Below, piece by piece: positions 1-50,676 of a stretch of 50,676 nt of DNA (within the stretch, counting starts at the first letter, position 1; every line of letters starts with the position of its first letter). The notes beneath the pieces are model-generated. The model saw only the letters and a program-made list of their open reading frames with translations, did no database searches and was not told the origin of the DNA. The stretch comes from a virus. The stretch lies in the IMG/VR virus record IMGVR_UViG_3300028025_003610, positions 1 through 50,676 of that record; one strand, written 5' to 3'. Position numbers and translations under genes: made by a program.

Positions 1-539
1 AACACACAATATGCACTATATTAAGGCTTTACGCCCCTTTTGAATATATGCAGACAGTTGCATAATATGCAACATTTATACACAAACACACTGATGCTTT
101 GATCATTAAACACTTGCTTTATATATATACTAATTTTATTGAGTATTTATGCATATCGTTACTTAATCGTAATACTTGTAGGACATATACAAGGGTTTCT
201 ATCTATCTTATGATAACTCCAATAAACAATGGGATTTCCAGTGATTTTTTTCATTCGTTCGTAATGTTTTTTGTAGGATATATCCAATATATCTACCAAA
301 ATAATCAGATAAAACATGCATAAATTGTGCATAAACTACAATAAAATGCATAAAAACTGCATAAAAGTTATTCATTCTTATATGTTTTCTATATATAATT
401 TAATCAGCTATAATTGTGGGGTATGAATGGTATGTTTCATTACATCTATTACAATGTATATAGGTATATAGGGTAAATGGACATGATGCTCTACCACCCT
501 CGATATGTCCAAATAAAAGACAAATGAATTTATTAATCA
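1..539. other. AT-rich intergenic region at left edge
   Basis: No convincing gene is seen. The stretch is strongly AT-rich, with several ATGCA/TGCATA words, four TGCATAAA direct repeats (317-365) and, at about 231-275, a degraded copy of the intergenic island found through the left arm (TTTCCAGTGATTTTTTT followed by TTCGTAATG). A plus-strand open frame at 99-323 covers that island copy and has no ribosome binding site, so it is probably not coding. The region may be regulatory or replication-related; nothing decides between these. Confidence 0.6.
317..365. repeat. Four TGCATAAA iteron-like direct repeats
   Basis: TGCATAAA occurs at 317, 328, 347 and 358: two pairs, each with an 11-base period (one helical turn), the pairs 30 bases apart. 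The arrangement puts the repeats on one face of the helix within a pair, as in protein-binding iterons. Its function is unknown. Confidence 0.6.
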
Positions 540-770
540 TTATTGAGATAGCTTATCCATATATGTAAGTTCATCTAAATATCCTGGATTTTCCAGTGAT
601 TTTTTTGGTTCCATCGTAATGTCATTTTGATCCAATTTTGAATCGGCATGCAGGAGTTTATTAATAGCTTCCTCTATATACTTAATAGGGATATCATATA
701 TACCTGACATCTTATAGTTGTTCATAATCTTGAGACAGTCAAGAATACCATCTTCATATGATTTTGTCAA
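540..770 (-). CDS. Hypothetical protein, 76 aa
   Basis: No family is recognised. The start is a TTG at 768-770, chosen because GAGGA lies 7 bases upstream; no ATG gives a better placement. The first 45 residues look like an ordinary helical protein, rich in Ile, Lys, Glu and Tyr. The DNA behind the last third (about 590-651) is a copy of the noncoding island of this arm, including its CCAGTGATTTTTT, TCGTAATGTC and GGCATGC words. The C-terminal tail (around DQNDITMEPKKSLENPG) is therefore probably translated regulatory DNA, and the gene may be a truncated or extended relic. Confidence 0.5.
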   Translation of the reverse strand: MTKSYEDGILDCLKIMNNYKMSGIYDIPIKYIEEAINKLLHADSKLDQNDITMEPKKSLENPGYLDELTYMDKLSQ

Positions 771-881
771 TTTATTTTCCTCAAATTTCCTGTGATTTTT
801 CTCACATGTTCGTAATGTCTATTTAATCTAGTTTATTGCATGCCCCAAAGCCTGACATTTGTCAAGCTCTGGGATCGGTAT
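771..881 (-). promoter_or_regulatory. Regulatory island with perfect CRP/GlxR-type site
   Basis: This gap holds TGTGA-TTTTTC-TCACA at 791-806, an exact match to the CRP/GlxR consensus TGTGA-N6-TCACA. It also holds the shared island words TTCGTAATGTC (809-819) and GCATGCCCC (838-846) and an inverted pair TGACA-TT-TGTCA (853-864). No TGTCAGACC-type promoter copy is visible here, so what the site controls is unclear. Confidence 0.5.
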
Positions 882-1121
882 TTAGTTCCACTCAATGATA
901 GGCTCATCAAGTACGTCAATGTAATGCTCGTTAAGAATTTCTAGGGTCTCCTCAAGTATCTCAACTTCAACATCATCAAGTTCCTGACCAGACTCATACT
1001 TTTCAATTATGTCTAAAACAACATAAGCCTGTTGTCCAACGTAGGTATCGTCAATCCAAATTCCTTGGTCTAAATCCCAACGGCTGTAATAGTTCATAAG
1101 GTTATCGTATAATTCTTTCAT
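882..1121 (-). CDS. Hypothetical acidic protein, 79 aa
   Basis: No family is recognised. The protein is acidic (runs of Glu/Asp around QELDDVEVEILEETLEIL) and probably mostly helical. An upstream in-frame start at 1175 would overlap the preceding gene by about 40 bases. The ATG at 1121, 13 bases after that gene's stop, is preferred and starts MKELYDNLMNYYSRW. It appears to be the last gene of the unit running down from 3415, or from the internal promoter at 1361-1382. Confidence 0.7.
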   Translation of the reverse strand: MKELYDNLMNYYSRWDLDQGIWIDDTYVGQQAYVVLDIIEKYESGQELDDVEVEILEETLEILNEHYIDVLDEPIIEWN

Positions 1122-1134
1122 AGTATCTACTTTA

Positions 1135-1341
1135 TCAGATTTGGTCGTAGTTGTCAAGGGCTTCTGGAAAGTCATCTGTAAATCCGTTCTTTGTGTAATG
1201 GTGGAATTTGAACCACCGTAGCATCTTATCGTTCATCTGTTCATTGAATGTATGGGCTGTGTGATTTGCTAACTCCACCTCGTTTAATCTGGTATCTGCA
1301 AACACCTTAGCCATTTTCTCTGCATCGTGTTTCTCTGCCAT
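1135..1341 (-). CDS. Hypothetical protein, 68 aa
   Basis: No family is recognised. The ATG follows directly on the TAA of the preceding gene (GATTAAATG), with AGGAGG and GGAG inside that gene's 3' end acting as ribosome binding sites, so translation is probably coupled. The N-terminal half is charged (MAEKHDAEKMAKVFADTRL); the C-terminal half carries aromatic and His residues. A copy of the left-arm promoter (1361-1382) lies 20 bases upstream, inside the preceding gene, and may give this gene its own transcript. Confidence 0.75.
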   Translation of the reverse strand: MAEKHDAEKMAKVFADTRLNEVELANHTAHTFNEQMNDKMLRWFKFHHYTKNGFTDDFPEALDNYDQI

Positions 1342-1524
1342 TTAATCTCCTGAACCTCCTAGTGTAGCACATAGGACTGACAATTCTAGTGGCTCTATGT
1401 AAGTGTCTAGCACTTCTGATAAGTTAGTTAATACTGCCCAAGTTAACTTGTCATCTTGTTTTTCCAGGGCACCCTCTAAGTTAGTAATGGTATGTCTAAT
1501 AAAACTGTTAATCTCTTCCTTCAT
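1342..1524 (-). CDS. Hypothetical protein, 60 aa
   Basis: No family is recognised. It starts MKEEINSFIRHTITNLEGAL at an ATG overlapping the upstream stop as TAATG. A GTG at 1536 would add four residues but is less likely than the coupled ATG. It is probably a small helical protein. Its last codons, for LSVLCATLGG, are also a promoter-like element (1361-1382), an example of regulatory and coding information sharing bases. Confidence 0.75.
   Translation of the reverse strand: MKEEINSFIRHTITNLEGALEKQDDKLTWAVLTNLSEVLDTYIEPLELSVLCATLGGSGD
1361..1382 (-). promoter_or_regulatory. Left-arm promoter copy inside a gene (one mismatch)
   Basis: Minus strand: TGTCAGTCC at 1374-1382, then TACACT at 1361-1366, with 11 bases between TGTCA and the hexamer as in twelve other copies. 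It differs from the family by one base (TGTCAGTCC for TGTCAGACC). It lies in the 3' end of the 60-aa gene and would serve the 68-aa gene. Confidence 0.5.
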
Positions 1525-1961
1525 TAGTCCCACCACCTGTCGTCCATGATGTAATCAATTGCGGCATCAACGGCTTCATAGAATGTGTCATAGACTTCAC
1601 CCATGTCATCGTTGTGTGCAAACACTTCCCACCAAGGATTCATACGATAGATTTCAAATCCACTATTACTAATAGTTTTAATAAACTGCATCAACTGTAC
1701 ATCATCGTTAATACCTGCAGCCTCTAAGTCATCTGAATATCTGACAATGGTAGCACCCTCATCTGATAGTTCACCATTAACTAAGTTTGGTAGTGTTAAG
1801 TGCATCTCACCATTACGTTCTATGTCTACAACTCTATCAAGGTATGTGACTTGAGCATAAGACTCTGCACCCTCCTGCCATACATAAAACTCTGGCATTT
1901 GCTTAGCGGTTGGTATTGTCTGTGTGTATTCTACTGTAACGCCTTCTAATGATTTAATCAT
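1524..1961 (-). CDS. Hypothetical protein, 145 aa
   Basis: No family is recognised. The start is the ATG at 1959-1961 (MIKSLEGVTVEYTQTI), preferred over an upstream in-frame start because GGAG precedes it by 8 bases and it overlaps the previous gene by 8 bases (ATGATTAA). The N-terminal two thirds look like alternating strands. The C-terminal part is acidic and aromatic, containing NPWWEVFAHNDD and ending in DDRWWD. It sits inside a chain of overlapping small genes that must be translated from one transcript. Confidence 0.8.
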   Translation of the reverse strand: MIKSLEGVTVEYTQTIPTAKQMPEFYVWQEGAESYAQVTYLDRVVDIERNGEMHLTLPNLVNGELSDEGATIVRYSDDLEAAGINDDVQLMQFIKTISNSGFEIYRMNPWWEVFAHNDDMGEVYDTFYEAVDAAIDYIMDDRWWD

Positions 1962-2139
1962 TGATAATCTCCGCACTTATTACGTCCATTAGTTCATTGT
2001 ATTTAACAAAACTAATAATGTCATCGTGGAAACAGGCTACTGCATATTCCATTAGTTCCTCATCTGTCATATCGTCATACCCTAGTGGGTCTAGTTCTGG
2101 TGTAGTATAAAATGTTATAGATGTTTTAACTGTTTTCAT
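1954..2139 (-). CDS. Hypothetical acidic protein, 61 aa
   Basis: No family is recognised. The ATG at 2139 has AGGATA about 7 bases upstream. The protein begins MKTVKTSITFYTTPELDPLG and continues with an acidic helical segment (DDMTDEELMEYAVACFHDD). Its 3' end overlaps the next gene by 8 bases. Confidence 0.75.
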   Translation of the reverse strand: MKTVKTSITFYTTPELDPLGYDDMTDEELMEYAVACFHDDIISFVKYNELMDVISAEIIND

Positions 2140-2151
2140 ATGCGTATCCTA

Positions 2152-2373
2152 TTACACTTTCTCTGGAATGTCAAGTCTTGTTATCTGGTAAGCCAGGATT
2201 TCTTCTAGCCTGTAATATTCAGCTTCTTGTTCGGAACCCTCTTCTAGATATTCCCAACGTCCTGTATCCTTGTTGTACATAATCTTGTCACGATCAAACT
2301 CTGATTCAGCATCAACCATAAATGCTCCCCAATGTTCATCGTATACAACTACCCAATGATATTGCTTACTCAT
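2152..2373 (-). CDS. Hypothetical protein, 73 aa
   Basis: No family is recognised. The start chosen is the ATG at 2371-2373 (MSKQYHWVVVYDEHWGAFMV), with TTAGGAG upstream; longer frames lack a binding site and would overlap the small zinc-ribbon gene heavily. The start overlaps the stop of that gene as ATGA. The N-terminal sequence looks like a short beta hairpin followed by an acidic, Tyr-rich helix. Confidence 0.8.
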   Translation of the reverse strand: MSKQYHWVVVYDEHWGAFMVDAESEFDRDKIMYNKDTGRWEYLEEGSEQEAEYYRLEEILAYQITRLDIPEKV

Positions 2374-2495
2374 ACTTCTACTTCTCCTAAATCCATTAGA
2401 TACTCTTCCTTGCCACACTCTATGCAACTAAACATTGGTTCATCTTCATACTCCAAGAATGTTACATCACACATACAACACTTAACCTTATTCAT
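2370..2495 (-). CDS. Zinc-ribbon microprotein, 41 aa
   Basis: The protein begins MNKVKCCMCDVTFLEYEDEP. Cys6/Cys9 and Cys24/Cys27 form two C-x2-C knuckles, as in rubredoxin-like or zinc-ribbon folds, so it probably binds one zinc. The start overlaps the upstream stop by 8 bases and its TGA overlaps the next ATG (ATGA), so it is locked into the operon on both sides. Its role is unknown; small ribbons of this type are common in actinophage genomes. Confidence 0.75.
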   Translation of the reverse strand: MNKVKCCMCDVTFLEYEDEPMFSCIECGKEEYLMDLGEVEV

Positions 2496-2736
2496 TAACA
2501 TCTACTTCAACTCCATAAGTCTCTATACCTGTCATGTATACATCTGTGTCTGCTGTGTCATCAATCTCATCATAACAACCAATGCTCTTGAAATAGTCCC
2601 ACATCTCTTGAATGTCATCACGGTCATTTTCATCAAAGTCTGGGTGTTGCTCTAGATAAGATAACCAAACATCATTAGGTACTTCCATACTCCAGACAGA
2701 TTCAAAACTGCCCTCAAAGATTCCTCTTAATTTCAT
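2488..2736 (-). CDS. Hypothetical acidic protein, 82 aa
   Basis: No family is recognised. It starts at ATG 2736 with GAGGTA upstream, just after the preceding stop (2739-2741). The composition is strongly acidic (ENDRDDIQEMWDYF, DEIDDTADTDVYM), so it could be a nucleic-acid mimic or an inhibitor, but this is only a guess from charge. Confidence 0.75.
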   Translation of the reverse strand: MKLRGIFEGSFESVWSMEVPNDVWLSYLEQHPDFDENDRDDIQEMWDYFKSIGCYDEIDDTADTDVYMTGIETYGVEVDVNE

Positions 2737-2738
2737 TA

Positions 2739-2960
2739 CTATACCTCGTGTACAATCACGTCTTGTAGGTACAAGACTTCTGGGTCAATCTTGTAATAAC
2801 TAATTAAACTATCTTTTGCTAGTTCAATAATAGATTCATCAGTAGGTTTCTGATAAAAGTTGATAGCAGACTCATCAGCAATAATGGATTCCTCTGCCTC
2901 TACGGTGGTAATAATTACCATACGCTCAAATACAAACTCTACGTTATAAGTGTTTTTCAT
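2739..2960 (-). CDS. Hypothetical protein, 73 aa
   Basis: No family is recognised. ATG at 2960. The N-terminal residues (MKNTYNVEFVFERMVIITTV) suggest a beta-strand pair, followed by a helix and a C-terminal strand (LYLQDVIVHEV). It belongs to the compact operon running from 3415 towards 882. Confidence 0.7.
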   Translation of the reverse strand: MKNTYNVEFVFERMVIITTVEAEESIIADESAINFYQKPTDESIIELAKDSLISYYKIDPEVLYLQDVIVHEV

Positions 2961-2972
2961 AGTGCTAACCTA

Positions 2973-3248
2973 TCACACTTGTGGGTAATTGTCAAGGATT
3001 TCGTGCTTATTTCTTGCAAAGAACAGATCAGTTCCGTCCTCATCTTTAATGCTAATCTGTGCAGGTACATCATACTTGTCCAGGAAAAGGTGGTGTTCAA
3101 TCTGCCACTCTTGATCTTTAACAAACTCAATCATAGCCTCATGTGAAATAGGATAACCATGAATACCATACTCTCCTGTATCTAGCATCATCTTAATTAA
3201 GTCTGCTTCTTGATAAATAACTTCTGTTGTTGCTACTAAGTACGTCAT
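2973..3248 (-). CDS. Hypothetical protein, 91 aa
   Basis: No family is recognised. The ATG at 3248 overlaps the preceding stop as TAATG, so translation is probably coupled. It has an acidic/aromatic helical N-terminus (MTYLVATTEVIYQEADLIKM), a central IEHHLFLDKYDVPAQISIKD segment and a charged C-terminus. No metal-binding motif or membrane segment is seen. Confidence 0.75.
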   Translation of the reverse strand: MTYLVATTEVIYQEADLIKMMLDTGEYGIHGYPISHEAMIEFVKDQEWQIEHHLFLDKYDVPAQISIKDEDGTDLFFARNKHEILDNYPQV

Positions 3249-3415
3249 TACTTCTTACCACCAATTCTAATTTCTACTACTTCTTCTGTGTGATAGAAAT
3301 GCTTTACAAACTTGTAAGCAGTTTCCCATTGTTCTAACTCAATACCACCAACTCTATGCAAATCAACAAAGTCGTCTGCTAGTGTTTGTAGTAAAGGATT
3401 CTCTGTGTCAATCAT
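3248..3415 (-). CDS. Hypothetical protein, 55 aa, first gene of its operon
   Basis: It starts MIDTENPLLQTLADDFVDLH at ATG 3413-3415 with AAAGGA 7 bases upstream; a longer frame to 3493 would run through the promoter and is rejected. It is 30 bases downstream of the promoter at 3445-3466, and so is the first gene of the long minus-strand operon that reaches 882. No family is recognised. Confidence 0.75.
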   Translation of the reverse strand: MIDTENPLLQTLADDFVDLHRVGGIELEQWETAYKFVKHFYHTEEVVEIRIGGKK

Positions 3416-3444
3416 GTTTGTCCTTTTGTAGGTTGATACTGTGT

Positions 3445-3538
3445 ATCCTACCACATGGGTCTGACATTTTCTGTGATTTCCGTGAATTTGCACTTAATGT
3501 CGTAATAAGATAGCTAAGACTATTAAAAATCCGCATGC
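3445..3538 (-). promoter_or_regulatory. Promoter island: TGTCAGACC promoter plus GCATGC box
   Basis: On the minus strand: TGTCAGACC (3458-3466), 11 bases from TGTCA to the -10 hexamer TAGGAT (3445-3450), and then the 55-aa gene. Upstream are the island words TTTCCGTGA (3478-3486, plus-strand reading), TCGTAA (3500-3505) and GCATGC (3533-3538), with a T run (ATTTTTAA) after GCATGCGG. Confidence 0.7.
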
Positions 3539-3566
3539 CCGAAAGCTGATCAGATGTCAAGATGGG

Positions 3567-3589
3567 TGAGCAGTTTTAATTCATGCTCA
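3567..3589 (-). repeat. Conserved stem-loop after the DUF932 gene
   Basis: TGAGCA (3567-3572) and TGCTCA (3584-3589) form a 6-bp stem with an 11-base loop just downstream of the DUF932 stop. The same stem with the same flanks (GGGTGAGCAGTTT and TGCTCAGGA) recurs at 6524-6554. No T run follows, so it is more likely an RNA-processing or stability element than an intrinsic terminator. Confidence 0.5.
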
Positions 3590-3599
3590 GGAATTTTAT

Positions 3600-4589
3600 T
3601 TATGCTAGGGCAACCTCACGCACAATGGATAGCAACTTGTTTTTCTCTGCAGTAACAACAGGGTCAAAACCTGATGCACTTGCAAGGATTCCCTCATTGT
3701 TTCCTCCACGAGGGTTACGGTACCAATCTAGGCGTTCTGTAAGAGTATTGAAAGCACCCCAAGCAGTGGTATTAATCATTGAGTTAGTATCGGAAACAAA
3801 AATTTCCTCAAGCAGTTCAATTTTGTTTTCCCACTTAGTCATAGCACCCTTAGTATCTTTGCTAGGCATTGGGTAAGCGGTTGCAACAATCTTATCAAAA
3901 GTTGCCTTAGTGATTTCAGTTTCAATAAGTTCCTTAGCCATTTTGTCAAACTCGTCCATGTAAGTATTGGCAAGACCTAGTGCTTCTCGTGCAACCATGA
4001 TACGACCCTCAAGTGTTGAGGTGTGTCGCATCTTGAAAGACTGCTTGACACCACGAAGAGCAAGGTCAAGAGTATTTGCACAAACAACACGAACAGGTGT
4101 TACCGATGCACGAACAGCAAGGGAACCGTCATGTGATGTATTTACAAGTAAGTAAGACTTCACAACATCTGCAACGCCATTAGGGTCAAGTACGGTCTCA
4201 CGCTCAAGAGCAAGAGAGCCAAACACAACACGACCATTCTTTAATGAACCAGCAGTTTCCCAACGAGCACCGTCAAGAAGATTATCTGCAAAAGCAAATA
4301 GTTCTTCATTCTGTAAAGTTTGGTAACGCTCACCAACAACTGCTAGAACATCTGGGTGTCCGTCCTCTGGGTGGTCACGAACAACAAGAAAGTTAGATTT
4401 GCTTGATGTGTAATCTTCAGGTAGTGGAACATCTTCAAGACGTACATTCCAGTTTGACAAGTTAGCGATGTCCATAACTTCACTTGTAGTGTGTTCTTCA
4501 TTGACAACAGTTCCTAGACCATGCCACGCTGGTTCACGAAATGAATACATAGAGCCTACACCGTTAATAATTTCGACTGCATCAGCCAC
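3600..4589 (-). CDS. DUF932 / TIGR03299 phage-plasmid protein, 329 aa
   Basis: The sequence matches the DUF932 (phage/plasmid-like TIGR03299) family: an N-terminal SFREPAWHGLGTVV segment near residues 16-29, a central VGERYQTLQNEELF near 85-98, RVVCANTLDLAL near 167-178, and a helical C-terminus. Its length is usual for the family. The molecular function is not established; members are common in phages and plasmids of many hosts. The start is a GTG (4587-4589) with AGGAG 6 bases upstream. It has its own promoter (4626-4647), and a conserved stem-loop follows the stop. It is the largest gene of the left arm. Confidence 0.88.
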   Translation of the reverse strand: MADAVEIINGVGSMYSFREPAWHGLGTVVNEEHTTSEVMDIANLSNWNVRLEDVPLPEDYTSSKSNFLVVRDHPEDGHPDVLAVVGERYQTLQNEELFAFADNLLDGARWETAGSLKNGRVVFGSLALERETVLDPNGVADVVKSYLLVNTSHDGSLAVRASVTPVRVVCANTLDLALRGVKQSFKMRHTSTLEGRIMVAREALGLANTYMDEFDKMAKELIETEITKATFDKIVATAYPMPSKDTKGAMTKWENKIELLEEIFVSDTNSMINTTAWGAFNTLTERLDWYRNPRGGNNEGILASASGFDPVVTAEKNKLLSIVREVALA

Positions 4590-4625
4590 GTTTTTCTCCT
4601 ATGAGGTAGTTTGTTTAATAGTCTT

Positions 4626-4727
4626 ACTATACACTATAGGTCTGACAATTTTATTAGATACCCCATGATTTCAGTGTTATTTAGATCACATCGTAACAGC
4701 TTGACAAATACTAAAAAACGGGCATGC
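4626..4727 (-). promoter_or_regulatory. Promoter island with CRP/GlxR-like site (DUF932 gene)
   Basis: Minus strand: TGTCAGACC at 4639-4647, 11 bases from TGTCA to TATAGT at 4626-4631, and the gene 37 bases on. TGTTA-TTTAGA-TCACA at 4675-4690 matches the CRP/GlxR consensus with one mismatch, centred about 64 bases upstream of the predicted transcription start. Further up are TCGTAA, TTTGTCAA (4701-4708) and GCATGC (4722-4727). Confidence 0.68.
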
Positions 4728-4742
4728 GATTTTCTGGCATAG

Positions 4743-4770
4743 AAAAACCCCCTGCAGGGAAGACAGGGGG
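4743..4770 (-). terminator. Intrinsic terminator after the 53-aa gene
   Basis: Minus strand: CCCCCTG and CAGGGGG (7-bp stem, 4748-4754 with 4764-4770), 9-base loop, then TTTTT. It closes the unit of the 53-aa gene and lies just upstream of the DUF932 island. Confidence 0.85.
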
Positions 4771-4787
4771 TAAATCTATTTATTTAA

Positions 4788-4949
4788 TTAACGAGCGACC
4801 ACATAAGGTAGTTCACGTTCGTTATTCTTCATCTGACGCTTGGACACATTGTCTACAAAGTGACCCTTAGCATCTCGTACAACTACACGCTGGCTCTTAC
4901 CAAAACGTGTGTTCCACTTTTCTTCTGCGATAAATAGCTTCTTTGCCAT
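4788..4949 (-). CDS. Hypothetical basic protein, 53 aa
   Basis: ATG at 4947-4949 preceded by AAAAGAGAAAT. The protein begins MAKKLFIAEEKWNTRFGKSQ and continues with VVVRDAKGHFVDNVSKRQ; it is basic with a predicted strand-turn-strand core, so nucleic-acid binding is possible but not shown. It is followed by a strong terminator. No family is recognised. Confidence 0.75.
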   Translation of the reverse strand: MAKKLFIAEEKWNTRFGKSQRVVVRDAKGHFVDNVSKRQMKNNERELPYVVAR

Positions 4950-5022
4950 TTTTTATTTCTCTTTTCTATTAGGTGGTGGACAGTTTAGTGTGGTGCCCAG
5001 CACTTCCTACCTACTAGGAAAT

Positions 5023-5511
5023 CTAGTATAGTTCTCTGATTGAGTCAATTTCTGCATCAGATTCTTCAATCTCATAGTCAGATTCATTTGATTCAATTGT
5101 GATGTCAAAGTCATAGACACTTAGGTCGTCTACATCTTTATCCATTGGAATAGTGATTGTTGCTTTGATTGTTACATTGAATTCAACATCAACAGTCTTG
5201 TGCAAGTCAATTCCAAGAATTCTTGCAATCTCATCTGCGTGTTCTGAACCAATTTCATCATAGTTCTCAACAAGGTATTCCTTAACCTTGTCTTGTGCTC
5301 GTGAGTTCCTGTCGTTAGTTTCTTTGAGTGCATCTGCTTTCCAATAAGTTCTTGAAATGTCATCTGCTGTTACGGTTGCGTATTCTGCATTTGCTGGTGT
5401 GCCATAGTAGTAACCCTTTTTGATAAGCATCTCTGCATTAGGGTCATAGGACGGTGTTAGTGCTACCTGCTCTTGCATTGGTGTTACACTTGCTGGGATT
5501 GGAAAGTCCAC
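5023..5511 (-). CDS. Hypothetical protein, 162 aa, acidic C-terminus
   Basis: The start is GTG 5509-5511, three bases of non-overlap after the previous stop, with AAGGAG upstream. The N-terminal part (residues 1-60) is Pro/Tyr-rich (SYDPNAEMLIKKGYYYGTPA). A helix with AQDKVKEYLVENYDEIGSEH follows, then paired strands (VDVEFNVTIKATITIPMDKD) and a very acidic tail. It reads like a small two-domain protein with a beta sandwich. It can be transcribed from the promoter inside the preceding gene (5545-5566). No family is recognised. Confidence 0.8.
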   Translation of the reverse strand: MDFPIPASVTPMQEQVALTPSYDPNAEMLIKKGYYYGTPANAEYATVTADDISRTYWKADALKETNDRNSRAQDKVKEYLVENYDEIGSEHADEIARILGIDLHKTVDVEFNVTIKATITIPMDKDVDDLSVYDFDITIESNESDYEIEESDAEIDSIRELY

Positions 5512-5513
5512 GT

Positions 5514-6314
5514 TTATTCTCCTTGTAGGTTGGTTGTTGAAACTAGTGTATCAGAGAGGTCTGACAATTCTTGCCATTCCTCCTCATCAGAATTCCATCT
5601 GTATTGGTTGGTATCCACAGGGCAGTCCTCAAAAGCATACTCAATGTCGTCATACTCGCAACGACATTCTCTTTCCAGTGCCTCGTAGTCTGCGTGAGAC
5701 ATTGGAATGTCATACTCATTACAGGCAATGTCTTCTCCACCTAAGAATGTGCAACTGCCTCCCCAACCTTGTTCTTCTTCATACTCATAGTCAAACTCAA
5801 GAGTTGGGTATTGTTCTGATAGTTTAATTAGAACCTCACCAACAGGACTCCAAGCGGTTTGGAAATGGTACATAACAGAACCATCATCATTAACTGTCAT
5901 TGTGGTATCTGAATAGTCTTTGTTATTAACAACTGCTACGTCCCACTTAGTTCCCCAGTTACGGCAGTTCCAATGATACCAGTCTTGGTCTTCTTTCATA
6001 GAGCGAACAAACTCTGTCATAAAAGATTCACCATCAAATTTTCCATCATCATCTTTTTTGATGTTCTTGTTACCCTTGTAAACATCATCACCATAGTAAG
6101 CCTCAAGGTCTGTTGGTTTTACAATGTTCCAAAAAGCAAAGACAGGATTATCATAGACTTGAACATCAGGAAAGTTTTCCCACTGCTTTGTTTCCTGATT
6201 AAACTTGTGGTCAGGGAAATGCTTTACGAATGGCTGATTAAGTTGTGCAACCATCTTATCTAATTCTGATTTCTCACCTGATACAACAAGTGAATTAAAT
6301 ACCCAGTTTGGCAT
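5514..6314 (-). CDS. Api92-like (DUF1281) protein, 266 aa
   Basis: It starts MPNWVFNSLVVSGEKSEL, which with HWNCRNWGTKWD (about residues 115-126) and FQTAWSPVGEVL (about 152-163) gives the hallmarks of the Api92-like/DUF1281 family, whose members have a ferredoxin-like fold domain and unknown function. The usual length is 150-250; here the C-terminus is long and acidic with CRCEYDDIEYAFEDCP. The last codons (ELSDLSDTL) double as a TGTCAGACC-type promoter for the next gene. Its own promoter is at 6345-6366. Confidence 0.85.
   Translation of the reverse strand: MPNWVFNSLVVSGEKSELDKMVAQLNQPFVKHFPDHKFNQETKQWENFPDVQVYDNPVFAFWNIVKPTDLEAYYGDDVYKGNKNIKKDDDGKFDGESFMTEFVRSMKEDQDWYHWNCRNWGTKWDVAVVNNKDYSDTTMTVNDDGSVMYHFQTAWSPVGEVLIKLSEQYPTLEFDYEYEEEQGWGGSCTFLGGEDIACNEYDIPMSHADYEALERECRCEYDDIEYAFEDCPVDTNQYRWNSDEEEWQELSDLSDTLVSTTNLQGE
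5545..5566 (-). promoter_or_regulatory. Left-arm promoter copy inside the Api92-like gene
   Basis: Minus strand: TGTCAGACC (5558-5566), 11 bases from TGTCA to TACACT (5545-5550), then the GTG of the 162-aa gene 34 bases on. The whole element lies within the 3' coding part of the Api92-like gene. Confidence 0.65.
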
Positions 6315-6344
6315 TTGTACTTCTTTCTAGTAGGTTATGATTAC

Positions 6345-6366
6345 ATCATAGCATAGGGGTCTGACA
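6345..6366 (-). promoter_or_regulatory. Left-arm promoter of the Api92-like gene
   Basis: Minus strand: TGTCAGACCCC (6356-6366), 11 bases from TGTCA to TATGAT (6345-6350), with TGC just before the hexamer as in an extended -10. The start codon is 31 bases downstream. Island words TCGTAG and TAATGTC lie at 6387-6400. Confidence 0.72.
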
Positions 6367-6407
6367 TTTCTGGTGATTTCAGCGACTTCGTAGTAATGTC
6401 TTAAAGC

Positions 6408-6434
6408 TTGACAAATCTTTAAAATCGGGCATGC
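6408..6434 (-). repeat. Island box pair: TTTGTCAA and GGGCATGCCC
   Basis: The minus strand reads GGGCATGCCC, GATTTTAAAGA, TTTGTCAAG. The same two boxes with 13-14 bases between them recur at 4701-4727, 7440-7467 and 8735-8762. Here the palindrome begins 10 bases after the tRNA 3' end and is followed by GATTTT, so it may help end the tRNA transcript. Confidence 0.6.
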
Positions 6435-6443
6435 CCCTTTTTG

Positions 6444-6517
6444 CGATCTGTATGGGACTTGAACCCACAACCTCTACCGTGACAGGGTAGTGCTCTAACC
6501 AATTGAGCTAACAGACC
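6444..6517 (-). tRNA. tRNA-Asp (GUC)
   Basis: The minus strand folds into a full cloverleaf of 74 nt: acceptor GGTCTGT with ACAGATC (one G-T pair), D arm around TAGCTCAATTGGTTAGAGC, anticodon stem CTACC/GGTAG with loop CTGTCAC (anticodon GTC), and T arm GTGGG-TTCAAGT-CCCAT. The discriminator is G and CCA is not encoded. It sits after the 158-aa gene and is probably processed from that gene's transcript. Confidence 0.95.
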
Positions 6518-6523
6518 AGAGGG

Positions 6524-6554
6524 TGAGCAGTTTATAGTCTGGGTATGGTGCTCA
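6524..6554 (-). repeat. Conserved stem-loop between the 158-aa gene and tRNA
   Basis: TGAGCA (6524-6529) pairs with TGCTCA (6549-6554); flanks match the copy at 3567-3589. Placed 7 bases from the tRNA 5' end, it could mark a processing point. A second small inverted repeat (ACCTGC/GCAGGT, about 6576-6596) lies nearer the preceding gene. The rest of 6518-6614 holds no gene. Confidence 0.45.
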
Positions 6555-6614
6555 GGACTGGCTCCTTTATTTTACCTGCGTGACTGTAGCAGGTTTTGGT
6601 TTCGGTTTAACCTA

Positions 6615-7091
6615 CTACCAAGATGCTTGGTACTCAAAGTAATCAAACTTGCTTTCAAGGCAACGATTAATAATTCCAATAGTGTCATTCAAGTCACCAA
6701 AGTAGTATTTATCATAGTCAGTAGAGCCAAAGAAGAAACCACTACCTGTTGGTAAAATGTATGGTGCATTTTCTGGTACTGCAATAGCCTCAATACATAA
6801 TTCTTTTAATTGTTCTAAATCTTCTCTACGAACAAGAATTGGCTGACATTCATCAACACCGTCTGCTAAGTTATTTACAAACCAATGATGAATCATATTT
6901 GATTTACGCCAGTAACCCATTGGCACATCAACAGAGATGCCAGCAAAGCCAGTCTTATCAATTACATCTTCTAACTCAAGACGACTAACGATTTCATTGA
7001 AGAGAGGATTGATTGTGTCCTCATCAGTTTGGCGGTTAAAGTTATGACGGTACACATATTCACTTGCACGAAGGTACATATCTAAGCCCAT
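6615..7091 (-). CDS. Conserved phage protein, MGLDMYL family, 158 aa
   Basis: The N-terminus MGLDMYLRASEYVYRH, the central MGYWRKSNMIHHWFVNN (about residues 58-74) and LPTGSGFFFGSTDYDKYY (about 112-129) mark a widespread phage/bacterial family of unknown function, annotated only as hypothetical. Its length is normal. The ATG at 7091 follows AGAAAGAAG. The gene has its own promoter (7127-7148) and probably shares a transcript with the tRNA-Asp downstream. Confidence 0.82.
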   Translation of the reverse strand: MGLDMYLRASEYVYRHNFNRQTDEDTINPLFNEIVSRLELEDVIDKTGFAGISVDVPMGYWRKSNMIHHWFVNNLADGVDECQPILVRREDLEQLKELCIEAIAVPENAPYILPTGSGFFFGSTDYDKYYFGDLNDTIGIINRCLESKFDYFEYQASW

Positions 7092-7126
7092 TGTGTTCTT
7101 CTTTCTGTAGGTAGGTTATTAAAATA

Positions 7127-7163
7127 ATCTTAGCATAGGGGTCTGACAGTTTTGCCAGACCCC
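7127..7163 (-). promoter_or_regulatory. Left-arm promoter with an overlapping 8-bp inverted repeat
   Basis: Minus strand: TGTCAGACC (7140-7148), 11 bases from TGTCA to TAAGAT (7127-7132), gene 36 bases on. GGGGTCTG (7138-7145) and CAGACCCC (7156-7163) form a perfect 8-bp inverted repeat that includes the TGTCAGACC box, so the box could be masked in RNA or serve as a dyad operator. It is only 10 bases below the stop of the 51-aa gene. Confidence 0.65.
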
Positions 7164-7173
7164 ACAACTAAAA

Positions 7174-7329
7174 CTACTTTACAGTAGTCCAACGGTCTTG
7201 ACCATTTACGTCAAGGCGAATACGGAGTGAGCCAGTAGTATTTTTGATTACTTCCTGAACTGTTCCTGTTACGCCTGACTTTGCAGTTGTGAACTGTGAG
7301 CCAACAGTTGGTGCTTGGATTTTTTCCAT
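7174..7329 (-). CDS. Hypothetical protein, 51 aa
   Basis: ATG at 7327-7329 with AAGAGAAG upstream. It begins MEKIQAPTVGSQFTTAKSG; the rest (VQEVIKNTTGSLRIRLDVNG) reads as a small all-beta, SH3-like barrel. No family name can be given. It is 35 bases downstream of the promoter at 7364-7385, which carries a perfect CRP/GlxR-type site. Confidence 0.75.
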   Translation of the reverse strand: MEKIQAPTVGSQFTTAKSGVTGTVQEVIKNTTGSLRIRLDVNGQDRWTTVK

Positions 7330-7363
7330 TTGCTTCTCTTTTCTATGTTGTTGTTATGGTAAC

Positions 7364-7467
7364 ATCTTAGCACACGGGTCTGACAATTTATGCAGTTTCC
7401 GTGATAATTCTAGTGTGATCCTAATCACATTCGTAAGACTTGACAAAGCTCTAAAATGGGGGCATGC
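7364..7467 (-). promoter_or_regulatory. Promoter island with perfect CRP/GlxR site
   Basis: Minus strand: TGTCAGACC (7377-7385), 11 bases from TGTCA to TAAGAT (7364-7369). TGTGA-TCCTAA-TCACA lies at 7414-7429, an exact consensus site centred about 64 bases upstream of the predicted start, the classical position for a CRP-type class I activator. TCGTAA, TTTGTCAA (7440-7447) and GCATGC (7462-7467) complete the island. Confidence 0.7.
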
Positions 7468-7475
7468 CACTTTCT

Positions 7476-7691
7476 TCAGTCAAACTGAAGAAGCGACACA
7501 CAGTCATCATCAGATAAAGAGTAGCACAACTCATCATCTTCAAATAAATCTAAGAAGAATAAATCATATCCATCTGGTGTTGGCTCTGTGCGAGTGATGG
7601 TAACAATATCACCGTTAGGAAGTTTTACCATATCGCCAGGCTCAATTGTCATACCAACCAGCTTATCTATTTCCTTATAATCTGTAATCAT
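7476..7691 (-). CDS. Hypothetical protein, 71 aa
   Basis: The chosen start is ATG 7689-7691, with AAAGGAGA about 9 bases upstream; a longer frame to 7781 ignores that site. The protein begins MITDYKEIDKLVGMTIEPGD, continues VKLPNGDIVTITRTEPTPDG, and ends in an acidic tail with two Cys. The MTIEPGDMVKLPNGD part resembles a small beta-barrel. It overlaps the 43-aa membrane microprotein upstream. No family is recognised. Confidence 0.75.
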   Translation of the reverse strand: MITDYKEIDKLVGMTIEPGDMVKLPNGDIVTITRTEPTPDGYDLFFLDLFEDDELCYSLSDDDCVSLLQFD

Positions 7692-7806
7692 TAAAATGAT
7701 CTCCTTTGTCTTTGTGACTTTTACTTGAATCTCCCTCGCCAATTCCATTGGCAGAGAATACTCCAAATAAGAATAACACAATTAGAATAAATAAAAAGAT
7801 TTCCAA
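7675..7806 (-). CDS. Membrane microprotein, 43 aa
   Basis: A TTG start (7804-7806) directly follows the TAA of the previous gene, with AGAGAAAG upstream. Residues 2-17 (EIFLFILIVLFLFGVF) form one strongly hydrophobic segment; the rest is soluble and charged (EGDSSKSHKDKGDHF). It overlaps the next gene by 17 bases. Its role is unknown; a single-span inner-membrane peptide is all that can be claimed. Confidence 0.6.
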   Translation of the reverse strand: MEIFLFILIVLFLFGVFSANGIGEGDSSKSHKDKGDHFNDYRL

Positions 7807-7929
7807 TTAAACACTTTCTCTTAGACGTAGGTACTCAATGTATGTTTTATCTGATGCCATTTCTGACATCAACCTGTCTAGTATAGCGTATGGGTCTGAC
7901 ATTTCTTGTTTACGATTAAATAGTTTCAT
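7807..7929 (-). CDS. Hypothetical microprotein, 40 aa
   Basis: ATG 7927-7929 overlaps the previous stop as ATGA, which supports translation. It begins MKLFNRKQEMSDPYAILDRL and ends YIEYLRLRESV; amphipathic helix. Codons 10-17 (MSDPYAIL) are also the promoter TGTCAGACC-TATACT (7880-7901). An inner ATG (7860) would give a 17-residue version from that promoter. Confidence 0.6.
   Translation of the reverse strand: MKLFNRKQEMSDPYAILDRLMSEMASDKTYIEYLRLRESV
7880..7901 (-). promoter_or_regulatory. Left-arm promoter copy inside the 40-aa gene
   Basis: Minus strand: TGTCAGACC (7893-7901), 11 bases from TGTCA to TATACT (7880-7885). It would start transcription near 7873, giving a transcript for the 43-aa membrane protein and the 71-aa gene. 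It is fully contained in coding sequence. Confidence 0.62.
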
Positions 7930-8033
7930 CTCTTGTACCAATCATCTTGTTTTAGTATGGTTAGGTTTAGAACAATTCCTACGATTACGATACCTGCAAA
8001 TATTCCTGCGGTAAATGCTAGTGCTAGAGCCAT
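7926..8033 (-). CDS. Membrane microprotein, 35 aa
   Basis: It begins MALALAFTAGIFAGIVIVGI, a single transmembrane segment of about 25 residues, then a short polar end (KQDDWYKR). Start at 8033 lies inside the end of the previous gene; its stop overlaps the next ATG (ATGA). It is the second of two membrane microproteins in this operon. Confidence 0.65.
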   Translation of the reverse strand: MALALAFTAGIFAGIVIVGIVLNLTILKQDDWYKR

Positions 8034-8173
8034 TCTGCTAAATCTCCATCTGCAATTTCTGAATAGTCCATACCATTTGCTTCTGCAATTGCTTCCCATA
8101 CATCTTGCTCATTATAGATTCCATCTGGATGCCATTCCGATAGAATCATTTCAACTGTTTTCATTTTTCCCAT
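8024..8173 (-). CDS. Hypothetical acidic protein, 49 aa
   Basis: The ATG at 8173 overlaps the previous stop as TAATG and has AAAGGATG upstream. It begins MGKMKTVEMILSEWHPDGIY and continues as an acidic helical protein (EIADGDLAEWL). No family is recognised. Confidence 0.75.
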   Translation of the reverse strand: MGKMKTVEMILSEWHPDGIYNEQDVWEAIAEANGMDYSEIADGDLAEWL

Positions 8174-8511
8174 TATGCGTACATCCTTTCATAGAATGAG
8201 ATTGTTTCTTGATTGTCTAAATCTGTAATTGTGTTATGTAATAAATCTAATACAACTGTTTTATCAAATCCCTTGCCAACGTGGTCACGACCAATTGCAT
8301 AGATACCATAGCCAGTTTCATCCATAACCTCATCTTTAATCAGGTATGAGACAATCATACGGGTAAAGTATGAATGGTCGCCTAAACGTTTTTTAGCGTG
8401 GTCTAATGCACCTGCTAAATCATCTTGCCAAGTATCTTCACCCCAATGGGAATAAAGTACGGCTAAGGATTCTGTTCCGTCATCAAATACGAAATTAATT
8501 CTTGCACCCAT
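8173..8511 (-). CDS. Conserved hypothetical phage protein, 112 aa
   Basis: It begins MGARINFVFDDGTESLAVLY, then SHWGEDTWQDDLAGALDHAK; this N-terminal pattern recurs in phage hypothetical proteins, but I know no function. The fold looks alpha/beta. Stop and start of neighbours overlap (TAATG downstream; one base gap upstream), so it is the core of the 8644-to-7476 operon. Confidence 0.78.
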   Translation of the reverse strand: MGARINFVFDDGTESLAVLYSHWGEDTWQDDLAGALDHAKKRLGDHSYFTRMIVSYLIKDEVMDETGYGIYAIGRDHVGKGFDKTVVLDLLHNTITDLDNQETISFYERMYA

Positions 8512-8512
8512 T

Positions 8513-8644
8513 TTAGTAACCTGCTTCCGTTAGCATTTTGTCAATTGCTTTTATTTCTTCTTCGGATAATCTATCTAATGCACTCTCATCAATAACGGCA
8601 TCAAATAAGTTAATCATCTTATCTACAAACTGTTGGTCTGTCAT
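8513..8644 (-). CDS. Hypothetical acidic helical protein, 43 aa
   Basis: ATG 8642-8644 with AAGAGAAA upstream; first gene after the promoter at 8673-8694. It begins MTDQQFVDKMINLFDAVIDE; two short amphipathic helices. No family is recognised. Confidence 0.72.
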   Translation of the reverse strand: MTDQQFVDKMINLFDAVIDESALDRLSEEEIKAIDKMLTEAGY

Positions 8645-8672
8645 TTTTTCTCTTTCTTAGTAGGTATCTTTG

Positions 8673-8694
8673 ATACTACCACAAGGGTCTGACA
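8673..8694 (-). promoter_or_regulatory. Left-arm promoter (8644 operon)
   Basis: Minus strand: TGTCAGACC (8686-8694), 11 bases from TGTCA to TAGTAT (8673-8678). The first start codon is 29 bases downstream. It serves a chain of at least seven overlapping small genes. Confidence 0.7.
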
Positions 8695-8734
8695 TTTTTA
8701 GTGTTTTCAGTGACGTTTTCTTAAATTTCTTAAC

Positions 8735-8768
8735 TTGACAAAGCTCAGAAAAAGGGGCATGCCCCTTT
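8735..8768 (-). terminator. GCATGC island box that folds as a terminator
   Basis: AAAGGGGCATGCCCCTTT (8751-8768) is a perfect 18-bp palindrome. As RNA it gives a 7-bp stem with a CATG loop, followed on the minus strand by TTCTGAG, so the U run is CUUUUUCU. TTTGTCAA follows at 8735-8742. This copy ends the unit of the 101-aa gene. Other GCATGC copies are weaker hairpins but keep a T run. Confidence 0.65.
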
Positions 8769-8787
8769 CGGGGTGGAATGTCAAGCG

Positions 8788-9093
8788 TCACTCCATATCC
8801 TGGTACTCGTATTCTTCATAGTAGTCATCGTCTTGCATTACCCAAGGATCCAATCGGTGTTGCTCAATAATTGCGTGAGCAGGTGCAGTATCATTACCAC
8901 GATAAGAAACTCCTTCAGGCATTTCTATTTCAGCATAGATATCTTCATTCCAATAAGCATTAATAGCGTCAACGCAAGGTTGCACCATTGAAAGTGGAAT
9001 AGGTGGATAGAAATTAGAACGCAAGTGAATACCGATCTGATCTTCCATTGTCATTTCTAGTTCGCCAATTGCCATTGCAGTCATTAGTCCCAT
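8788..9093 (-). CDS. Hypothetical acidic protein, 101 aa
   Basis: ATG 9093 with AAGGAG 8 bases upstream. It begins MGLMTAMAIGELEMTMEDQI; the middle has Pro-rich YPPIPLSMVQPCVDAINAYW and the end is very acidic and Tyr-rich (DDDYYEEYEYQDME). No family is recognised. It is the last gene of the 9475 unit, followed by the palindromic terminator. Confidence 0.75.
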   Translation of the reverse strand: MGLMTAMAIGELEMTMEDQIGIHLRSNFYPPIPLSMVQPCVDAINAYWNEDIYAEIEMPEGVSYRGNDTAPAHAIIEQHRLDPWVMQDDDYYEEYEYQDME

Positions 9094-9095
9094 AA

Positions 9096-9227
9096 TTATT
9101 CTCCTTGTAGGTTTTTGTGTTTTGTCTTGCGTGTGTATTTCTTTTTGTTGCGGTGTTTAGCGGATGCATTGCTCCTACGCAATTCTAGTCTTGCCCTAAG
9201 TTGCTCAGGGGTTGCAATAAATTTCAT
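9096..9227 (-). CDS. Basic microprotein, 43 aa
   Basis: ATG 9227 overlaps the previous stop as TAATG. It begins MKFIATPEQLRARLELRRSN and ends in a Lys/Arg/His-rich tail (HRNKKKYTRKTKHK). The strong positive charge suggests RNA or DNA binding; this is inference from composition only. Confidence 0.7.
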   Translation of the reverse strand: MKFIATPEQLRARLELRRSNASAKHRNKKKYTRKTKHKNLQGE

Positions 9228-9475
9228 TACTCATCCCAACTAGCAAAGTTATCCATAATGCAGAAACAATCGTTGCACATTCCAGAAATGAAACGCTCAC
9301 GGATACCTGCATCATAGTCTTTCAATACATCTTGAGCATAAGCACCTTGGTGGTATGCAAATAGTTGTTCAGAAGAAATTGAAACTGTCTTAGTTTCTTT
9401 ACAAGCAGGGCAAGGTAGGGATGTAACGACATAGCGTTCGTTCATCACTTTCATTGGATTAGTTAGAGTGAACAC
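9227..9475 (-). CDS. Zinc-ribbon protein of a common actinophage type, 82 aa
   Basis: The start is GTG 9473-9475, with AAAGGGA upstream; the inner ATG has no binding site. C-P-A-C (residues 22-25) and C-N-D-C-F-C (about 67-72) form a four-Cys zinc site, separated by an acidic helical insert with RERFISGM before the second knuckle. Small proteins with CPxC, a LFAYxQGA helix and RERFISG-C are widespread in actinobacteriophages; no function is established. The promoter is at 9506-9527. Confidence 0.8.
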   Translation of the reverse strand: MFTLTNPMKVMNERYVVTSLPCPACKETKTVSISSEQLFAYHQGAYAQDVLKDYDAGIRERFISGMCNDCFCIMDNFASWDE

Positions 9476-9505
9476 AAGTGTCCCTTTCGTAGTAGGTATG
9501 CCTTC

Positions 9506-9594
9506 AGCATAGCATAGAGGTCTGACAATTTCAGTGAGTTTTTCAGTGTTGTTTTAATCGTGTCGTAACTTGACAAAGCTGGGAAAATCGGCAA
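9506..9594 (-). promoter_or_regulatory. Promoter island of the zinc-ribbon gene
   Basis: Minus strand: TGTCAGACC (9519-9527), 11 bases from TGTCA to TATGCT (9506-9511), start codon 31 bases on. Upstream are two TTTCAGTG-like words, TCGTAA (9563-9568) and TTTGTCAA (9570-9577). The GCATGC box has become GCAAGC (9591-9596). Confidence 0.68.
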
Positions 9595-9601
9595 GCGTGT
9601 C

Positions 9602-9629
9602 GTCCACAGGCTGGGGATAACCTGTGGAC
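9602..9629. repeat. 9-bp inverted repeat enclosing a DnaA-like box
   Basis: GTCCACAGG (9602-9610) and CCTGTGGAC (9621-9629) form a perfect stem. The 10-base loop contains GGGGATAA, part of TTATCCCCA (9612-9620, minus strand), one mismatch from the DnaA box TTATCCACA. It sits just below the IF2_N gene and could be a hairpin terminator, an origin element, or both. Confidence 0.5.
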
Positions 9630-9635
9630 AATTGC

Positions 9636-9827
9636 TTAGAATGGTGGTGTTGCCCAATACGGAACAAAATCCTTAAACGATTCGTTAATACGGTCAATGA
9701 CAACCTCACCAAATACATCTTCAACGCTTGATGATGCACTCTTGACGGGTTGCCCAATGTATTCTAAATACATTCTGACATCTTTTGACGGAATGTTTAA
9801 TTCCTTAGCAATTTCATAGACTCTCAT
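9636..9827 (-). CDS. Stand-alone IF-2 N-terminal (IF2_N) domain protein, 63 aa
   Basis: MRVYEIAKELNIPSKDVRMY followed by LEYIGQPVKSASSSVED matches the IF2_N helical domain found at the N-terminus of bacterial translation initiation factor IF-2 (typical MRVYELAKEL...KSASSS pattern). Only this domain is present: no G domain follows, and the remainder (FGEVVIDRINESFKDF) is a short helix. It could bind nucleic acid, the ribosome or a host partner of IF-2; none of this is shown by sequence. ATG 9827, GCAGG upstream, three bases after the previous stop. Confidence 0.82.
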   Translation of the reverse strand: MRVYEIAKELNIPSKDVRMYLEYIGQPVKSASSSVEDVFGEVVIDRINESFKDFVPYWATPPF

Positions 9828-9829
9828 AA

Positions 9830-10015
9830 TTAACCTGCCACAACTTCAATGGTTGCCCAAAATTGGTTGCGTGGATAAGTTTCATTCTCAACTTCAATTT
9901 TGTAGTTGTCGCTGTAATCAACCTTTTCAGCGTAGATAATTTTGCCCTCAAGGTTGCGAGAGCCTGAACGATAGTGAGAGCCTACTAGCATCTCACTTAC
10001 AGTTAGTGAATACAT
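9830..10015 (-). CDS. Hypothetical protein, 61 aa
   Basis: ATG 10015 with AAAGGAA upstream. It begins MYSLTVSEMLVGSHYRSGSR and continues as strands (KIIYAEKVDYSDNYKIEVEN); a small beta-barrel is likely. It is the first longer gene after the promoter at 10113-10134, separated by a 98-base leader with a duplicated 16-mer. It pairs with the IF2_N gene three bases downstream. Confidence 0.75.
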   Translation of the reverse strand: MYSLTVSEMLVGSHYRSGSRNLEGKIIYAEKVDYSDNYKIEVENETYPRNQFWATIEVVAG

Positions 10016-10043
10016 TTTGTATTCCTTTCGTTAGTGTTAAGTC

Positions 10044-10087
10044 TTATTTGCTAGGCTCACCGTAGGTAGGATTATTTGCTAGGCTCA
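10044..10087 (-). repeat. 16-bp direct repeat in the leader of the 61-aa gene
   Basis: TTATTTGCTAGGCTCA occurs at 10044-10059 and again at 10072-10087 (28-base period). It lies wholly in the transcribed leader. A binding site for a regulator or a recent short duplication are both possible. Confidence 0.75.
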
Positions 10088-10088
10088 T
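10044..10088 (-). CDS. Possible leader peptide, 14 aa
   Basis: ATG 10086-10088 to TAA 10044-10046 encodes MSLANNPTYGEPSK. It begins 25 bases after the promoter -10 element, close to the 29-37 bases seen for other first genes of the arm, and the two halves are made by the duplicated 16-mer. No clear ribosome binding site is seen, so the peptide is only a possibility. Confidence 0.3.
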   Translation of the reverse strand: MSLANNPTYGEPSK

Positions 10089-10112
10089 ACTTAACTATTT
10101 ATTTATAGTTTC

Positions 10113-10134
10113 ACTTTAGCAGAGGGGTCTGACA
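10113..10134 (-). promoter_or_regulatory. Left-arm promoter (61-aa and IF2_N genes)
   Basis: Minus strand: TGTCAGACC (10126-10134), 11 bases from TGTCA to TAAAGT (10113-10118). A GCATGC box lies upstream at 10249-10254, farther away than in other islands because DnaA-box-like DNA is inserted between. Confidence 0.68.
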
Positions 10135-10181
10135 TTTTTGGGACTTTTGAGCGTGTCTAAGGTAAACATTTGGTAAACTTT

Positions 10182-10234
10182 TTATCCACAGATTTTCAGT
10201 GAGTTATACACAGGCTCTTAACAATTGTGGATAA
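10182..10234. other. Cluster of three DnaA-box-like 9-mers
   Basis: TTATCCACA at 10182-10190 (exact consensus), TTATACACA at 10204-10212 (one mismatch) and TTATCCACA on the minus strand at 10226-10234 (exact). Three boxes in 53 bases is far above chance. Together with 9612-9620 and 11222-11253 they mark a candidate origin region. Confidence 0.6.
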
Positions 10235-10303
10235 CCTGTGGAAAACGGGCATGCCAAAATTTCTGAGAATGTCAAACGACACGCCCAGAAGCTTTGGATT
10301 TTT

Positions 10304-10384
10304 TTAGTCTGTAAATTTATCTACAAGCAAATAAACAAAACCTGCAAGAGAAAAAATTAAGATCCAAGAATAAAAACTATTCAT
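10304..10384 (-). CDS. Membrane microprotein, 26 aa
   Basis: ATG 10382-10384 with GAGGAGA upstream, directly after the previous stop (TAAATG). It begins MNSFYSWILIFSLAGFVYLL and ends VDKFTD: one transmembrane helix with a few polar residues. It is the last gene of the 10892 unit. Confidence 0.65.
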   Translation of the reverse strand: MNSFYSWILIFSLAGFVYLLVDKFTD

Positions 10385-10537
10385 TTAGTATTCTCCTCTC
10401 ATCACAAATGCAAACGAATGTTTTCCTAAATCAAAAATCAGGGAAGTATTTTTGCGACCTAGTTTTTTACTGTAGTAATTTGAAAAACTAATTCCAATTA
10501 CGAAAGTTCCGTCAATTTTATTATGTACGAATTTCAT
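10385..10537 (-). CDS. Hypothetical basic protein, 50 aa
   Basis: ATG 10537 overlaps the previous stop as TAATG. It begins MKFVHNKIDGTFVIGISFSN and ends HSFAFVMRGEY; mostly beta and basic in the middle (YYSKKLGRKN). No family is recognised. Confidence 0.7.
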   Translation of the reverse strand: MKFVHNKIDGTFVIGISFSNYYSKKLGRKNTSLIFDLGKHSFAFVMRGEY

Positions 10538-10704
10538 TATTTAATTACCGCATCTCTGAATCGTGTTAAATCAAAATTAGGATTATCCCTTTTGAAAAAT
10601 GTTTGAAAGTCTGAAAGCAAATCCTCAAAGGTGTGTGCTTCAATGTCTAAGTGATAAGCGTTTAGAATTTCCGCTATCTTTACATAGTCTTTTCTAGTCA
10701 TCAT
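10537..10704 (-). CDS. Conserved small phage protein, MTRKDY type, 55 aa
   Basis: ATG 10702-10704 overlaps the previous stop (TAATG); a second ATG follows at once. It begins MMTRKDYVKIAEILNAYHLD. The MTRKDY-x-x-IA start recurs in small phage proteins from many hosts; function unknown. All-helical. Confidence 0.75.
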   Translation of the reverse strand: MMTRKDYVKIAEILNAYHLDIEAHTFEDLLSDFQTFFKRDNPNFDLTRFRDAVIK

Positions 10705-10892
10705 TATTTAACCACTTTCCAACCTGTTAGGGGATTGCGATACAGTTCTACCTGTTCGCCTGTTTCGTTATTGACTACCTCGCAAGTTATACCTGCACCG
10801 TCATAGCAAGAGGCAACCATTCCAAGAGCGGAATGAATGGAGATGTATTCGTTAGAGATGTTATCTCTCTTATTTGTTACAGTGTAAGTCAT
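10704..10892 (-). CDS. Hypothetical protein, 62 aa
   Basis: ATG 10892 with AAAGGTAG upstream, 34 bases after the promoter at 10926-10947. It begins MTYTVTNKRDNISNEYISIH and ends RNPLTGWKVVK. The ETGEQVELYRNPLTGW pattern suggests a beta-rich fold. First gene of a four-gene unit with coupled starts. Confidence 0.75.
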   Translation of the reverse strand: MTYTVTNKRDNISNEYISIHSALGMVASCYDGAGITCEVVNNETGEQVELYRNPLTGWKVVK

Positions 10893-10925
10893 TTTGTGAC
10901 TACCTTTCTTTTGTTTGTTGATTTG

Positions 10926-10947
10926 ATTCTAGCATAGAGGTCTGACA
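10926..10947 (-). promoter_or_regulatory. Left-arm promoter (10892 operon)
   Basis: Minus strand: TGTCAGACC (10939-10947), 11 bases from TGTCA to TAGAAT (10926-10931), with TGC before the hexamer. It begins 4 bases below the stop of the 47-aa gene, with no other island words. Confidence 0.7.
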
Positions 10948-10950
10948 AAA

Positions 10951-11094
10951 CTAATCTAGTTCGCCATAGAGTTTGACATAATCAGACTTAGACAAGATGC
11001 CCTTGTATGTATCACAGCAGAACATCTGGTCATCTGCCCAATCTTGTAAACAGAATACGCAGATGTACTCTTCGGTATTTAGTAGGTTAAACAT
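10951..11094 (-). CDS. Cysteine-rich microprotein, 47 aa
   Basis: ATG 11092-11094, with GGGGTTAGAA upstream. It begins MFNLLNTEEYICVFCLQDWA. Cys12/Cys15 form a C-x2-C knuckle and Cys26-Cys27 follow, so a metal site is likely though not a standard ribbon. First minus-strand gene next to the switch region; promoter at 11124-11145. Confidence 0.7.
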   Translation of the reverse strand: MFNLLNTEEYICVFCLQDWADDQMFCCDTYKGILSKSDYVKLYGELD

Positions 11095-11123
11095 TTCTAA
11101 CCCCTTTCTTTATCTATGCTTAC

Positions 11124-11189
11124 AGCCTAGCATAGGGGTCTGACAATTTCTCGTGTTTGCCGTGTATTTATCTTATGACCTTAATCACA
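11124..11189 (-). promoter_or_regulatory. Promoter with CRP/GlxR-like site (47-aa gene)
   Basis: Minus strand: TGTCAGACC (11137-11145), 11 bases from TGTCA to TAGGCT (11124-11129), start codon 30 bases on. TATGA-CCTTAA-TCACA at 11174-11189 is one mismatch from TGTGA-N6-TCACA and is centred about 64 bases upstream of the predicted start, the same place as in the 7364 island. Confidence 0.65.
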
Positions 11190-11221
11190 TTAATTGCGAC
11201 ACGCCCGACCCCGCCAGCGAG

Positions 11222-11253
11222 TTATCCACAGGCTTATGCACAGGTGTGGATAA
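11222..11253. other. Candidate replication origin: three DnaA-box-like 9-mers
   Basis: TTATCCACA (11222-11230, exact), TTATGCACA (11234-11242, one mismatch) and minus-strand TTATCCACA (11245-11253, exact) lie within 32 bases, between the minus-strand and plus-strand arms. GACACGCCC words flank it (about 11199 and 11278). The cluster suggests host DnaA binding; an AT-rich unwinding region would be 11726-12069. Confidence 0.6.
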
Positions 11254-11300
11254 AGAATTAACCTACTGTTAACCTTAGACACGCCCTATTTGGCAGAAAT

Positions 11301-11322
11301 TGTCGGTGGGGTGTGTTAGGTT
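11301..11322 (+). promoter_or_regulatory. Possible plus-strand promoter of the same design
   Basis: TGTCG (11301-11305), 11 bases, TAGGTT (11317-11322), with TGT before the hexamer. This repeats the spacing of the left-arm promoters in the opposite direction, 36 bases before the 36-aa gene, but lacks the GACC part of the box. Confidence 0.4.
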
Positions 11323-11357
11323 AAGACTATTAGATAAACAAAAGAAAGGTTAGTTCA

Positions 11358-11468
11358 ATGAATGAATTAGCACTAGAACAAATCACTAAGACAACTTGCT
11401 TAGTGTGCGGTGACAAGTTAGCACCGTTTGAATTAGAGTCCGCTATCTGCATTATGTGTGAGGACTAA
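11358..11468 (+). CDS. Zinc-ribbon microprotein, 36 aa
   Basis: ATG 11358 preceded by AGAAAGG. It begins MNELALEQITKTTCLVCGDK and ends SAICIMCED. Cys14/Cys17 and Cys31/Cys34 form two C-x2-C knuckles, so a single zinc is likely. First gene of the short plus-strand operon; the next start lies 2 bases after its stop. Confidence 0.72.
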   Translation: MNELALEQITKTTCLVCGDKLAPFELESAICIMCED

Positions 11469-11470
11469 TT

Positions 11471-11659
11471 ATGTTTCTATTTCATTTGCGTGATGTATTG
11501 TTAGGCATTGCGGTATTCTCATTACCTGTATTGCTACTTGAATTACAACTACTAGTCATTGGACTAAATGGAATGTCTGTCAATGTAATGATAGTAACTG
11601 TTGCTATTGGTTTATTATCTGCAATAGGTGCAGTAGTTTGCGAGATGATTGACGGCTAA
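11471..11659 (+). CDS. Two-span membrane protein, 62 aa
   Basis: It begins MFLFHLRDVLLGIAVFSLPV. Two hydrophobic stretches, about residues 8-30 and 37-56, are joined by a short turn (GLNGMSVN); the C-terminus is CEMIDG. The size and hairpin topology would fit a holin-like or other membrane-active phage protein, but nothing proves it. Its stop is followed directly by the next ATG. Confidence 0.7.
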   Translation: MFLFHLRDVLLGIAVFSLPVLLLELQLLVIGLNGMSVNVMIVTVAIGLLSAIGAVVCEMIDG

Positions 11660-11725
11660 ATGGAAATTGTTTTGTTCATCATCATTGGATTATTTCTTGC
11701 AGGTGTCCTATCCTCTTTAGGGTAG
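11660..11725 (+). CDS. Membrane microprotein, 21 aa
   Basis: ATG directly after the previous TAA. The peptide MEIVLFIIIGLFLAGVLSSL ending in Gly is one transmembrane helix. The stop codon lies inside the stem of the terminator, which fits an end-of-operon gene. It has no recognisable family and might be fortuitous. Confidence 0.45.
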   Translation: MEIVLFIIIGLFLAGVLSSLG

Positions 11726-11746
11726 GGCATCTCTTTACTTTTTATT
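11705..11746 (+). terminator. Intrinsic terminator of the plus-strand microprotein operon
   Basis: GTCCTATCCT (11705-11714) pairs with AGGGTAGGGC (11719-11728) with two G-T pairs and a CTTT loop; a T-rich tail (ATCTCTTTACTTTTTATTT) follows. Confidence 0.8.
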
Positions 11747-11981
11747 TCTAAAACCGCATTATGCTTGTTTTACATAACCGCATTATGCTATGGGCTCACT
11801 ACATAAAATCAAAAGCTTTTTATTATTTGTGCATCATACATATTAAAATCACATTCACATTTTTGTGAAATTAGACCTGCAAAAGCTTTGCAATAAGGAT
11901 TTTGATCAAATTTAAAATTATATTCACATTTATGGGTATATATATAACGTTTTGATAACATTTAGATAACAATATAATAAC
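11747..11981. other. AT-rich noncoding gap with short repeats
   Basis: No gene is seen. AACCGCATTATGCT is repeated at 11752-11765 and 11776-11789 (24-base period). TTCACA-TTTT-TGTGAA (11854-11869) is an inverted repeat. AAAAGCTTT occurs twice (about 11813 and 11881). The region is very AT-rich and could be the unwinding part of an origin or the regulatory region of the heat-shock gene. Confidence 0.6.
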
Positions 11982-12013
11982 AGTTGAATATTCAACTATA
12001 TATTTGGTATAAT
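11982..12013 (+). promoter_or_regulatory. Promoter of the Hsp20 gene with palindromic operator
   Basis: TTGAAT (11984-11989), 18 bases, TATAAT (12008-12013). The -35 lies inside the perfect 16-bp palindrome AGTTGAATATTCAACT (11982-11997), an obvious place for a repressor dimer. The leader of about 50 bases ends with AAAAGGAG. Confidence 0.75.
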
Positions 12014-12069
12014 ATGTATACACATTGCCTTATGGGATGTGAATTTAACTCGCTTAAAAGGAGCAAAAA

Positions 12070-12504
12070 ATGAAATATACAACAACGTGGGCAAATAACC
12101 CATATCTAATCGGGTGGGATCAGGTATTCTCTAGATTCGAAGAATCTTTTAAAAACGTAGAAACTGCATTTCCTCCATATAACCTAAGAAAAGTAGATGA
12201 CGATAAGTTCGTTATCGAACTAGCAGTAGCTGGTTTTAATAAAAATGACATTTCTGTTACAGAAGAAGATGGTAACTTGATTGTAAAGGGTGAACAACCT
12301 GATACAGAAGACATCTACATCCATAAAGGAATCGCAGGACGTAAGTTTACAAAAACTTTCTCTCTAGCTGAACATATGGAAGTAACAGGTGCTGATATTA
12401 AAGACGGTATTCTATACATTGGTGTAAGGAGAAACATCCCTGAACACAAACTTCCAAAAACAATCGAAATTACAAATTTCGAGGAAGGTAGAAAACGAAA
12501 GTAA
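12070..12504 (+). CDS. hsp20: Small heat-shock protein (Hsp20/alpha-crystallin), 144 aa
   Basis: It shows the alpha-crystallin domain at about residues 36-128: YNLRKVDDDKFVIELAVAGF, NKNDISVTEEDGNLIVKGEQ, then the A-G-x-x-x-x-F-T-K-T-F-S-L segment (about 89-101) and DGILYIGVRR. The C-terminal tail is short with KLPKTIEI. Hsp20 proteins are ATP-independent holdases that keep unfolding proteins soluble; phage copies are known, for example in cyanophages, and may assist virion assembly or stress during infection. ATG with AAAAGGAG 7 bases upstream. It has its own promoter and operator and is closed by a strong terminator. Confidence 0.93.
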   Translation: MKYTTTWANNPYLIGWDQVFSRFEESFKNVETAFPPYNLRKVDDDKFVIELAVAGFNKNDISVTEEDGNLIVKGEQPDTEDIYIHKGIAGRKFTKTFSLAEHMEVTGADIKDGILYIGVRRNIPEHKLPKTIEITNFEEGRKRK

Positions 12505-12518
12505 TATCACAAAGAAAG

Positions 12519-12550
12519 AGCCCTAGAAAAAATCTAGGGCTTCTTTTTTA
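12519..12550 (+). terminator. Terminator between Hsp20 and the convergent 83-aa gene
   Basis: AGCCCTAGA (12519-12527), five-base A loop, TCTAGGGCT (12533-12541), then TCTTTTTTA. The reverse side has a weaker pyrimidine run (CTTTCTTT), so it may work in both directions. Confidence 0.9.
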
Positions 12551-12802
12551 TTATTCTTCAGAATTTTCGTTGTCTGGAATAGCAAGGGTTGGAATAGGAG
12601 ACATTAAATGTCCTTGACGATGAAGTTCCATAAGCTTCATCATATCTTCACCTTTACCTTGAGCATCAGCAATTAATGTCAATTGGTCATATATTCGTCC
12701 AAGCATGATATATAGAATTGTTCCTAAATTATCATTCATTGACTTAACTTCTTGATCTCCTGAGAGCTCTGCATCTTGCAGCTGGTCTTCAATTTCACTC
12801 AT
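12551..12802 (-). CDS. Hypothetical protein, 83 aa, lone minus-strand gene
   Basis: ATG 12802 with AAAGGA upstream. It begins MSEIEDQLQDAELSGDQEVK; then NLGTILYIMLGRIYDQLTLI, a mildly hydrophobic helix. The C-terminus is Pro-rich and acidic. It faces the Hsp20 gene and is divergent from the membrane protein at 13022. No family is recognised. Its isolation and private promoter suggest a regulatory or early function, but this is inference. Confidence 0.75.
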   Translation of the reverse strand: MSEIEDQLQDAELSGDQEVKSMNDNLGTILYIMLGRIYDQLTLIADAQGKGEDMMKLMELHRQGHLMSPIPTLAIPDNENSEE

Positions 12803-12827
12803 AATTAATCCTTTGGGTCAATATAAG

Positions 12828-12857
12828 AGTATATCATACGACTATATGCTTTGTCTA
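12828..12857 (-). promoter_or_regulatory. Sigma-70-type promoter of the 83-aa gene
   Basis: Minus strand: TAGACA (12852-12857), 18 bases, TATACT (12828-12833); the gene starts 25 bases later. A pair of 8-mers, ACAATGCT (12865-12872) and AGCATTGT (12896-12903), forms an inverted repeat upstream, between the two divergent promoters. Confidence 0.6.
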
Positions 12858-12942
12858 CTTTTATACAATGCTTGCATGTATTATTAGTATGTTTTAGCAT
12901 TGTTTGGTATGTGGCTGTTCTCGTCCGCCGAATTTTTAAATT

Positions 12943-12972
12943 TTGATTTTTCGAATATTAATAGTGTATAAT
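12943..12972 (+). promoter_or_regulatory. Promoter of the membrane-protein genes
   Basis: TTGATT (12943-12948), 18 bases, TATAAT (12967-12972). It lies about 50 bases before ATG 13022 with TTGGAG as binding site. Confidence 0.65.
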
Positions 12973-13021
12973 AATAATTACCGTTTATCACACGATAACG
13001 CCGAATATAATTGGAGAAATA

Positions 13022-13333
13022 ATGAAACTAACGCCAGCTAACATTGCAATGTTGCAATCATATGGTCGTTCATTCCTCGGAGCCGCTGTAGCCCTGTATC
13101 TTGCAGGTGTAACAGATCCGTACCTATACCTAAATGCATTTGTTGCAGCACTAGCACCAGTTGCTATTCGCTACTTTAACAAGAATGACATTGCATTTGG
13201 TAACATCAGTGGTAAGTCCTCTCCTGATCAGGTTGCAGCAGAAGTTGTTGCAGCAGTAAAGAAGGCTACTAAGAAGGCACCTGCAAAGGCACCTGCTAAA
13301 AAATCCACAGCAAAGAAGACTACTTCAAAGTAG
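13022..13333 (+). CDS. Membrane protein with Lys/Ala-rich tail (holin candidate), 103 aa
   Basis: Residues about 14-30 (GRSFLGAAVALYLAGVT) and 36-51 (YLNAFVAALAPVAIRYF) are two hydrophobic helices. The last 30 residues are Lys/Ala/Pro repeats (KKAPAKAPAKKSTAKK), like a histone H1 tail. Two spans plus a basic tail are usual for class II holins, and the next gene is also a membrane protein, so a lysis role is plausible; no lysin gene is in the window. ATG with GGAG 7 bases upstream. Confidence 0.7.
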   Translation: MKLTPANIAMLQSYGRSFLGAAVALYLAGVTDPYLYLNAFVAALAPVAIRYFNKNDIAFGNISGKSSPDQVAAEVVAAVKKATKKAPAKAPAKKSTAKKTTSK

Positions 13334-13358
13334 TTCTTGTGGGAGTGTATAACTTAAT

Positions 13359-13658
13359 ATGAGTCCTAACGAATTCCTAATGATGTTGGCTGCCACAGTT
13401 ACAGCTATTGGAGTTATTGGGGTTGCAATTCATAAAGCCACAAAGCTTGTAAAAAGATTTATACACTTCCTAGATGATTACTTTGGAGAAGAAGAAAGAC
13501 CAGGATTTGAAGGTCGTCCTGGACTACAGGAAAGACTAAGATTTATGGAAGAAGAAATTGCTTGCATATCCTTTGAAATGAGACCAAACCACGGAACTTC
13601 TATTAAAGATGCCGTAGCCCGTATTGAAAAGCGTTTAGACGCACTAGAACAAAAGTAG
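13359..13658 (+). CDS. Membrane-anchored coiled-coil protein (DUF2746-like), 99 aa
   Basis: Residues 5-27 (EFLMMLAATVTAIGVIGVAI) are one transmembrane helix. A basic stretch and a helical region follow; the end (PNHGTSIKDAVARIEKRLDA) carries the N-H-G-[ST]-x-[IL]-[KR]-D motif seen in the DUF2746-like membrane proteins of actinophage lysis regions. With the previous gene it may form a holin pair. The binding site GGGAG lies 13 bases from the ATG, rather far. Confidence 0.68.
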   Translation: MSPNEFLMMLAATVTAIGVIGVAIHKATKLVKRFIHFLDDYFGEEERPGFEGRPGLQERLRFMEEEIACISFEMRPNHGTSIKDAVARIEKRLDALEQK

Positions 13659-13664
13659 AAAACA

Positions 13665-14612
13665 TTGAGAATAAGTTTTAGCAACGGTTGTGGTGCTCCA
13701 CAAACTGGACATGGTTATGTTACTATGCGTTTATTAAAGACCATAAATGAAACAAAGCATAAGATCTACATTGATAGAGATGCTGATTTAGAGTTTAACT
13801 TTACCCATCCTAATTTCTACAAATTCTCAGAAAACACCAACTCAGTAAAAGTTGGATATGTAGCTTGGGAGTCTACTAATCTTCAAGAAGGCTGGCAAGA
13901 CATAATTAACTCCAAGTGTGATGAAATGTGGGTTCCTAACAAATTTACAAAAGATGTATTTCAGAACTACTTTGATAGAGAAATATTTGTATTTCCTCAT
14001 GGGGTAGATGAAAGGTTTGTTCCTAAGAAAAGGTCATTAGAAGGTCATATGAAGTTTCTACACATTGGGTATCCTGCGGTACGAAAAAACCTTCCAGATG
14101 TCACCAAGGCGTTCCTAGAGCTTTACAAGGGCAACATGGATTACCACCTGACAATTAAAACATATGAAGGTGCAGATTTTGATCCAGGCGAACCTAACAT
14201 AACTGTTATTGCAAGAGACATGACATATTCTAATTTAATTAATCTAATGCATGATCACCATATTCTTCTTTATCCGTCTTGGGGAGAAGGATTTGGATTA
14301 ATACCACTTCAAGCAATGGCTACAGGTATGCCAGTTATTAGCACAGAAGAGTGGTGCGATTATAAAGAGTTTAATCTTGGTCTTGGAATAAGTTCAGAAT
14401 TAGTAAGAAGTCCTTGGCAAAAATGGCATCCTGGAAAAATGTACAAACCTTTATATTGGGACTTTGTAGGAATGATAGAATACGTTGTTGCTAATTATGA
14501 AAGCCTAGCAAATAAACAATTTGAACTAGCACCGAAAGTTCATGAAAAGTATGATTGGAATCGTGTGGTGGCAGAGCATTTTAATAATGTTGAGTCACGA
14601 TTAATGCTATAA
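13665..14612 (+). CDS. GT4-like glycosyltransferase (GT-B fold), 315 aa
   Basis: The C-terminal half is a typical GT-B nucleotide-sugar domain: FLHIGYPAVRKNLPDVTKAF (about residues 126-145), then LLYPSWGEGFGLIPLQAMAT near 202-221, the GT4 E-x7-E region, in which the second Glu is Gln here, and GMPVIST after it. The N-terminal half contains SNGCGAPQTGHGYVTMRLLK and GYVAWEST. It is likely to transfer a sugar to a virion protein, DNA or host envelope; the target is not evident. Only a TTG start is available (13665), 6 bases after the previous stop, with AAAAGTAG upstream. It lies right before fibre-type genes, which suggests virion glycosylation. Confidence 0.8.
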   Translation: MRISFSNGCGAPQTGHGYVTMRLLKTINETKHKIYIDRDADLEFNFTHPNFYKFSENTNSVKVGYVAWESTNLQEGWQDIINSKCDEMWVPNKFTKDVFQNYFDREIFVFPHGVDERFVPKKRSLEGHMKFLHIGYPAVRKNLPDVTKAFLELYKGNMDYHLTIKTYEGADFDPGEPNITVIARDMTYSNLINLMHDHHILLYPSWGEGFGLIPLQAMATGMPVISTEEWCDYKEFNLGLGISSELVRSPWQKWHPGKMYKPLYWDFVGMIEYVVANYESLANKQFELAPKVHEKYDWNRVVAEHFNNVESRLML

Positions 14613-14619
14613 TCAAAGT
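14605..14619 (+). promoter_or_regulatory. Extended -10 promoter giving a leaderless transcript
   Basis: TGC-TATAAT at 14605-14613 followed by exactly six bases and then ATG 14620, with no ribosome binding site. Transcription would begin at or next to the A of ATG. Identical geometry occurs at 22370 and 43501. Confidence 0.65.
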
Positions 14620-15042
14620 ATGGCTCTTCCAGATACTATCACGATTACAGCAGTTGAGACTATTGACTCTGTAGCGGTTAATACCGTTCAAGATGTTGAC
14701 ATCATTGTTCTTGAGGATAATGCACCAAGTTTAAATGTACAGGTTTCAAATGTTGCAGCTAGTTCTATGGTTCAGTCTGTTAATGGCAAGACTGGACATG
14801 TAACAATTGACTATCCAGATATTAACGCTAGTCCAGTAAATCATGTTAAATATGTACATAATCAAACTACTGTATCCAATGATTGGACAATTAACCATAA
14901 TCTAGGGTTTTTCCCAAATGTTACCATTTTGGACAATGATAGCCCTCCAAGAATTGTAGAGGCAGATATTCGATATTTGAATACAAGTTCTGTTAGAATT
15001 ATTATGAATACATCTATGAGCGGTACTGCATACTTAACATAG
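14620..15042 (+). CDS. Minor structural (fibre/decoration-type) protein, 140 aa
   Basis: MVQSVNGKTGHVTIDYPDIN (about 50-69) carries the V-N-G-x-T-G-x-V motif common in phage tail-fibre proteins. The C-terminal domain (about 84-140) has WTINHNLGFFPNVTILDNDS and ends SGTAYLT, a beta domain that is also present, in diverged form, at the end of the next protein. It is probably a small virion surface protein. The gene seems leaderless. Confidence 0.7.
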   Translation: MALPDTITITAVETIDSVAVNTVQDVDIIVLEDNAPSLNVQVSNVAASSMVQSVNGKTGHVTIDYPDINASPVNHVKYVHNQTTVSNDWTINHNLGFFPNVTILDNDSPPRIVEADIRYLNTSSVRIIMNTSMSGTAYLT

Positions 15043-15072
15043 CTGTAAATTTAAAATAGGGAATTGAATAAT

Positions 15073-16578
15073 ATGGCATCCAGACTGTTTACAGTTGATT
15101 TAGACCTTGGATTAAACAAGGCAAAAAGATTTATCTTTGAGGATTTCTCCTCAGCACCAACAGGAACAACAGGTAGAGTTATCTACTGGACAGCTGGTGA
15201 TTCATCTGCTAACCACCTGAAGGTATACAACGGTACTGCTTGGAAGACACTTGCCTATACCGATGATGTCCCAACAATTTCTATCTCCCTTGATGCCCCA
15301 GATCTATTTACAGTTTCAGGATCTCCTGCTAACGCAAATGGCACACTAGCTTTTGAATGGAATACAACAGCAGTTAATACTGTTCTTGCTGGTCCAGGCT
15401 CTGGCTCAACAGCAGCTATTCCAACATTTAGATCACTTGTAGCAGCAGACATTCCAAGCATTACATCAGGTAAAATTTCAGACTTTAGTGAAGCGGTAGC
15501 AGACACTATTGGTGCAATGGTTACAAGCAATACCGAAAATGGAATTTCTGTAACTTACCAAGACGATGACAATACACTTGACTTTGACGTAGCCGATTTC
15601 TCAATCACACTTTCTGGTGATGTTTCAGGTTCTGGAACAGTAACAAATCTTGCTAACGTAGAAATCACAACTGCAGTATCAGATGATTCACATAATCATA
15701 CAACTTCAACTCTAACTGGAATTCAGGAATTCGTTGAAGATACTGCTTCAACAATGATCACTGGAGCTACACACTCAGGAATTTCTGTAGCCTATACAGA
15801 TAACGCTGGTGGAGCTGGAACCCTAGCCTTTACAAATACTGATAAGGGTTCTTCACAAAATATCTTTAAGACAATTGCAGTTGCTGGTCAAACAGACGTT
15901 GTTGCAGATTCCAATACTGACACATTAACAATTGCTGGAAGCACTGGATTAACAGTAACAACAGATGCCTCAACAGACACAATTACATTGACTAACTCTG
16001 GTGTGACTAGCATTGCTGGTACCGCTAATGAAATTGAAATTTCAGGAACTGGTTCTGGTCCATATACTGGAGCAGTTACAGTTGGTCTTCCAGATAACGT
16101 AACAATTGCTGGAAAACTTACAATTACTGGAGACCTAGAAGTTAATGGTAATACTACAACAGTAAATACAGCAACTCTTTCTGTAGAAGACAATATTGTT
16201 CTTCTTAACAATGGAGTAACTAGCACACCATCACTTAATGCTGGTCTTGAAGTAGAGCGTGGAACTTACACAAATGCTTCCGTACTATGGAATGAAACAT
16301 CAAACCTATGGACAGTATCAAGTCCTGCAGATTCTGCAGATGCAGCAGTAGAGCATTCAATTGCTAGAAAGTATGCAACTGCTTTAACTGGATCAGCGAC
16401 TTCTTACACAGTCACACACAATCTAAACACAAGAGACGTTACAGTTCAAGTTTACGCAACTGCTTCACCTTACGGTCAGGTTGAAACCGCAGTTGAATAT
16501 ACTACAGCAGATACAGTAACAGTTTACTTTAACGTAGCACCAACATCAGGAGATTATCGAGTAGTGGTGACAGGTTAA
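15073..16578 (+). CDS. Fibre-like structural protein, 501 aa
   Basis: The ATG at 15073 ([20 protein letters not shown]) is chosen over the TTG at 15064, with AATAGGG 12 bases upstream. The N-terminal part has [20 protein letters not shown], typical of phage fibre head-binding segments; the middle is Ser/Thr/Gly/Asn-rich beta repeats (for example [36 protein letters not shown]), and the last 75 residues are a Y-x-V-T-H-N-L-N domain. It probably forms an elongated trimeric fibre or head decoration. It overlaps the next gene by one base (TAATG). Confidence 0.78.
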
Positions 16579-16910
16579 TGTTACCAGGCTTTAAATCCTT
16601 TAAAGTATATCGTGGAGATACATTCGCTTTTAGAATGACATTAGAGGAAGCAACAGATCCATATGATGTTACTAGTCATAGCTTTGCTGGAGAAATAAAA
16701 GAGCGTGGAAAATCAACCGTAGTTGCAACATTTAATTTTACTATTGAAGATGCTAATGATGGAATTGTTTTAGTTACTCTTCCTGCATCTCAATCTGTTA
16801 ACTTAATTGCTGGTCGTAAGTATGTTTACGATATTGAAATGACTAATGGAAATGTTATATCTACTATCTTACAGGGACCTATATTGGTAACTGGGGATGT
16901 TACTGCTTAA
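16578..16910 (+). CDS. Small beta-sandwich structural protein, 110 aa
   Basis: It begins [20 protein letters not shown]. The pattern Y-R-G-D-T-F-x-F-R-M...Y-D-V-T-x-H-x-F, then VLVTLPASQSVNLIAGRKYV and YDIEMTNG matches a beta-sandwich domain frequent at the base of phage receptor-binding or decoration complexes (BppU N-terminal-like). The start is coupled to the previous stop (TAATG). It likely assembles with the 501-aa fibre. Confidence 0.65.
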   Translation: MLPGFKSFKVYRGDTFAFRMTLEEATDPYDVTSHSFAGEIKERGKSTVVATFNFTIEDANDGIVLVTLPASQSVNLIAGRKYVYDIEMTNGNVISTILQGPILVTGDVTA

Positions 16911-16942
16911 CCTATATTTTTTATAGTTGTTATATTTGATAA

Positions 16943-16962
16943 CCTCTCCCCCCTACCCCCCG
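16943..16962. other. C-rich tract in an AT-rich gap
   Basis: Two C6 runs (16948-16953 and 16956-16961) stand out in the otherwise AT-rich 16911-17037 gap; the other strand is CGGGGGGTAGGGGGGAGAGG. The rest of the gap is T- and A-rich with no gene. Whether the tract is a binding site, a structured element or a replication pause is unknown. Confidence 0.6.
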
Positions 16963-17037
16963 TAAAAAATTATACCAAAACTTTTTCTATATGCAAAATC
17001 AAAACACCTAATTCATTGAAAAACGCAATTATAACGA

Positions 17038-17256
17038 TTAGGTAAAGTTTTCAATTACAAGTTTTATTTTCTTTTCTAAAAAGTCTCCAGGAATTACTTT
17101 TGTGTTGCAAGCTATGCAAAAAAAAGAAACAATGTCTTCTTCATCAATCCAAGAAACCATATGAGTGTGTTCGTTATCTAATGGACATAATATTGGCTTT
17201 GCCATTCCAATTTCTACTAAATTTAAATATTTATGTGCTTCTTGTATAGTTATCAT
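17038..17256 (-). CDS. Cys-containing hypothetical protein, 72 aa, lone minus-strand gene
   Basis: It begins MITIQEAHKYLNLVEIGMAK; C-P-L-D (Cys24) and C-I-A-C (Cys47, Cys50) with His30 or His32 could form a zinc site. The -10-like TAGAAT (17263-17268) lies exactly six bases before the ATG, so the gene appears leaderless. It is divergent from nrdJ and lies against the transcription of its neighbours. No family is recognised. Confidence 0.65.
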   Translation of the reverse strand: MITIQEAHKYLNLVEIGMAKPILCPLDNEHTHMVSWIDEEDIVSFFCIACNTKVIPGDFLEKKIKLVIENFT

Positions 17257-17275
17257 TTATCAATTCTACCCTGAC

Positions 17276-17304
17276 TTGCTCATTAACGATCAATCAGGTA
17301 CAAT
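17276..17304 (+). promoter_or_regulatory. nrdJ promoter, overlapping a divergent promoter
   Basis: TTGCTC (17276-17281), 17 bases, TACAAT (17299-17304); the leader is about 45 bases with TTGGAG before ATG 17356. The minus-strand -10 at 17263-17268 lies just beside it, so the two promoters may interfere. Confidence 0.6.
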
Positions 17305-17355
17305 GGTATCTACCCCTGTTCAGGGAGAATTTATTATAAAAATTTTGGAGAAAAA

Positions 17356-19293
17356 ATGTCAGTTTCATTGCCTACCGCATATCAGCAAGTAATTCATAAA
17401 ACACGTTATGCGAGGTGGATGGAACAAGAAAACAGACGAGAGAACTGGGATGAAACAGTAGCTCGTTACTCAGACTATATCTTTGATGCTCTAGAAAGAC
17501 ATAATGGATATAAGATGTCTGACAAAATTAAGAAACAAATCTCAGAGGCTATCCTATCAACTGGTGTAATGCCATCAATGAGAGCCTTTATGACCGCTGG
17601 ACCAGCGTTAGAACGTGATAACACCTGTATCTACAATTGTGCTTACATGCCAGTAGATAGCTTAAGATCATTTGATGAAGCCATGTATATTCTTATGTGC
17701 GGAACTGGAGTTGGTTATTCTGTAGAGTCACGCTATGTATCACAACTTCCAGAAGTATCAGAACACTTTGAAAGCACAAACTCAGTTATTGTTGTAGAAG
17801 ACTCTAAGGCTGGTTGGGCAAGATCACTAAAAGAAATTCTTGCTTTGCTTTGGCAGGGTCAGGTTCCAACATGGGATATGTCTCAGGTTCGTCCAGCAGG
17901 AGCTAGACTAAAAACATTTGGTGGTCGTGCATCTGGACCAGATCCACTAGATCGTCTATTTAAGTTTTCTGTAGCCTTAATCAAGGGTGCAGCAGGTAGA
18001 AAATTAACACCACTAGAGGCACATGACTTAATGTGTAAGATTGCAGAAGTAGTTGTAGTTGGTGGAGTTCGTAGATCAGCAATGATTTCTCTATCAGACC
18101 TTGAGGATAGAAACATGGCAGCAGCAAAGTCTGGTTCATGGTGGGAATACTCTGGTCAAAGAGCCCTTGCTAATAACTCAGCAGTTTATAATTCTCGTCC
18201 AACAATGGAAGTATTCATGGATGAATGGAAGGCACTATATGACTCAAAGTCAGGTGAGCGTGGAATCTTTAGTCGTGAAGCAGCACAAAAAGTTGCAGCA
18301 AAAAATGGTCGCAGAGATTCAACTGTAGATTTTGGAACAAATCCTTGTTCAGAAATTATTTTGCGTCCTTATCAGTTCTGTAACCTAACAGAAGTAGTTG
18401 TTCGTGACACAGATACATTAGAAGATCTAAAGGCAAAGGTTGAGCTTGCAACAATTCTTGGAACAGTGCAGTCAACATTTACTCGTTTTAAGTATCTTCG
18501 TAAGATTTGGCAAAAGAATTCAGAAGAAGAGCGTTTACTTGGAGTATCTTTAACTGGTCAACTTTCTCATAAGGTTCTTAATGGATCTGAAGGAGTTGAA
18601 AAGCTTGGAGAATGGCTAGATGCACTTCGTGAGCATTCAGTCAAGGTAAATGAAAAATGGGCAAAAGAGATTGGCATAAATCAGGCAGCAGCAATTAGTT
18701 GTGTAAAGCCATCTGGAACTGTTTCTCAGTTAGTTAATTCTTCATCTGGTATGCATCCTTGGCACTCCCAATACTATGCTCGCACAATTCGTGGAGACAT
18801 GAAAGATCCTATTACAGCATTCCTTGTTGATATGGGAATTAAACATGAGCCAGATGTAATGAAGCCAAACGATACTATGGTATTCACTTTTCCAATTGCT
18901 GCCCCAGAAGGTGCAACACTTCGTCAAGATTTAACAGCAGTACAACATTTAGATATTTGGCTCGCTTATCAAAGACACTGGGCAGAACATAAGCCTTCTA
19001 TTACTGTGTCTGTAAAGGAAAATGAATGGATGGCAGTAGGTGCTTGGGTATTTGAACATATTGATGAAATGTCAGGTGTTTCATTCTTACCTTACTCAGA
19101 GCATACCTACCAACAAGCACCATACCAAGAAATTTCAAAGGAAGAGTATGAAACTCTTGTTTCAGAAACCCCCTCAGATCTTGACTGGAAGTGGTTAGAA
19201 ATTTATGAAACATTTGACGGTACAACTGGAGTTCAAGATTTAGCATGTGTTGCAGGAGCTTGTGATATCACCGATATCTCTAAACCTGTATAA
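17356..19293 (+). CDS. nrdJ: Class II (B12-dependent) ribonucleotide reductase, 645 aa
   Basis: It reduces ribonucleotides to deoxyribonucleotides using adenosylcobalamin to make the thiyl radical. The catalytic loop is F-G-T-N-P-C-S-E-I (Asn329, Cys331, Glu333); Cys331 would carry the radical. The redox pair is Cys95 (in CIYNCAYMPVDS) and Cys342 (in FCNLTEV), 11 residues after the radical Cys as in the monomeric Lactobacillus leichmannii enzyme. A C-terminal C-x4-C (Cys631, Cys636) is the shuttle pair that is reduced by thioredoxin. All key residues are present and length fits the monomeric subgroup. It lies between virion genes and has its own promoter, so it may be expressed separately. 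The host or the phage must supply cobalamin. Confidence 0.95.
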   Translation: MSVSLPTAYQQVIHKTRYARWMEQENRRENWDETVARYSDYIFDALERHNGYKMSDKIKKQISEAILSTGVMPSMRAFMTAGPALERDNTCIYNCAYMPVDSLRSFDEAMYILMCGTGVGYSVESRYVSQLPEVSEHFESTNSVIVVEDSKAGWARSLKEILALLWQGQVPTWDMSQVRPAGARLKTFGGRASGPDPLDRLFKFSVALIKGAAGRKLTPLEAHDLMCKIAEVVVVGGVRRSAMISLSDLEDRNMAAAKSGSWWEYSGQRALANNSAVYNSRPTMEVFMDEWKALYDSKSGERGIFSREAAQKVAAKNGRRDSTVDFGTNPCSEIILRPYQFCNLTEVVVRDTDTLEDLKAKVELATILGTVQSTFTRFKYLRKIWQKNSEEERLLGVSLTGQLSHKVLNGSEGVEKLGEWLDALREHSVKVNEKWAKEIGINQAAAISCVKPSGTVSQLVNSSSGMHPWHSQYYARTIRGDMKDPITAFLVDMGIKHEPDVMKPNDTMVFTFPIAAPEGATLRQDLTAVQHLDIWLAYQRHWAEHKPSITVSVKENEWMAVGAWVFEHIDEMSGVSFLPYSEHTYQQAPYQEISKEEYETLVSETPSDLDWKWLEIYETFDGTTGVQDLACVAGACDITDISKPV

Positions 19294-19309
19294 TATATAA
19301 GAGGAAACT

Positions 19310-22300
19310 ATGTCTTATTCAGCTCTTATATTAAAAGATTCTCCAGAAGCTATATGGTCTATGGACGAAGTTAGTGGAAGCACAGCATATGCAGACTCAT
19401 TTATAAATAGCGAAACATATAATGGCACATATATTTCTGGAAAATATACTAGAAGTTTTATTCCAATTACTTTTGGTGGAAAAACCTGTATAAGCAGCAA
19501 AGGTTCTTATACAGACAACTATTCTTCTAATAATAAGATCATTTCCTTACCGTCTCTTGGAAAATTTTCTAGTCAAACAAGAGGGGTTCCTCATACCCTA
19601 GAATTCTGGATGAACCTTTCAATAGATCCAGCACAGCTAAGTTCTGGTGCAGCATCAAGAACTGGCGAATCTAAAATTGTTGGGTTATCTGGAGATACAT
19701 ATACTGGTTTATATATTAGGGACCTAGACTACTTGGTTTTTAAAATAGGAGATATTTCAAGTAACAGGATATATGAATCATCTGTTCATGTTCCAAACTT
19801 TAATACTCCTCTTCACATTATGGCTATCTATACTACATACTCAATTCAGCTTATTGTTAATGGAGTGTCTGGAAATACTTCAATAATTGAAGATAATATA
19901 TTTGGTGCAGAGCAAACAAGAACAATAGATTTTCTTTTTCCAAATAGACTAAACAGCTCCTCTCAGTATTTTGAGGGAGTATCTTACGATACTGTTGCAA
20001 TTTATCCAAATGCTTTGAATTCATCAATAGCAAAAAGACATTATGTTTATGGTCTTGGGTACAACGTTCCAAAGTATTTATACAAGTCTCTTGGTGGGGT
20101 TAGTTATGAAACAAATATGCAACAAACTCAACCATTAAAACAAATAAATTACTTAAGTTATGATAGTTGGTCAAATAGGGCAGTATTAAAAAACTTAAGC
20201 TCAAACTCAGAAAATCTATCAACTGTATCTTATAATAATCAGTATCTAGAGCTTTCATCAACAGATTTATCAAAAACAAAAAATGATATGTACTCGCTGG
20301 TAAGCTCAGAGTCTTTTATAAAATTTCCAGAAAACTGTTACAGCTATGCAGAAATAAATAACTATGAATCAATAACTGATGGAATTACAAAAAAGATTGA
20401 AGCAGTATTTAAGATTGATGGTACACACGCTACAACTGGAGACCAGCAGTTAATGCATATTGGATCAAAGTCAACATTTGATAAATATATTAGTTGTTTT
20501 ATAAATAATAAAAACATTATTATTAAGTATAAAACAGAGTCGGGATCTGAGGCAACCTTATTTACACACGCATTACACGCATCAGCATCATCATTTCTTA
20601 TATCTCTTGTAAAGCATGAAGCCAATATTTCTATAAAGGTAATAGATGATCAAAATACTCATACCTCAGATATTATAAATTCTTCTGGAATTTTTCCCAT
20701 TCAGGATTCATATATTAGGTTTGGAAGTAGTCCAATTTTTTATGGATCAAGAGTTCCATCTGGAATACTTACTTCAGAAATAAAAAGATTTGATGGATAT
20801 CTATCTCATGTGGATATAATTGATTCCACAAACGTTACAGGTTCTTGGTCATCAAGAAAAACTAAAGGAATATCAGATTTATATCAGCTTTACTCAAAGT
20901 ATCATACTAGAAGTTTAGCTGTTGCTACTAGTGGTTCATTTACAATGACCTTATCTTTAACAGATTTAATTGGAGCAGATAAGCAAGATCTCAACTTTTC
21001 CTCTGGAATATTTTTGGCTCCTAAATGTGAAATTGGATCAAACTCTGCAGAGGTTAAATACGACTTAAAAACAATTGTTGGATCTACTCCAACAATAACA
21101 ACAATTGAAGATGATGCAGACATAAGACTAATCAATATTCCAAATGGAATTACTTCTTCTGTTAAAACACAAGAAGTGCAATATGAGATTACTGGAACTC
21201 TAAGATCTTCAGATGCTAATAATACTCCTGGAATTTTAGACTATTTAAGACTTTATACTTATCCAGTATTACAAGAAGAGTCAAGAAACTATATAGAAAT
21301 AAACGATACAAATCCAGGAAACAATCTAATGTATTTTTCTGGATATAGCTCATCAACAAACCATCCATTTCAGTTTCTTCCAGAACTAGAAAGAACTACA
21401 GATCTTCATAGATCATTCTATACTGGTGTTAGGGTCGGAACACACAACTCAAAATCTCCTTATGTAAAGATACCGTTTGACGTTAAAGGCATAACTGCAG
21501 ATGCTACCACAAAAATATATAACGTAATGTTTAGTGGCAAGGGTATAGGTGATACTGCAACTATGGAATTCTTTAGAACTACTGGAATTGAGGTAACAGT
21601 AGCAGATCCAGAAGATACTGGAATCGAGGTATACATAAATGGTCAAAGATATAGTTCTTCAGCTACTTACGACTTTACAGCATGGAATTATTATTCTATA
21701 GTATTTACTAATGGAATTCCTTATAATTCAAACTTATTCTTTGGATATGCAGGTTCTGGATGGTTAATAGACAATATAGTTGTTTTAACGTCTGTACCAG
21801 AAGATCAAGAGCACATGTATAATTTGTTATTTTCTAGCTATGCAATAAGGGTTCCAGACGGATCTGCAGGTTCTTTTAGAAATATTATAATTACAGATAA
21901 AGAATTGTCAGATGGCAAAAATATTTTCCAGCCCCTTCCTGGTCAACTTTCTTTCCTAGCTGATACATCTTGTCCTAGATTGGCTTCTACCGTAAACGTT
22001 CCAATTGTAAGTGTTGATACGAAGTGGCACATTATTTATAATTCAAATAGAGATTTATTGAAGATAGACAACTCAGAAATTATTCCAGGAGACATAATCC
22101 TATTAAAGAATCAAGGCTCTGTAACTCAAAACGGAATCTACACTGTTGATAGTATTGATACCGCAAAGGCGGTTTTAACAAAAACTACTGCCCCTGCAAA
22201 TGGATCTGTTATTTTTATTAAAGGTGGCAATGAAAACAAAAGTTATTATTATATAAAATCTGGAAACTCTTATACAAAAACGATTACTCAGAAAAAATCT

Positions 22301-22357
22301 GTTGCATACAACAAGAGCCAGCCTTCTATAACTACTTCTGTTTCCTACTCTGCGTAA
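19310..22357 (+). CDS. Large LamG-type virion protein, 1015 aa
   Basis: The N-terminal region begins MSYSALILKDSPEAIWSMDE and includes PHTLEFWMNLSIDP (about 93-106) and IVNGVSGNTS, the usual strands of a laminin-G/concanavalin-like domain (about 1-235). A second similar domain (about 360-510) has KKIEAVFKIDGTHATTGDQQ and KVIDDQNTHTS. The remainder is beta-rich. Such domains bind glycans, so a host-recognition fibre or decoration protein is likely. ATG with AGAGGAAAC upstream. Its place, ahead of the portal gene, is unusual for tail-tip proteins. Confidence 0.75.
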   Translation: MSYSALILKDSPEAIWSMDEVSGSTAYADSFINSETYNGTYISGKYTRSFIPITFGGKTCISSKGSYTDNYSSNNKIISLPSLGKFSSQTRGVPHTLEFWMNLSIDPAQLSSGAASRTGESKIVGLSGDTYTGLYIRDLDYLVFKIGDISSNRIYESSVHVPNFNTPLHIMAIYTTYSIQLIVNGVSGNTSIIEDNIFGAEQTRTIDFLFPNRLNSSSQYFEGVSYDTVAIYPNALNSSIAKRHYVYGLGYNVPKYLYKSLGGVSYETNMQQTQPLKQINYLSYDSWSNRAVLKNLSSNSENLSTVSYNNQYLELSSTDLSKTKNDMYSLVSSESFIKFPENCYSYAEINNYESITDGITKKIEAVFKIDGTHATTGDQQLMHIGSKSTFDKYISCFINNKNIIIKYKTESGSEATLFTHALHASASSFLISLVKHEANISIKVIDDQNTHTSDIINSSGIFPIQDSYIRFGSSPIFYGSRVPSGILTSEIKRFDGYLSHVDIIDSTNVTGSWSSRKTKGISDLYQLYSKYHTRSLAVATSGSFTMTLSLTDLIGADKQDLNFSSGIFLAPKCEIGSNSAEVKYDLKTIVGSTPTITTIEDDADIRLINIPNGITSSVKTQEVQYEITGTLRSSDANNTPGILDYLRLYTYPVLQEESRNYIEINDTNPGNNLMYFSGYSSSTNHPFQFLPELERTTDLHRSFYTGVRVGTHNSKSPYVKIPFDVKGITADATTKIYNVMFSGKGIGDTATMEFFRTTGIEVTVADPEDTGIEVYINGQRYSSSATYDFTAWNYYSIVFTNGIPYNSNLFFGYAGSGWLIDNIVVLTSVPEDQEHMYNLLFSSYAIRVPDGSAGSFRNIIITDKELSDGKNIFQPLPGQLSFLADTSCPRLASTVNVPIVSVDTKWHIIYNSNRDLLKIDNSEIIPGDIILLKNQGSVTQNGIYTVDSIDTAKAVLTKTTAPANGSVIFIKGGNENKSYYYIKSGNSYTKTITQKKSVAYNKSQPSITTSVSYSA

Positions 22358-22369
22358 TTATTATAAAAA

Positions 22370-22384
22370 TGGTATCATAGTGGT
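22370..22384 (+). promoter_or_regulatory. Extended -10 promoter giving a leaderless transcript
   Basis: TGG-TATCAT at 22370-22378 followed by six bases and ATG 22385; no ribosome binding site. This is probably the promoter of the portal-head gene block. Confidence 0.62.
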
Positions 22385-22717
22385 ATGTCAAACACAAAAA
22401 ACAAGGTAAATGCTGTAGAAAGCAAAGCAGAGTATGGAATTTATGTATGGATTTTACCAAACGGTGAACCATTTATGGATGATCGTGGTAACACACTAAA
22501 TGTTCCTTCAAGAAAATATGATATTTCAAAAATGAAATCCCTAGCTGATGCAGCTAGTTATTGGGGTAAACCAGAAGGTGAAGCCAAGTTTATGCCTGGA
22601 GTTGGAAGAGTATCTGATGATGCTTCAAGAGAAGATCATGAAAGAATGGCTGAAGGCTTAACTCCTTATGGAGATACAGAAAACTGGAGAGAGGTGTTCC
22701 AAAGTGCAAGAGATTAA
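22385..22717 (+). CDS. Conserved hypothetical protein upstream of portal, 110 aa
   Basis: AEYGIYVWILPNGEPFMDDR (about 15-34) and YWGKPEGEAKFMPGVGRVSD (about 59-78) look like a conserved phage protein found next to portal genes; function is not established. It is charged, without Cys. The start is apparently leaderless. Its 3' end overlaps the portal gene by 14 bases, which links its translation to head assembly. Confidence 0.72.
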   Translation: MSNTKNKVNAVESKAEYGIYVWILPNGEPFMDDRGNTLNVPSRKYDISKMKSLADAASYWGKPEGEAKFMPGVGRVSDDASREDHERMAEGLTPYGDTENWREVFQSARD

Positions 22718-24266
22718 TGGTTCCGATGTTAGTATGCTTTCTGTAAAAAAAGCAGAGAATGATTTTACAACTTCCGCAGATGATTTTAATAAGTCTGCAG
22801 ATGAAGTAATGAAGCTCTCTGGTTTGAGCCATAATTTCAGAAGAGCAGCAAAAAGAAAAATTGAAAAGGCAGATAATAATAGCCTTACTGGAGATGGATC
22901 GTCCTCAAAGCAGATAGTTCCAGATAAGTATGGATACGGCATCTTTGATGTAGTTGAAGCACCATACAACATGAATTCTCTTTCTAGAATATATGAAGTT
23001 TCTGCAGCAAATTTTGCTGCAATTAATGCAAAAGTTTCAAACGTTGTTGGTCTTGGATATTCCCTAGACCCATCTCTTAGTGTTATGCAAGCACTTGAAG
23101 ATATTGAAGATCCAGATAGATTGAATCGTGCAAGAAAAAAGATTGACAGAGCAAGAGAGTCAACAATTGAGTGGCTAGAGTCAAGAAATGATGAAGATAC
23201 ATTTACTGCAACTCTAATGAAAGCCCTTATTGACAAAGAGTCAACTGGTAATGGGTATCTAGAAATTGGTAGAACTACAACTGGAGAAATTGGATATATT
23301 GGTCATATTCCAGCTTCTACCATTCGTGTACGCCGTCTTCGTGATGGATTCGTTCAGATCGTAAATGGAAAAGCAGTTTTCTTCAGAAACTTCCAAGATG
23401 TAAATCAAGCCAATCCAATTGGAGACGACCCTCGTCCAAATGAAATTATTCATCTTAAAACTTATACTCCAACAAATACATATTATGGCATTCCTGCAAT
23501 TGTTGCAGCAAAAAATGCCATGGCAGGTAATGAGTTTGCATCTAAATTTAACCTAGAATACTTTGAAAATAAGGCTGTTCCAAGATATGTATTCTGGATT
23601 AAGGGTGCAAAACTTTCAAGAGATGCAGAGCAGAAGCTGTTTGACTTTTTCTCTAATAACCTTCGTGGTCAAAACCATAGAACTGTTGTTGTTCCTCTTC
23701 CTGCAGATGATGGAAATGGCAATAAGGTAGAAGTTAAGATGGAGGCAATCGAAAATGGTATTCAAGATTCGTCCTTTAATAACTATAGAAAGTCAAATAT
23801 TCATGAGATTTTGATGGCTCATAGAGTTCCAATTTCAAAAATTGGAAGCATGGAAAATATTTCTCTTGCTAATGCTCGTGAGGCAGATAAGACATTCAAG
23901 GAACAAGTTTGTCGTCCAGAACAAGACGCTCTTGGTAAATCCATTAATAGACTTGTTGCAGAAAAGACAGATATGTTTAAACTAAAGTTTAATGAGCTTA
24001 CTCTTACAGATGAAGACACTCAGTCAAAGATTGATGAAAGATACCTTAGAATGCAGGTTATTATGCCTAATGAAGTTAGATCTAGGCTTGGTATGTCCCA
24101 ACTTCCTGATGGTGATACTCCAGTAATTCTTAAGCCACAACAAGCAGCAGAACAAAGAACACAGGCTTCTGGAAATAGATTGAGAGATCAACAAAGAACT
24201 GCAAACTCAGCTGATACTGGAACTGGATCAAGAGCTACTCAAGGTGACGGTAGACAACAGCAATAA
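22704..24266 (+). CDS. Portal protein (HK97 type), 520 aa
   Basis: The portal is the dodecameric ring at the head vertex through which DNA enters and leaves. Features: YGIFDVVEAPYNMNSLSRIY (about residues 68-87), ALIDKESTGNGYLEIGRTTT (about 175-194), EIIHLKTYTPTNTYYGIPAI (about 251-270), HRVPISKIG and a Gln-rich C-terminal tail, all usual for Phage_portal (PF04860) proteins. The start is GTG 22704-22706, with GGAGAGAGG 9 bases upstream; an in-frame ATG at 22668 would overlap the previous gene by 50 bases and is less likely. Confidence 0.92.
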   Translation: MQEINGSDVSMLSVKKAENDFTTSADDFNKSADEVMKLSGLSHNFRRAAKRKIEKADNNSLTGDGSSSKQIVPDKYGYGIFDVVEAPYNMNSLSRIYEVSAANFAAINAKVSNVVGLGYSLDPSLSVMQALEDIEDPDRLNRARKKIDRARESTIEWLESRNDEDTFTATLMKALIDKESTGNGYLEIGRTTTGEIGYIGHIPASTIRVRRLRDGFVQIVNGKAVFFRNFQDVNQANPIGDDPRPNEIIHLKTYTPTNTYYGIPAIVAAKNAMAGNEFASKFNLEYFENKAVPRYVFWIKGAKLSRDAEQKLFDFFSNNLRGQNHRTVVVPLPADDGNGNKVEVKMEAIENGIQDSSFNNYRKSNIHEILMAHRVPISKIGSMENISLANAREADKTFKEQVCRPEQDALGKSINRLVAEKTDMFKLKFNELTLTDEDTQSKIDERYLRMQVIMPNEVRSRLGMSQLPDGDTPVILKPQQAAEQRTQASGNRLRDQQRTANSADTGTGSRATQGDGRQQQ

Positions 24267-24307
24267 ATAACACTATAATAAGAAAAGTGTTATATAATTG
24301 AAATGCT

Positions 24308-26125
24308 ATGGTAGATTTACAAAAAGCTTCTCTTACTACCAATGGTCAACAAATTACATTGACCATGCCTATCTCAAAGGTAGACGTAGAAAAGAGAATA
24401 GTATCTGGGTTTGCAACACTTGACAATGTTGATCGTCAAGGAGACAGGATTACATCCGAAGCATCCCGTAAAGCATTTGAAAGCTTTAGAGGTAATGTGC
24501 GATTAATGCACCAACCAATTCCAGCAGGAAAAGTTGTAAACTTTAGAACAGAAACTTTCTTTGACATGGAAACAAACAAGCAGTATAGTGGCGTGTATGT
24601 TGATGCCTATATTTCAAAAGGTGCAGATAACATTTGGGAAATGGTTCTAGATGGTACACTTACTGGTTTTTCAGTTGGCGGAAACGTAAAAGATTCAGAA
24701 CCAGTACTTGATGCGGAATCACAGAAAACAGTTAGAATAATTAAAGACTATGATCTAGTAGAACTATCACTAGTTGATTCCCCAGCAAATCAATTAGCAA
24801 ATATTTTTTCTATTCAAAAGACAGATCATGGCAACGTTGCTGATGGAATTTTTAATAAATCAAATATCCAGAATGTATTTTGGTGTGAGGCAGATAATCT
24901 AGCCTATACTGGATCAGAAGAAACTCATAAGTGTGCAAATTGCAATTGCGAATTAAATACCATTGGTTGGGTTGATGAAATAGATGAGACTTCAACAGCT
25001 AAAGCTGTTTTTGCAATGGTAAAAGCAGAAAATGTTGTAACAAACGAAGAAACTCCAAATAAATATTCAGATCAGAATATGCCAGATCATTCACTAGATG
25101 AGTGCAAGGATCCAGAAAATTGCCCAGATCATATGGGTAAAAAGAAGGATGAGAACGAGCGTAAAGACAAAAAGAAAAATGAAATGCAAAAGAGAGCATT
25201 TAATGTTGGAGATTTTGTACAATGGAACTCATCTGGAGGAACAGCTCGTGGTAAAATTACAAGAATAGTAACTAATGGTAAAGTTGTTGTGCCTAATTCA
25301 AGCGTAACAATTACGGCTACTCCTGAAAACCCTGCTGTAGCAATTACAGTTTATCAGGAGTCAAACGGTTCTTGGAAACCAACAGATATTAGAGTGGGAC
25401 ATAAAATGAATACCTTGAGAGCATGGAGCACAAAGGTGAAGAAAGTTTTCGGTATTCCAACAAAAGTTTTACTATCCGATGAGGTAGTAAATAAGGCAAT
25501 TGAGACTGATACTCAGTCAGTTGCCAACCAAAACAACGAAGGAGGTGTTGAAGTGGCTGAAAACATTGAAACTACTACAGATGTAGTAGAAGAAGTAGTT
25601 GTTGACGAAGTTATTGAAGAAGTTGAAGCAGTTGAAACAGAAGAGTCTGTAGAAACAGTTGAAAAGTCGGATGTAGCAGAAGAAGCAACTGAAGAAGAAG
25701 CTATCGAAACAGTCGAAGAAGTTGCATCAGAAGATGCAGCAGAGGCAGACGCTTCCACCGAAAATGGTGAGGCATCTGACTTGGAGAAAGCCCTTAACGA
25801 AGTTAAGACTTTTGTAGAGGAAATCGTTGCAAAGAGCACAGTAACAAATGTTGAGTCTGTAACAGCAGTAGCTGGAACAGTAGCAGAAGTAACAAAGGCT
25901 CTTGGCGACAAGATTGCAGAAGTTGAAAGCGGATACGCAGAGGTTAACAAAGCTCTTGCAGGAATCTCAGAAGTACTCTCAACTCTCTCAGGAAGAGTAG
26001 AGTCTGTAGAGGCAGATACTGCAGTAAAGAAGTCTGGTGAACTTGGTGAATCATCAGATAAGACAATCACTAAAACCCAATCAACTTGGGGCGGACGCTT
26101 CCTCGGCACCGCAGAATTAATTTAA
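24308..26125 (+). CDS. Prohead protease fused to zinc, Tudor-like and scaffold regions, 605 aa
   Basis: Residues about 15-171 are a XkdF/HK97-type prohead protease, with His68 (in RLMHQPI) and Ser154 (in VELSLVDSPA) as likely catalytic residues. Residues 193-214 hold a four-Cys cluster (C-E-A-D ... C-A-N-C-N-C) that may bind zinc. About 260-292 are charged with DECKDPENCPDH. Residues about 297-370 (FNVGDFVQWNSSGGTARGKI, ITATPENPAVAITVYQ, RVGHKMNTL) resemble the DUF2945 Tudor-like domain. From about 416 to the end the chain is Glu/Val-rich and predicted coiled coil, as in scaffolds. A separate scaffold gene is absent between it and the capsid gene. The predicted -10 TATAAT (24293-24298) is 9 bases before ATG. 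Confidence 0.82.
   Translation: MVDLQKASLTTNGQQITLTMPISKVDVEKRIVSGFATLDNVDRQGDRITSEASRKAFESFRGNVRLMHQPIPAGKVVNFRTETFFDMETNKQYSGVYVDAYISKGADNIWEMVLDGTLTGFSVGGNVKDSEPVLDAESQKTVRIIKDYDLVELSLVDSPANQLANIFSIQKTDHGNVADGIFNKSNIQNVFWCEADNLAYTGSEETHKCANCNCELNTIGWVDEIDETSTAKAVFAMVKAENVVTNEETPNKYSDQNMPDHSLDECKDPENCPDHMGKKKDENERKDKKKNEMQKRAFNVGDFVQWNSSGGTARGKITRIVTNGKVVVPNSSVTITATPENPAVAITVYQESNGSWKPTDIRVGHKMNTLRAWSTKVKKVFGIPTKVLLSDEVVNKAIETDTQSVANQNNEGGVEVAENIETTTDVVEEVVVDEVIEEVEAVETEESVETVEKSDVAEEATEEEAIETVEEVASEDAAEADASTENGEASDLEKALNEVKTFVEEIVAKSTVTNVESVTAVAGTVAEVTKALGDKIAEVESGYAEVNKALAGISEVLSTLSGRVESVEADTAVKKSGELGESSDKTITKTQSTWGGRFLGTAELI
25539..25555 (+). promoter_or_regulatory. Internal Shine-Dalgarno and GTG start in the protease fusion
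   Basis: AAGGAGG (25539-25545) is followed after 7 bases by GTG (25553-25555), in frame at codon 416. This is the best binding site in the gene and lies exactly at the border between the Tudor-like region and the acidic coiled coil. Confidence 0.6.
25553..26125 (+). CDS. Probable separately translated scaffold protein, 190 aa
   Basis: From the internal GTG (codon 416 of the protease gene) a protein starting MAENIETTTDVVEEVVVDEV would be made in the same frame. It is very acidic (Glu-rich to about residue 70) and then helical with heptad-like Val/Ala spacing (LGDKIAEVESGYAEVNKALA), as expected for a capsid scaffold. Lambda C/Nu3 and similar phage pairs are known to make a scaffold by internal start inside the protease gene. 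The C-terminal TQSTWGGRFLGTAELI could contact the capsid protein. This is inferred from the strong internal site and composition; no direct proof. Confidence 0.55.
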   Translation: MAENIETTTDVVEEVVVDEVIEEVEAVETEESVETVEKSDVAEEATEEEAIETVEEVASEDAAEADASTENGEASDLEKALNEVKTFVEEIVAKSTVTNVESVTAVAGTVAEVTKALGDKIAEVESGYAEVNKALAGISEVLSTLSGRVESVEADTAVKKSGELGESSDKTITKTQSTWGGRFLGTAELI

Positions 26126-26150
26126 AAGGAAAAGTGGGTGAAAAAATAAT

Positions 26151-27203
26151 ATGAGCGACAATATTTTAGAAAAGGCTGCAGCTAGCGGTACAGTTCTATC
26201 TCCATTGACATCCCCAGGCGACATGACTGCCGAAGGTAACTCAAATGACGCTGGTGGTGTTCTAAATCCAGAACAATCACGCCAGTTTATCGACTATATT
26301 TTTGACGAGATGGTTCTCGCCAATGATGGACGTAGAGTAGTTATGAGAGCTAACACAATGGAAGTAGACAAGGTTCGTGTAGGTTCACGTTTGGTTGCTA
26401 AGGCAACTCAGGCTGAAGATACAGGCTCCAACTCAGCTCCAGCATTTACAAAGATCGAACTTACAACAACTAAGTTCCGTCTAGATTACGAACTTTCGAC
26501 AGAATCCCTTGAGGACAACATCGAAGGTCAGCAACTTGAAGACCACATTGTAAGATTGATGGCAACTCAGTTCGGTAACGATCTTGAGGACATTGCTATC
26601 AATGGTCGTCCAGCATCGTCAGGCAATGGTACATACAATAACACATTGAATGGTTTCATTCGTCAGACACTTGACACATCTTACACAGGTGCTCACGAAG
26701 CTGCAGCAGCTGCTGCAACAATGACAAGCATCTGGGAGGCAACTCCAGATTCAGGTGATGGATCTGTTGCAACTCTGTCTCTTGAAGCTATCGAAGCAGT
26801 GTACAATGCACTACCTCGTAAGTTCAAGGCTCGCCGTCAGGACCTAAAGTTCTACATGAACAGCAAGCATCTTCAGGAACTAATCTCAGCACTTCGTGCT
26901 GTTGGTTCAGTACCTGAGCAGGTTGCAACCCGTGTAATTGATGGCGTTCTTCCACAGATCGGTGGTCCAGCAGGAGCACAGTACATGATCTTTGGATTGC
27001 CAGTACTTGAAGTACCTTTGTACCCAGATAACTACGTTGACTTGACATTGCCAAGCAACCGTATTTGGGGCTTCCAGCGTGATGTCACGGTTCACCGTGA
27101 GTTCAAGCCGAAGAAGGATACCGTAGAGTACACAGTATACGTCCGTATGGGTGTAGCTCTAGAAGAGAAGTCCGCTATTGCTTACGCACAGCGAACTGCT
27201 TAA
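26151..27203 (+). CDS. Major capsid protein (HK97 fold), 350 aa
   Basis: The position after protease/scaffold and the sequence fit an HK97-fold capsid: an acidic N-terminal arm, RQFIDYIFDEMVLANDGRRV (about 43-62), an E-loop region with VGSRLVAKATQAEDTGSNSA, TKFRLDYELSTESLEDNIEG (about 107-126), a central domain with PRKFKARRQDLKFYMNSKHL, and C-terminal GFQRDVTVHREFKPKKDTVE with VRMGVALEEKSAIAY. Its length is usual. Alanine-rich AAAAAAT near residue 190 is an unusual loop. ATG with GGGTG about 10 bases upstream. An efficient terminator follows. Confidence 0.92.
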   Translation: MSDNILEKAAASGTVLSPLTSPGDMTAEGNSNDAGGVLNPEQSRQFIDYIFDEMVLANDGRRVVMRANTMEVDKVRVGSRLVAKATQAEDTGSNSAPAFTKIELTTTKFRLDYELSTESLEDNIEGQQLEDHIVRLMATQFGNDLEDIAINGRPASSGNGTYNNTLNGFIRQTLDTSYTGAHEAAAAAATMTSIWEATPDSGDGSVATLSLEAIEAVYNALPRKFKARRQDLKFYMNSKHLQELISALRAVGSVPEQVATRVIDGVLPQIGGPAGAQYMIFGLPVLEVPLYPDNYVDLTLPSNRIWGFQRDVTVHREFKPKKDTVEYTVYVRMGVALEEKSAIAYAQRTA

Positions 27204-27218
27204 TCTATAACCGTTGGG

Positions 27219-27242
27219 AGGGTCGCAGGAAACTGCGACCCT
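27219..27242 (+). terminator. Terminator after the major capsid gene
   Basis: AGGGTCGCAG (27219-27228), GAAA tetraloop, CTGCGACCCT (27233-27242): perfect 10-bp stem with a GNRA loop, followed by TTCATCATTTATT. A TATAAT at 27260-27265 starts the next unit. The U run is short, so termination may be partial and set capsid-to-connector ratios. Confidence 0.8.
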
Positions 27243-27285
27243 TTCATCATTTATTGAGGTATAATTAGTCTAGGAGGATTTATAA

Positions 27286-27708
27286 ATGTTTGATAAAAAA
27301 TCAGTATTTGAATTAAAATCTATTTGCAAGTCTTTAGGTATTGAAACTAATAAGAATTCAAAAAAGATTGAGCTTCTTAATGCCATCAAAGAAACTGGTT
27401 TAACTGATCAAGAAATCCTTGATGCTATTGATAAATCTTTTGACTACAAAGAGGCAGATAAAAAAGAAGCATCTGTAGAAGTTTTAGAAAAAGAAGCCCC
27501 TGTTGAAAAGAAACAGGAAAAAGTTTTATTGAAAATGGTTCACCCAAGAGGTGCCTTAAATGTTGGAAATGGAGTAGTTTTCACATTTGAAGAACCATTT
27601 AAGTTATTATCTAAAGCACAGGCTGACGATATAATTAGAAGAGCAAAAGAAGAAGTAAGGGAGGCTACACCAGAAGAACTTGCGTTCTTTTATGGAGTAG
27701 ATTTATAA
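27286..27708 (+). CDS. Head protein with N-terminal SAP/HeH-like domain, 140 aa
   Basis: Residues about 1-45 (FELKSICKSLGIETNKNSKK, IELLNAIKETG) look like a SAP or HeH DNA-binding helix-extension-helix. A charged linker (about 55-80) follows, then VLLKMVHPRGALNVGNGVVF (about 81-100), a beta segment. A domain of this sort after the capsid gene is common in phages and may bind DNA or the capsid interior. ATG with TAGGAGGA upstream, a strong binding site. Confidence 0.7.
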   Translation: MFDKKSVFELKSICKSLGIETNKNSKKIELLNAIKETGLTDQEILDAIDKSFDYKEADKKEASVEVLEKEAPVEKKQEKVLLKMVHPRGALNVGNGVVFTFEEPFKLLSKAQADDIIRRAKEEVREATPEELAFFYGVDL

Positions 27709-27709
27709 G

Positions 27710-28636
27710 ATGAAAGAGTACCTCAGATCCGATGGGGAAGAACTAAGCATTACATATACTGCCCCAGCAGGAACTGATTCTGTTATTTACACTATTACAG
27801 ATCTAGATCTTAATGAGGTTCTTTTTGCGGACGAGGCAACACTAATTTCTGGTGTAAATTTCTCACTTGATATACCATCAGATATTACAGCATATGATAG
27901 AAAGCTTCAGATTGATTTACAGATTGTAGACTCAGGATCTTATTCAGAAGATATTCTTTTTGCATCTCTTGTAAGACCATACTGCAATATTGATGAATTA
28001 GCCTCAGAGCTTGGGCTAACAATTAGTTCTACTCCAAGTGGCTCTGGTCAAATAAAAAGATCAGACCTAGAAAGACTAGAAAAACGAGCAAGATTTTTAA
28101 TTAATAAACTAACAAACGATAAATTTATTTTTGAGTATAAGAGCATATTAACTTATGGTCAAAATGTAGATACGCTATATATTGGTGAAAGAATTGAAAC
28201 ATATGACAAGATTGTTAAAGATGACGAAGTAGTATACGATTTAACAACAGATCCAGAAATTAATTTATTAGATTATCCAGTTTCAGTATCAAAAAGTAAG
28301 TACCATTTAAAAGTATATGACGTTGGAACAAATGTTTCAGAATCCAGACCATTTAGAGTTTTAGACCCATATGGTATTTTTGAAAAGGGCAGCACTTACC
28401 TAGTTCGTGGAGAGTTTGGCTGGAAGTATGTTCCAGAAGATATTAGAGAAGCAGCTATTCTTATAGTAGAAGATTTAAGATGTGCAGATTTTAATTATAG
28501 AAATAAGGGACTCAAGTCTGTAAAGAACGAATCCTTTGATATTCAGTACTCTGATTCAATATCATTGGGATCAGGAAACCTATTAGTAGATTCATTCCTA
28601 CAGGATTACAAACGATTTGACTTAATGGTGATTTAA
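27710..28636 (+). CDS. Head-tail adaptor (connector) protein, 308 aa
   Basis: The N-terminal 90 residues are a beta domain (ELSITYTAPAGTDSVIYTIT). From about 93 (CNIDELASELGLTI) to the end the helices, FGWKYVPEDIREAAILIVED (about 243-262) and SFLQDYKRFDL suggest an HK97 gp6-like adaptor that sits below the portal. The N-terminal beta addition is not typical of gp6. It starts 1 base after the previous stop. Confidence 0.68.
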   Translation: MKEYLRSDGEELSITYTAPAGTDSVIYTITDLDLNEVLFADEATLISGVNFSLDIPSDITAYDRKLQIDLQIVDSGSYSEDILFASLVRPYCNIDELASELGLTISSTPSGSGQIKRSDLERLEKRARFLINKLTNDKFIFEYKSILTYGQNVDTLYIGERIETYDKIVKDDEVVYDLTTDPEINLLDYPVSVSKSKYHLKVYDVGTNVSESRPFRVLDPYGIFEKGSTYLVRGEFGWKYVPEDIREAAILIVEDLRCADFNYRNKGLKSVKNESFDIQYSDSISLGSGNLLVDSFLQDYKRFDLMVI

Positions 28637-29086
28637 ATGACTTGTATAGTTGGAACAGCGTATACTATGACAGCAGATCTATATACCGCTACGATGACAC
28701 AGGACGCAAAATCAGGTGCCGTTCAAAAAACATGGGTAAATACATCAACTATCAGTTGTTTGGCTAAGGGCGTTGTTCGTAGTGGCATAGGAGACAACTC
28801 CAATACAGTTGAAGTAAAGAACTACCTAAATGTTATTAGTGGTCTTGTAAAGCTTAGAAGCAAGACCCCAATTGATAGCTCAGTAAGAGTAACAAATATT
28901 AAAAATGATACAGAAGTTATCTGGAAAGAATCTGGTCTTACTGGAATTGGATCTGCAGGTGGTGCAAATGGAGCAACAATTTTTGAGCCTCGTGGAAGCA
29001 CACCAATTATGGATCACTTAGGTCATATTATTGAATACGAAACAATCTTGCAAAGACAGGATATTCAGTCTTTGGTGATTGAGTAA
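28637..29086 (+). CDS. Probable head-tail stopper, 149 aa
   Basis: Position after the adaptor and a small beta-barrel look (TADLYTATMTQDAKSGAVQK, CLAKGVVRSG, GHIIEYETILQRQD) suggest the head-completion/stopper protein (SPP1 gp16-like). The similarity is weak and rests largely on gene order. ATG directly after the previous stop; stop and next start overlap by one base. Confidence 0.55.
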   Translation: MTCIVGTAYTMTADLYTATMTQDAKSGAVQKTWVNTSTISCLAKGVVRSGIGDNSNTVEVKNYLNVISGLVKLRSKTPIDSSVRVTNIKNDTEVIWKESGLTGIGSAGGANGATIFEPRGSTPIMDHLGHIIEYETILQRQDIQSLVIE

Positions 29087-29805
29087 TGGCTAGAGTAGAC
29101 ACCTCATCTCTTAATATTGCAATAAAAAAGTCTAAAACTAAAACTTTTAAAACTGGTGATATCGGCTCAAAAATTGCAGCATCTGCAAAGTTTCATTTAG
29201 AACTATTAAATAGAATTCACGGAGAAGATAAGAAAAGAATACAGGTTGCTGGTCTTAGATATATAATGAATTACTTTGAAGCCTATGTTGATAATGCAGC
29301 AAGATCAAGACCAAACTCGCTGCACCACGTTTATGAACCAGGTAGGACTGGAGATAAGTCAGCAAGACTATTTGAAGCATCCATTATTGAATCAGGAAAA
29401 CCAACATTAACCTATAGGTTTAAAGAATCTAAGGTTCCAGGAAAAAGCGGATATGTTTTTAGAAATAAGGCTTTTATTATGGAAGAAGGTTTACCTGTAA
29501 CAATCACACCAAAAAATGCAAAAAGATTAGTGTTTGAAATAGATGGAAATATTGTATCTTCAGAAAAAGTAGTAGTTCAAAATCCTGGTGGAGATTATGT
29601 TCAAGGATCTTTTGTGAAAGTATTTAATCAGTTTATGTCTACGATGGCAAATGTAGCCCTACAAGATATGGAATTCTTTAGTAGAATAGAGAAGGGCATT
29701 CAGAATGAATCAAGAATTGCTCTTAGAAGAATTAGCAAAGGCGAAATAACAAATATGGCAAACTTAGCAGCAGCTTCTTCTAGTAAAATTGTGAGGAGTC
29801 TATAG
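29086..29805 (+). CDS. Head-tail joining / tail-completion protein, 239 aa
   Basis: Basic N-terminus (LNIAIKKSKTKTFKTGD), helix with RIQVAGLRYIMNYFEAYVDN (about 66-85), then beta and SFVKVFNQFMSTMANVALQD near 182-201. Size and gene order fit the HK97 gp10-like tail-completion role, but no signature motif is seen. The start is coupled (TAATG) and the stop overlaps the next GTG. Confidence 0.55.
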   Translation: MARVDTSSLNIAIKKSKTKTFKTGDIGSKIAASAKFHLELLNRIHGEDKKRIQVAGLRYIMNYFEAYVDNAARSRPNSLHHVYEPGRTGDKSARLFEASIIESGKPTLTYRFKESKVPGKSGYVFRNKAFIMEEGLPVTITPKNAKRLVFEIDGNIVSSEKVVVQNPGGDYVQGSFVKVFNQFMSTMANVALQDMEFFSRIEKGIQNESRIALRRISKGEITNMANLAAASSSKIVRSL

Positions 29806-30536
29806 TGGATTATACAAAGCTACCAATTTGGCTTATATGTAGATATATTTGGGATCATGCAACTGGTCAAGTTACTGGTCAGTCTGCTATCGGTTCAGAT
29901 ATATGGGATATCACTCAATACAGCATGACTGGATTGAATGCAGAAATTACCTCAATTACTGTAAATACTGGTGTTGCCACAATTATTACAGATACTGCTC
30001 ATGGCATGACTGCCAATAAGCTTTGCAATATTACTGGAGTAAATTCAACTTATAATAAAATATTTAAGGTAACTCAAGTAGATAGCCCAACTCAATTTAA
30101 AATAACTGCCCCAACTGGTGCATCATCAGTTCCATCAACAACTGGAAATGTAGCAGAAATTGGTCTTATTCCTTTTTATCCAGTATATGAAAATCTCGGT
30201 ATTGATACTTCAAAGCTACCGTACATAATATACGACTACTTATTTGTACAACCAAATGGAACATTTCATCCAATTAACAAGGAAAGAGCAACCCTTACTA
30301 TTGTTGGCTCAGCCCCACAAATATTTTATGTAAAAAACTACATCTACGACATCCTGAAGAAATTTGATGTTTCTGCACAGGATATGAACAATCACTTAAA
30401 GGACTCAGATGTATCCTTTAAGTATGTTGCCTGTGATCAGTCAGGATATATGATAGATGAAAAATCTGTGGATAACCTTGAGCCTGGAAAGTTTCAAACT
30501 TCCCTTATTTTAACGTATGAATTCACTAAGTCATAA
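29805..30536 (+). CDS. Tail terminator with inserted beta domain, 243 aa
   Basis: The outer parts (residues 1-43 and 120-243: PIWLICRYIWDHATG, NLGIDTSKLPYIIYDYLFVQ, YVKNYIYDILKKFDVSAQDM, FQTSLILTYEFTKS) fit a tail terminator or tail-to-head joining protein. Residues about 44-118 are an inserted beta domain, TDTAHGMTANKLCNITGVNS then FKVTQVDSPTQFKITAPT, also found in the tail-tip genes. GTG start (29805) overlaps the previous stop. It ends the connector block before the tail-tube promoter. Confidence 0.65.
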   Translation: MDYTKLPIWLICRYIWDHATGQVTGQSAIGSDIWDITQYSMTGLNAEITSITVNTGVATIITDTAHGMTANKLCNITGVNSTYNKIFKVTQVDSPTQFKITAPTGASSVPSTTGNVAEIGLIPFYPVYENLGIDTSKLPYIIYDYLFVQPNGTFHPINKERATLTIVGSAPQIFYVKNYIYDILKKFDVSAQDMNNHLKDSDVSFKYVACDQSGYMIDEKSVDNLEPGKFQTSLILTYEFTKS

Positions 30537-30548
30537 TAAGTCTTTACA

Positions 30549-30557
30549 TGGTATGAT
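30549..30557 (+). promoter_or_regulatory. Extended -10 promoter of the tail-tube gene
   Basis: TGG-TATGAT at 30549-30557, followed by a leader of about 50 bases ending in ACAGGAGGTG before ATG 30615, the strongest binding site in the window. No -35 is seen. Confidence 0.6.
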
Positions 30558-30614
30558 TGTTTCTGAGGAAGCAACCAAACCAAAGTTAACTCAAACTTTG
30601 ACAGGAGGTGCAAA

Positions 30615-31313
30615 ATGGCACTAGGAAACGCTAAAAATATTGTTGTAGGTGCAGGTGCATTATACATCGGACATACAACAGACACAGAACTTACAGAGAA
30701 CGACCTACCAAAGGTAGCATCAACACTTGCAGCATGTACTGTATCCCTTCAGGATCCAGACAATGTTGACATTTGGAATGGTACATCAGGTGCATGGGAT
30801 TCCGTAGGTTACACATCAGAAGGTGCAGAACTATCGTTCGAACCAGATTATGGTGAAGTACAGGTAGATCAGCTACTTGACGTTGCAAAGATCTTCAAGC
30901 AGGGTCAGCGAGTAATGCTAAACACAACACTTGCAGAAGCTACACTTGAAAACTTCTTGGTAGCAATTGGTGGAAAGTCTACAGACCTTGTAGGTACTAT
31001 GTCTTCCCCAGTTCAGTCCGTATCACTTAACGGTGGTGCTCTAGGATACTCACCAGTTGAGCGTTCTATCGCAATCGTTGGTCCAGGACCAGACCAGAAG
31101 AAGACAGCAGCAAATAAGAACTTTGTAGAAAGAGTTTATGTTGGATACAGAGCCCTTTCAATGGAAACTGTAACTGTAGGCATTAGAAGAAACGAAGCTA
31201 CTGTATTCCCAGTAACTCTACGTCTTCTAGCTTCATCTGCAGAAGCAGGAGAAGCTCCAGACGGAAATGCTTCTTACGGTAAGATCATTGACAGAGCTTA
31301 CAACGTAGCTTAA
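30615..31313 (+). CDS. Major tail tube protein, 232 aa
   Basis: Its position between terminator and chaperone genes, strong binding site, own promoter and own terminator point to the tail tube subunit. The chain is beta-rich: NIVVGAGALYIGHTTDTELT (about 8-27), SEGAELSFEPDYGEVQVDQL (about 69-88), RVMLNTTLAEATLENFLVAI (about 97-116), RVYVGYRALSMETVTVGIRR. Tube proteins of siphoviruses have such a beta-barrel and are hexameric rings stacked along the tail. Confidence 0.85.
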   Translation: MALGNAKNIVVGAGALYIGHTTDTELTENDLPKVASTLAACTVSLQDPDNVDIWNGTSGAWDSVGYTSEGAELSFEPDYGEVQVDQLLDVAKIFKQGQRVMLNTTLAEATLENFLVAIGGKSTDLVGTMSSPVQSVSLNGGALGYSPVERSIAIVGPGPDQKKTAANKNFVERVYVGYRALSMETVTVGIRRNEATVFPVTLRLLASSAEAGEAPDGNASYGKIIDRAYNVA

Positions 31314-31335
31314 TTATAATTTAATAAAACCTGAT

Positions 31336-31363
31336 CAGGACTAGTCAGAAATGGCTAGTCCTG
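31336..31363 (+). terminator. Terminator after the tail-tube gene
   Basis: CAGGACTAG (31336-31344), 10-base loop, CTAGTCCTG (31355-31363); a TCATTTATAT tail follows. A TATAAT at 31386-31391 begins the next unit. Confidence 0.75.
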
Positions 31364-31416
31364 CTCATTTATATGGAGAATACTATATAATTAAAGAGAA
31401 CAATTAGGAGGAAGTT

Positions 31417-31755
31417 TTGGCAACAACAGTATACGAAAGTATCGAGCTAGAGCTATTAGACGGAACAAAAGTGGAAGTCAAGCCACTAAGCTTGAAAAAA
31501 CTAAGAGAACTAATGAAGGTATGGTCAGAAGGTACTGCAAAGTCAACAAATGAGGATGAATTCCTTGACTTGCTTATTACTTGCACCGCAATTGCTTTCA
31601 AGCAGTTTTCACCAGCACTTGCTGAAGATAGAGACGCACTTGAAGAAGCACTTGATCTTCAGACAATGTACAAAATCTTGGAGGTGGCTGCTGATATCAA
31701 GCTGAACGACCCAAACCTGCTGGAAGCAGCGAAGGAACTAGCTGGACAGATCTAG
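31417..31755 (+). CDS. Tail assembly chaperone, short form (gpG-like), 112 aa
   Basis: TTG start at 31417 with AGGAGGAAG upstream. The protein has KVEVKPLSLKKLRELMKVWS (about 15-34), then acidic helical segments. It lies between tail tube and tape measure, the standard place of the G/GT chaperone pair that coats the tape measure before tail tube polymerises. A -1 slip at 31710-31716 extends it to the long form. Stop at 31753-31755. Confidence 0.82.
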   Translation: MATTVYESIELELLDGTKVEVKPLSLKKLRELMKVWSEGTAKSTNEDEFLDLLITCTAIAFKQFSPALAEDRDALEEALDLQTMYKILEVAADIKLNDPNLLEAAKELAGQI

Positions 31756-32102
31756 ACCTCGCTGCACTAGAGGCGGAAGTTTTTCTTCTTGGTCACTGGA
31801 AAGACTACGATGAACTAGAGTCTAGTTTATCAATGCCAGAGCTCGTAGCAACGCTAAAAGCGATGTACGAATCTGAAAATAGGAAAAATAAATTCCTAGC
31901 AATGGTAAACGGAATAGACATGGAGAATAGTAGTGACAACCAGGACGATGACAATCGTCCTGTAACATTCCAAGAAATTCAAGCGAGGGCGATGGCAAAG
32001 TTGACTGGAGACACAACAAAGGCAAAAGCCGTTGAATATGGAATAACATCTGATATGGGATTATCCTATGAAGTGTTAGGAGATGTTCATGGCGGATATT
32101 AA
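31695..32102 (+). CDS. Tail assembly chaperone, frameshift extension (gpT-like)
   Basis: The -1 frame is open from 31695 to 32102. After a slip at CCCAAAC it adds PKPAGSSEGTSWTDLDLAAL, then EAEVFLLGHWKDYDELESSL and a charged tail, giving a fusion of about 228 residues. The D-L-A-A-L-E-A-E-V-F-L-L part before the internal ATG at 31833 proves that translation enters from upstream, since it resembles chaperone sequence and continues smoothly. The ATG at 31833 is therefore internal. The 3' end overlaps the tape-measure start by 14 bases. Confidence 0.8.
   Translation, partial: YQAERPKPAGSSEGTSWTDLDLAALEAEVFLLGHWKDYDELESSLSMPELVATLKAMYESENRKNKFLAMVNGIDMENSSDNQDDDNRPVTFQEIQARAMAKLTGDTTKAKAVEYGITSDMGLSYEVLGDVHGGY
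31710..31729 (+). promoter_or_regulatory. Programmed -1 frameshift site CCCAAAC
   Basis: In zero frame the codons are GAC CCA AAC; the heptamer C-CCA-AAC (31710-31716) is a classical X-XXY-YYZ slippery site, and slipping gives CCC AAA. Directly after it CTGCT (31717-31721) and AGCAG (31725-31729) form a 5-bp stem with a 3-base loop, perhaps a stimulator. Confidence 0.8.
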
Positions 32103-35100
32103 CGCAAATTTTGAGTATGATGCGGACTTTGGTCCTGCCATTGCTCAAGTTAGAAGTCTTGCCAGAGAAATCTCTCTATTAAATAATTCATTCAATTCTT
32201 TAGATAAGGCAGCACTTACTGCCAAAAAGCAACTAGCTACATCGTTTGGAACAAATGTAAAATCACTTGGAGCTTTCCAGACCACAATGGTGGATCTTTC
32301 AAGTGACGTAGATCGCTTTGGTGAGGCTCTTCAAAAGAATAAACTCCACATGAGAGATTATTTTAAAGAAGCAAGAAGAGCCTACACTGAAGGGTCAAGA
32401 GTAAGAAAGCTTGCAGTAGAACAAGTAAGAAAGGCTCAGTCAGAAATTGTAAGCCTTGGAAAAGATGCTACTGGAAGAAATAAGGGTATGGTCATTACCC
32501 CACTATCTGTTGATACTAAAAACATGACAACTAGTATGAATATTGCTAGAGAACAATTTAACATATTTAATAAGTTAGTTCAAGATGGGTCAAGAGAACT
32601 TATCAACTGGGGTAAGAATACTCAATGGGCTGGTAGACAGCTAACTGTTGGTCTTACTGTTCCACTAACAATCTTAGGTGCAAGCCTATCAAAAACATTC
32701 AGAGACTTTGACAAGGAACTAACAAGATTTCAAAAGGTATATGGATCTGATCTTGTTACAACAACTACAAATGCTTCTCAAGAAATGAGAAAGCAAGTAG
32801 AACTTCTTGCAAAAGATATTGCAGGTAAGTTTGGTATTGCAGTAAGTGAAACTGCAGCCCTTGCTGCAGATTTAGCAGCAACAGGTCTTGAAGGACAAAA
32901 GCTAACAAGTTCTATTCAACAAACTACTCGTCTTGCAGTGCTTGGTGAAGTAGATAGGCAAGAAGCCATGAAAGCTACCCTTGCTCTTCAAAGTGCTTTT
33001 AATATGAGCACACAAGAACTTTCAGATTCAATTAACTTTCTTAACGCAGTTGAAAACCAAACATCTGTTTCTATTCAAGACTTAACTGAAGCAATTCCAA
33101 GAACTGGTCCAGTCATTAAAGCACTTGGTGGAGATGTTAAAGATCTTTCTGTTTTGCTTGTTGCTATGAAAGAAGGTGGTATCAACGCTGCTGAAGGTGC
33201 AAACGCAATTAAGTCTGGTATGGCATCTTTAATTAATCCAACAAAACAAGCAGCAGCAACTGCTAAAGGTTTTGGTATTGATCTTGAGGGAATTGTAACA
33301 AGAAATAAGGGCAAGCTTATGCCAACCATTCTTGAGTTCCAACAGGCAATGATGGGTCTAGATGAATTTTCTAGAGCACAAATTATTGAGCAAGTTTTTG
33401 GTAAATATCAGTTTGCTAGAATTGCAGCCTTGTTTGATAACTTAAATCAAGCAGGATCCCAGACTGTTGAGGTTATTAAGTTGATGTCAGCATCTTCAAC
33501 AGATTTAGCAAGTATAGCAAATCAGGAACTTAGAACTCTTACAGAGTCTACATCAATGAGATTCCAAAGGGCAATGGAGTCAATTAAAGCATCCCTCCTG
33601 CCAATTGGAGAAGCCCTGACTAGATCGGTAATACCTTTCTTAGAAAAAGCCGCAGACTTGTTTAATAAGTTAGTTGAATTCGGAAAAAACCTTCCAGAGC
33701 CAGTTAAAAACTTTATTAAATTGGCTACTGGAATTACAGCAATTGCTGGTCCAATAGTTATGATTACTGGTGTTCTTGCCAACTTCCTTGGATATGTGAC
33801 CAAGGGTGCAATGGGTATTGTAAATCTTGGTCGTGCAGTTATGGGAATTCCAACAAAACAGTTTGAGCTCCTTAATACCGAGCAAATAGTTGCTCTTAAA
33901 ACTACAGATTTACTTACATCTGCATATGCAAGACAAGATCAAACTTTAGCTAGACTTACTTCAACTATGGGTGCATATGTTGCTGCTCTTAAAAATCAAG
34001 CTGCTACTAATCCTGGACAATTTGTTCCAGGTTCTAAAGGTAAACCAATTAAAAGAGCAGGTGGCGGTGGAGTGCCAGGAACTGGAAACACTGACTCTGT
34101 ACCAGCACTACTAATGCCTGGTGAGTTTGTAATGAACAAAAAGGCTACACAAAAATATGGTCCAATTATTGCAGCAATGAACGAGGGAACAATTCAAGGA
34201 TTTGCAAAGGCTGGTCCTGTAAGAAGATCTACGGAAAGATCACATTTAACACCTCAACTTCCTTTGTCTGCATCATCAGAGGATATCTCAACATTAATAG
34301 AAGAAGGATTTGGACCTTTTATAAAAGTTCTTTCAAAGCTTACGATGGAGCTTCCAAGATCATTAAACAGAGGAATGAACAAAGGTGTTGGCGATGAGCG
34401 TGGTGTTACACAACAGCAATTTGATACTGGCTATAGCCTAACTGGTGGTAAGAGGCTATTCCATTCTGCATCAATGGCTGGAATAGATATTGCAGACCCA
34501 AGTCAACAAAAAGTATTAGCTGACCTTGAAGAACAAATTAAACTTAAAACAATACAAATATCAAAGTCAACAGGAGCTTCAAAAATACATGATGGTCATT
34601 TATATCAAGCAACAGAACAAGTATTTAAAGAATTCATGGGCATGGAAGGTGCAGCAAAACAGGTAACAACAAAACTTCATGCTTTAGCACAACAATCAGA
34701 TGAAACAAGAATAAGCGGTCACACCAAAAAAGTAAGAGAGATGCTGGCAAATGGAACTGCAACCGTAGTTGATGGAAACATAGTTCTTACAAAAGATAAA
34801 TCTGTACAGCTTGGTAGACAAAGAACCAGTGGTAAGGGTGGCATATCCCAGACACTAGGAAGCAGAGCAAGCAGAAGTACAAAGCTTGTATATACTGAAG
34901 GTGAAGATCTAGGAAAAGCAGCAACAACTGGTGCAGCTAAAGGTGCTGGCACAGAGTCTCCATCCAAGAAAACAAAAAAAGTTGGAAAAGACATTGCTCA
35001 AGGTCTCATTGTTGGCATGAATGAAGATGCTGACGATGTTGCTCGTGCAGGTCAGAACTTGACAGCATCTGCAACAACTGGTGTTCAAAGAGGAAGACAA

Positions 35101-38100
35101 AGAGCTGCCTCTATGGGTAAGTCAATTTTAAATCGTGGAGCTTCCTTATCTGGTGGAGCAATGGGAGCAGCATTTGCTTTGAACTCTATTGGAGCAATGA
35201 ATGAAGGATTTGCTAATGCTACCGCAGGTTTAACAAAGTTTACAAATGGATTATTCTTAGCTACTAGTGCCATGCAGCTAATGCAAGGTGGCGTAGGTGG
35301 AATTGGTGGTGCTGGTGGAAAACTAAGGGCTAGTGGAAATAAACTTCAAGTTCTTGGAAGAGCAAAGAATATAGCTGCTGGTGGAGCATCAAGATCTGGA
35401 AGTGCTCTAATGATGGCTGGAAGAGGACTATCTCTTCTTGGAGGTCCAGTTGGAATTGCTGCACTTGCTGCGGTTACAGCAGTAACAGCAGGAATTATTG
35501 CTTACAGAAGAGCCATTAGTGAAGCAAGAAAAGAAGGCGAAGCAATGTATGCTTCACAAACTGGAGCAGCTGAATATTATGGAATTACCCTAAAGTCTGT
35601 AAATGACCAGATGAAGGCTAATGCTGAAATTTCTAAAAACCTTGGATTGTCTCCAACTGCAACTGCACAAGGTGTAGATCCAGCACTAAAGAAAGCAATC
35701 TTAGACCAAGAAGAAAACAAGAAACTAGTTGAGCAATTAAAGGGCTCGTCTGATCCAGCTTCTTTGTTGCTTGGTCAGTATGGAAAAATGCTACAACAAG
35801 GATTTAGCCCAGCACAAGCAAAAGAAGTTTTATCAGTATTATCTCAGGCATCAGGTCAAATGGGAGCTCTTACTAAAATGAACGGGACTCTTTCTGGGAT
35901 TACAACTGCTTCACAAGCAACTGCTGCTGTTGGCAGATCCTATGCTGGAAATGTTTCAGGTTTGATGGGAACTGGAGAGGTATTCTCTGGAAAAGAACAG
36001 GCAAGAGTTCAAGGAGCATTTGGTGGAGTAATTCAATCTGCCCTACTATCTGCTGACTTAGGAGAAGGACTAAAGATTTTAGAAGATAGTGTTGCTACTA
36101 CATTTGCAGCAGGAGCTAAAAAGGGATTCTCTGAGGAAGCAATTGGTAAAACTTTAAATAAATCTATTACTACGCAACTAACAGATATGGGATTCAAAGA
36201 AGGAGATCCAATATTTGAAGCAGTAAATGGTCTTGGAACATCTATGGAAGATACAAAAGACAAGATGTTATTAGTGCAAGCTGCTGCAGCTGGAATAGAC
36301 ATGTCACAGTTCCTAGCTGATGGAAAAGCTTCTCAAGAAGAGCTTAGACAAATTGCTTTACAGTTAGCTCAAATTGATGCAGCAGCACAAATTGATTTAC
36401 AAATTGATGCTCAGCTAGATACAGAGATTCAACAATTAGGTGAAATAAAAGACGCAGAATCTGCAAGATATGATAATCTTATTGCTAAAAATGAAGCAGC
36501 AAAAGATGCAGAAAATGAAAGACATAAAAACTTTACAAAGAACATTGAAAAGAAAAATAAGGCACTCGAAAAAGAAATTAAAAAAATTGAAGAAGGTGCA
36601 GACACATATGTCAAGGCTCTTGAAAAAGAAAATAAGGCAGATCAGTTTAGAAACAATCAACGCCAAACTGCACTTGGTGGCTTAGAGTCTTTAGCTTCTG
36701 GAGATGTCTTTGGGTTTATTCAATCTCAGCAACAAATGGCTGCAGATGCTGCAGATTATGGAAGAACAACAGAAATAGATAGAATTAAAGAAGTAGCAGA
36801 TGCTGCAGAGAAAAAACTACAGGATCAAATTGATAAGAATAAAGAACTAGCTGATGGTGAAGACGAAAGACATGAAAATAGGATGTCTCAGTTAGACAAG
36901 GAAAATGAGAAGATTCAAAGAAATAAAGCTTCAACAATTCAGTCAATTGATGCTGCAATTGCACAGGCACAAAAACTAAAAGATCTTGCCCCTGGAGCAA
37001 ACCTATCTGATGATATGGACAAGTACATTGGAACTCTTGGAACTCTTGCTACAAAGTTACCTCCACAGGCACAAAAGCTAGTAACTGATTTAGCTAGTAC
37101 ATTTAACAAAGACTTTAACAATATTGTTAATAAGTCTATTGAAGCAGCAGGTGCAGAATATGGAATTACCGATAAGGATGCCTTATCCTTACTAATTAAA
37201 GATAGCATTTCCACTATCAATGCTCCAGATAATAGAAGAAATAAAAAAGCAGCAACTGGTGGATTTATTCAGGGTCCTGGTACAAAGAATTCAGATTCAA
37301 TTCCTGCAAGATTATCTAATGGGGAATATGTAGTTCGTGCGTCTGCTGTAGATCAATATGGTGTTGGAATGCTAAATCAGATTAATGAAAAGAAATTTGC
37401 AGGTGGTGGATTTGTTGGTGCTTCAGCAGCTGGAGCACAAACTGCCACAGCTCTTGGATATGGTGCAGTAACTGAATCAACAGTAAGGCAAGGAATAGCA
37501 AAGGCTATTGGAGATGTCCTTGCAAATGAAGAGCCAGAAAATAGTGAAGGTCCAGCAAGCTCTTCTTCAGTGGCAAACTATAAGCTTTTAGGTGCAGTTG
37601 CAAAAATTCTTCTTGGTGGAGCTAGAGTAAGTGCTAGAGGATTCTATAGCAGTGGAAATGCTCACAGTGCTAGATACGGTGGAAGAGCAATTGACTATGC
37701 TGTTGGAAGTGGAACCCCAGTTTATGCTATGGCTGGTGGTAGAGCCTCTGTTCGTAATCTAGGAAATAGATCATTTGGAAAGTATGTTTCTATTACACAC
37801 GCTGATGGAACAGAGTCTTTATATGCACACTTAAGCGGATTTGAAATTGGAAGTGGAAATGTTTCTGCTGGTCAAAAGATTGGATACTCAGGAAATTCTG
37901 GAAATTCAACAGGAGATCACCTACACTTTGAATGGTCAGGTCTTAATCCAGGATCTAATCCTCCAGGTATGCGTATGGGTGGAATAACAATGTCAAATGG
38001 TCTTGCTAATCTACATCAAGGAGAAGCAGTACTAACATCACCATTGACCGCAGATCTTAAAGCAGGAATTGAAGCAATGAAATATAATATACCTCAAAAT

Positions 38101-38259
38101 AATCAAGGGTCTGTTGATGCTTCAACAATCTCAAACAATTCAGTCTATAATATTAATGTTGATGCTTCAGGAACAAATAATCCAAGAGAGGTTGCCAACC
38201 AAGTGGTTAAAGCAATTAGAAGTGAAGAAAATAGAAGAAGTTTTGGAAGGAAGGTATAA
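32089..38259 (+). CDS. Tape measure protein with M23-like domain, about 2056 aa
   Basis: The largest gene of the window, after the chaperones. Start: ATG 32089 with TTAGGAG 6-7 bases upstream (an ATG at 32083 is closer). Order: helical N-terminal third with TMP signature (NWGKNTQWAGRQLTVGLTVP, about 177-196; LAADLAATGLEGQKL); hydrophobic segments near 560-580 and 1120-1150; repeated DSVPALLMPGEFV and DSIPARLSNGEYVV segments; long coiled coil with EIKKIEEGADTYVKALEKEN; and, near 1858-1950, an M23 peptidase-like domain ending GDHLHFEW. The first Zn-binding His of M23 is not seen where expected. By the usual 0.15 nm per residue the tail would be about 300 nm long. Confidence 0.93.
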   Translation: MADINANFEYDADFGPAIAQVRSLAREISLLNNSFNSLDKAALTAKKQLATSFGTNVKSLGAFQTTMVDLSSDVDRFGEALQKNKLHMRDYFKEARRAYTEGSRVRKLAVEQVRKAQSEIVSLGKDATGRNKGMVITPLSVDTKNMTTSMNIAREQFNIFNKLVQDGSRELINWGKNTQWAGRQLTVGLTVPLTILGASLSKTFRDFDKELTRFQKVYGSDLVTTTTNASQEMRKQVELLAKDIAGKFGIAVSETAALAADLAATGLEGQKLTSSIQQTTRLAVLGEVDRQEAMKATLALQSAFNMSTQELSDSINFLNAVENQTSVSIQDLTEAIPRTGPVIKALGGDVKDLSVLLVAMKEGGINAAEGANAIKSGMASLINPTKQAAATAKGFGIDLEGIVTRNKGKLMPTILEFQQAMMGLDEFSRAQIIEQVFGKYQFARIAALFDNLNQAGSQTVEVIKLMSASSTDLASIANQELRTLTESTSMRFQRAMESIKASLLPIGEALTRSVIPFLEKAADLFNKLVEFGKNLPEPVKNFIKLATGITAIAGPIVMITGVLANFLGYVTKGAMGIVNLGRAVMGIPTKQFELLNTEQIVALKTTDLLTSAYARQDQTLARLTSTMGAYVAALKNQAATNPGQFVPGSKGKPIKRAGGGGVPGTGNTDSVPALLMPGEFVMNKKATQKYGPIIAAMNEGTIQGFAKAGPVRRSTERSHLTPQLPLSASSEDISTLIEEGFGPFIKVLSKLTMELPRSLNRGMNKGVGDERGVTQQQFDTGYSLTGGKRLFHSASMAGIDIADPSQQKVLADLEEQIKLKTIQISKSTGASKIHDGHLYQATEQVFKEFMGMEGAAKQVTTKLHALAQQSDETRISGHTKKVREMLANGTATVVDGNIVLTKDKSVQLGRQRTSGKGGISQTLGSRASRSTKLVYTEGEDLGKAATTGAAKGAGTESPSKKTKKVGKDIAQGLIVGMNEDADDVARAGQNLTASATTGVQRGRQRAASMGKSILNRGASLSGGAMGAAFALNSIGAMNEGFANATAGLTKFTNGLFLATSAMQLMQGGVGGIGGAGGKLRASGNKLQVLGRAKNIAAGGASRSGSALMMAGRGLSLLGGPVGIAALAAVTAVTAGIIAYRRAISEARKEGEAMYASQTGAAEYYGITLKSVNDQMKANAEISKNLGLSPTATAQGVDPALKKAILDQEENKKLVEQLKGSSDPASLLLGQYGKMLQQGFSPAQAKEVLSVLSQASGQMGALTKMNGTLSGITTASQATAAVGRSYAGNVSGLMGTGEVFSGKEQARVQGAFGGVIQSALLSADLGEGLKILEDSVATTFAAGAKKGFSEEAIGKTLNKSITTQLTDMGFKEGDPIFEAVNGLGTSMEDTKDKMLLVQAAAAGIDMSQFLADGKASQEELRQIALQLAQIDAAAQIDLQIDAQLDTEIQQLGEIKDAESARYDNLIAKNEAAKDAENERHKNFTKNIEKKNKALEKEIKKIEEGADTYVKALEKENKADQFRNNQRQTALGGLESLASGDVFGFIQSQQQMAADAADYGRTTEIDRIKEVADAAEKKLQDQIDKNKELADGEDERHENRMSQLDKENEKIQRNKASTIQSIDAAIAQAQKLKDLAPGANLSDDMDKYIGTLGTLATKLPPQAQKLVTDLASTFNKDFNNIVNKSIEAAGAEYGITDKDALSLLIKDSISTINAPDNRRNKKAATGGFIQGPGTKNSDSIPARLSNGEYVVRASAVDQYGVGMLNQINEKKFAGGGFVGASAAGAQTATALGYGAVTESTVRQGIAKAIGDVLANEEPENSEGPASSSSVANYKLLGAVAKILLGGARVSARGFYSSGNAHSARYGGRAIDYAVGSGTPVYAMAGGRASVRNLGNRSFGKYVSITHADGTESLYAHLSGFEIGSGNVSAGQKIGYSGNSGNSTGDHLHFEWSGLNPGSNPPGMRMGGITMSNGLANLHQGEAVLTSPLTADLKAGIEAMKYNIPQNNQGSVDASTISNNSVYNINVDASGTNNPREVANQVVKAIRSEENRRSFGRKV

Positions 38260-38262
38260 TAG

Positions 38263-38790
38263 ATGGCTCAAGCAAGTTTAAGTAGTGTTTGGTTAAGACC
38301 ATCACTTATTGTATTTTCCACAAATGAACCAATTGCTGGAACAGGTGATAACGTTGGAAAATGGGATTTTGGATCTGGAGGAACTACACTTTATTTAACT
38401 GATGATAATAGACAGCCTCTTCAAGTATCACCAGAAAGAATAGAATCTAGAAGAAGAATGATTGATGGAACAATGCGTTCTGTTCATGTTGCAGACAAAA
38501 TGTCTTTCTCTACTTCTTGGGAGAATATTTCTTCAAGAAAATTAAATGGAGCAAAGGCAATAACCTCAGATGGATTTGCAGCTGGTATAGACATTAAAGA
38601 CTGGTATGAGGCAAACTATGATGATTTTTGGATGCTGTTAATTTATGACAATAATGACGACCTAGCTGTCGGATCTGGAGCTAATGTAGAAAAGTATAAT
38701 GTATTTTTTGACAGCTTTGACTTTACAGTAACAAAGAGAGGTCAATTTAATGATCTTTGGGACGTGTCTATTGATTTGGTAGAGGTATAA
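38263..38790 (+). CDS. Probable distal tail protein, 175 aa
   Basis: It is the first gene after the tape measure, the usual place of the distal tail (Dit) protein. It begins MAQASLSSVWLRPSLIVFST; RRRMIDGTMRSVHVADKMSF (about 64-83) and FFDSFDFTVTKRGQFNDLWD (about 147-166) resemble the N-terminal beta-sandwich ring domain of Dit or a related hub partner. Its small size would fit a Dit without C-terminal galectin domain. ATG with AAGGAAGG upstream. It overlaps the next start by one base (TAATG). Confidence 0.62.
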   Translation: MAQASLSSVWLRPSLIVFSTNEPIAGTGDNVGKWDFGSGGTTLYLTDDNRQPLQVSPERIESRRRMIDGTMRSVHVADKMSFSTSWENISSRKLNGAKAITSDGFAAGIDIKDWYEANYDDFWMLLIYDNNDDLAVGSGANVEKYNVFFDSFDFTVTKRGQFNDLWDVSIDLVEV

Positions 38791-41700
38791 TGCTATCAAC
38801 AGGAAACACTGAAATAGACAATCTATTTAAAAACTCTAAAACTATTTCTTCAAAACATAAAATTCTTGCAGAGTGGAATCATAATGCTTACACCTTTGTA
38901 GACTATATTGGTTCTTATCCACTAGACATAGTTGGTGACGGTGTAGAGGCTGATCAAACTCAGGCACTAACTTTTAATACTAGTCAGCTTACAGGATGTT
39001 GGGACAATGGTGGTCACTATTATTCAATAAATTCAAGCTCTGGAAACTATGAAGTGGAAGAGCTAGAAAGAAAAAAAATAAATCCCATAAAAGATATTAT
39101 AAGTCCAGAAAGACCAGACCCTGGTATTATCTTTCCAGTAGTATATCCTGCTTCTACTACTAGAAATATTGTAAGTGATGCTAATGATGCCAGAGCATAC
39201 AATATTCTTCAAAATAGCAATAGGGTATATGCAGCAAATGAGTCTCAGTCTGGAAAGTACTGGGTATCAGCAAGAAGATGTAAATCAAATTCAACTTACT
39301 CTATTAATAGCAATTTTATAGGTGTTTCAAATTCTTCTGGAAAAATGTCTGGCAATAATGCATTTATTCATTATAAAGAATCGGTAAGAGCCAATAAGAT
39401 TGTTATAAAAACACAAACGGTTAATGGATATGCCAGAGATTTCACCGTTGAGGTACTATTAGCTAATAACACTACATGGACATCTATTTATAGAACAACA
39501 AATAGCACAACCATGAATGATGGCATTCTAAGACTTTCTAGAAAATATGTTTCTGGAAGTTGGCAGTGGGTAGTTGCAGCAGGTGTTGAAGAGGAAGGAA
39601 CAATAACAAGTTTCTTAAAATCAGATACAACTGGCTACCAAGCTATTCGTGGAATTAGATTTTCTGTACAAGAATTAGCAGACGTTGCCACTAACAATCC
39701 AAAAGAAAATGGAACACTAGATATTATTGAAATATCTGCAAGAATGGTTGTTGATATGTCTTCATATACTGAATCATTTTCTAGTAGCTCAAACCTTGGA
39801 GATTCTGTGCTTGGTCTTCCAATTGGATCAATGGTTCAGGGTAGCGGATCAATAAAATTATTTAGCGAAGAAAACTTAATTAGTGATAAAAACATTTTAT
39901 CAATTTTTTATGGAATGCTAAAACCAAATGTTAAGTTTACCTTTTTACATGAAGTGACAAAAGAAACTGTAACAAAATATATTCCTATAAATGTCATGTA
40001 TGTGGACTCTTGGGAAGAATCAGAAGACTGGTCAGTATCAGCATCACTAAGTGACTATATGAAGTTTCTTAAAGACAAACCAGCACCAGACATTTTGTTA
40101 GGTGCCTTGGATGGAATTAGAGTTTCATCTATAATTAAAATCTTATTAGATAATGCAGGTTTTACTAGATTCTCATTTAATAAGACTGCAGAAACTAAAG
40201 AGTATGAATATGAAGATGTAAGAGTAGACTTTTTCTGGTGTAAAAAAGAAATGTCTGTAGCAGAAGCAATTGATCAACTTGCTAAGACTGCACAGCTTTC
40301 CGTATACTTTGACCAGTTTGGAATTTTAAACGCAGCAACAAAAGAGTCTGTTTTACAAAAAACAGAAAGCTGGAACTATGCTTTGGTTGGAGATTATAAA
40401 GAGCTAGACTCAGGAGATCCAGAATATTCTTCAATTAATGGAAACTATATATCAAACATTGAAAGATTTGAAGACTCTTTATTGCCACCGATTAATTCAG
40501 GAGAAGTCGCTTATTCCTCTCTTGGCATACCAAAGGGGTCTATGGCTTTAATAGATAAAAGCTTGGTAAACTCTGCCTCATCAAATATTTCAATAGATAC
40601 ATCAAAAATTATTGATGCAGGGTATTCAGAAGTTACCTTAAACAGAGATTTGTCTTATATTCCACAACAGGTTTGGAGTCCAAATAGCGATCAGCAAAAT
40701 GGAAAAGACTCTTTGCTTTCTGCTGGAATCTTAATAAAAGATCTTTTATCTTCAAGACCAAAAACAATATTATTAAATGATAAAATTGAAGCAAAAAATA
40801 AAAACGATGCCATAAGAATAGCATTTTCTGGTATGACTGCTACAGAAAAATCATCATGTCAAATTATTATTGCAGAAAATGATATGGCTGTTTCTTTTAG
40901 GAACAGGTTCTCTGGATACGTTTATATTGATACAGAACTAATTAAGTTTTATGGAATTTTGTACAATGTAACAAGACCAGGATATGCAAGTGAAACAAAA
41001 ATATACTTTTCTCAAGCTGAGGTAGATGGAGAGATAGCTTCTTCTCCATCTGGATCAAGTTTTGTTCCCTACTCCCTAATTGTTTATATGGATATGGCAG
41101 TTGATTCTTATCCAGACTCTTTGGCTTCTACTCCAAATGGATACATATATTTTTGTAAAGATGATGGCAGAGGACATAAAGACACGGCGGTTTCGTTACA
41201 TTACTGCGGACTAGTTGAAAGCAATGGTTGGTCAAAATTTGCAAGTAAACTTTATGCTTCACCTACTGGTCAGATTTCAAATTATGGTCAGTCAATGAAA
41301 GTAATGGTAGATACTATGGTTCCAGATTCAGTAAATATTGGACAAAATTCATTTGGTTATGGTGGGTATGCTAATTTAGCTGGGGCTCCATCAAATAAGA
41401 CTGGAACTGGCACTATTGATTTTGAATCAATTCAGATTGATATTAAAGATACAGGGCAGCAAGTTATAAATGGATTCTCAAAAAATGTAGCATTTAATCC
41501 AACAAGAATTGGAACAAGAATGAATTTGTTTACTCCAAAAGATTCTCCAAATACAATATCAAATATTGCTGGAATTTCTTTTTACCTATCTGGTTCTTCT
41601 GCAACTACTGGATACTTCTTAGAAGTTCAGTCTCCTGGAGAAAACTATGATCCAACCAATCCACAGCTTGATAACATAAAGCTATATAAGGTATACAATG

Positions 41701-42755
41701 ACTCTGGAACAATAAAGCCAAAACTTTTAGGTTCTGCTTGGTATAAAGATGCTTCACCAACCTCTTTTGAAAGAACAATCGCTATCACAGATGCAGGTAA
41801 AACAGAAGAAGCATTAACAAGCGTTTTTTCTTTAGAAGTTGCTGTCCTAGATAGCAAAAAAGATTTTATAGTTTATATAAATGGAAAAGAAGCCATGAGA
41901 GCCCATGACGCTTCACCACTTTCTCCAACAAACAATGTGGGAGTATTTGTAAGAGATGACTCTAATGCTATCTATGATTATGTTTATGCAATCACTACTC
42001 CAAATGGAAGTTATCCATCACTAGAATCTTTATCTAGTAACGAAGATAGTTTTTATGGAGCAAATATTGAGTTGTCTAAATCTAGAGGAATTTTCTCTCC
42101 ATTTATTAAAACTCTTCTAGGATCCTCTTTTCCAATTTACTATGATGACTTTGGAAACACAGTAAGAGAAGCAAAGTATATTCAGGCTAGATTTAATGAG
42201 CCAGCATTCTCAACAAAATTAATAGAACTCAGTAGAGTAAATCCAGATTATTTTATTAAAGAATTTAAAAGCACATCATGGGGGGCATCATTTTGGGTAT
42301 ACAACTCTTCAAGGAATATGGTTTGGCTAGGAAATGGAACTCTATTCCCATTGTTTATTTCTGGAATTGTTTTAAAGAAAATGAGCGGTGGAACAGTAAG
42401 TATTGAAGATGCCATAACAAAAAATTCTGACTTAGAAGATGCCTTGGAAATGAACAAAAAGCTTTATGGAGAGCAGTCAGTAAATATATCTGCAGAGTAC
42501 TTAAACAACTATGATGAAGCTAGTTCTCTAGCAGATTGGATTGCAAAATATTCCTCTCTTGAAAAAAGAGAAATCAATGCAACAATATTCCCAAATCCAC
42601 TGCTACAGCTTGGAGATAAAATAAAGGTTGTTTATAAATCAAGAGGGTACTCGTATAATGATATTGGAGATAAGACCTATGTGTTATCTGAAATAGATTA
42701 TAATGTAAATGACAGTGGAATATCTATGGATGTAGTTTTGAGGGAGATGTTGTAA
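38790..42755 (+). CDS. Tail hub / tail-associated protein, 1321 aa
   Basis: A large gene after Dit, in the position of the tail hub (Tal/gp27-like). Regions: about 1-190, unclear; about 195-330, beta with KIVIKTQTVNGYARDFTVEV, like an F5/8-type C domain; about 345-560, VTKYIPINVMYVDSWEESED and SVAEAIDQLAKTAQLSVYFD, helix and strand of hub domains; about 830-1090, a concanavalin-like part (ISFYLSGSSATTGYFLEVQS; FIVYINGKEAMRAHD); C-terminus QLGDKIKVVYKSRGYSYNDI. It probably forms a trimer at the tail tip and closes the tube. Confidence 0.7.
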   Translation: MLSTGNTEIDNLFKNSKTISSKHKILAEWNHNAYTFVDYIGSYPLDIVGDGVEADQTQALTFNTSQLTGCWDNGGHYYSINSSSGNYEVEELERKKINPIKDIISPERPDPGIIFPVVYPASTTRNIVSDANDARAYNILQNSNRVYAANESQSGKYWVSARRCKSNSTYSINSNFIGVSNSSGKMSGNNAFIHYKESVRANKIVIKTQTVNGYARDFTVEVLLANNTTWTSIYRTTNSTTMNDGILRLSRKYVSGSWQWVVAAGVEEEGTITSFLKSDTTGYQAIRGIRFSVQELADVATNNPKENGTLDIIEISARMVVDMSSYTESFSSSSNLGDSVLGLPIGSMVQGSGSIKLFSEENLISDKNILSIFYGMLKPNVKFTFLHEVTKETVTKYIPINVMYVDSWEESEDWSVSASLSDYMKFLKDKPAPDILLGALDGIRVSSIIKILLDNAGFTRFSFNKTAETKEYEYEDVRVDFFWCKKEMSVAEAIDQLAKTAQLSVYFDQFGILNAATKESVLQKTESWNYALVGDYKELDSGDPEYSSINGNYISNIERFEDSLLPPINSGEVAYSSLGIPKGSMALIDKSLVNSASSNISIDTSKIIDAGYSEVTLNRDLSYIPQQVWSPNSDQQNGKDSLLSAGILIKDLLSSRPKTILLNDKIEAKNKNDAIRIAFSGMTATEKSSCQIIIAENDMAVSFRNRFSGYVYIDTELIKFYGILYNVTRPGYASETKIYFSQAEVDGEIASSPSGSSFVPYSLIVYMDMAVDSYPDSLASTPNGYIYFCKDDGRGHKDTAVSLHYCGLVESNGWSKFASKLYASPTGQISNYGQSMKVMVDTMVPDSVNIGQNSFGYGGYANLAGAPSNKTGTGTIDFESIQIDIKDTGQQVINGFSKNVAFNPTRIGTRMNLFTPKDSPNTISNIAGISFYLSGSSATTGYFLEVQSPGENYDPTNPQLDNIKLYKVYNDSGTIKPKLLGSAWYKDASPTSFERTIAITDAGKTEEALTSVFSLEVAVLDSKKDFIVYINGKEAMRAHDASPLSPTNNVGVFVRDDSNAIYDYVYAITTPNGSYPSLESLSSNEDSFYGANIELSKSRGIFSPFIKTLLGSSFPIYYDDFGNTVREAKYIQARFNEPAFSTKLIELSRVNPDYFIKEFKSTSWGASFWVYNSSRNMVWLGNGTLFPLFISGIVLKKMSGGTVSIEDAITKNSDLEDALEMNKKLYGEQSVNISAEYLNNYDEASSLADWIAKYSSLEKREINATIFPNPLLQLGDKIKVVYKSRGYSYNDIGDKTYVLSEIDYNVNDSGISMDVVLREML

Positions 42756-43498
42756 TGCCACCATTAAGACAAGGCGGAGGAAATAAGAAGCCTATAGATG
42801 CTATAAAGCAAACGAGAAAAGAAGATGCTAAAGATGTTTATAAAGCTAAGGGTGAGTCTGGAAAAAGAACTAAAACAAAATTAGAAAAAGAAGCAGATAA
42901 GTATAGACAAGCTGGTAAAGACTTTAAAGGCGTTGGCTATATTCCACCAAAAGTTAAAGGTGGCACCTCTGGAGGTAGTGGCAAGGGCAAGACTCCAGGA
43001 CCAAAAGAAGTTACCCCAATAGCACCAGAAACAGTTGTTCCTTCTTCAGGAGTAGTTGATGGAGTAAACTATAAAGAGCTTTATTTAGAAGAAGTAAAAA
43101 GGCTTGTACTAAGCCTAGTAAAGAGTGCGAAGTCTCTTCTTATTAGATATAATTTTTCTGGTATAGATAGAGTTGCAGAATATTATTTAGATGCAGATAG
43201 AGAAGCTAAGTCAGAGGCTGTAGCGTCTAGTACCTCAAGACCAGAATCCCCATTCACTTTAGAACAGGCAAGTTTGCAAGATAGATTCTCTTTAGACCTA
43301 AACGAAATAAACAATAAAATTAGTGATTTAACAAATAGCTCTGAGAAATCAATTTATTTTGGTTCTATGAGAGGGGGAACATTTTTACCAAGAGAGGTTA
43401 AAGTTCTTAGAGATGGTCGTACAGGATATGACATGAGACTAACATTTACCTCGATTTCTAATCAAGACTTCATTATAAAATGCTATGAAGTATCTTAA
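42755..43498 (+). CDS. Tail-tip structural protein with basic linker, 247 aa
   Basis: The start is coupled to the previous stop (TAATG). Residues 1-90 are Lys/Gly-rich and disordered (RQGGGNKKPIDAIKQTRKED, GGTSGGSGKGKTPGPKEV). About 100-160 are helical with LYLEEVKRLVLSLVKSAKSL and the end is beta (YDMRLTFTSISNQDFIIKCY). No family is recognised. It probably links hub and fibre. Confidence 0.65.
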   Translation: MPPLRQGGGNKKPIDAIKQTRKEDAKDVYKAKGESGKRTKTKLEKEADKYRQAGKDFKGVGYIPPKVKGGTSGGSGKGKTPGPKEVTPIAPETVVPSSGVVDGVNYKELYLEEVKRLVLSLVKSAKSLLIRYNFSGIDRVAEYYLDADREAKSEAVASSTSRPESPFTLEQASLQDRFSLDLNEINNKISDLTNSSEKSIYFGSMRGGTFLPREVKVLRDGRTGYDMRLTFTSISNQDFIIKCYEVS

Positions 43499-43500
43499 AA

Positions 43501-43515
43501 TGGTATAATTTTACT
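43501..43515 (+). promoter_or_regulatory. Extended -10 promoter giving a leaderless transcript
   Basis: TGG-TATAAT at 43501-43509, six bases, ATG 43516; no ribosome binding site. Exactly the geometry seen at 14605 and 22370. Confidence 0.65.
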
Positions 43516-44514
43516 ATGTTTACTGGGATATATAAAATTTATTTAGATGGGGAATATGTTGGTGAACAGAGAAACTCCATAACAAAAGCTGGAAGAGCTA
43601 TAATTTTAAAATCTTTAATGGGGCTAGTTCCAACTGTTGGTGGAGAGATTCACATAGGTATTGATGGCACTGCAAATGGTACTCCAGATACCAATGGACT
43701 AATCCCAAACAATATACTAGGTTTTGACGTAGCAGCAGCACCAGTCAGACTATCTTATTTGGATAACGCTGGTAATTTTGACGCAATGATATTTAAGGCA
43801 AGTTTTGGAACAACTGCGACTGGTGGAGAGTCCTATAAAATTTATGAGCTTGGGCTGTTCCCATCAAGCGGATCTAGTGATGAAGGTTCAATAAGAGACA
43901 CAGCTCTATTCTCTGGATCTCCATCAGACCTTTGGAAAGAATTAGATACAACCCTGACTTTAAATAGTACAGCTACGGCACCATCAACATCTTGCTATAT
44001 TACCTCAGCTCTTACAACATATTCGTTTAGAGTTGGAGACTCTGCATTATTTATAAAAGCAGATGATGTTTTAAATATGGCAGATTCTTCAAAGCTTTCT
44101 GCATATAACTTTAATCTTTATAATTCCGTAGATACTTTGTCAATAGCTTATTCAAAACTAACTGGCAATACACCAACAATTACAATGAAATTTGAGACCA
44201 CAGTTGATGATTATTTTGTTGGAACATTTGCAATTACTGGAACCCAGACCTATGGAATAGTGAGCAGAACAATTGAGCAGATGCAAACTGCAAAGGTTGG
44301 AAGTCCAAACTGGTCTAATATAAATAAAATAACAATAACTTCAACGGCAGACGTTGTTGTTGATGCAGTAAGATTTAATAATGTTGACTCTATTGATTCT
44401 GTGTATGGAATGGTATCAAGAGCCACTCTTTCTTCTCCAATTACAAAAGCTTCCAATTCCGTAATGGACATTGAATACTACTTAAGCATGGGATTTAACA
44501 AGACGGTAACATAA
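43516..44514 (+). CDS. Tail-tip / fibre-base protein, 332 aa
   Basis: The N-terminal half (MFTGIYKIYLDGEYVGEQRN, KAGRAIILKSLMGLVPTVGG, ESYKIYELGLFPS at about 116-128) is a beta-rich domain like those at the base of phage tail fibres. The C-terminal half is beta-rich with SFRVGDSALFIKADDVLNMA (about 176-195) and KITITSTADVVVDAVRFNNV. It appears leaderless and is the first gene of the last fibre block. The stop overlaps the next ATG by one base. Confidence 0.65.
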   Translation: MFTGIYKIYLDGEYVGEQRNSITKAGRAIILKSLMGLVPTVGGEIHIGIDGTANGTPDTNGLIPNNILGFDVAAAPVRLSYLDNAGNFDAMIFKASFGTTATGGESYKIYELGLFPSSGSSDEGSIRDTALFSGSPSDLWKELDTTLTLNSTATAPSTSCYITSALTTYSFRVGDSALFIKADDVLNMADSSKLSAYNFNLYNSVDTLSIAYSKLTGNTPTITMKFETTVDDYFVGTFAITGTQTYGIVSRTIEQMQTAKVGSPNWSNINKITITSTADVVVDAVRFNNVDSIDSVYGMVSRATLSSPITKASNSVMDIEYYLSMGFNKTVT

Positions 44515-45542
44515 TGGCTAATGTAGAGATAAGTATTCCAAACTTGGTTTCTGGTCAAAGATATAGGATGGTTGTAGAGTCAAGTACAAATCCTTCTCTA
44601 GTAGGACCATCAATTGAATTTGTTGTTCCAACAGCACCAAGGCTTTTATCTACATATCAGCCATTATTTAATGTTGTGGCAGAGCCTTGGAGCACTACAA
44701 CAACAGAAACTACAACAATTCCAGGTGCAACTGTTTCAGCAGGGTCAATTCAGGCTGCAGCAAATTTATCTAAAAACATAACTGGATGGAAAAGAGGAAA
44801 CAACATTTATCCTCCTTATCAATTTTATGTAAATAACATTACAAGTCTATCCATTGGTCAAGTGTTTACTGTTAATGGCATGTCTAGCCCAGCAGGTGGT
44901 GACTACTACGATAGACTTATATATACGGTTGTTTCTGCTTCTGGAACAACTGTTGGTGCCACAGCGGTAATTCCAAACCCAGTTCCATCTGGATTTACTG
45001 CATCTTGGAAAGCTGCAAAGGGAGCACCTCTAGTAGGCAATACAACAACCTCCAACAATGGAACTCTTAATTTTTCATTACCAGCAATACCAGCAACAGA
45101 TCAGACTGCTGCAAGTACAACTAAAACAACTAGCAATACAGAATCTGGAATAAAGTACCATGTGGATGTAAGTGTTCCAGAAGAGCTTTCAACGTCCCTT
45201 ATGAATGATTCAACTATGTTTGATAAGCCAGTGTTTTTCTACATAAAAAATGGATCTTATTTTTATTTAGACAATTCAGCAGTTTCTGCCTATCCTCCAT
45301 CATTAACTTCTAAGCCATCTACAATCCCCCTTACTGAAAGAAATGCAGATATTACAACAGTAGATGGCTCTCCAAACAATGAACTTGCTGCTAGAGATTA
45401 CAGGTTTACTGTTGCAAGATATGAGCTTATGGGATCCTCTTGGGTTGGGTATTGGATGCAAAAGGACGAACTATATGAAAAAATTGGTCCAGCTTTTAGC
45501 AGAGTAATTTATTCACAATCGGCGGTGAAAGTAAGTGGCTAA
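44514..45542 (+). CDS. Tail-tip structural protein, 342 aa
   Basis: It begins MANVEISIPNLVSGQRYRMV, a fibronectin-like strand pattern. Low-complexity Thr/Ser parts (STTTTETTTIPGATVSAGSI; STTKTTSNTESG) separate beta regions; NNITSLSIGQVFTVNGMSSP (about 104-123) resembles the small beta domain shared with other tail genes. The stop overlaps the next GTG gene by 8 bases. No family is recognised. Confidence 0.65.
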   Translation: MANVEISIPNLVSGQRYRMVVESSTNPSLVGPSIEFVVPTAPRLLSTYQPLFNVVAEPWSTTTTETTTIPGATVSAGSIQAAANLSKNITGWKRGNNIYPPYQFYVNNITSLSIGQVFTVNGMSSPAGGDYYDRLIYTVVSASGTTVGATAVIPNPVPSGFTASWKAAKGAPLVGNTTTSNNGTLNFSLPAIPATDQTAASTTKTTSNTESGIKYHVDVSVPEELSTSLMNDSTMFDKPVFFYIKNGSYFYLDNSAVSAYPPSLTSKPSTIPLTERNADITTVDGSPNNELAARDYRFTVARYELMGSSWVGYWMQKDELYEKIGPAFSRVIYSQSAVKVSG

Positions 45543-48500
45543 TGAATCAATATCTAATAACCCTGTAAGTCCAAACGTACAAAATCTTTTGGGTTACTTT
45601 AGTCCAAAAGAAGATTCCTTTAGAATAGTAAATAAGTCAATAGCCTCTTGGTCTTTTAATGGTGGTATACCATCAAAAATATACGACATAAAGCTGTGGG
45701 ACTCTGTTGCATTTAAATCAAATGTTTTGCCAGGAGACTATGCAATAATCAAAGATCAGCTTGGGGAATATGTTGCAAGACCAGTAATTGAAGTTGAGCC
45801 ACTAAATCCGTCTGAGTTTTTTGATATCACTAATGAGCCAGCAACAAAAATTGAATATACAATTACTAATGCAACCGTTGGAACATCTTCTATAACATAT
45901 ACAACATCAGTGGATCATAACTTTACGACAAGTACCTTTGTCACGGTATCAGGAATATCTCCTTCTCAATTTAACACTGTTAAAACTAGAGTGTCAGCAG
46001 TTACAAGTAATACCTTTACTGTCAATAAAACAATAACTGGATCCTATTCTAGTGGTGGAAAAGTTTATGCACAAGCTAAATTTAATTCAAACTTAGTAAT
46101 TAAATACTTAAGCTCTTATGGTTTACTAGCAGACTACATTGTTGAAACCTATCTTGATACAGATGGATACCCAGCAAACTATGTGGAAGTAATTAGAGAA
46201 GATTGGGCAAATAAGTATTTAGGCTCTTCTGGTTGGGTGCTATCTTCTTCTGGAAACTCAATATTTAACAATGTAGCTATTCGTGGTGAGATCACAGCTG
46301 ATACATTAGATGTTGGTGGAGAAGAAGGCATTACTTATGATGGAACAACTGTAAGAATTGGAACAGATGTAACAATTATTGGTGGAGTGACTGCAACAAG
46401 TTTTGGTATTGATGCAAATAATTTTTGGAATACTTCTGGTCATCTAGGAGACTTTAGGGTTGGAAATGCATCAACTTCATATTTGTACTTTAATAGTACT
46501 CTTGGAGAATCGGGAACCTTAGAGGTAAAAGGAAATATTATTGCAACCTCTGGTACATTTAGTGGAAACATTTCATCTACTGCAACAATTTCTGGTGGAG
46601 CCATTGAGGGTGCAACAATTACTGGTGGGTCCTTAAGGCTTGGATCTGCTACAACTGCTTCCGTATTTAAGGTTAATCCAACTTCTGGTCTTTGGCTTGG
46701 AGCACAGGATTTTGCAGACGCTCCATTTAGCGTAAGTCTGGCTGGAGCACTTAAGGCAACCTCTGGAACTATTGCTGGTATGACTCTTGGTGGAACGAGC
46801 ATCTCATTTGGAACATCTGGAAACTATGTGGCACTTTCCTCTGATGGCACATATGCACTTTGGGCTGGTGCAAATGACTCTGCAACTGCACCGTTTAGTG
46901 TAAAAAGAGATGGAACTCTATACGCAAGTAATGCAAATATATCTGGAGCTATAACTGCTACTTCTGGATCATTTACTGGATCAATTACTGCAAGTGATGG
47001 CTCTATTGGTGGATGGCTAATAGGTAGCACAAGCATTTCTAAGGCTGTAACTACTGGAACACACTCAAGCATATATGTTGGAACTGGAACCTACAATAAT
47101 GCAAACACCCCATTCTTTATATCCTCTGAAGGAAAGTTCTCTCTAAAAGATAAACTAAGCTTTAATGGAAATGATTTAGCTGTAACTGGTGCTATAAATG
47201 CTACTTCAGGAAACTTTACTGGAAATGTAAAAGTTGATACTGGAGGAAAGATTTATGTTGGATCTTCTCCAACAACGGGACAAAGGGTAGTTGTTAGTGA
47301 TACTGGAATTACTGGAGTTGATAACTCAGGCATAACCGTATTTAACCTACCAGCAACTGGATCAACACCTCCAACAATAACAAACTTTAATGTGCTTGAG
47401 GCAAAAATTACTGGTGAGGGTGCAAATGCATATTTAATTGCAGGAACAACTGGAGCTTCAGCAAATAACGTTACTGTTCGTGGAGATAAGACTGGTGGAC
47501 AGGCAGCAGCAATTTATAACACAATGAGTGGAACTGCGACTACTGCAACTTCTGGTGACGGATTCTATATTGATGATACTGGAAAGTTTAGGTTTGCAAC
47601 TGGAGCTAATGCAATTACTGGATCAAATGGAAACTTAACAATTACAGGAAAGGTAATTGCTTCTACAATTCGTGGTTCCGATGTTTATGCAGACTCTGCT
47701 CAACTTGGTGGCTCAGAGTTTGGTTGGGTTTCTGGTAATGGTGGTATTTTCTCTGGAACAGATCAGTCAACCTCCTACTTACAGTCTGGATTTTATGCAA
47801 ATCCAATTCTTGATATAGAGCAAGAACTTGATGGTGGCTTAGTTAAAGAATATACTTTAGCTGTAACAGGAACCCTTTCTGCAAGTCCAAGATCACTGTT
47901 TGCAACTTTTTCAAATGAAATATCAAATGTTAAAAAGGGATATCAGATATATACTGGATCTGGTACAGCAAGACTACTGGTTGGAATTGTAGACGAAGTA
48001 GTTGATCTAAAGACAGTAAAGCTTAGATCTGTTTCGTCTAGATTTATAGTGAATGAATCATTTTCTATTAGATATGTTAAGTCTACAATAACTACTCAGT
48101 TCTTTGCAGGATTTTCGGAGGGAGTGAAGATATCTATTGAGTCTCCAGAGGGAACAGAGTATGATATTTCCGCAATTGATTTTACAGCAGGTTCTACGGA
48201 CAATCAAACAATAACCTATCAAGTACCTCCAGTATGGACAAACATCTACGATAAGGAACCAGTAAGCTACACATTTAAGTCTGCTTATTTAACAGAGTCT
48301 TCTGGAGAAATAAATGATGTAGCTATTAATATTCAATCTATTTCTGCTCAAAAATCAACAATAGATGGAGTAGATTATTACGATGCAAAGATTTCAGTCA
48401 AGGCATCAGACATATTTATTGATGGAGAACTAATATTAGATGTTGGTCAAAATATATTTGTTGGAAACATACCAACTGACTCAGAGTTTTTCTATCCACT

Positions 48501-49362
48501 AATTAATAGCTATTTCCCAATTATTGATATTATTGAAAATGGCTCAAATTATGACATCTTATTGTATGCAGATGGATACCTTTCCTTTACAACGTCTAGT
48601 AAGTCTGATACATTTACAGAATACTCTGTCAATAAATTCAATTCGTTTGACAACAAAATAACCTTAACTACAACTTCAAATCATAGATTTTCTGTTGGTC
48701 AGGTAGTAGACTTAGACTATGTTTCAACACCCTTCCTAGATGATTCTTGGTCCCTAGAGCCTCGTGTTATAACAGAAGTAACTGCAACCACCTTTAGCTT
48801 TCAGTATGTGTTTCCAGATAGGCAAAATATCACTGTTGAGGCATCTACTACAAAAGCAAGATCTTTGCCAACAGTAACAAGAAAAAGCTACGATAAGGAC
48901 TATTCTATGTGGGTTGGAGCTAGTAATCCAACAGACGCACCATTCTCCATAGACTCCTTTGGTCAAAATGTAAAGATTAAAAATCTTGAAGTTACTGGTA
49001 CGGTAACTGGATTATATTATGATATAATTGAGCTAGACGACTTCTCTGGAGCATTTGATGGTAGAAAAGTATCCTTCAAGCCAACCTATAACTACAAAGA
49101 AGTTGTTATAGATAACCCGTTAAAACTGGTTCTCTCTGTAAATGGTGTATTGCAATCAGCATTTATTAAGAATAGAGAGTATGTGTGGCAAACTGGTTTT
49201 CTAGGTTTCAGGGGTTACACTGTGGACGAATATGGACAAATTAAGTTTTCAGAGTCACCACCACCTGGTTCAACTGTTAATGCAAGAGTTTTTCCAGGAC
49301 CACAAAAAAATAAGACAAGTAGGATCTATCCGTTTAAAGCGGTAGATGTTGCTTTAGGATAA
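45535..49362 (+). CDS. Large tail fibre protein with internal repeats, 1275 aa
   Basis: The start is GTG 45535, with GGTGAAAG upstream. About 1-100 is an attachment domain; about 103-170 and 1020-1090 are copies of the small H-x-[FL]...V-x-V beta domain. From about 245 to 560 the chain shows repeats of the form L-W-x-G-A-x(5)-A-P-F-S-V, then L-x-A-x-x-x-x-I-S-G and T-A-T-S-G-[ST]-F-T-G, typical of beta-helical fibre shafts; another copy, MWVGASNPTDAPFSIDSFGQ, is near 1123. The tail of the protein (VSFKPTYNYKEVVIDNPLKL; VNARVFPGPQKN) is a separate domain. It likely binds the host surface. Confidence 0.82.
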   Translation: MANESISNNPVSPNVQNLLGYFSPKEDSFRIVNKSIASWSFNGGIPSKIYDIKLWDSVAFKSNVLPGDYAIIKDQLGEYVARPVIEVEPLNPSEFFDITNEPATKIEYTITNATVGTSSITYTTSVDHNFTTSTFVTVSGISPSQFNTVKTRVSAVTSNTFTVNKTITGSYSSGGKVYAQAKFNSNLVIKYLSSYGLLADYIVETYLDTDGYPANYVEVIREDWANKYLGSSGWVLSSSGNSIFNNVAIRGEITADTLDVGGEEGITYDGTTVRIGTDVTIIGGVTATSFGIDANNFWNTSGHLGDFRVGNASTSYLYFNSTLGESGTLEVKGNIIATSGTFSGNISSTATISGGAIEGATITGGSLRLGSATTASVFKVNPTSGLWLGAQDFADAPFSVSLAGALKATSGTIAGMTLGGTSISFGTSGNYVALSSDGTYALWAGANDSATAPFSVKRDGTLYASNANISGAITATSGSFTGSITASDGSIGGWLIGSTSISKAVTTGTHSSIYVGTGTYNNANTPFFISSEGKFSLKDKLSFNGNDLAVTGAINATSGNFTGNVKVDTGGKIYVGSSPTTGQRVVVSDTGITGVDNSGITVFNLPATGSTPPTITNFNVLEAKITGEGANAYLIAGTTGASANNVTVRGDKTGGQAAAIYNTMSGTATTATSGDGFYIDDTGKFRFATGANAITGSNGNLTITGKVIASTIRGSDVYADSAQLGGSEFGWVSGNGGIFSGTDQSTSYLQSGFYANPILDIEQELDGGLVKEYTLAVTGTLSASPRSLFATFSNEISNVKKGYQIYTGSGTARLLVGIVDEVVDLKTVKLRSVSSRFIVNESFSIRYVKSTITTQFFAGFSEGVKISIESPEGTEYDISAIDFTAGSTDNQTITYQVPPVWTNIYDKEPVSYTFKSAYLTESSGEINDVAINIQSISAQKSTIDGVDYYDAKISVKASDIFIDGELILDVGQNIFVGNIPTDSEFFYPLINSYFPIIDIIENGSNYDILLYADGYLSFTTSSKSDTFTEYSVNKFNSFDNKITLTTTSNHRFSVGQVVDLDYVSTPFLDDSWSLEPRVITEVTATTFSFQYVFPDRQNITVEASTTKARSLPTVTRKSYDKDYSMWVGASNPTDAPFSIDSFGQNVKIKNLEVTGTVTGLYYDIIELDDFSGAFDGRKVSFKPTYNYKEVVIDNPLKLVLSVNGVLQSAFIKNREYVWQTGFLGFRGYTVDEYGQIKFSESPPPGSTVNARVFPGPQKNKTSRIYPFKAVDVALG

Positions 49363-49379
49363 AAGGAGAAGTTAACTAA

Positions 49380-50676
49380 ATGGCAAAGAAGGTATTGTTA
49401 GACACATACTACACATTTAATCCATCAACAAACACATTAATTATTCCAAGAGTAATTCAAAGAGAAAACTTAATGTTGATTACAAATGTTACTACAAATC
49501 AGGTCATCTATAACTTCTCTGACCCAGATTTAAATGCCACTTCTTATGTTGTAAAGGGTTCTTCAGCAGATTCAACCACAACTATTGTCTTAAACTATGA
49601 CTGCAATAATGCAAACATGCTATCAACTGATAAAATTCAGGTAATCTATGATGAGTATGATGAAAAGTTTACTCCATCAGACAACCTAGTTGACGCTGTT
49701 GCAAAAATGCGTGTAGCAGCACCACAATCCTTAATTGACACAGACTTTGAATATGGAGTTCAAGGCTCCAAATGGGAAGCTCTAGCACTAACTCAAAACT
49801 ACGCATCATTTTTCTCTAAAGGTTCTGGCGGTGATCAATTAGTAATTACAGATATTACATCTAATTATGGGTCAAGCTCTAGAACAAAATCTGATATTGT
49901 TGTTTTGACAGAAACTGCACATGGTCTTTCAACAAATGACGTTGTTAGCGTTCAAGAAACTCTAGACTCAAATGCAGAAGGAACTTTCTTAATTACAACA
50001 AAATCAGCAATAACTGGTATAACTAAATCAGGAGATACTTTAACCTCTTCTGCTGTACATGGCTTGGCTCAGTACCAACCAATTCTTTTTACTGCTATTC
50101 CTTCTGGTGCAACAAACGTTGCAACTGGTACCGTTTACTACGTTATTAGCATACCAACTCCAACTACTTTTAAAATATCTGCAACAATTACTGGTACTGC
50201 AATCAGCGTTGATGGAACTGGAACACTTACTGCAGATTTTGCAAGAATTTTTTATTACAAAGCTAAGGCTCGTGTTCAAGCAAGAAGCATTCTTGATGGA
50301 ACATTAACATCCGTGGTTCCTGGTGGAATTTTTGATAATGCTCATATTCCTGGAGGAGTTTCTGGATCGTTTGATACCTTTAGCGTTCTTGCCTCAACAG
50401 CAACATTGACTACTATTTCAACTTCAGAGCCACATGGAATTCTTCCAGGTACACCAATATTAATTAATGGAGTTACTACAATTAATTCTAGTGCTGGAGA
50501 TGGATCAACAACTGCACTTTCAGCAGAACTAAATGGTTCTTATACTGTAGTTGGAACACCTTCAGCAACAGCTTTAGAAATTTTAAAAACAAATGGAGTT
50601 GGTGGAGCCTTAGCCTATAACAGTGGTGCAATAAACTCTGGTGCAACTTTATTCTGTAAGCCAGATTCATATATCC
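49380..50676 (+). CDS. Virion structural protein, partial (432 codons seen)
   Basis: ATG 49380 with AAAGGAG 11 bases upstream; the gene runs off the right edge. It begins MAKKVLLDTYYTFNPSTNTL; PSDNLVDAVAKMRVAAPQSL (about 100-119) and IDTDFEYGVQGSKWEALALT (about 120-139), the last a motif found in large fibre or baseplate proteins of several phages. The following TETAHGLSTNDVVSVQETLD and SSAVHGLAQYQPILFTAIPS are two more copies of the small beta domain with H-G-L. It is probably a tail fibre or tail-tip protein. Confidence 0.78.
   Translation, partial: MAKKVLLDTYYTFNPSTNTLIIPRVIQRENLMLITNVTTNQVIYNFSDPDLNATSYVVKGSSADSTTTIVLNYDCNNANMLSTDKIQVIYDEYDEKFTPSDNLVDAVAKMRVAAPQSLIDTDFEYGVQGSKWEALALTQNYASFFSKGSGGDQLVITDITSNYGSSSRTKSDIVVLTETAHGLSTNDVVSVQETLDSNAEGTFLITTKSAITGITKSGDTLTSSAVHGLAQYQPILFTAIPSGATNVATGTVYYVISIPTPTTFKISATITGTAISVDGTGTLTADFARIFYYKAKARVQARSILDGTLTSVVPGGIFDNAHIPGGVSGSFDTFSVLASTATLTTISTSEPHGILPGTPILINGVTTINSSAGDGSTTALSAELNGSYTVVGTPSATALEILKTNGVGGALAYNSGAINSGATLFCKPDSYI

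Follow-up and report, generated by a model that had tools for sequence, protein, structure and literature searches.

Putative PafBC-type promoters ahead of the leftward gene block of a presumed freshwater actinophage

The window analysed here, i.e., the whole 50.7 kb stretch of viral DNA of IMG/VR record IMGVR_UViG_3300028025_003610, carries an array of promoters of one design, in which a TGTC(A/G)G box stands at a fixed distance ahead of a TANNNT hexamer. We consider it probable that these are PafBC-type -26 box promoters, which serve the early or early/middle gene block of the phage and are read by sigma-A polymerase together with the PafBC activator of the host. PafBC is the main DNA-damage activator of mycobacteria. 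The promoter design as such has been described before, but phage promoter arrays built on it are, as far as can be told, new: a search of the open literature, with little coverage of subscription papers and preprints, gave no report of phage promoters of the PafBC type.

Promoter array of the window

A preliminary description of this DNA had listed 13 minus-strand copies of TGTCAG(A/T)CC-N7-TANNNT, and all of them were found where it had placed them (Table 1). The expected number is 0.01 and none of 100 shuffles reached 13, so that its dismissal of chance as the source of the array stands. The fixed spacing that it reported is equally exact in our count: 10 nt separate TGTCAG from TANNNT in 13/13 copies, and among the 19 occurrences of TGTCAG at positions 1-12000 of the window 13 have TANNNT at precisely this distance. 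The triplet TGC, described as frequent ahead of the hexamer, is present in 8 of the 13 minus-strand promoters, and TGN in 11. The flanking DNA varies from copy to copy. As to the start codons, which had been placed 20-37 bases downstream of most copies, they follow the hexamer by 19-36 nt in 11 cases out of 13 and by 97 nt at 10113, whereas no clear start could be recognized behind the promoter at 7880.

The promoters lack a -35 element: the best matches to TTGACA at spacers of 16-19 average 2.86/6, as compared with 2.83/6 at random places. Ordinary sigma-70 promoters were rejected as a candidate both on these grounds and by a scan, which gave 26 of them and 46.8, i.e., more, in shuffled sequences.

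The array was also scanned for with a profile of 26 columns, trained on 564 sites of other phage contigs, the close relative L013 being left out. Over 50 kb the 13 known copies score 21.7-30.8, and a site on the plus strand, absent from the preliminary list, scores 17.4; after these 14 sites the next best score in the window is 3.6, and the best scores across five shuffles are 8-14.5. The additional promoter reads TTGTCGGTG-GGGTGTGT-TAGGTT. The core of the box is TGTCGG in this promoter and TGTCAG in the other 13; the tail is ACC in 12 of the 14, TCC in one and TGG in one, and 13 of the promoters have A or T directly ahead of the box.

Table 1. Promoters of the array, in window coordinates
Promoter	Position	Strand	Downstream start and remarks
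TGTCGGTGG-N7-TAGGTT (promoter 14)	11301..11322	+	36-aa ORF 35 nt on; divergent from the others; canonical PafBC form
TGTCAGACC-N7-TAGGCT	11124..11145	-	ATG 29 nt on (47 aa)
TGTCAGACC-N7-TAGAAT	10926..10947	-	ATG 33 nt on (62 aa)
TGTCAGACC-N7-TAAAGT	10113..10134	-	97-nt leader to ATG (61 aa); tandem GAGCCTAGCAAATAA element; kept in L013
TGTCAGACC-N7-TATGCT	9506..9527	-	GTG 30 nt on (82 aa); kept in L013
TGTCAGACC-N7-TAGTAT	8673..8694	-	ATG 28 nt on (43 aa); kept in L013
TGTCAGACC-N7-TATACT	7880..7901	-	no clear downstream start
TGTCAGACC-N7-TAAGAT	7364..7385	-	ATG 34 nt on (51 aa); kept in L013
TGTCAGACC-N7-TAAGAT	7127..7148	-	ATG 35 nt on (158 aa); kept in L013
TGTCAGACC-N7-TATGAT	6345..6366	-	ATG 30 nt on (266 aa, DUF1281_C); kept in L013
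TGTCAGACC-N7-TACACT	5545..5566	-	GTG 33 nt on (162 aa); within 3' end of preceding gene; kept in L013
TGTCAGACC-N7-TATAGT	4626..4647	-	GTG 36 nt on (329 aa, DUF932); kept in L013
TGTCAGACC-N7-TAGGAT	3445..3466	-	ATG 29 nt on (55 aa); kept in L013
TGTCAGTCC-N7-TACACT	1361..1382	-	ATG 19 nt on (68 aa)

The consensus published for actinobacterial PafBC promoters, also called RecA-NDp, is tTGTCRgtg-8 nt-TAnnnT (PMC5656591). When aligned from the first T, the window sequences, written as TTGTCAGAC-N8-TANNNT, stand in the same register as this consensus in all 14 promoters, and the one at 11301 fits it exactly. The box lies about 20-28 bases ahead of the inferred start, in agreement with the PafBC-specific -26 motif, which is bound by PafB, while region 4 of sigma-A is held by PafC and ssDNA activates PafBC (PMC11804915). 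Both groups of promoters share the TTGTC(A/G)G core, the distance of 17 nt between the first base of this core and TAnnnT, the lack of a -35 element and an asymmetric, single-copy box. They differ in that the promoters of the window head an array of phage genes and not repair genes, and in that 12 of the 14 window boxes end with ACC, in contrast to the weakly conserved gtg of the published consensus. Judging from sequence, the assignment of the phage promoters to the PafBC class is well supported. Its main loose end is the ACC tail, a form rare in host genomes and dominant in the window phage, which may represent a stronger or differently regulated variant of the box or may reflect the action of a phage factor.

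Conservation and spread among phages

The contig L013, a 14-kb metagenomic phage sequence, has orthologous genes behind orthologous promoters. For nine promoter pairs the identity between it and the window is 36% over 57 bases upstream, 95% over AAA and the box, 100% at TA--T and 65% downstream, with the reservation that the L013 sites were chosen by TGTCAG-N10-TANNNT, which partly presets the invariant positions and leaves the free box positions and the flanking AAA unconstrained. The retention of the box and the -10 hexamer amid diverged upstream DNA is the pattern left by a functional element, and it speaks against a recent expansion of a repeat.

The design is widespread in metagenomic phage sequences. 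A scan of IMG/VR for TGTCAGACC-N4-TGN-TANNNT matched at least 120 stretches, and 46 of the 120 listed hold 2-10 copies; the reversed pattern, used as a control, also matched at least 120 stretches, each of the 120 listed having exactly one copy. The density of TGTCRG-N10-TANNNT is 6.4 per 10 kb in the 120 listed forward loci vs. 0.14 in the control loci, a ratio that is inflated because the forward loci were selected for at least one match; the multiplicity of the sites is not explained by this selection. In the listed loci with at least five sites, 553 of 570 sites lie on one strand. Twenty-five larger phage records contain 287 matches to the same pattern, concentrated in a single stretch or in a few, as compared with 34 matches to the reversed pattern. 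The form TGTCRGTG was found 292 times in the 120 listed phage loci, TANNNT following exactly 8 nt on in 251 cases; it coexists with TGTCAGACC in the same phage contigs, and sibling contigs mix the ACC and TGG/TGC tails at identical spacing. The spacing of 10 nt between TGTCRG and the hexamer recurs at 442 sites outside the window.

The layout of the window (small leftward genes, then glycosyltransferase, ribonucleotide reductase, portal, protease and capsid) is the same as that of Streptomyces phage Angela (Samistivirus, Stanwilliamsviridae), whose DUF932 homologue is 54.7% identical to the one encoded in the window. However, the leftward genes of Angela have no TGTCRG-N10-TANNNT array, and several of them are preceded by a TTG-type -35 element with a TG-TAGACT -10 element. 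The array was likewise not found in the stretches read of Annadreamy and of the Rhodococcus phages Grayson and Dorin, nor in those of DUF932-bearing phages of Microbacterium, Mycobacterium, Arthrobacter and Gordonia; within the stretches read, this rules out the motif as a general property of the phage family. The preliminary description had made its reading depend on the presence of the motif ahead of genes in relatives: it is there in the metagenomic relatives and missing from those cultured Streptomyces and Rhodococcus phages of this kinship that were examined. The layout, together with the cultured relatives, suggests by analogy that the block under these promoters is an early one.

Likely host and candidate reader of the box

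A match to the strict pattern in genome contigs led us to a genome of the Nanopelagicaceae. In 151 Nanopelagicales genomes, TGTCRGTGN5TGNTANNNT has 69 matches vs. 2 for the reversed pattern. Many of these sites precede recA (Pfam RecA) and are directly followed by a LexA-box-like palindrome, cgaacagatgttcg; others precede carD (Pfam CarD). Paired control of recA by PafBC and LexA is the mycobacterial arrangement. The exact TGTCAGACC was discarded as a common host motif, given that the strict pattern gave just 14 stretches in all genome contigs and the host form is mostly TGTCRGTG. Genes with a WYL domain are present in 41/41 Nanopelagicales genomes tested, in most of them as an adjacent pair, and one such pair matches the structures of PafB and PafC (PDB 6sj9, 7p5x, 9fnd); the identification came from this PDB search, no NCBIfam model having matched the host PafB/PafC proteins. 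In another genome (locus L196) TatC adjoins the gene.

The host of the window phage is presumably a member of the Nanopelagicales or a similar actinobacterium. WhiB, a family regarded as exclusive to actinobacteria and the phages that infect them (PMC10202952, PMC6802176), is encoded in 16 of the 25 motif-bearing phage records; the window record, a fragment, gave no WhiB match.

The proposed mechanism is as follows. The housekeeping sigma-A polymerase of the host would recognize the extended -10 element (TGn-TAnnnT), and the TGTCAGACC/TGTCRGTG box, standing in the place of -35, would be bound by the helix-turn-helix of the PafB part of host PafBC, with PafC holding region 4 of sigma (sigma adaptation). 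Since PafBC is activated by ssDNA, the phage block would fire once the infection makes ssDNA. An action of PafBC on boxes with the ACC tail, like the timing of expression of the block, is inferred. It should be noted that for a lytic phage to rely on a damage-induced activator of its host would be unusual; this counts against the PafBC reading, and so do the ACC tail of most window boxes and the lack of the array in cultured relatives of the Stanwilliamsviridae type and of Rhodococcus. Of the options left by the preliminary description, an activator working with an extended -10 element is the favoured one, while a different sigma factor finds no counterpart above the Sigma70_r4 cut-off in any of the 25 phage records; a sigma factor of the phage itself was rejected by the same count, the records being possibly incomplete. 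A phage WYL activator was rejected as well, as none of the 25 motif-bearing records has a WYL domain.

The main competing explanation is that a phage-encoded factor, be it WhiB, a small helix-turn-helix protein resembling sigma region 4 or an activator of another kind, reads the box, its likeness to PafBC sites being a result of convergence or mimicry, as with MotA/AsiA. We regard it as rather unlikely. The frequency of WhiB in the phage records speaks for it, as does the prevalence of the ACC box in the window phage, and weak, below-cut-off Sigma70_r4-like stretches occur in 11/25 records, most of them in frames of 47-66 aa. However, these stretches nowhere rise to a match above the cut-off, and the exact host form TGTCRGTG is present in these phages at the exact host spacing. 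WhiB itself is unlikely to be the reader because the cultured Streptomyces and Rhodococcus relatives, which are free of the motif, carry it too. Still less probable, in our opinion, is that the promoters are plain extended -10 promoters served by sigma-A alone and that the box is an operator of a phage repressor. Fixed operators are known in actinophages, and extended -10 promoters, to which the 11 copies with TGN would correspond, are able to work without -35; however, an operator does not need the base-exact spacing observed both throughout the window and at the 442 sites elsewhere, and the same arrangement precedes recA in the presumed host order and is an activator site in mycobacteria.

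The suggestion that ClgR, an XRE-type activator, reads the promoters instead of PafBC appears very improbable. ClgR is reported to recognize the same RecA-independent motif in mycobacteria, and PMC5656591 refers to Wang et al. 2011 on its recognition of the P1 promoter; however, in the structural work it is PafB that occupies the -26 motif, together with sigma-A, in a complex that needs this promoter and ssDNA (PMC11804915), and the box is positioned where the PafBC-sigma assembly requires it. As for chance or a repeat artefact, the probability seems to us negligible: nothing favours it beyond the modest information content of TANNNT, and against it stand the shuffle expectation, the abrupt fall of the profile score after the 14 sites, the differing flanks of the copies and the divergence of the upstream DNA from L013.

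Known systems and wider meaning

The nearest functional parallel are the middle promoters of phage T4, with a MotA box at about -30 and appropriation of sigma by AsiA/MotA (PMC6755090). In both cases a box replaces the -35 element, the housekeeping sigma keeps its (often extended) -10 element, and a class of phage genes is served. The difference is that T4 brings its own factors, whereas the factor proposed for the window is that of the host; by inspection, the box sequence and its position differ too, and the window promoters are not members of the T4 class. Temperate-phage genes under SOS control resemble the proposed system in that phage expression is coupled to DNA damage in the host. Their LexA/RecA switches act by release from repression, in contrast to the direct activator site proposed here.

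Should the PafBC reading be true, the window would provide the first known case of a phage programme wired to a damage-response activator of the host and not to the release of LexA, and the PafBC design would be a standard early-block promoter across many phage contigs of the freshwater type. The reading predicts that pafBC and ssDNA are needed for early transcription of the phage, and the motif would help to predict, from sequence, the promoters of uncultured actinophages and the hosts that they infect. More tentatively, and with slightly less than even confidence, we propose that in a large group of freshwater actinophages the early block has come under host PafBC, which would act as an ssDNA sensor telling the phage of the onset of infection or replication, and that dozens of phage sites would draw PafBC and polymerase off the repair genes of the host.

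Sites of a similar kind were observed in another lineage. Four high-GC MAGs assigned to 'Deltaproteobacteria'/Myxococcales have 3-6 sites of the TGTCAG(A/G)CC type each, as compared with 0-1 in the control, and the genes behind them include those of SSB, a RecA-like (ImuA-like) protein, FtsK and peptide deformylase. Given these genes, a box of similar type may be a feature of DNA-damage promoters in bacteria other than actinobacteria as well.

Leader and intergenic elements of the leftward block

The leader downstream of the promoter at 10113 carries GAGCCTAGCAAATAA twice in tandem, with AT in front of one copy and GT in front of the other, so that each could encode MSLANK followed by a stop codon. 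Among the matches listed, GAGCCTAGCAAATAA occurs in 38 copies spread over 25 of the 120 loci that match the promoter pattern, and no copy was found among the 120 listed control loci from the reversed-pattern scan. It is either a conserved leader element or a pair of tiny putative ORFs.

The recurrent intergenic element has a GGGCATGCCC palindrome, behind which most copies carry TTTGTCAAG and many also TTACGA; the element may combine a terminator and an operator in one. The TTATCCACA / TGTGGATAA clusters are a possible replication origin, or possibly serve a control linked to DnaA. As to the coding content of the block, an IF2_N domain is odd for a phage early gene.

Features of the leftward block (window coordinates)
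Feature	Position	Strand	Context
Tandem GAGCCTAGCAAATAA pair, two copies	10050-10100	-	leader downstream of promoter at 10113
DnaA-box-like TTATCCACA / TGTGGATAA clusters	about 9600-9660, 10160-10240, 11215-11260		between transcription units
Recurrent intergenic element	4698-4734, 6406-6442, 7438-7474, 8733-8769, 10233-10255		5' of promoters
tRNA-Asp (gtc)	6443-6517	-	within leftward block
63-aa protein, IF2_N domain	9636-9827	-	

Candidate phage transcription factors

Weak matches to a sigma-region-4-like HTH, all below the Sigma70_r4 profile threshold, were obtained in G175, G171, G168 and eight more phage records (loci L433-L435). The frames are small (47-66 aa in most cases) and are candidate phage transcription factors.

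A similar box in other metagenomic contigs

Six promoters of the form TGTCAGACC-N7-TATAAT are present in L137, a Tara Red Sea contig binned with Acidiferrobacteraceae. In most of them TTGACT or TTGACA abuts the box on its 5' side, giving a 17-nt spacer, so that these promoters combine the -26 box with a normal -35. Promoters of the TGTCAGACC type were also found in high-GC Deltaproteobacteria/Myxococcales MAGs (G003-G006, loci L146-L162), where the genes behind them include ssb, ftsK and a RecA-like ImuA candidate, among others.

Follow-up and report, generated by a model that had tools for sequence, protein, structure and literature searches.

The window analysed here is the whole of a 50,676-nt stretch of viral DNA (IMG/VR record IMGVR_UViG_3300028025_003610), and the genes of the locus are on its plus strand. 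An ORF encoding 605 aa (24308-26125, with a TAA stop at 26123-26125) lies between the upstream gene for the portal protein (22668-24266; Phage_portal, 1.2e-32) and the gene for the 350-aa major capsid protein (26151-27203). We call it the protease-scaffold ORF. The same order is found in annotated relatives; Streptomyces phages of the Stanwilliamsviridae, with 46-47% identity over the matched parts, also have portal, protease, and capsid genes in succession. The capsid gene starts 21 to 67 nt past the stop of the protease-scaffold ORF in the relatives, and 2 nt past it in the distant L068 (Alicyclobacillus phage MMB025). The Phage_capsid match begins at residue 35 of the capsid protein which, together with the close upstream stop, leaves no room for a scaffold domain of the HK97 type, of about 100 residues. 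Hence, the N-terminal scaffold (delta) domain is absent from this capsid protein. The records of the relatives give a single "capsid maturation protease" here and list no scaffold among the neighboring head genes.

Protease part and inserted domains

The N-terminal part of the ORF is a protease domain of the S78 family (about residues 1-159, 24308-24784), with a Pfam match to Peptidase_S78 over residues 32-168 (2.3e-6; 28.3 bits, above the curated cut-off of 21) and a structural model that is folded up to about residue 158. The ORF also matches the head maturation proteases of PHROG 9427 (2e-115). The putative catalytic residues, H68 and S122, are invariant in an alignment of 36 sequences. The Pfam search of the window ORF gave no match to S49, and the protein was not placed in the S49/ClpP group. 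The protease domain is followed by a small Cys domain (about residues 186-240, 24863-25027), delimited from the alignment and the model, with conserved C193, C209, and C212. A nearly invariant D196 lies near these cysteines (24884-24943) in the first alignment, and the resulting CxxD...CxxC pattern suggests a possible metal site.

Further downstream we found an Hva1_TUDOR domain (residues 301-347, 25208-25348; E value of 1e-7), which the alignment shows in freshwater relatives and lacks in the Streptomyces and Rhodococcus phages. Three lineages (L091, L098, and L102) have a DUF5824 domain inserted between the protease and the nested scaffold described below. Such inserts occur in some lineages only and always upstream of the internal start. 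Across lineages, the length before this start ranges from 244 to 650 aa and that of the nested part from 145 to 228 aa; the N-terminal length varies while the nested length holds, which is consistent with the nested part being a separate unit. At four further loci (L038, L049, L051, and L053) one ORF of about 850 to 1000 codons contains Tudor, S78-like protease, and apparent capsid-protein sequences, and some of these copies run off the contig.

A strong internal start signal within the window

The original prediction was that a Shine-Dalgarno (SD) sequence 7 bases ahead of an in-frame GTG at codon 416 releases a separate scaffold of 190 aa. The letters bear this out exactly. The sequence around the site reads ...AACAACGAAGGAGGTGTTGAA followed by GTG GCT GAA, and the site itself (AAGGAGG TGTTGAA GTG, 25539-25555) consists of the SD motif at 25539-25545, a 7-nt spacer, and the GTG at 25553-25555. 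The GTG is in frame with the ATG at 24308, since (25553-24308)/3 + 1 = 416, and 190 codons remain before the TAA. The predicted nested scaffold gene (25553-26125) would thus encode a protein of 190 aa, about 19.9 kDa, and pI 4.05.

We calculated SD strength as the duplex energy to an assumed canonical anti-SD. On this scale the internal GTG reaches -16.3, the second-best internal in-frame start -7.7, and the ATG of the ORF only -0.9. The AAGGAGG motif occurs once on each strand of the 50.7-kb window. On both strands together, just two ATG or GTG codons have an SD of -14 or below, namely GTG 25553 and the ATG that begins the gene at 30615. The latter start (-15.1) is the sole other comparably strong one in the window; its gene has capsid-like codon usage and is probably the major tail protein gene. 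An equally strong internal start arose in 21 of 1000 synonymous shuffles of the protease-scaffold gene and in 6 of 1000 shuffles of its codon order. With a probability of 0.6 to 2.1% by chance, a single gene is only suggestive, and conservation must decide.

Anatomy of the predicted nested product

The first 71 residues of the nested product form an acidic arm (25553-25765) that is predicted to be disordered (pLDDT < 50); D and E make up 40% of the first 75 residues. A single long helix of 85 residues follows (nested residues 72-156, 25766-26020; pLDDT mostly > 90), starting at about residue 487 of the ORF in the model of the nested protein alone and at about 490 in the full-length model. The C-terminal tail runs from TAVKKSG to WGGRFL (26021-26122). 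Seven residues are invariant in 33 sequences, T156, A157, K160, S161, W179, G181, and F183 (TAxxKS and WxGxF), of which T156 is the final residue of the predicted helix. The W-x-G-x-F-L end is the probable coat-binding end, and the tail is flexible in the model of the nested protein alone. In the full-length model, a disordered linker (residues 375-489) holds the internal start and is followed by the long helix and the conserved tail. GTG 416 had been placed exactly at the start of an acidic coiled coil. The acidic character of the region holds, but the helix does not begin there, as about 70 disordered residues come first.

All lineages encode acidic nested products (pI 4.05-4.80). A Foldseek search returned no significant match in the PDB, with a full-length model whose confidence is moderate to low, and a profile search against solved structures returned generic coiled coils only (spike HR1 and myosin) and no solved homologue. 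The known scaffold family PHROG 73 was matched weakly, by one relative only (4.7e-4). Lys-Ser pairs are enriched 3.4-fold in the nested part (25553-26122) of 39 lineages, with 156 found and 46 expected. Most relatives also have an (L/I)(E/Q)K-[A/V/S] motif at about residues 5 to 8 of both the capsid protein (26151-26180 in the window) and the protease (24308-24330). The pairs and the motif are candidate cleavage sites.

Conservation of the internal start among relatives

Relatives were collected from IMG/VR, where two successive scans gave 56 and 80 loci, and, for the Streptomyces and Rhodococcus phages, from a phage collection. The 105 complete ORFs fell into 39 lineages with less than 85% identity over the N-terminal 240 residues. 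All 105 have an internal in-frame start with an SD of -10 or below where the acidic C-terminal part begins, so that the prediction withstands the test by which it could have failed, namely relatives lacking the site. The runner-up internal site is never better than -9.6 in any of these ORFs, and only 1 of the 544 other internal in-frame starts of the same genes reaches -10. An internal start at -12 or below is present in 36 of the 39 protease lineages but, among the remaining ORFs of 200 aa or more at the same loci, in only 2 of 148. Genome contigs provided two further close relatives (L149 and L150), both with the site.

As a guard against circularity, we located the strongest anti-SD match of each ORF while ignoring start codons. 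An in-frame start codon follows this match at 4 to 14 nt in 39/39 lineages (10.7% expected; binomial figures are nominal because the lineages share ancestry). In the same search, the five codons on either side of the internal start hold no other start-like codon. We rejected the idea that the site is general to S78 proteases: a consistent internal site was not found in the distant S78 genes L151-L162, and the feature therefore belongs to this clade. The head protease gene of the distant L068 has AAGGAGG and a GTG 11 nt apart at codon 296, ahead of an acidic C-terminal part, and may have come to this arrangement independently.

Nucleotides are kept where residues are not

The purine run reads GAA-GGA-GGT or AAA-GGA-GGT (E/K-G-G) in most lineages. 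In a clade of 12 lineages (support 100/99) it is shifted by one base, to AAG-GAG followed by GTA, GGG, or GAG (K-E-V/G/E). The tree has one such frame switch within the family, and possibly a second in L068, whose placement is unsure. The same run is thus kept in two frames, showing that nucleotides, and not residues, are conserved; the peptide over the internal site is not. The start codon itself varies among GTG, ATG, and TTG. Where this position encodes Val, the codon is GTG in 20/20 cases, though GTG makes up 5.6% of Val codons. Among 522 codon windows of the freshwater relatives, the strongest synonymous constraint falls on codons 412-416. These codons are also among the high-ranking ones of the combined set, surpassed there only by the extreme C terminus, where the synonymous conservation of the last codons of the ORF (about 26080-26115) exceeds that of the internal start.

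Expression hints

The SD of the full-length start has a median of -2.1 over the 39 lineages, and the internal SD is the stronger one in 38 of them. With the capsid gene as reference and permutation within amino acids, the nested part of the window ORF is more capsid-like in codon usage than the protease part (p = 0.0002), and the change in usage is best placed at codon 389. Of 22 relatives, 21 shift in the same direction, 8 of them significantly (p < 0.05), mostly freshwater ones; in the Streptomyces phages tested, the shift did not reach significance. Such a shift is compatible with additional translation of the C-terminal part. Together, the SD strengths of the two starts and the capsid-like codon usage of the C-terminal part indirectly support many copies of the scaffold and few of the fusion. 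A mini-ORF, ATG CTA TGG TAG (24303-24314), overlaps the ATG at 24308 in another frame and could dampen use of the full-length start.

Discussion

The best explanation of these observations is a nested protease/scaffold gene, in which two in-frame proteins have a common C terminus and an internal start makes the scaffold. We give this reading a probability of about 0.9. That the nested product is a scaffold is supported by the position of the gene between those of the portal and the capsid, by the acidic arm, long helix, and C-terminal motif, and by the absence of a scaffold domain from the capsid protein. We infer initiation at the internal start, the ratio of the two proteins, the scaffold function, capsid binding, and proteolysis, according to the following scheme. 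Ribosomes starting at ATG 24308, with almost no SD, would make the 605-aa protease-scaffold fusion in low amount. Those recruited by AAGGAGG at 25539 to GTG 25553 would make the 190-aa acidic scaffold as an abundant separate protein. The scaffold would co-assemble with the 350-aa capsid protein, probably via its W-x-G-x-F-L end, and the few copies of the fusion would be taken into the procapsid by way of this shared C-terminal region, bringing the protease inside. By analogy with lambda and the herpesviruses, the protease would later degrade the scaffold within the procapsid.

Could the fusion be the only product of translation? The protease itself would then release the scaffold, and the SD-like run would be incidental or would pause ribosomes between domains. 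Slowing of ribosomes by SD-like sequences within genes has been proposed, and the Lys-Ser pairs enriched in the scaffold part are like cleavage sites. However, a start codon would be superfluous for a pause, and one follows in frame in 39/39 lineages, with 10.7% expected; Val at its position is always GTG. Furthermore, translation of the fusion only would yield protease and scaffold in equal amounts, from a sole start with almost no SD. We consider this scenario very improbable. We give equally little credence to the production of the nested protein from its own shorter mRNA, as for UL26.5 of herpesviruses; the promoter would then lie within the protease part, and the SD would serve this transcript. 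There is one promoter-like match inside the gene (TTGACA-17-TATAGT, 24561-24589), but it lies about 960 bases upstream of the internal start, and such matches are at chance level in the region (16 found vs 16.3 expected). Such a promoter would change only the origin of the mRNA, the protein product being the same.

It is also unlikely that the nested product is made but serves as something other than an assembly scaffold, e.g., a capsid-binding regulator or a chaperone. The lack of a solved homologue and the weak similarity to a known scaffold family leave room for such roles, the scaffold function being only predicted. Against them stand the position just before the capsid gene and the combination of an acidic disordered arm, a long helix, and a conserved C-terminal end. 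A scaffold domain is missing from the capsid protein, and none of the other head genes examined is a scaffold candidate.

This arrangement has parallels in known systems. The lambda C protease belongs to the S49/ClpP group, and the Nu3 scaffold is the C-terminal part of gene C, made from an internal in-frame start and adjoining the portal and capsid genes. Interactions between C and Nu3, between Nu3 and E, and with the portal have been described (PMC3224144). The gene of the window resembles C/Nu3 in that its predicted scaffold forms the C-terminal end of a protease ORF flanked by the portal and capsid genes, behind an internal in-frame start. It differs in that its protease is of the S78 type and is followed by the Cys domain and, in this subgroup, the Tudor domain before the scaffold. 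The scaffold had been proposed to be made in the way of lambda-like phages. The analogy in mechanism stands and common descent does not, since an S78 protease is outside the family of lambda C, yet the gene would work like C/Nu3. The Mu I protease, too, is of a family other than S78. In the Pseudomonas Mu-like phage PaMx73, gene 27, of the Mu I/Z type, has a predicted in-frame scaffold start inside the protease gene, with an SD 8 to 9 nt upstream of a Val codon, argued from the sequence and one comparison (PMC4378225). These phages are unrelated to the one in the window, where the site rests on 39 lineages. HK97 and T5, too, encode an S78-type protease between portal and capsid; for HK97, this gene order and a scaffold domain about 100 residues long are described in PMC12749128. 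Both phages carry their scaffold at the N terminus of the capsid protein (PMC10275583). In contrast, the capsid protein of the window lacks this domain and the predicted scaffold is on the protease instead. Protease-internal in-frame scaffold starts are already known from lambda and Mu; for this group of phages with S78 proteases, we found no record of the internal site in annotations and openly licensed papers.

The herpesvirus proteins UL26 and UL26.5 have a common C terminus, one of them carries the protease, and they are made from separate nested mRNAs. Herpes assemblin and the S78 proteases belong to one clan, MEROPS SH. The window gene would have the same two-protein logic, with a predicted internal ribosome binding site instead of a second mRNA. 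We give even odds to a broader proposal: that this S78 phage clade, comprising the Stanwilliamsviridae, Trinavirus, Weaselvirus, and many freshwater phages, sets its ratio of scaffold to protease by an internal ribosome binding site, and that, if S78 proteases and herpes assemblin share ancestry, this is the phage counterpart of UL26/UL26.5. If true, the same protease clan would have the same nested scaffold logic, achieved via translation and not by a second mRNA. The comparison of SD, start codon, and reading frame could serve to find nested genes that annotation pipelines have merged into one. The Tudor and DUF5824 inserts between protease and scaffold may provide a handle on how the protease gets carried into the procapsid. 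For a large group of actinobacterial phages, the missing scaffold gene would be identified, with its start codon given precisely.
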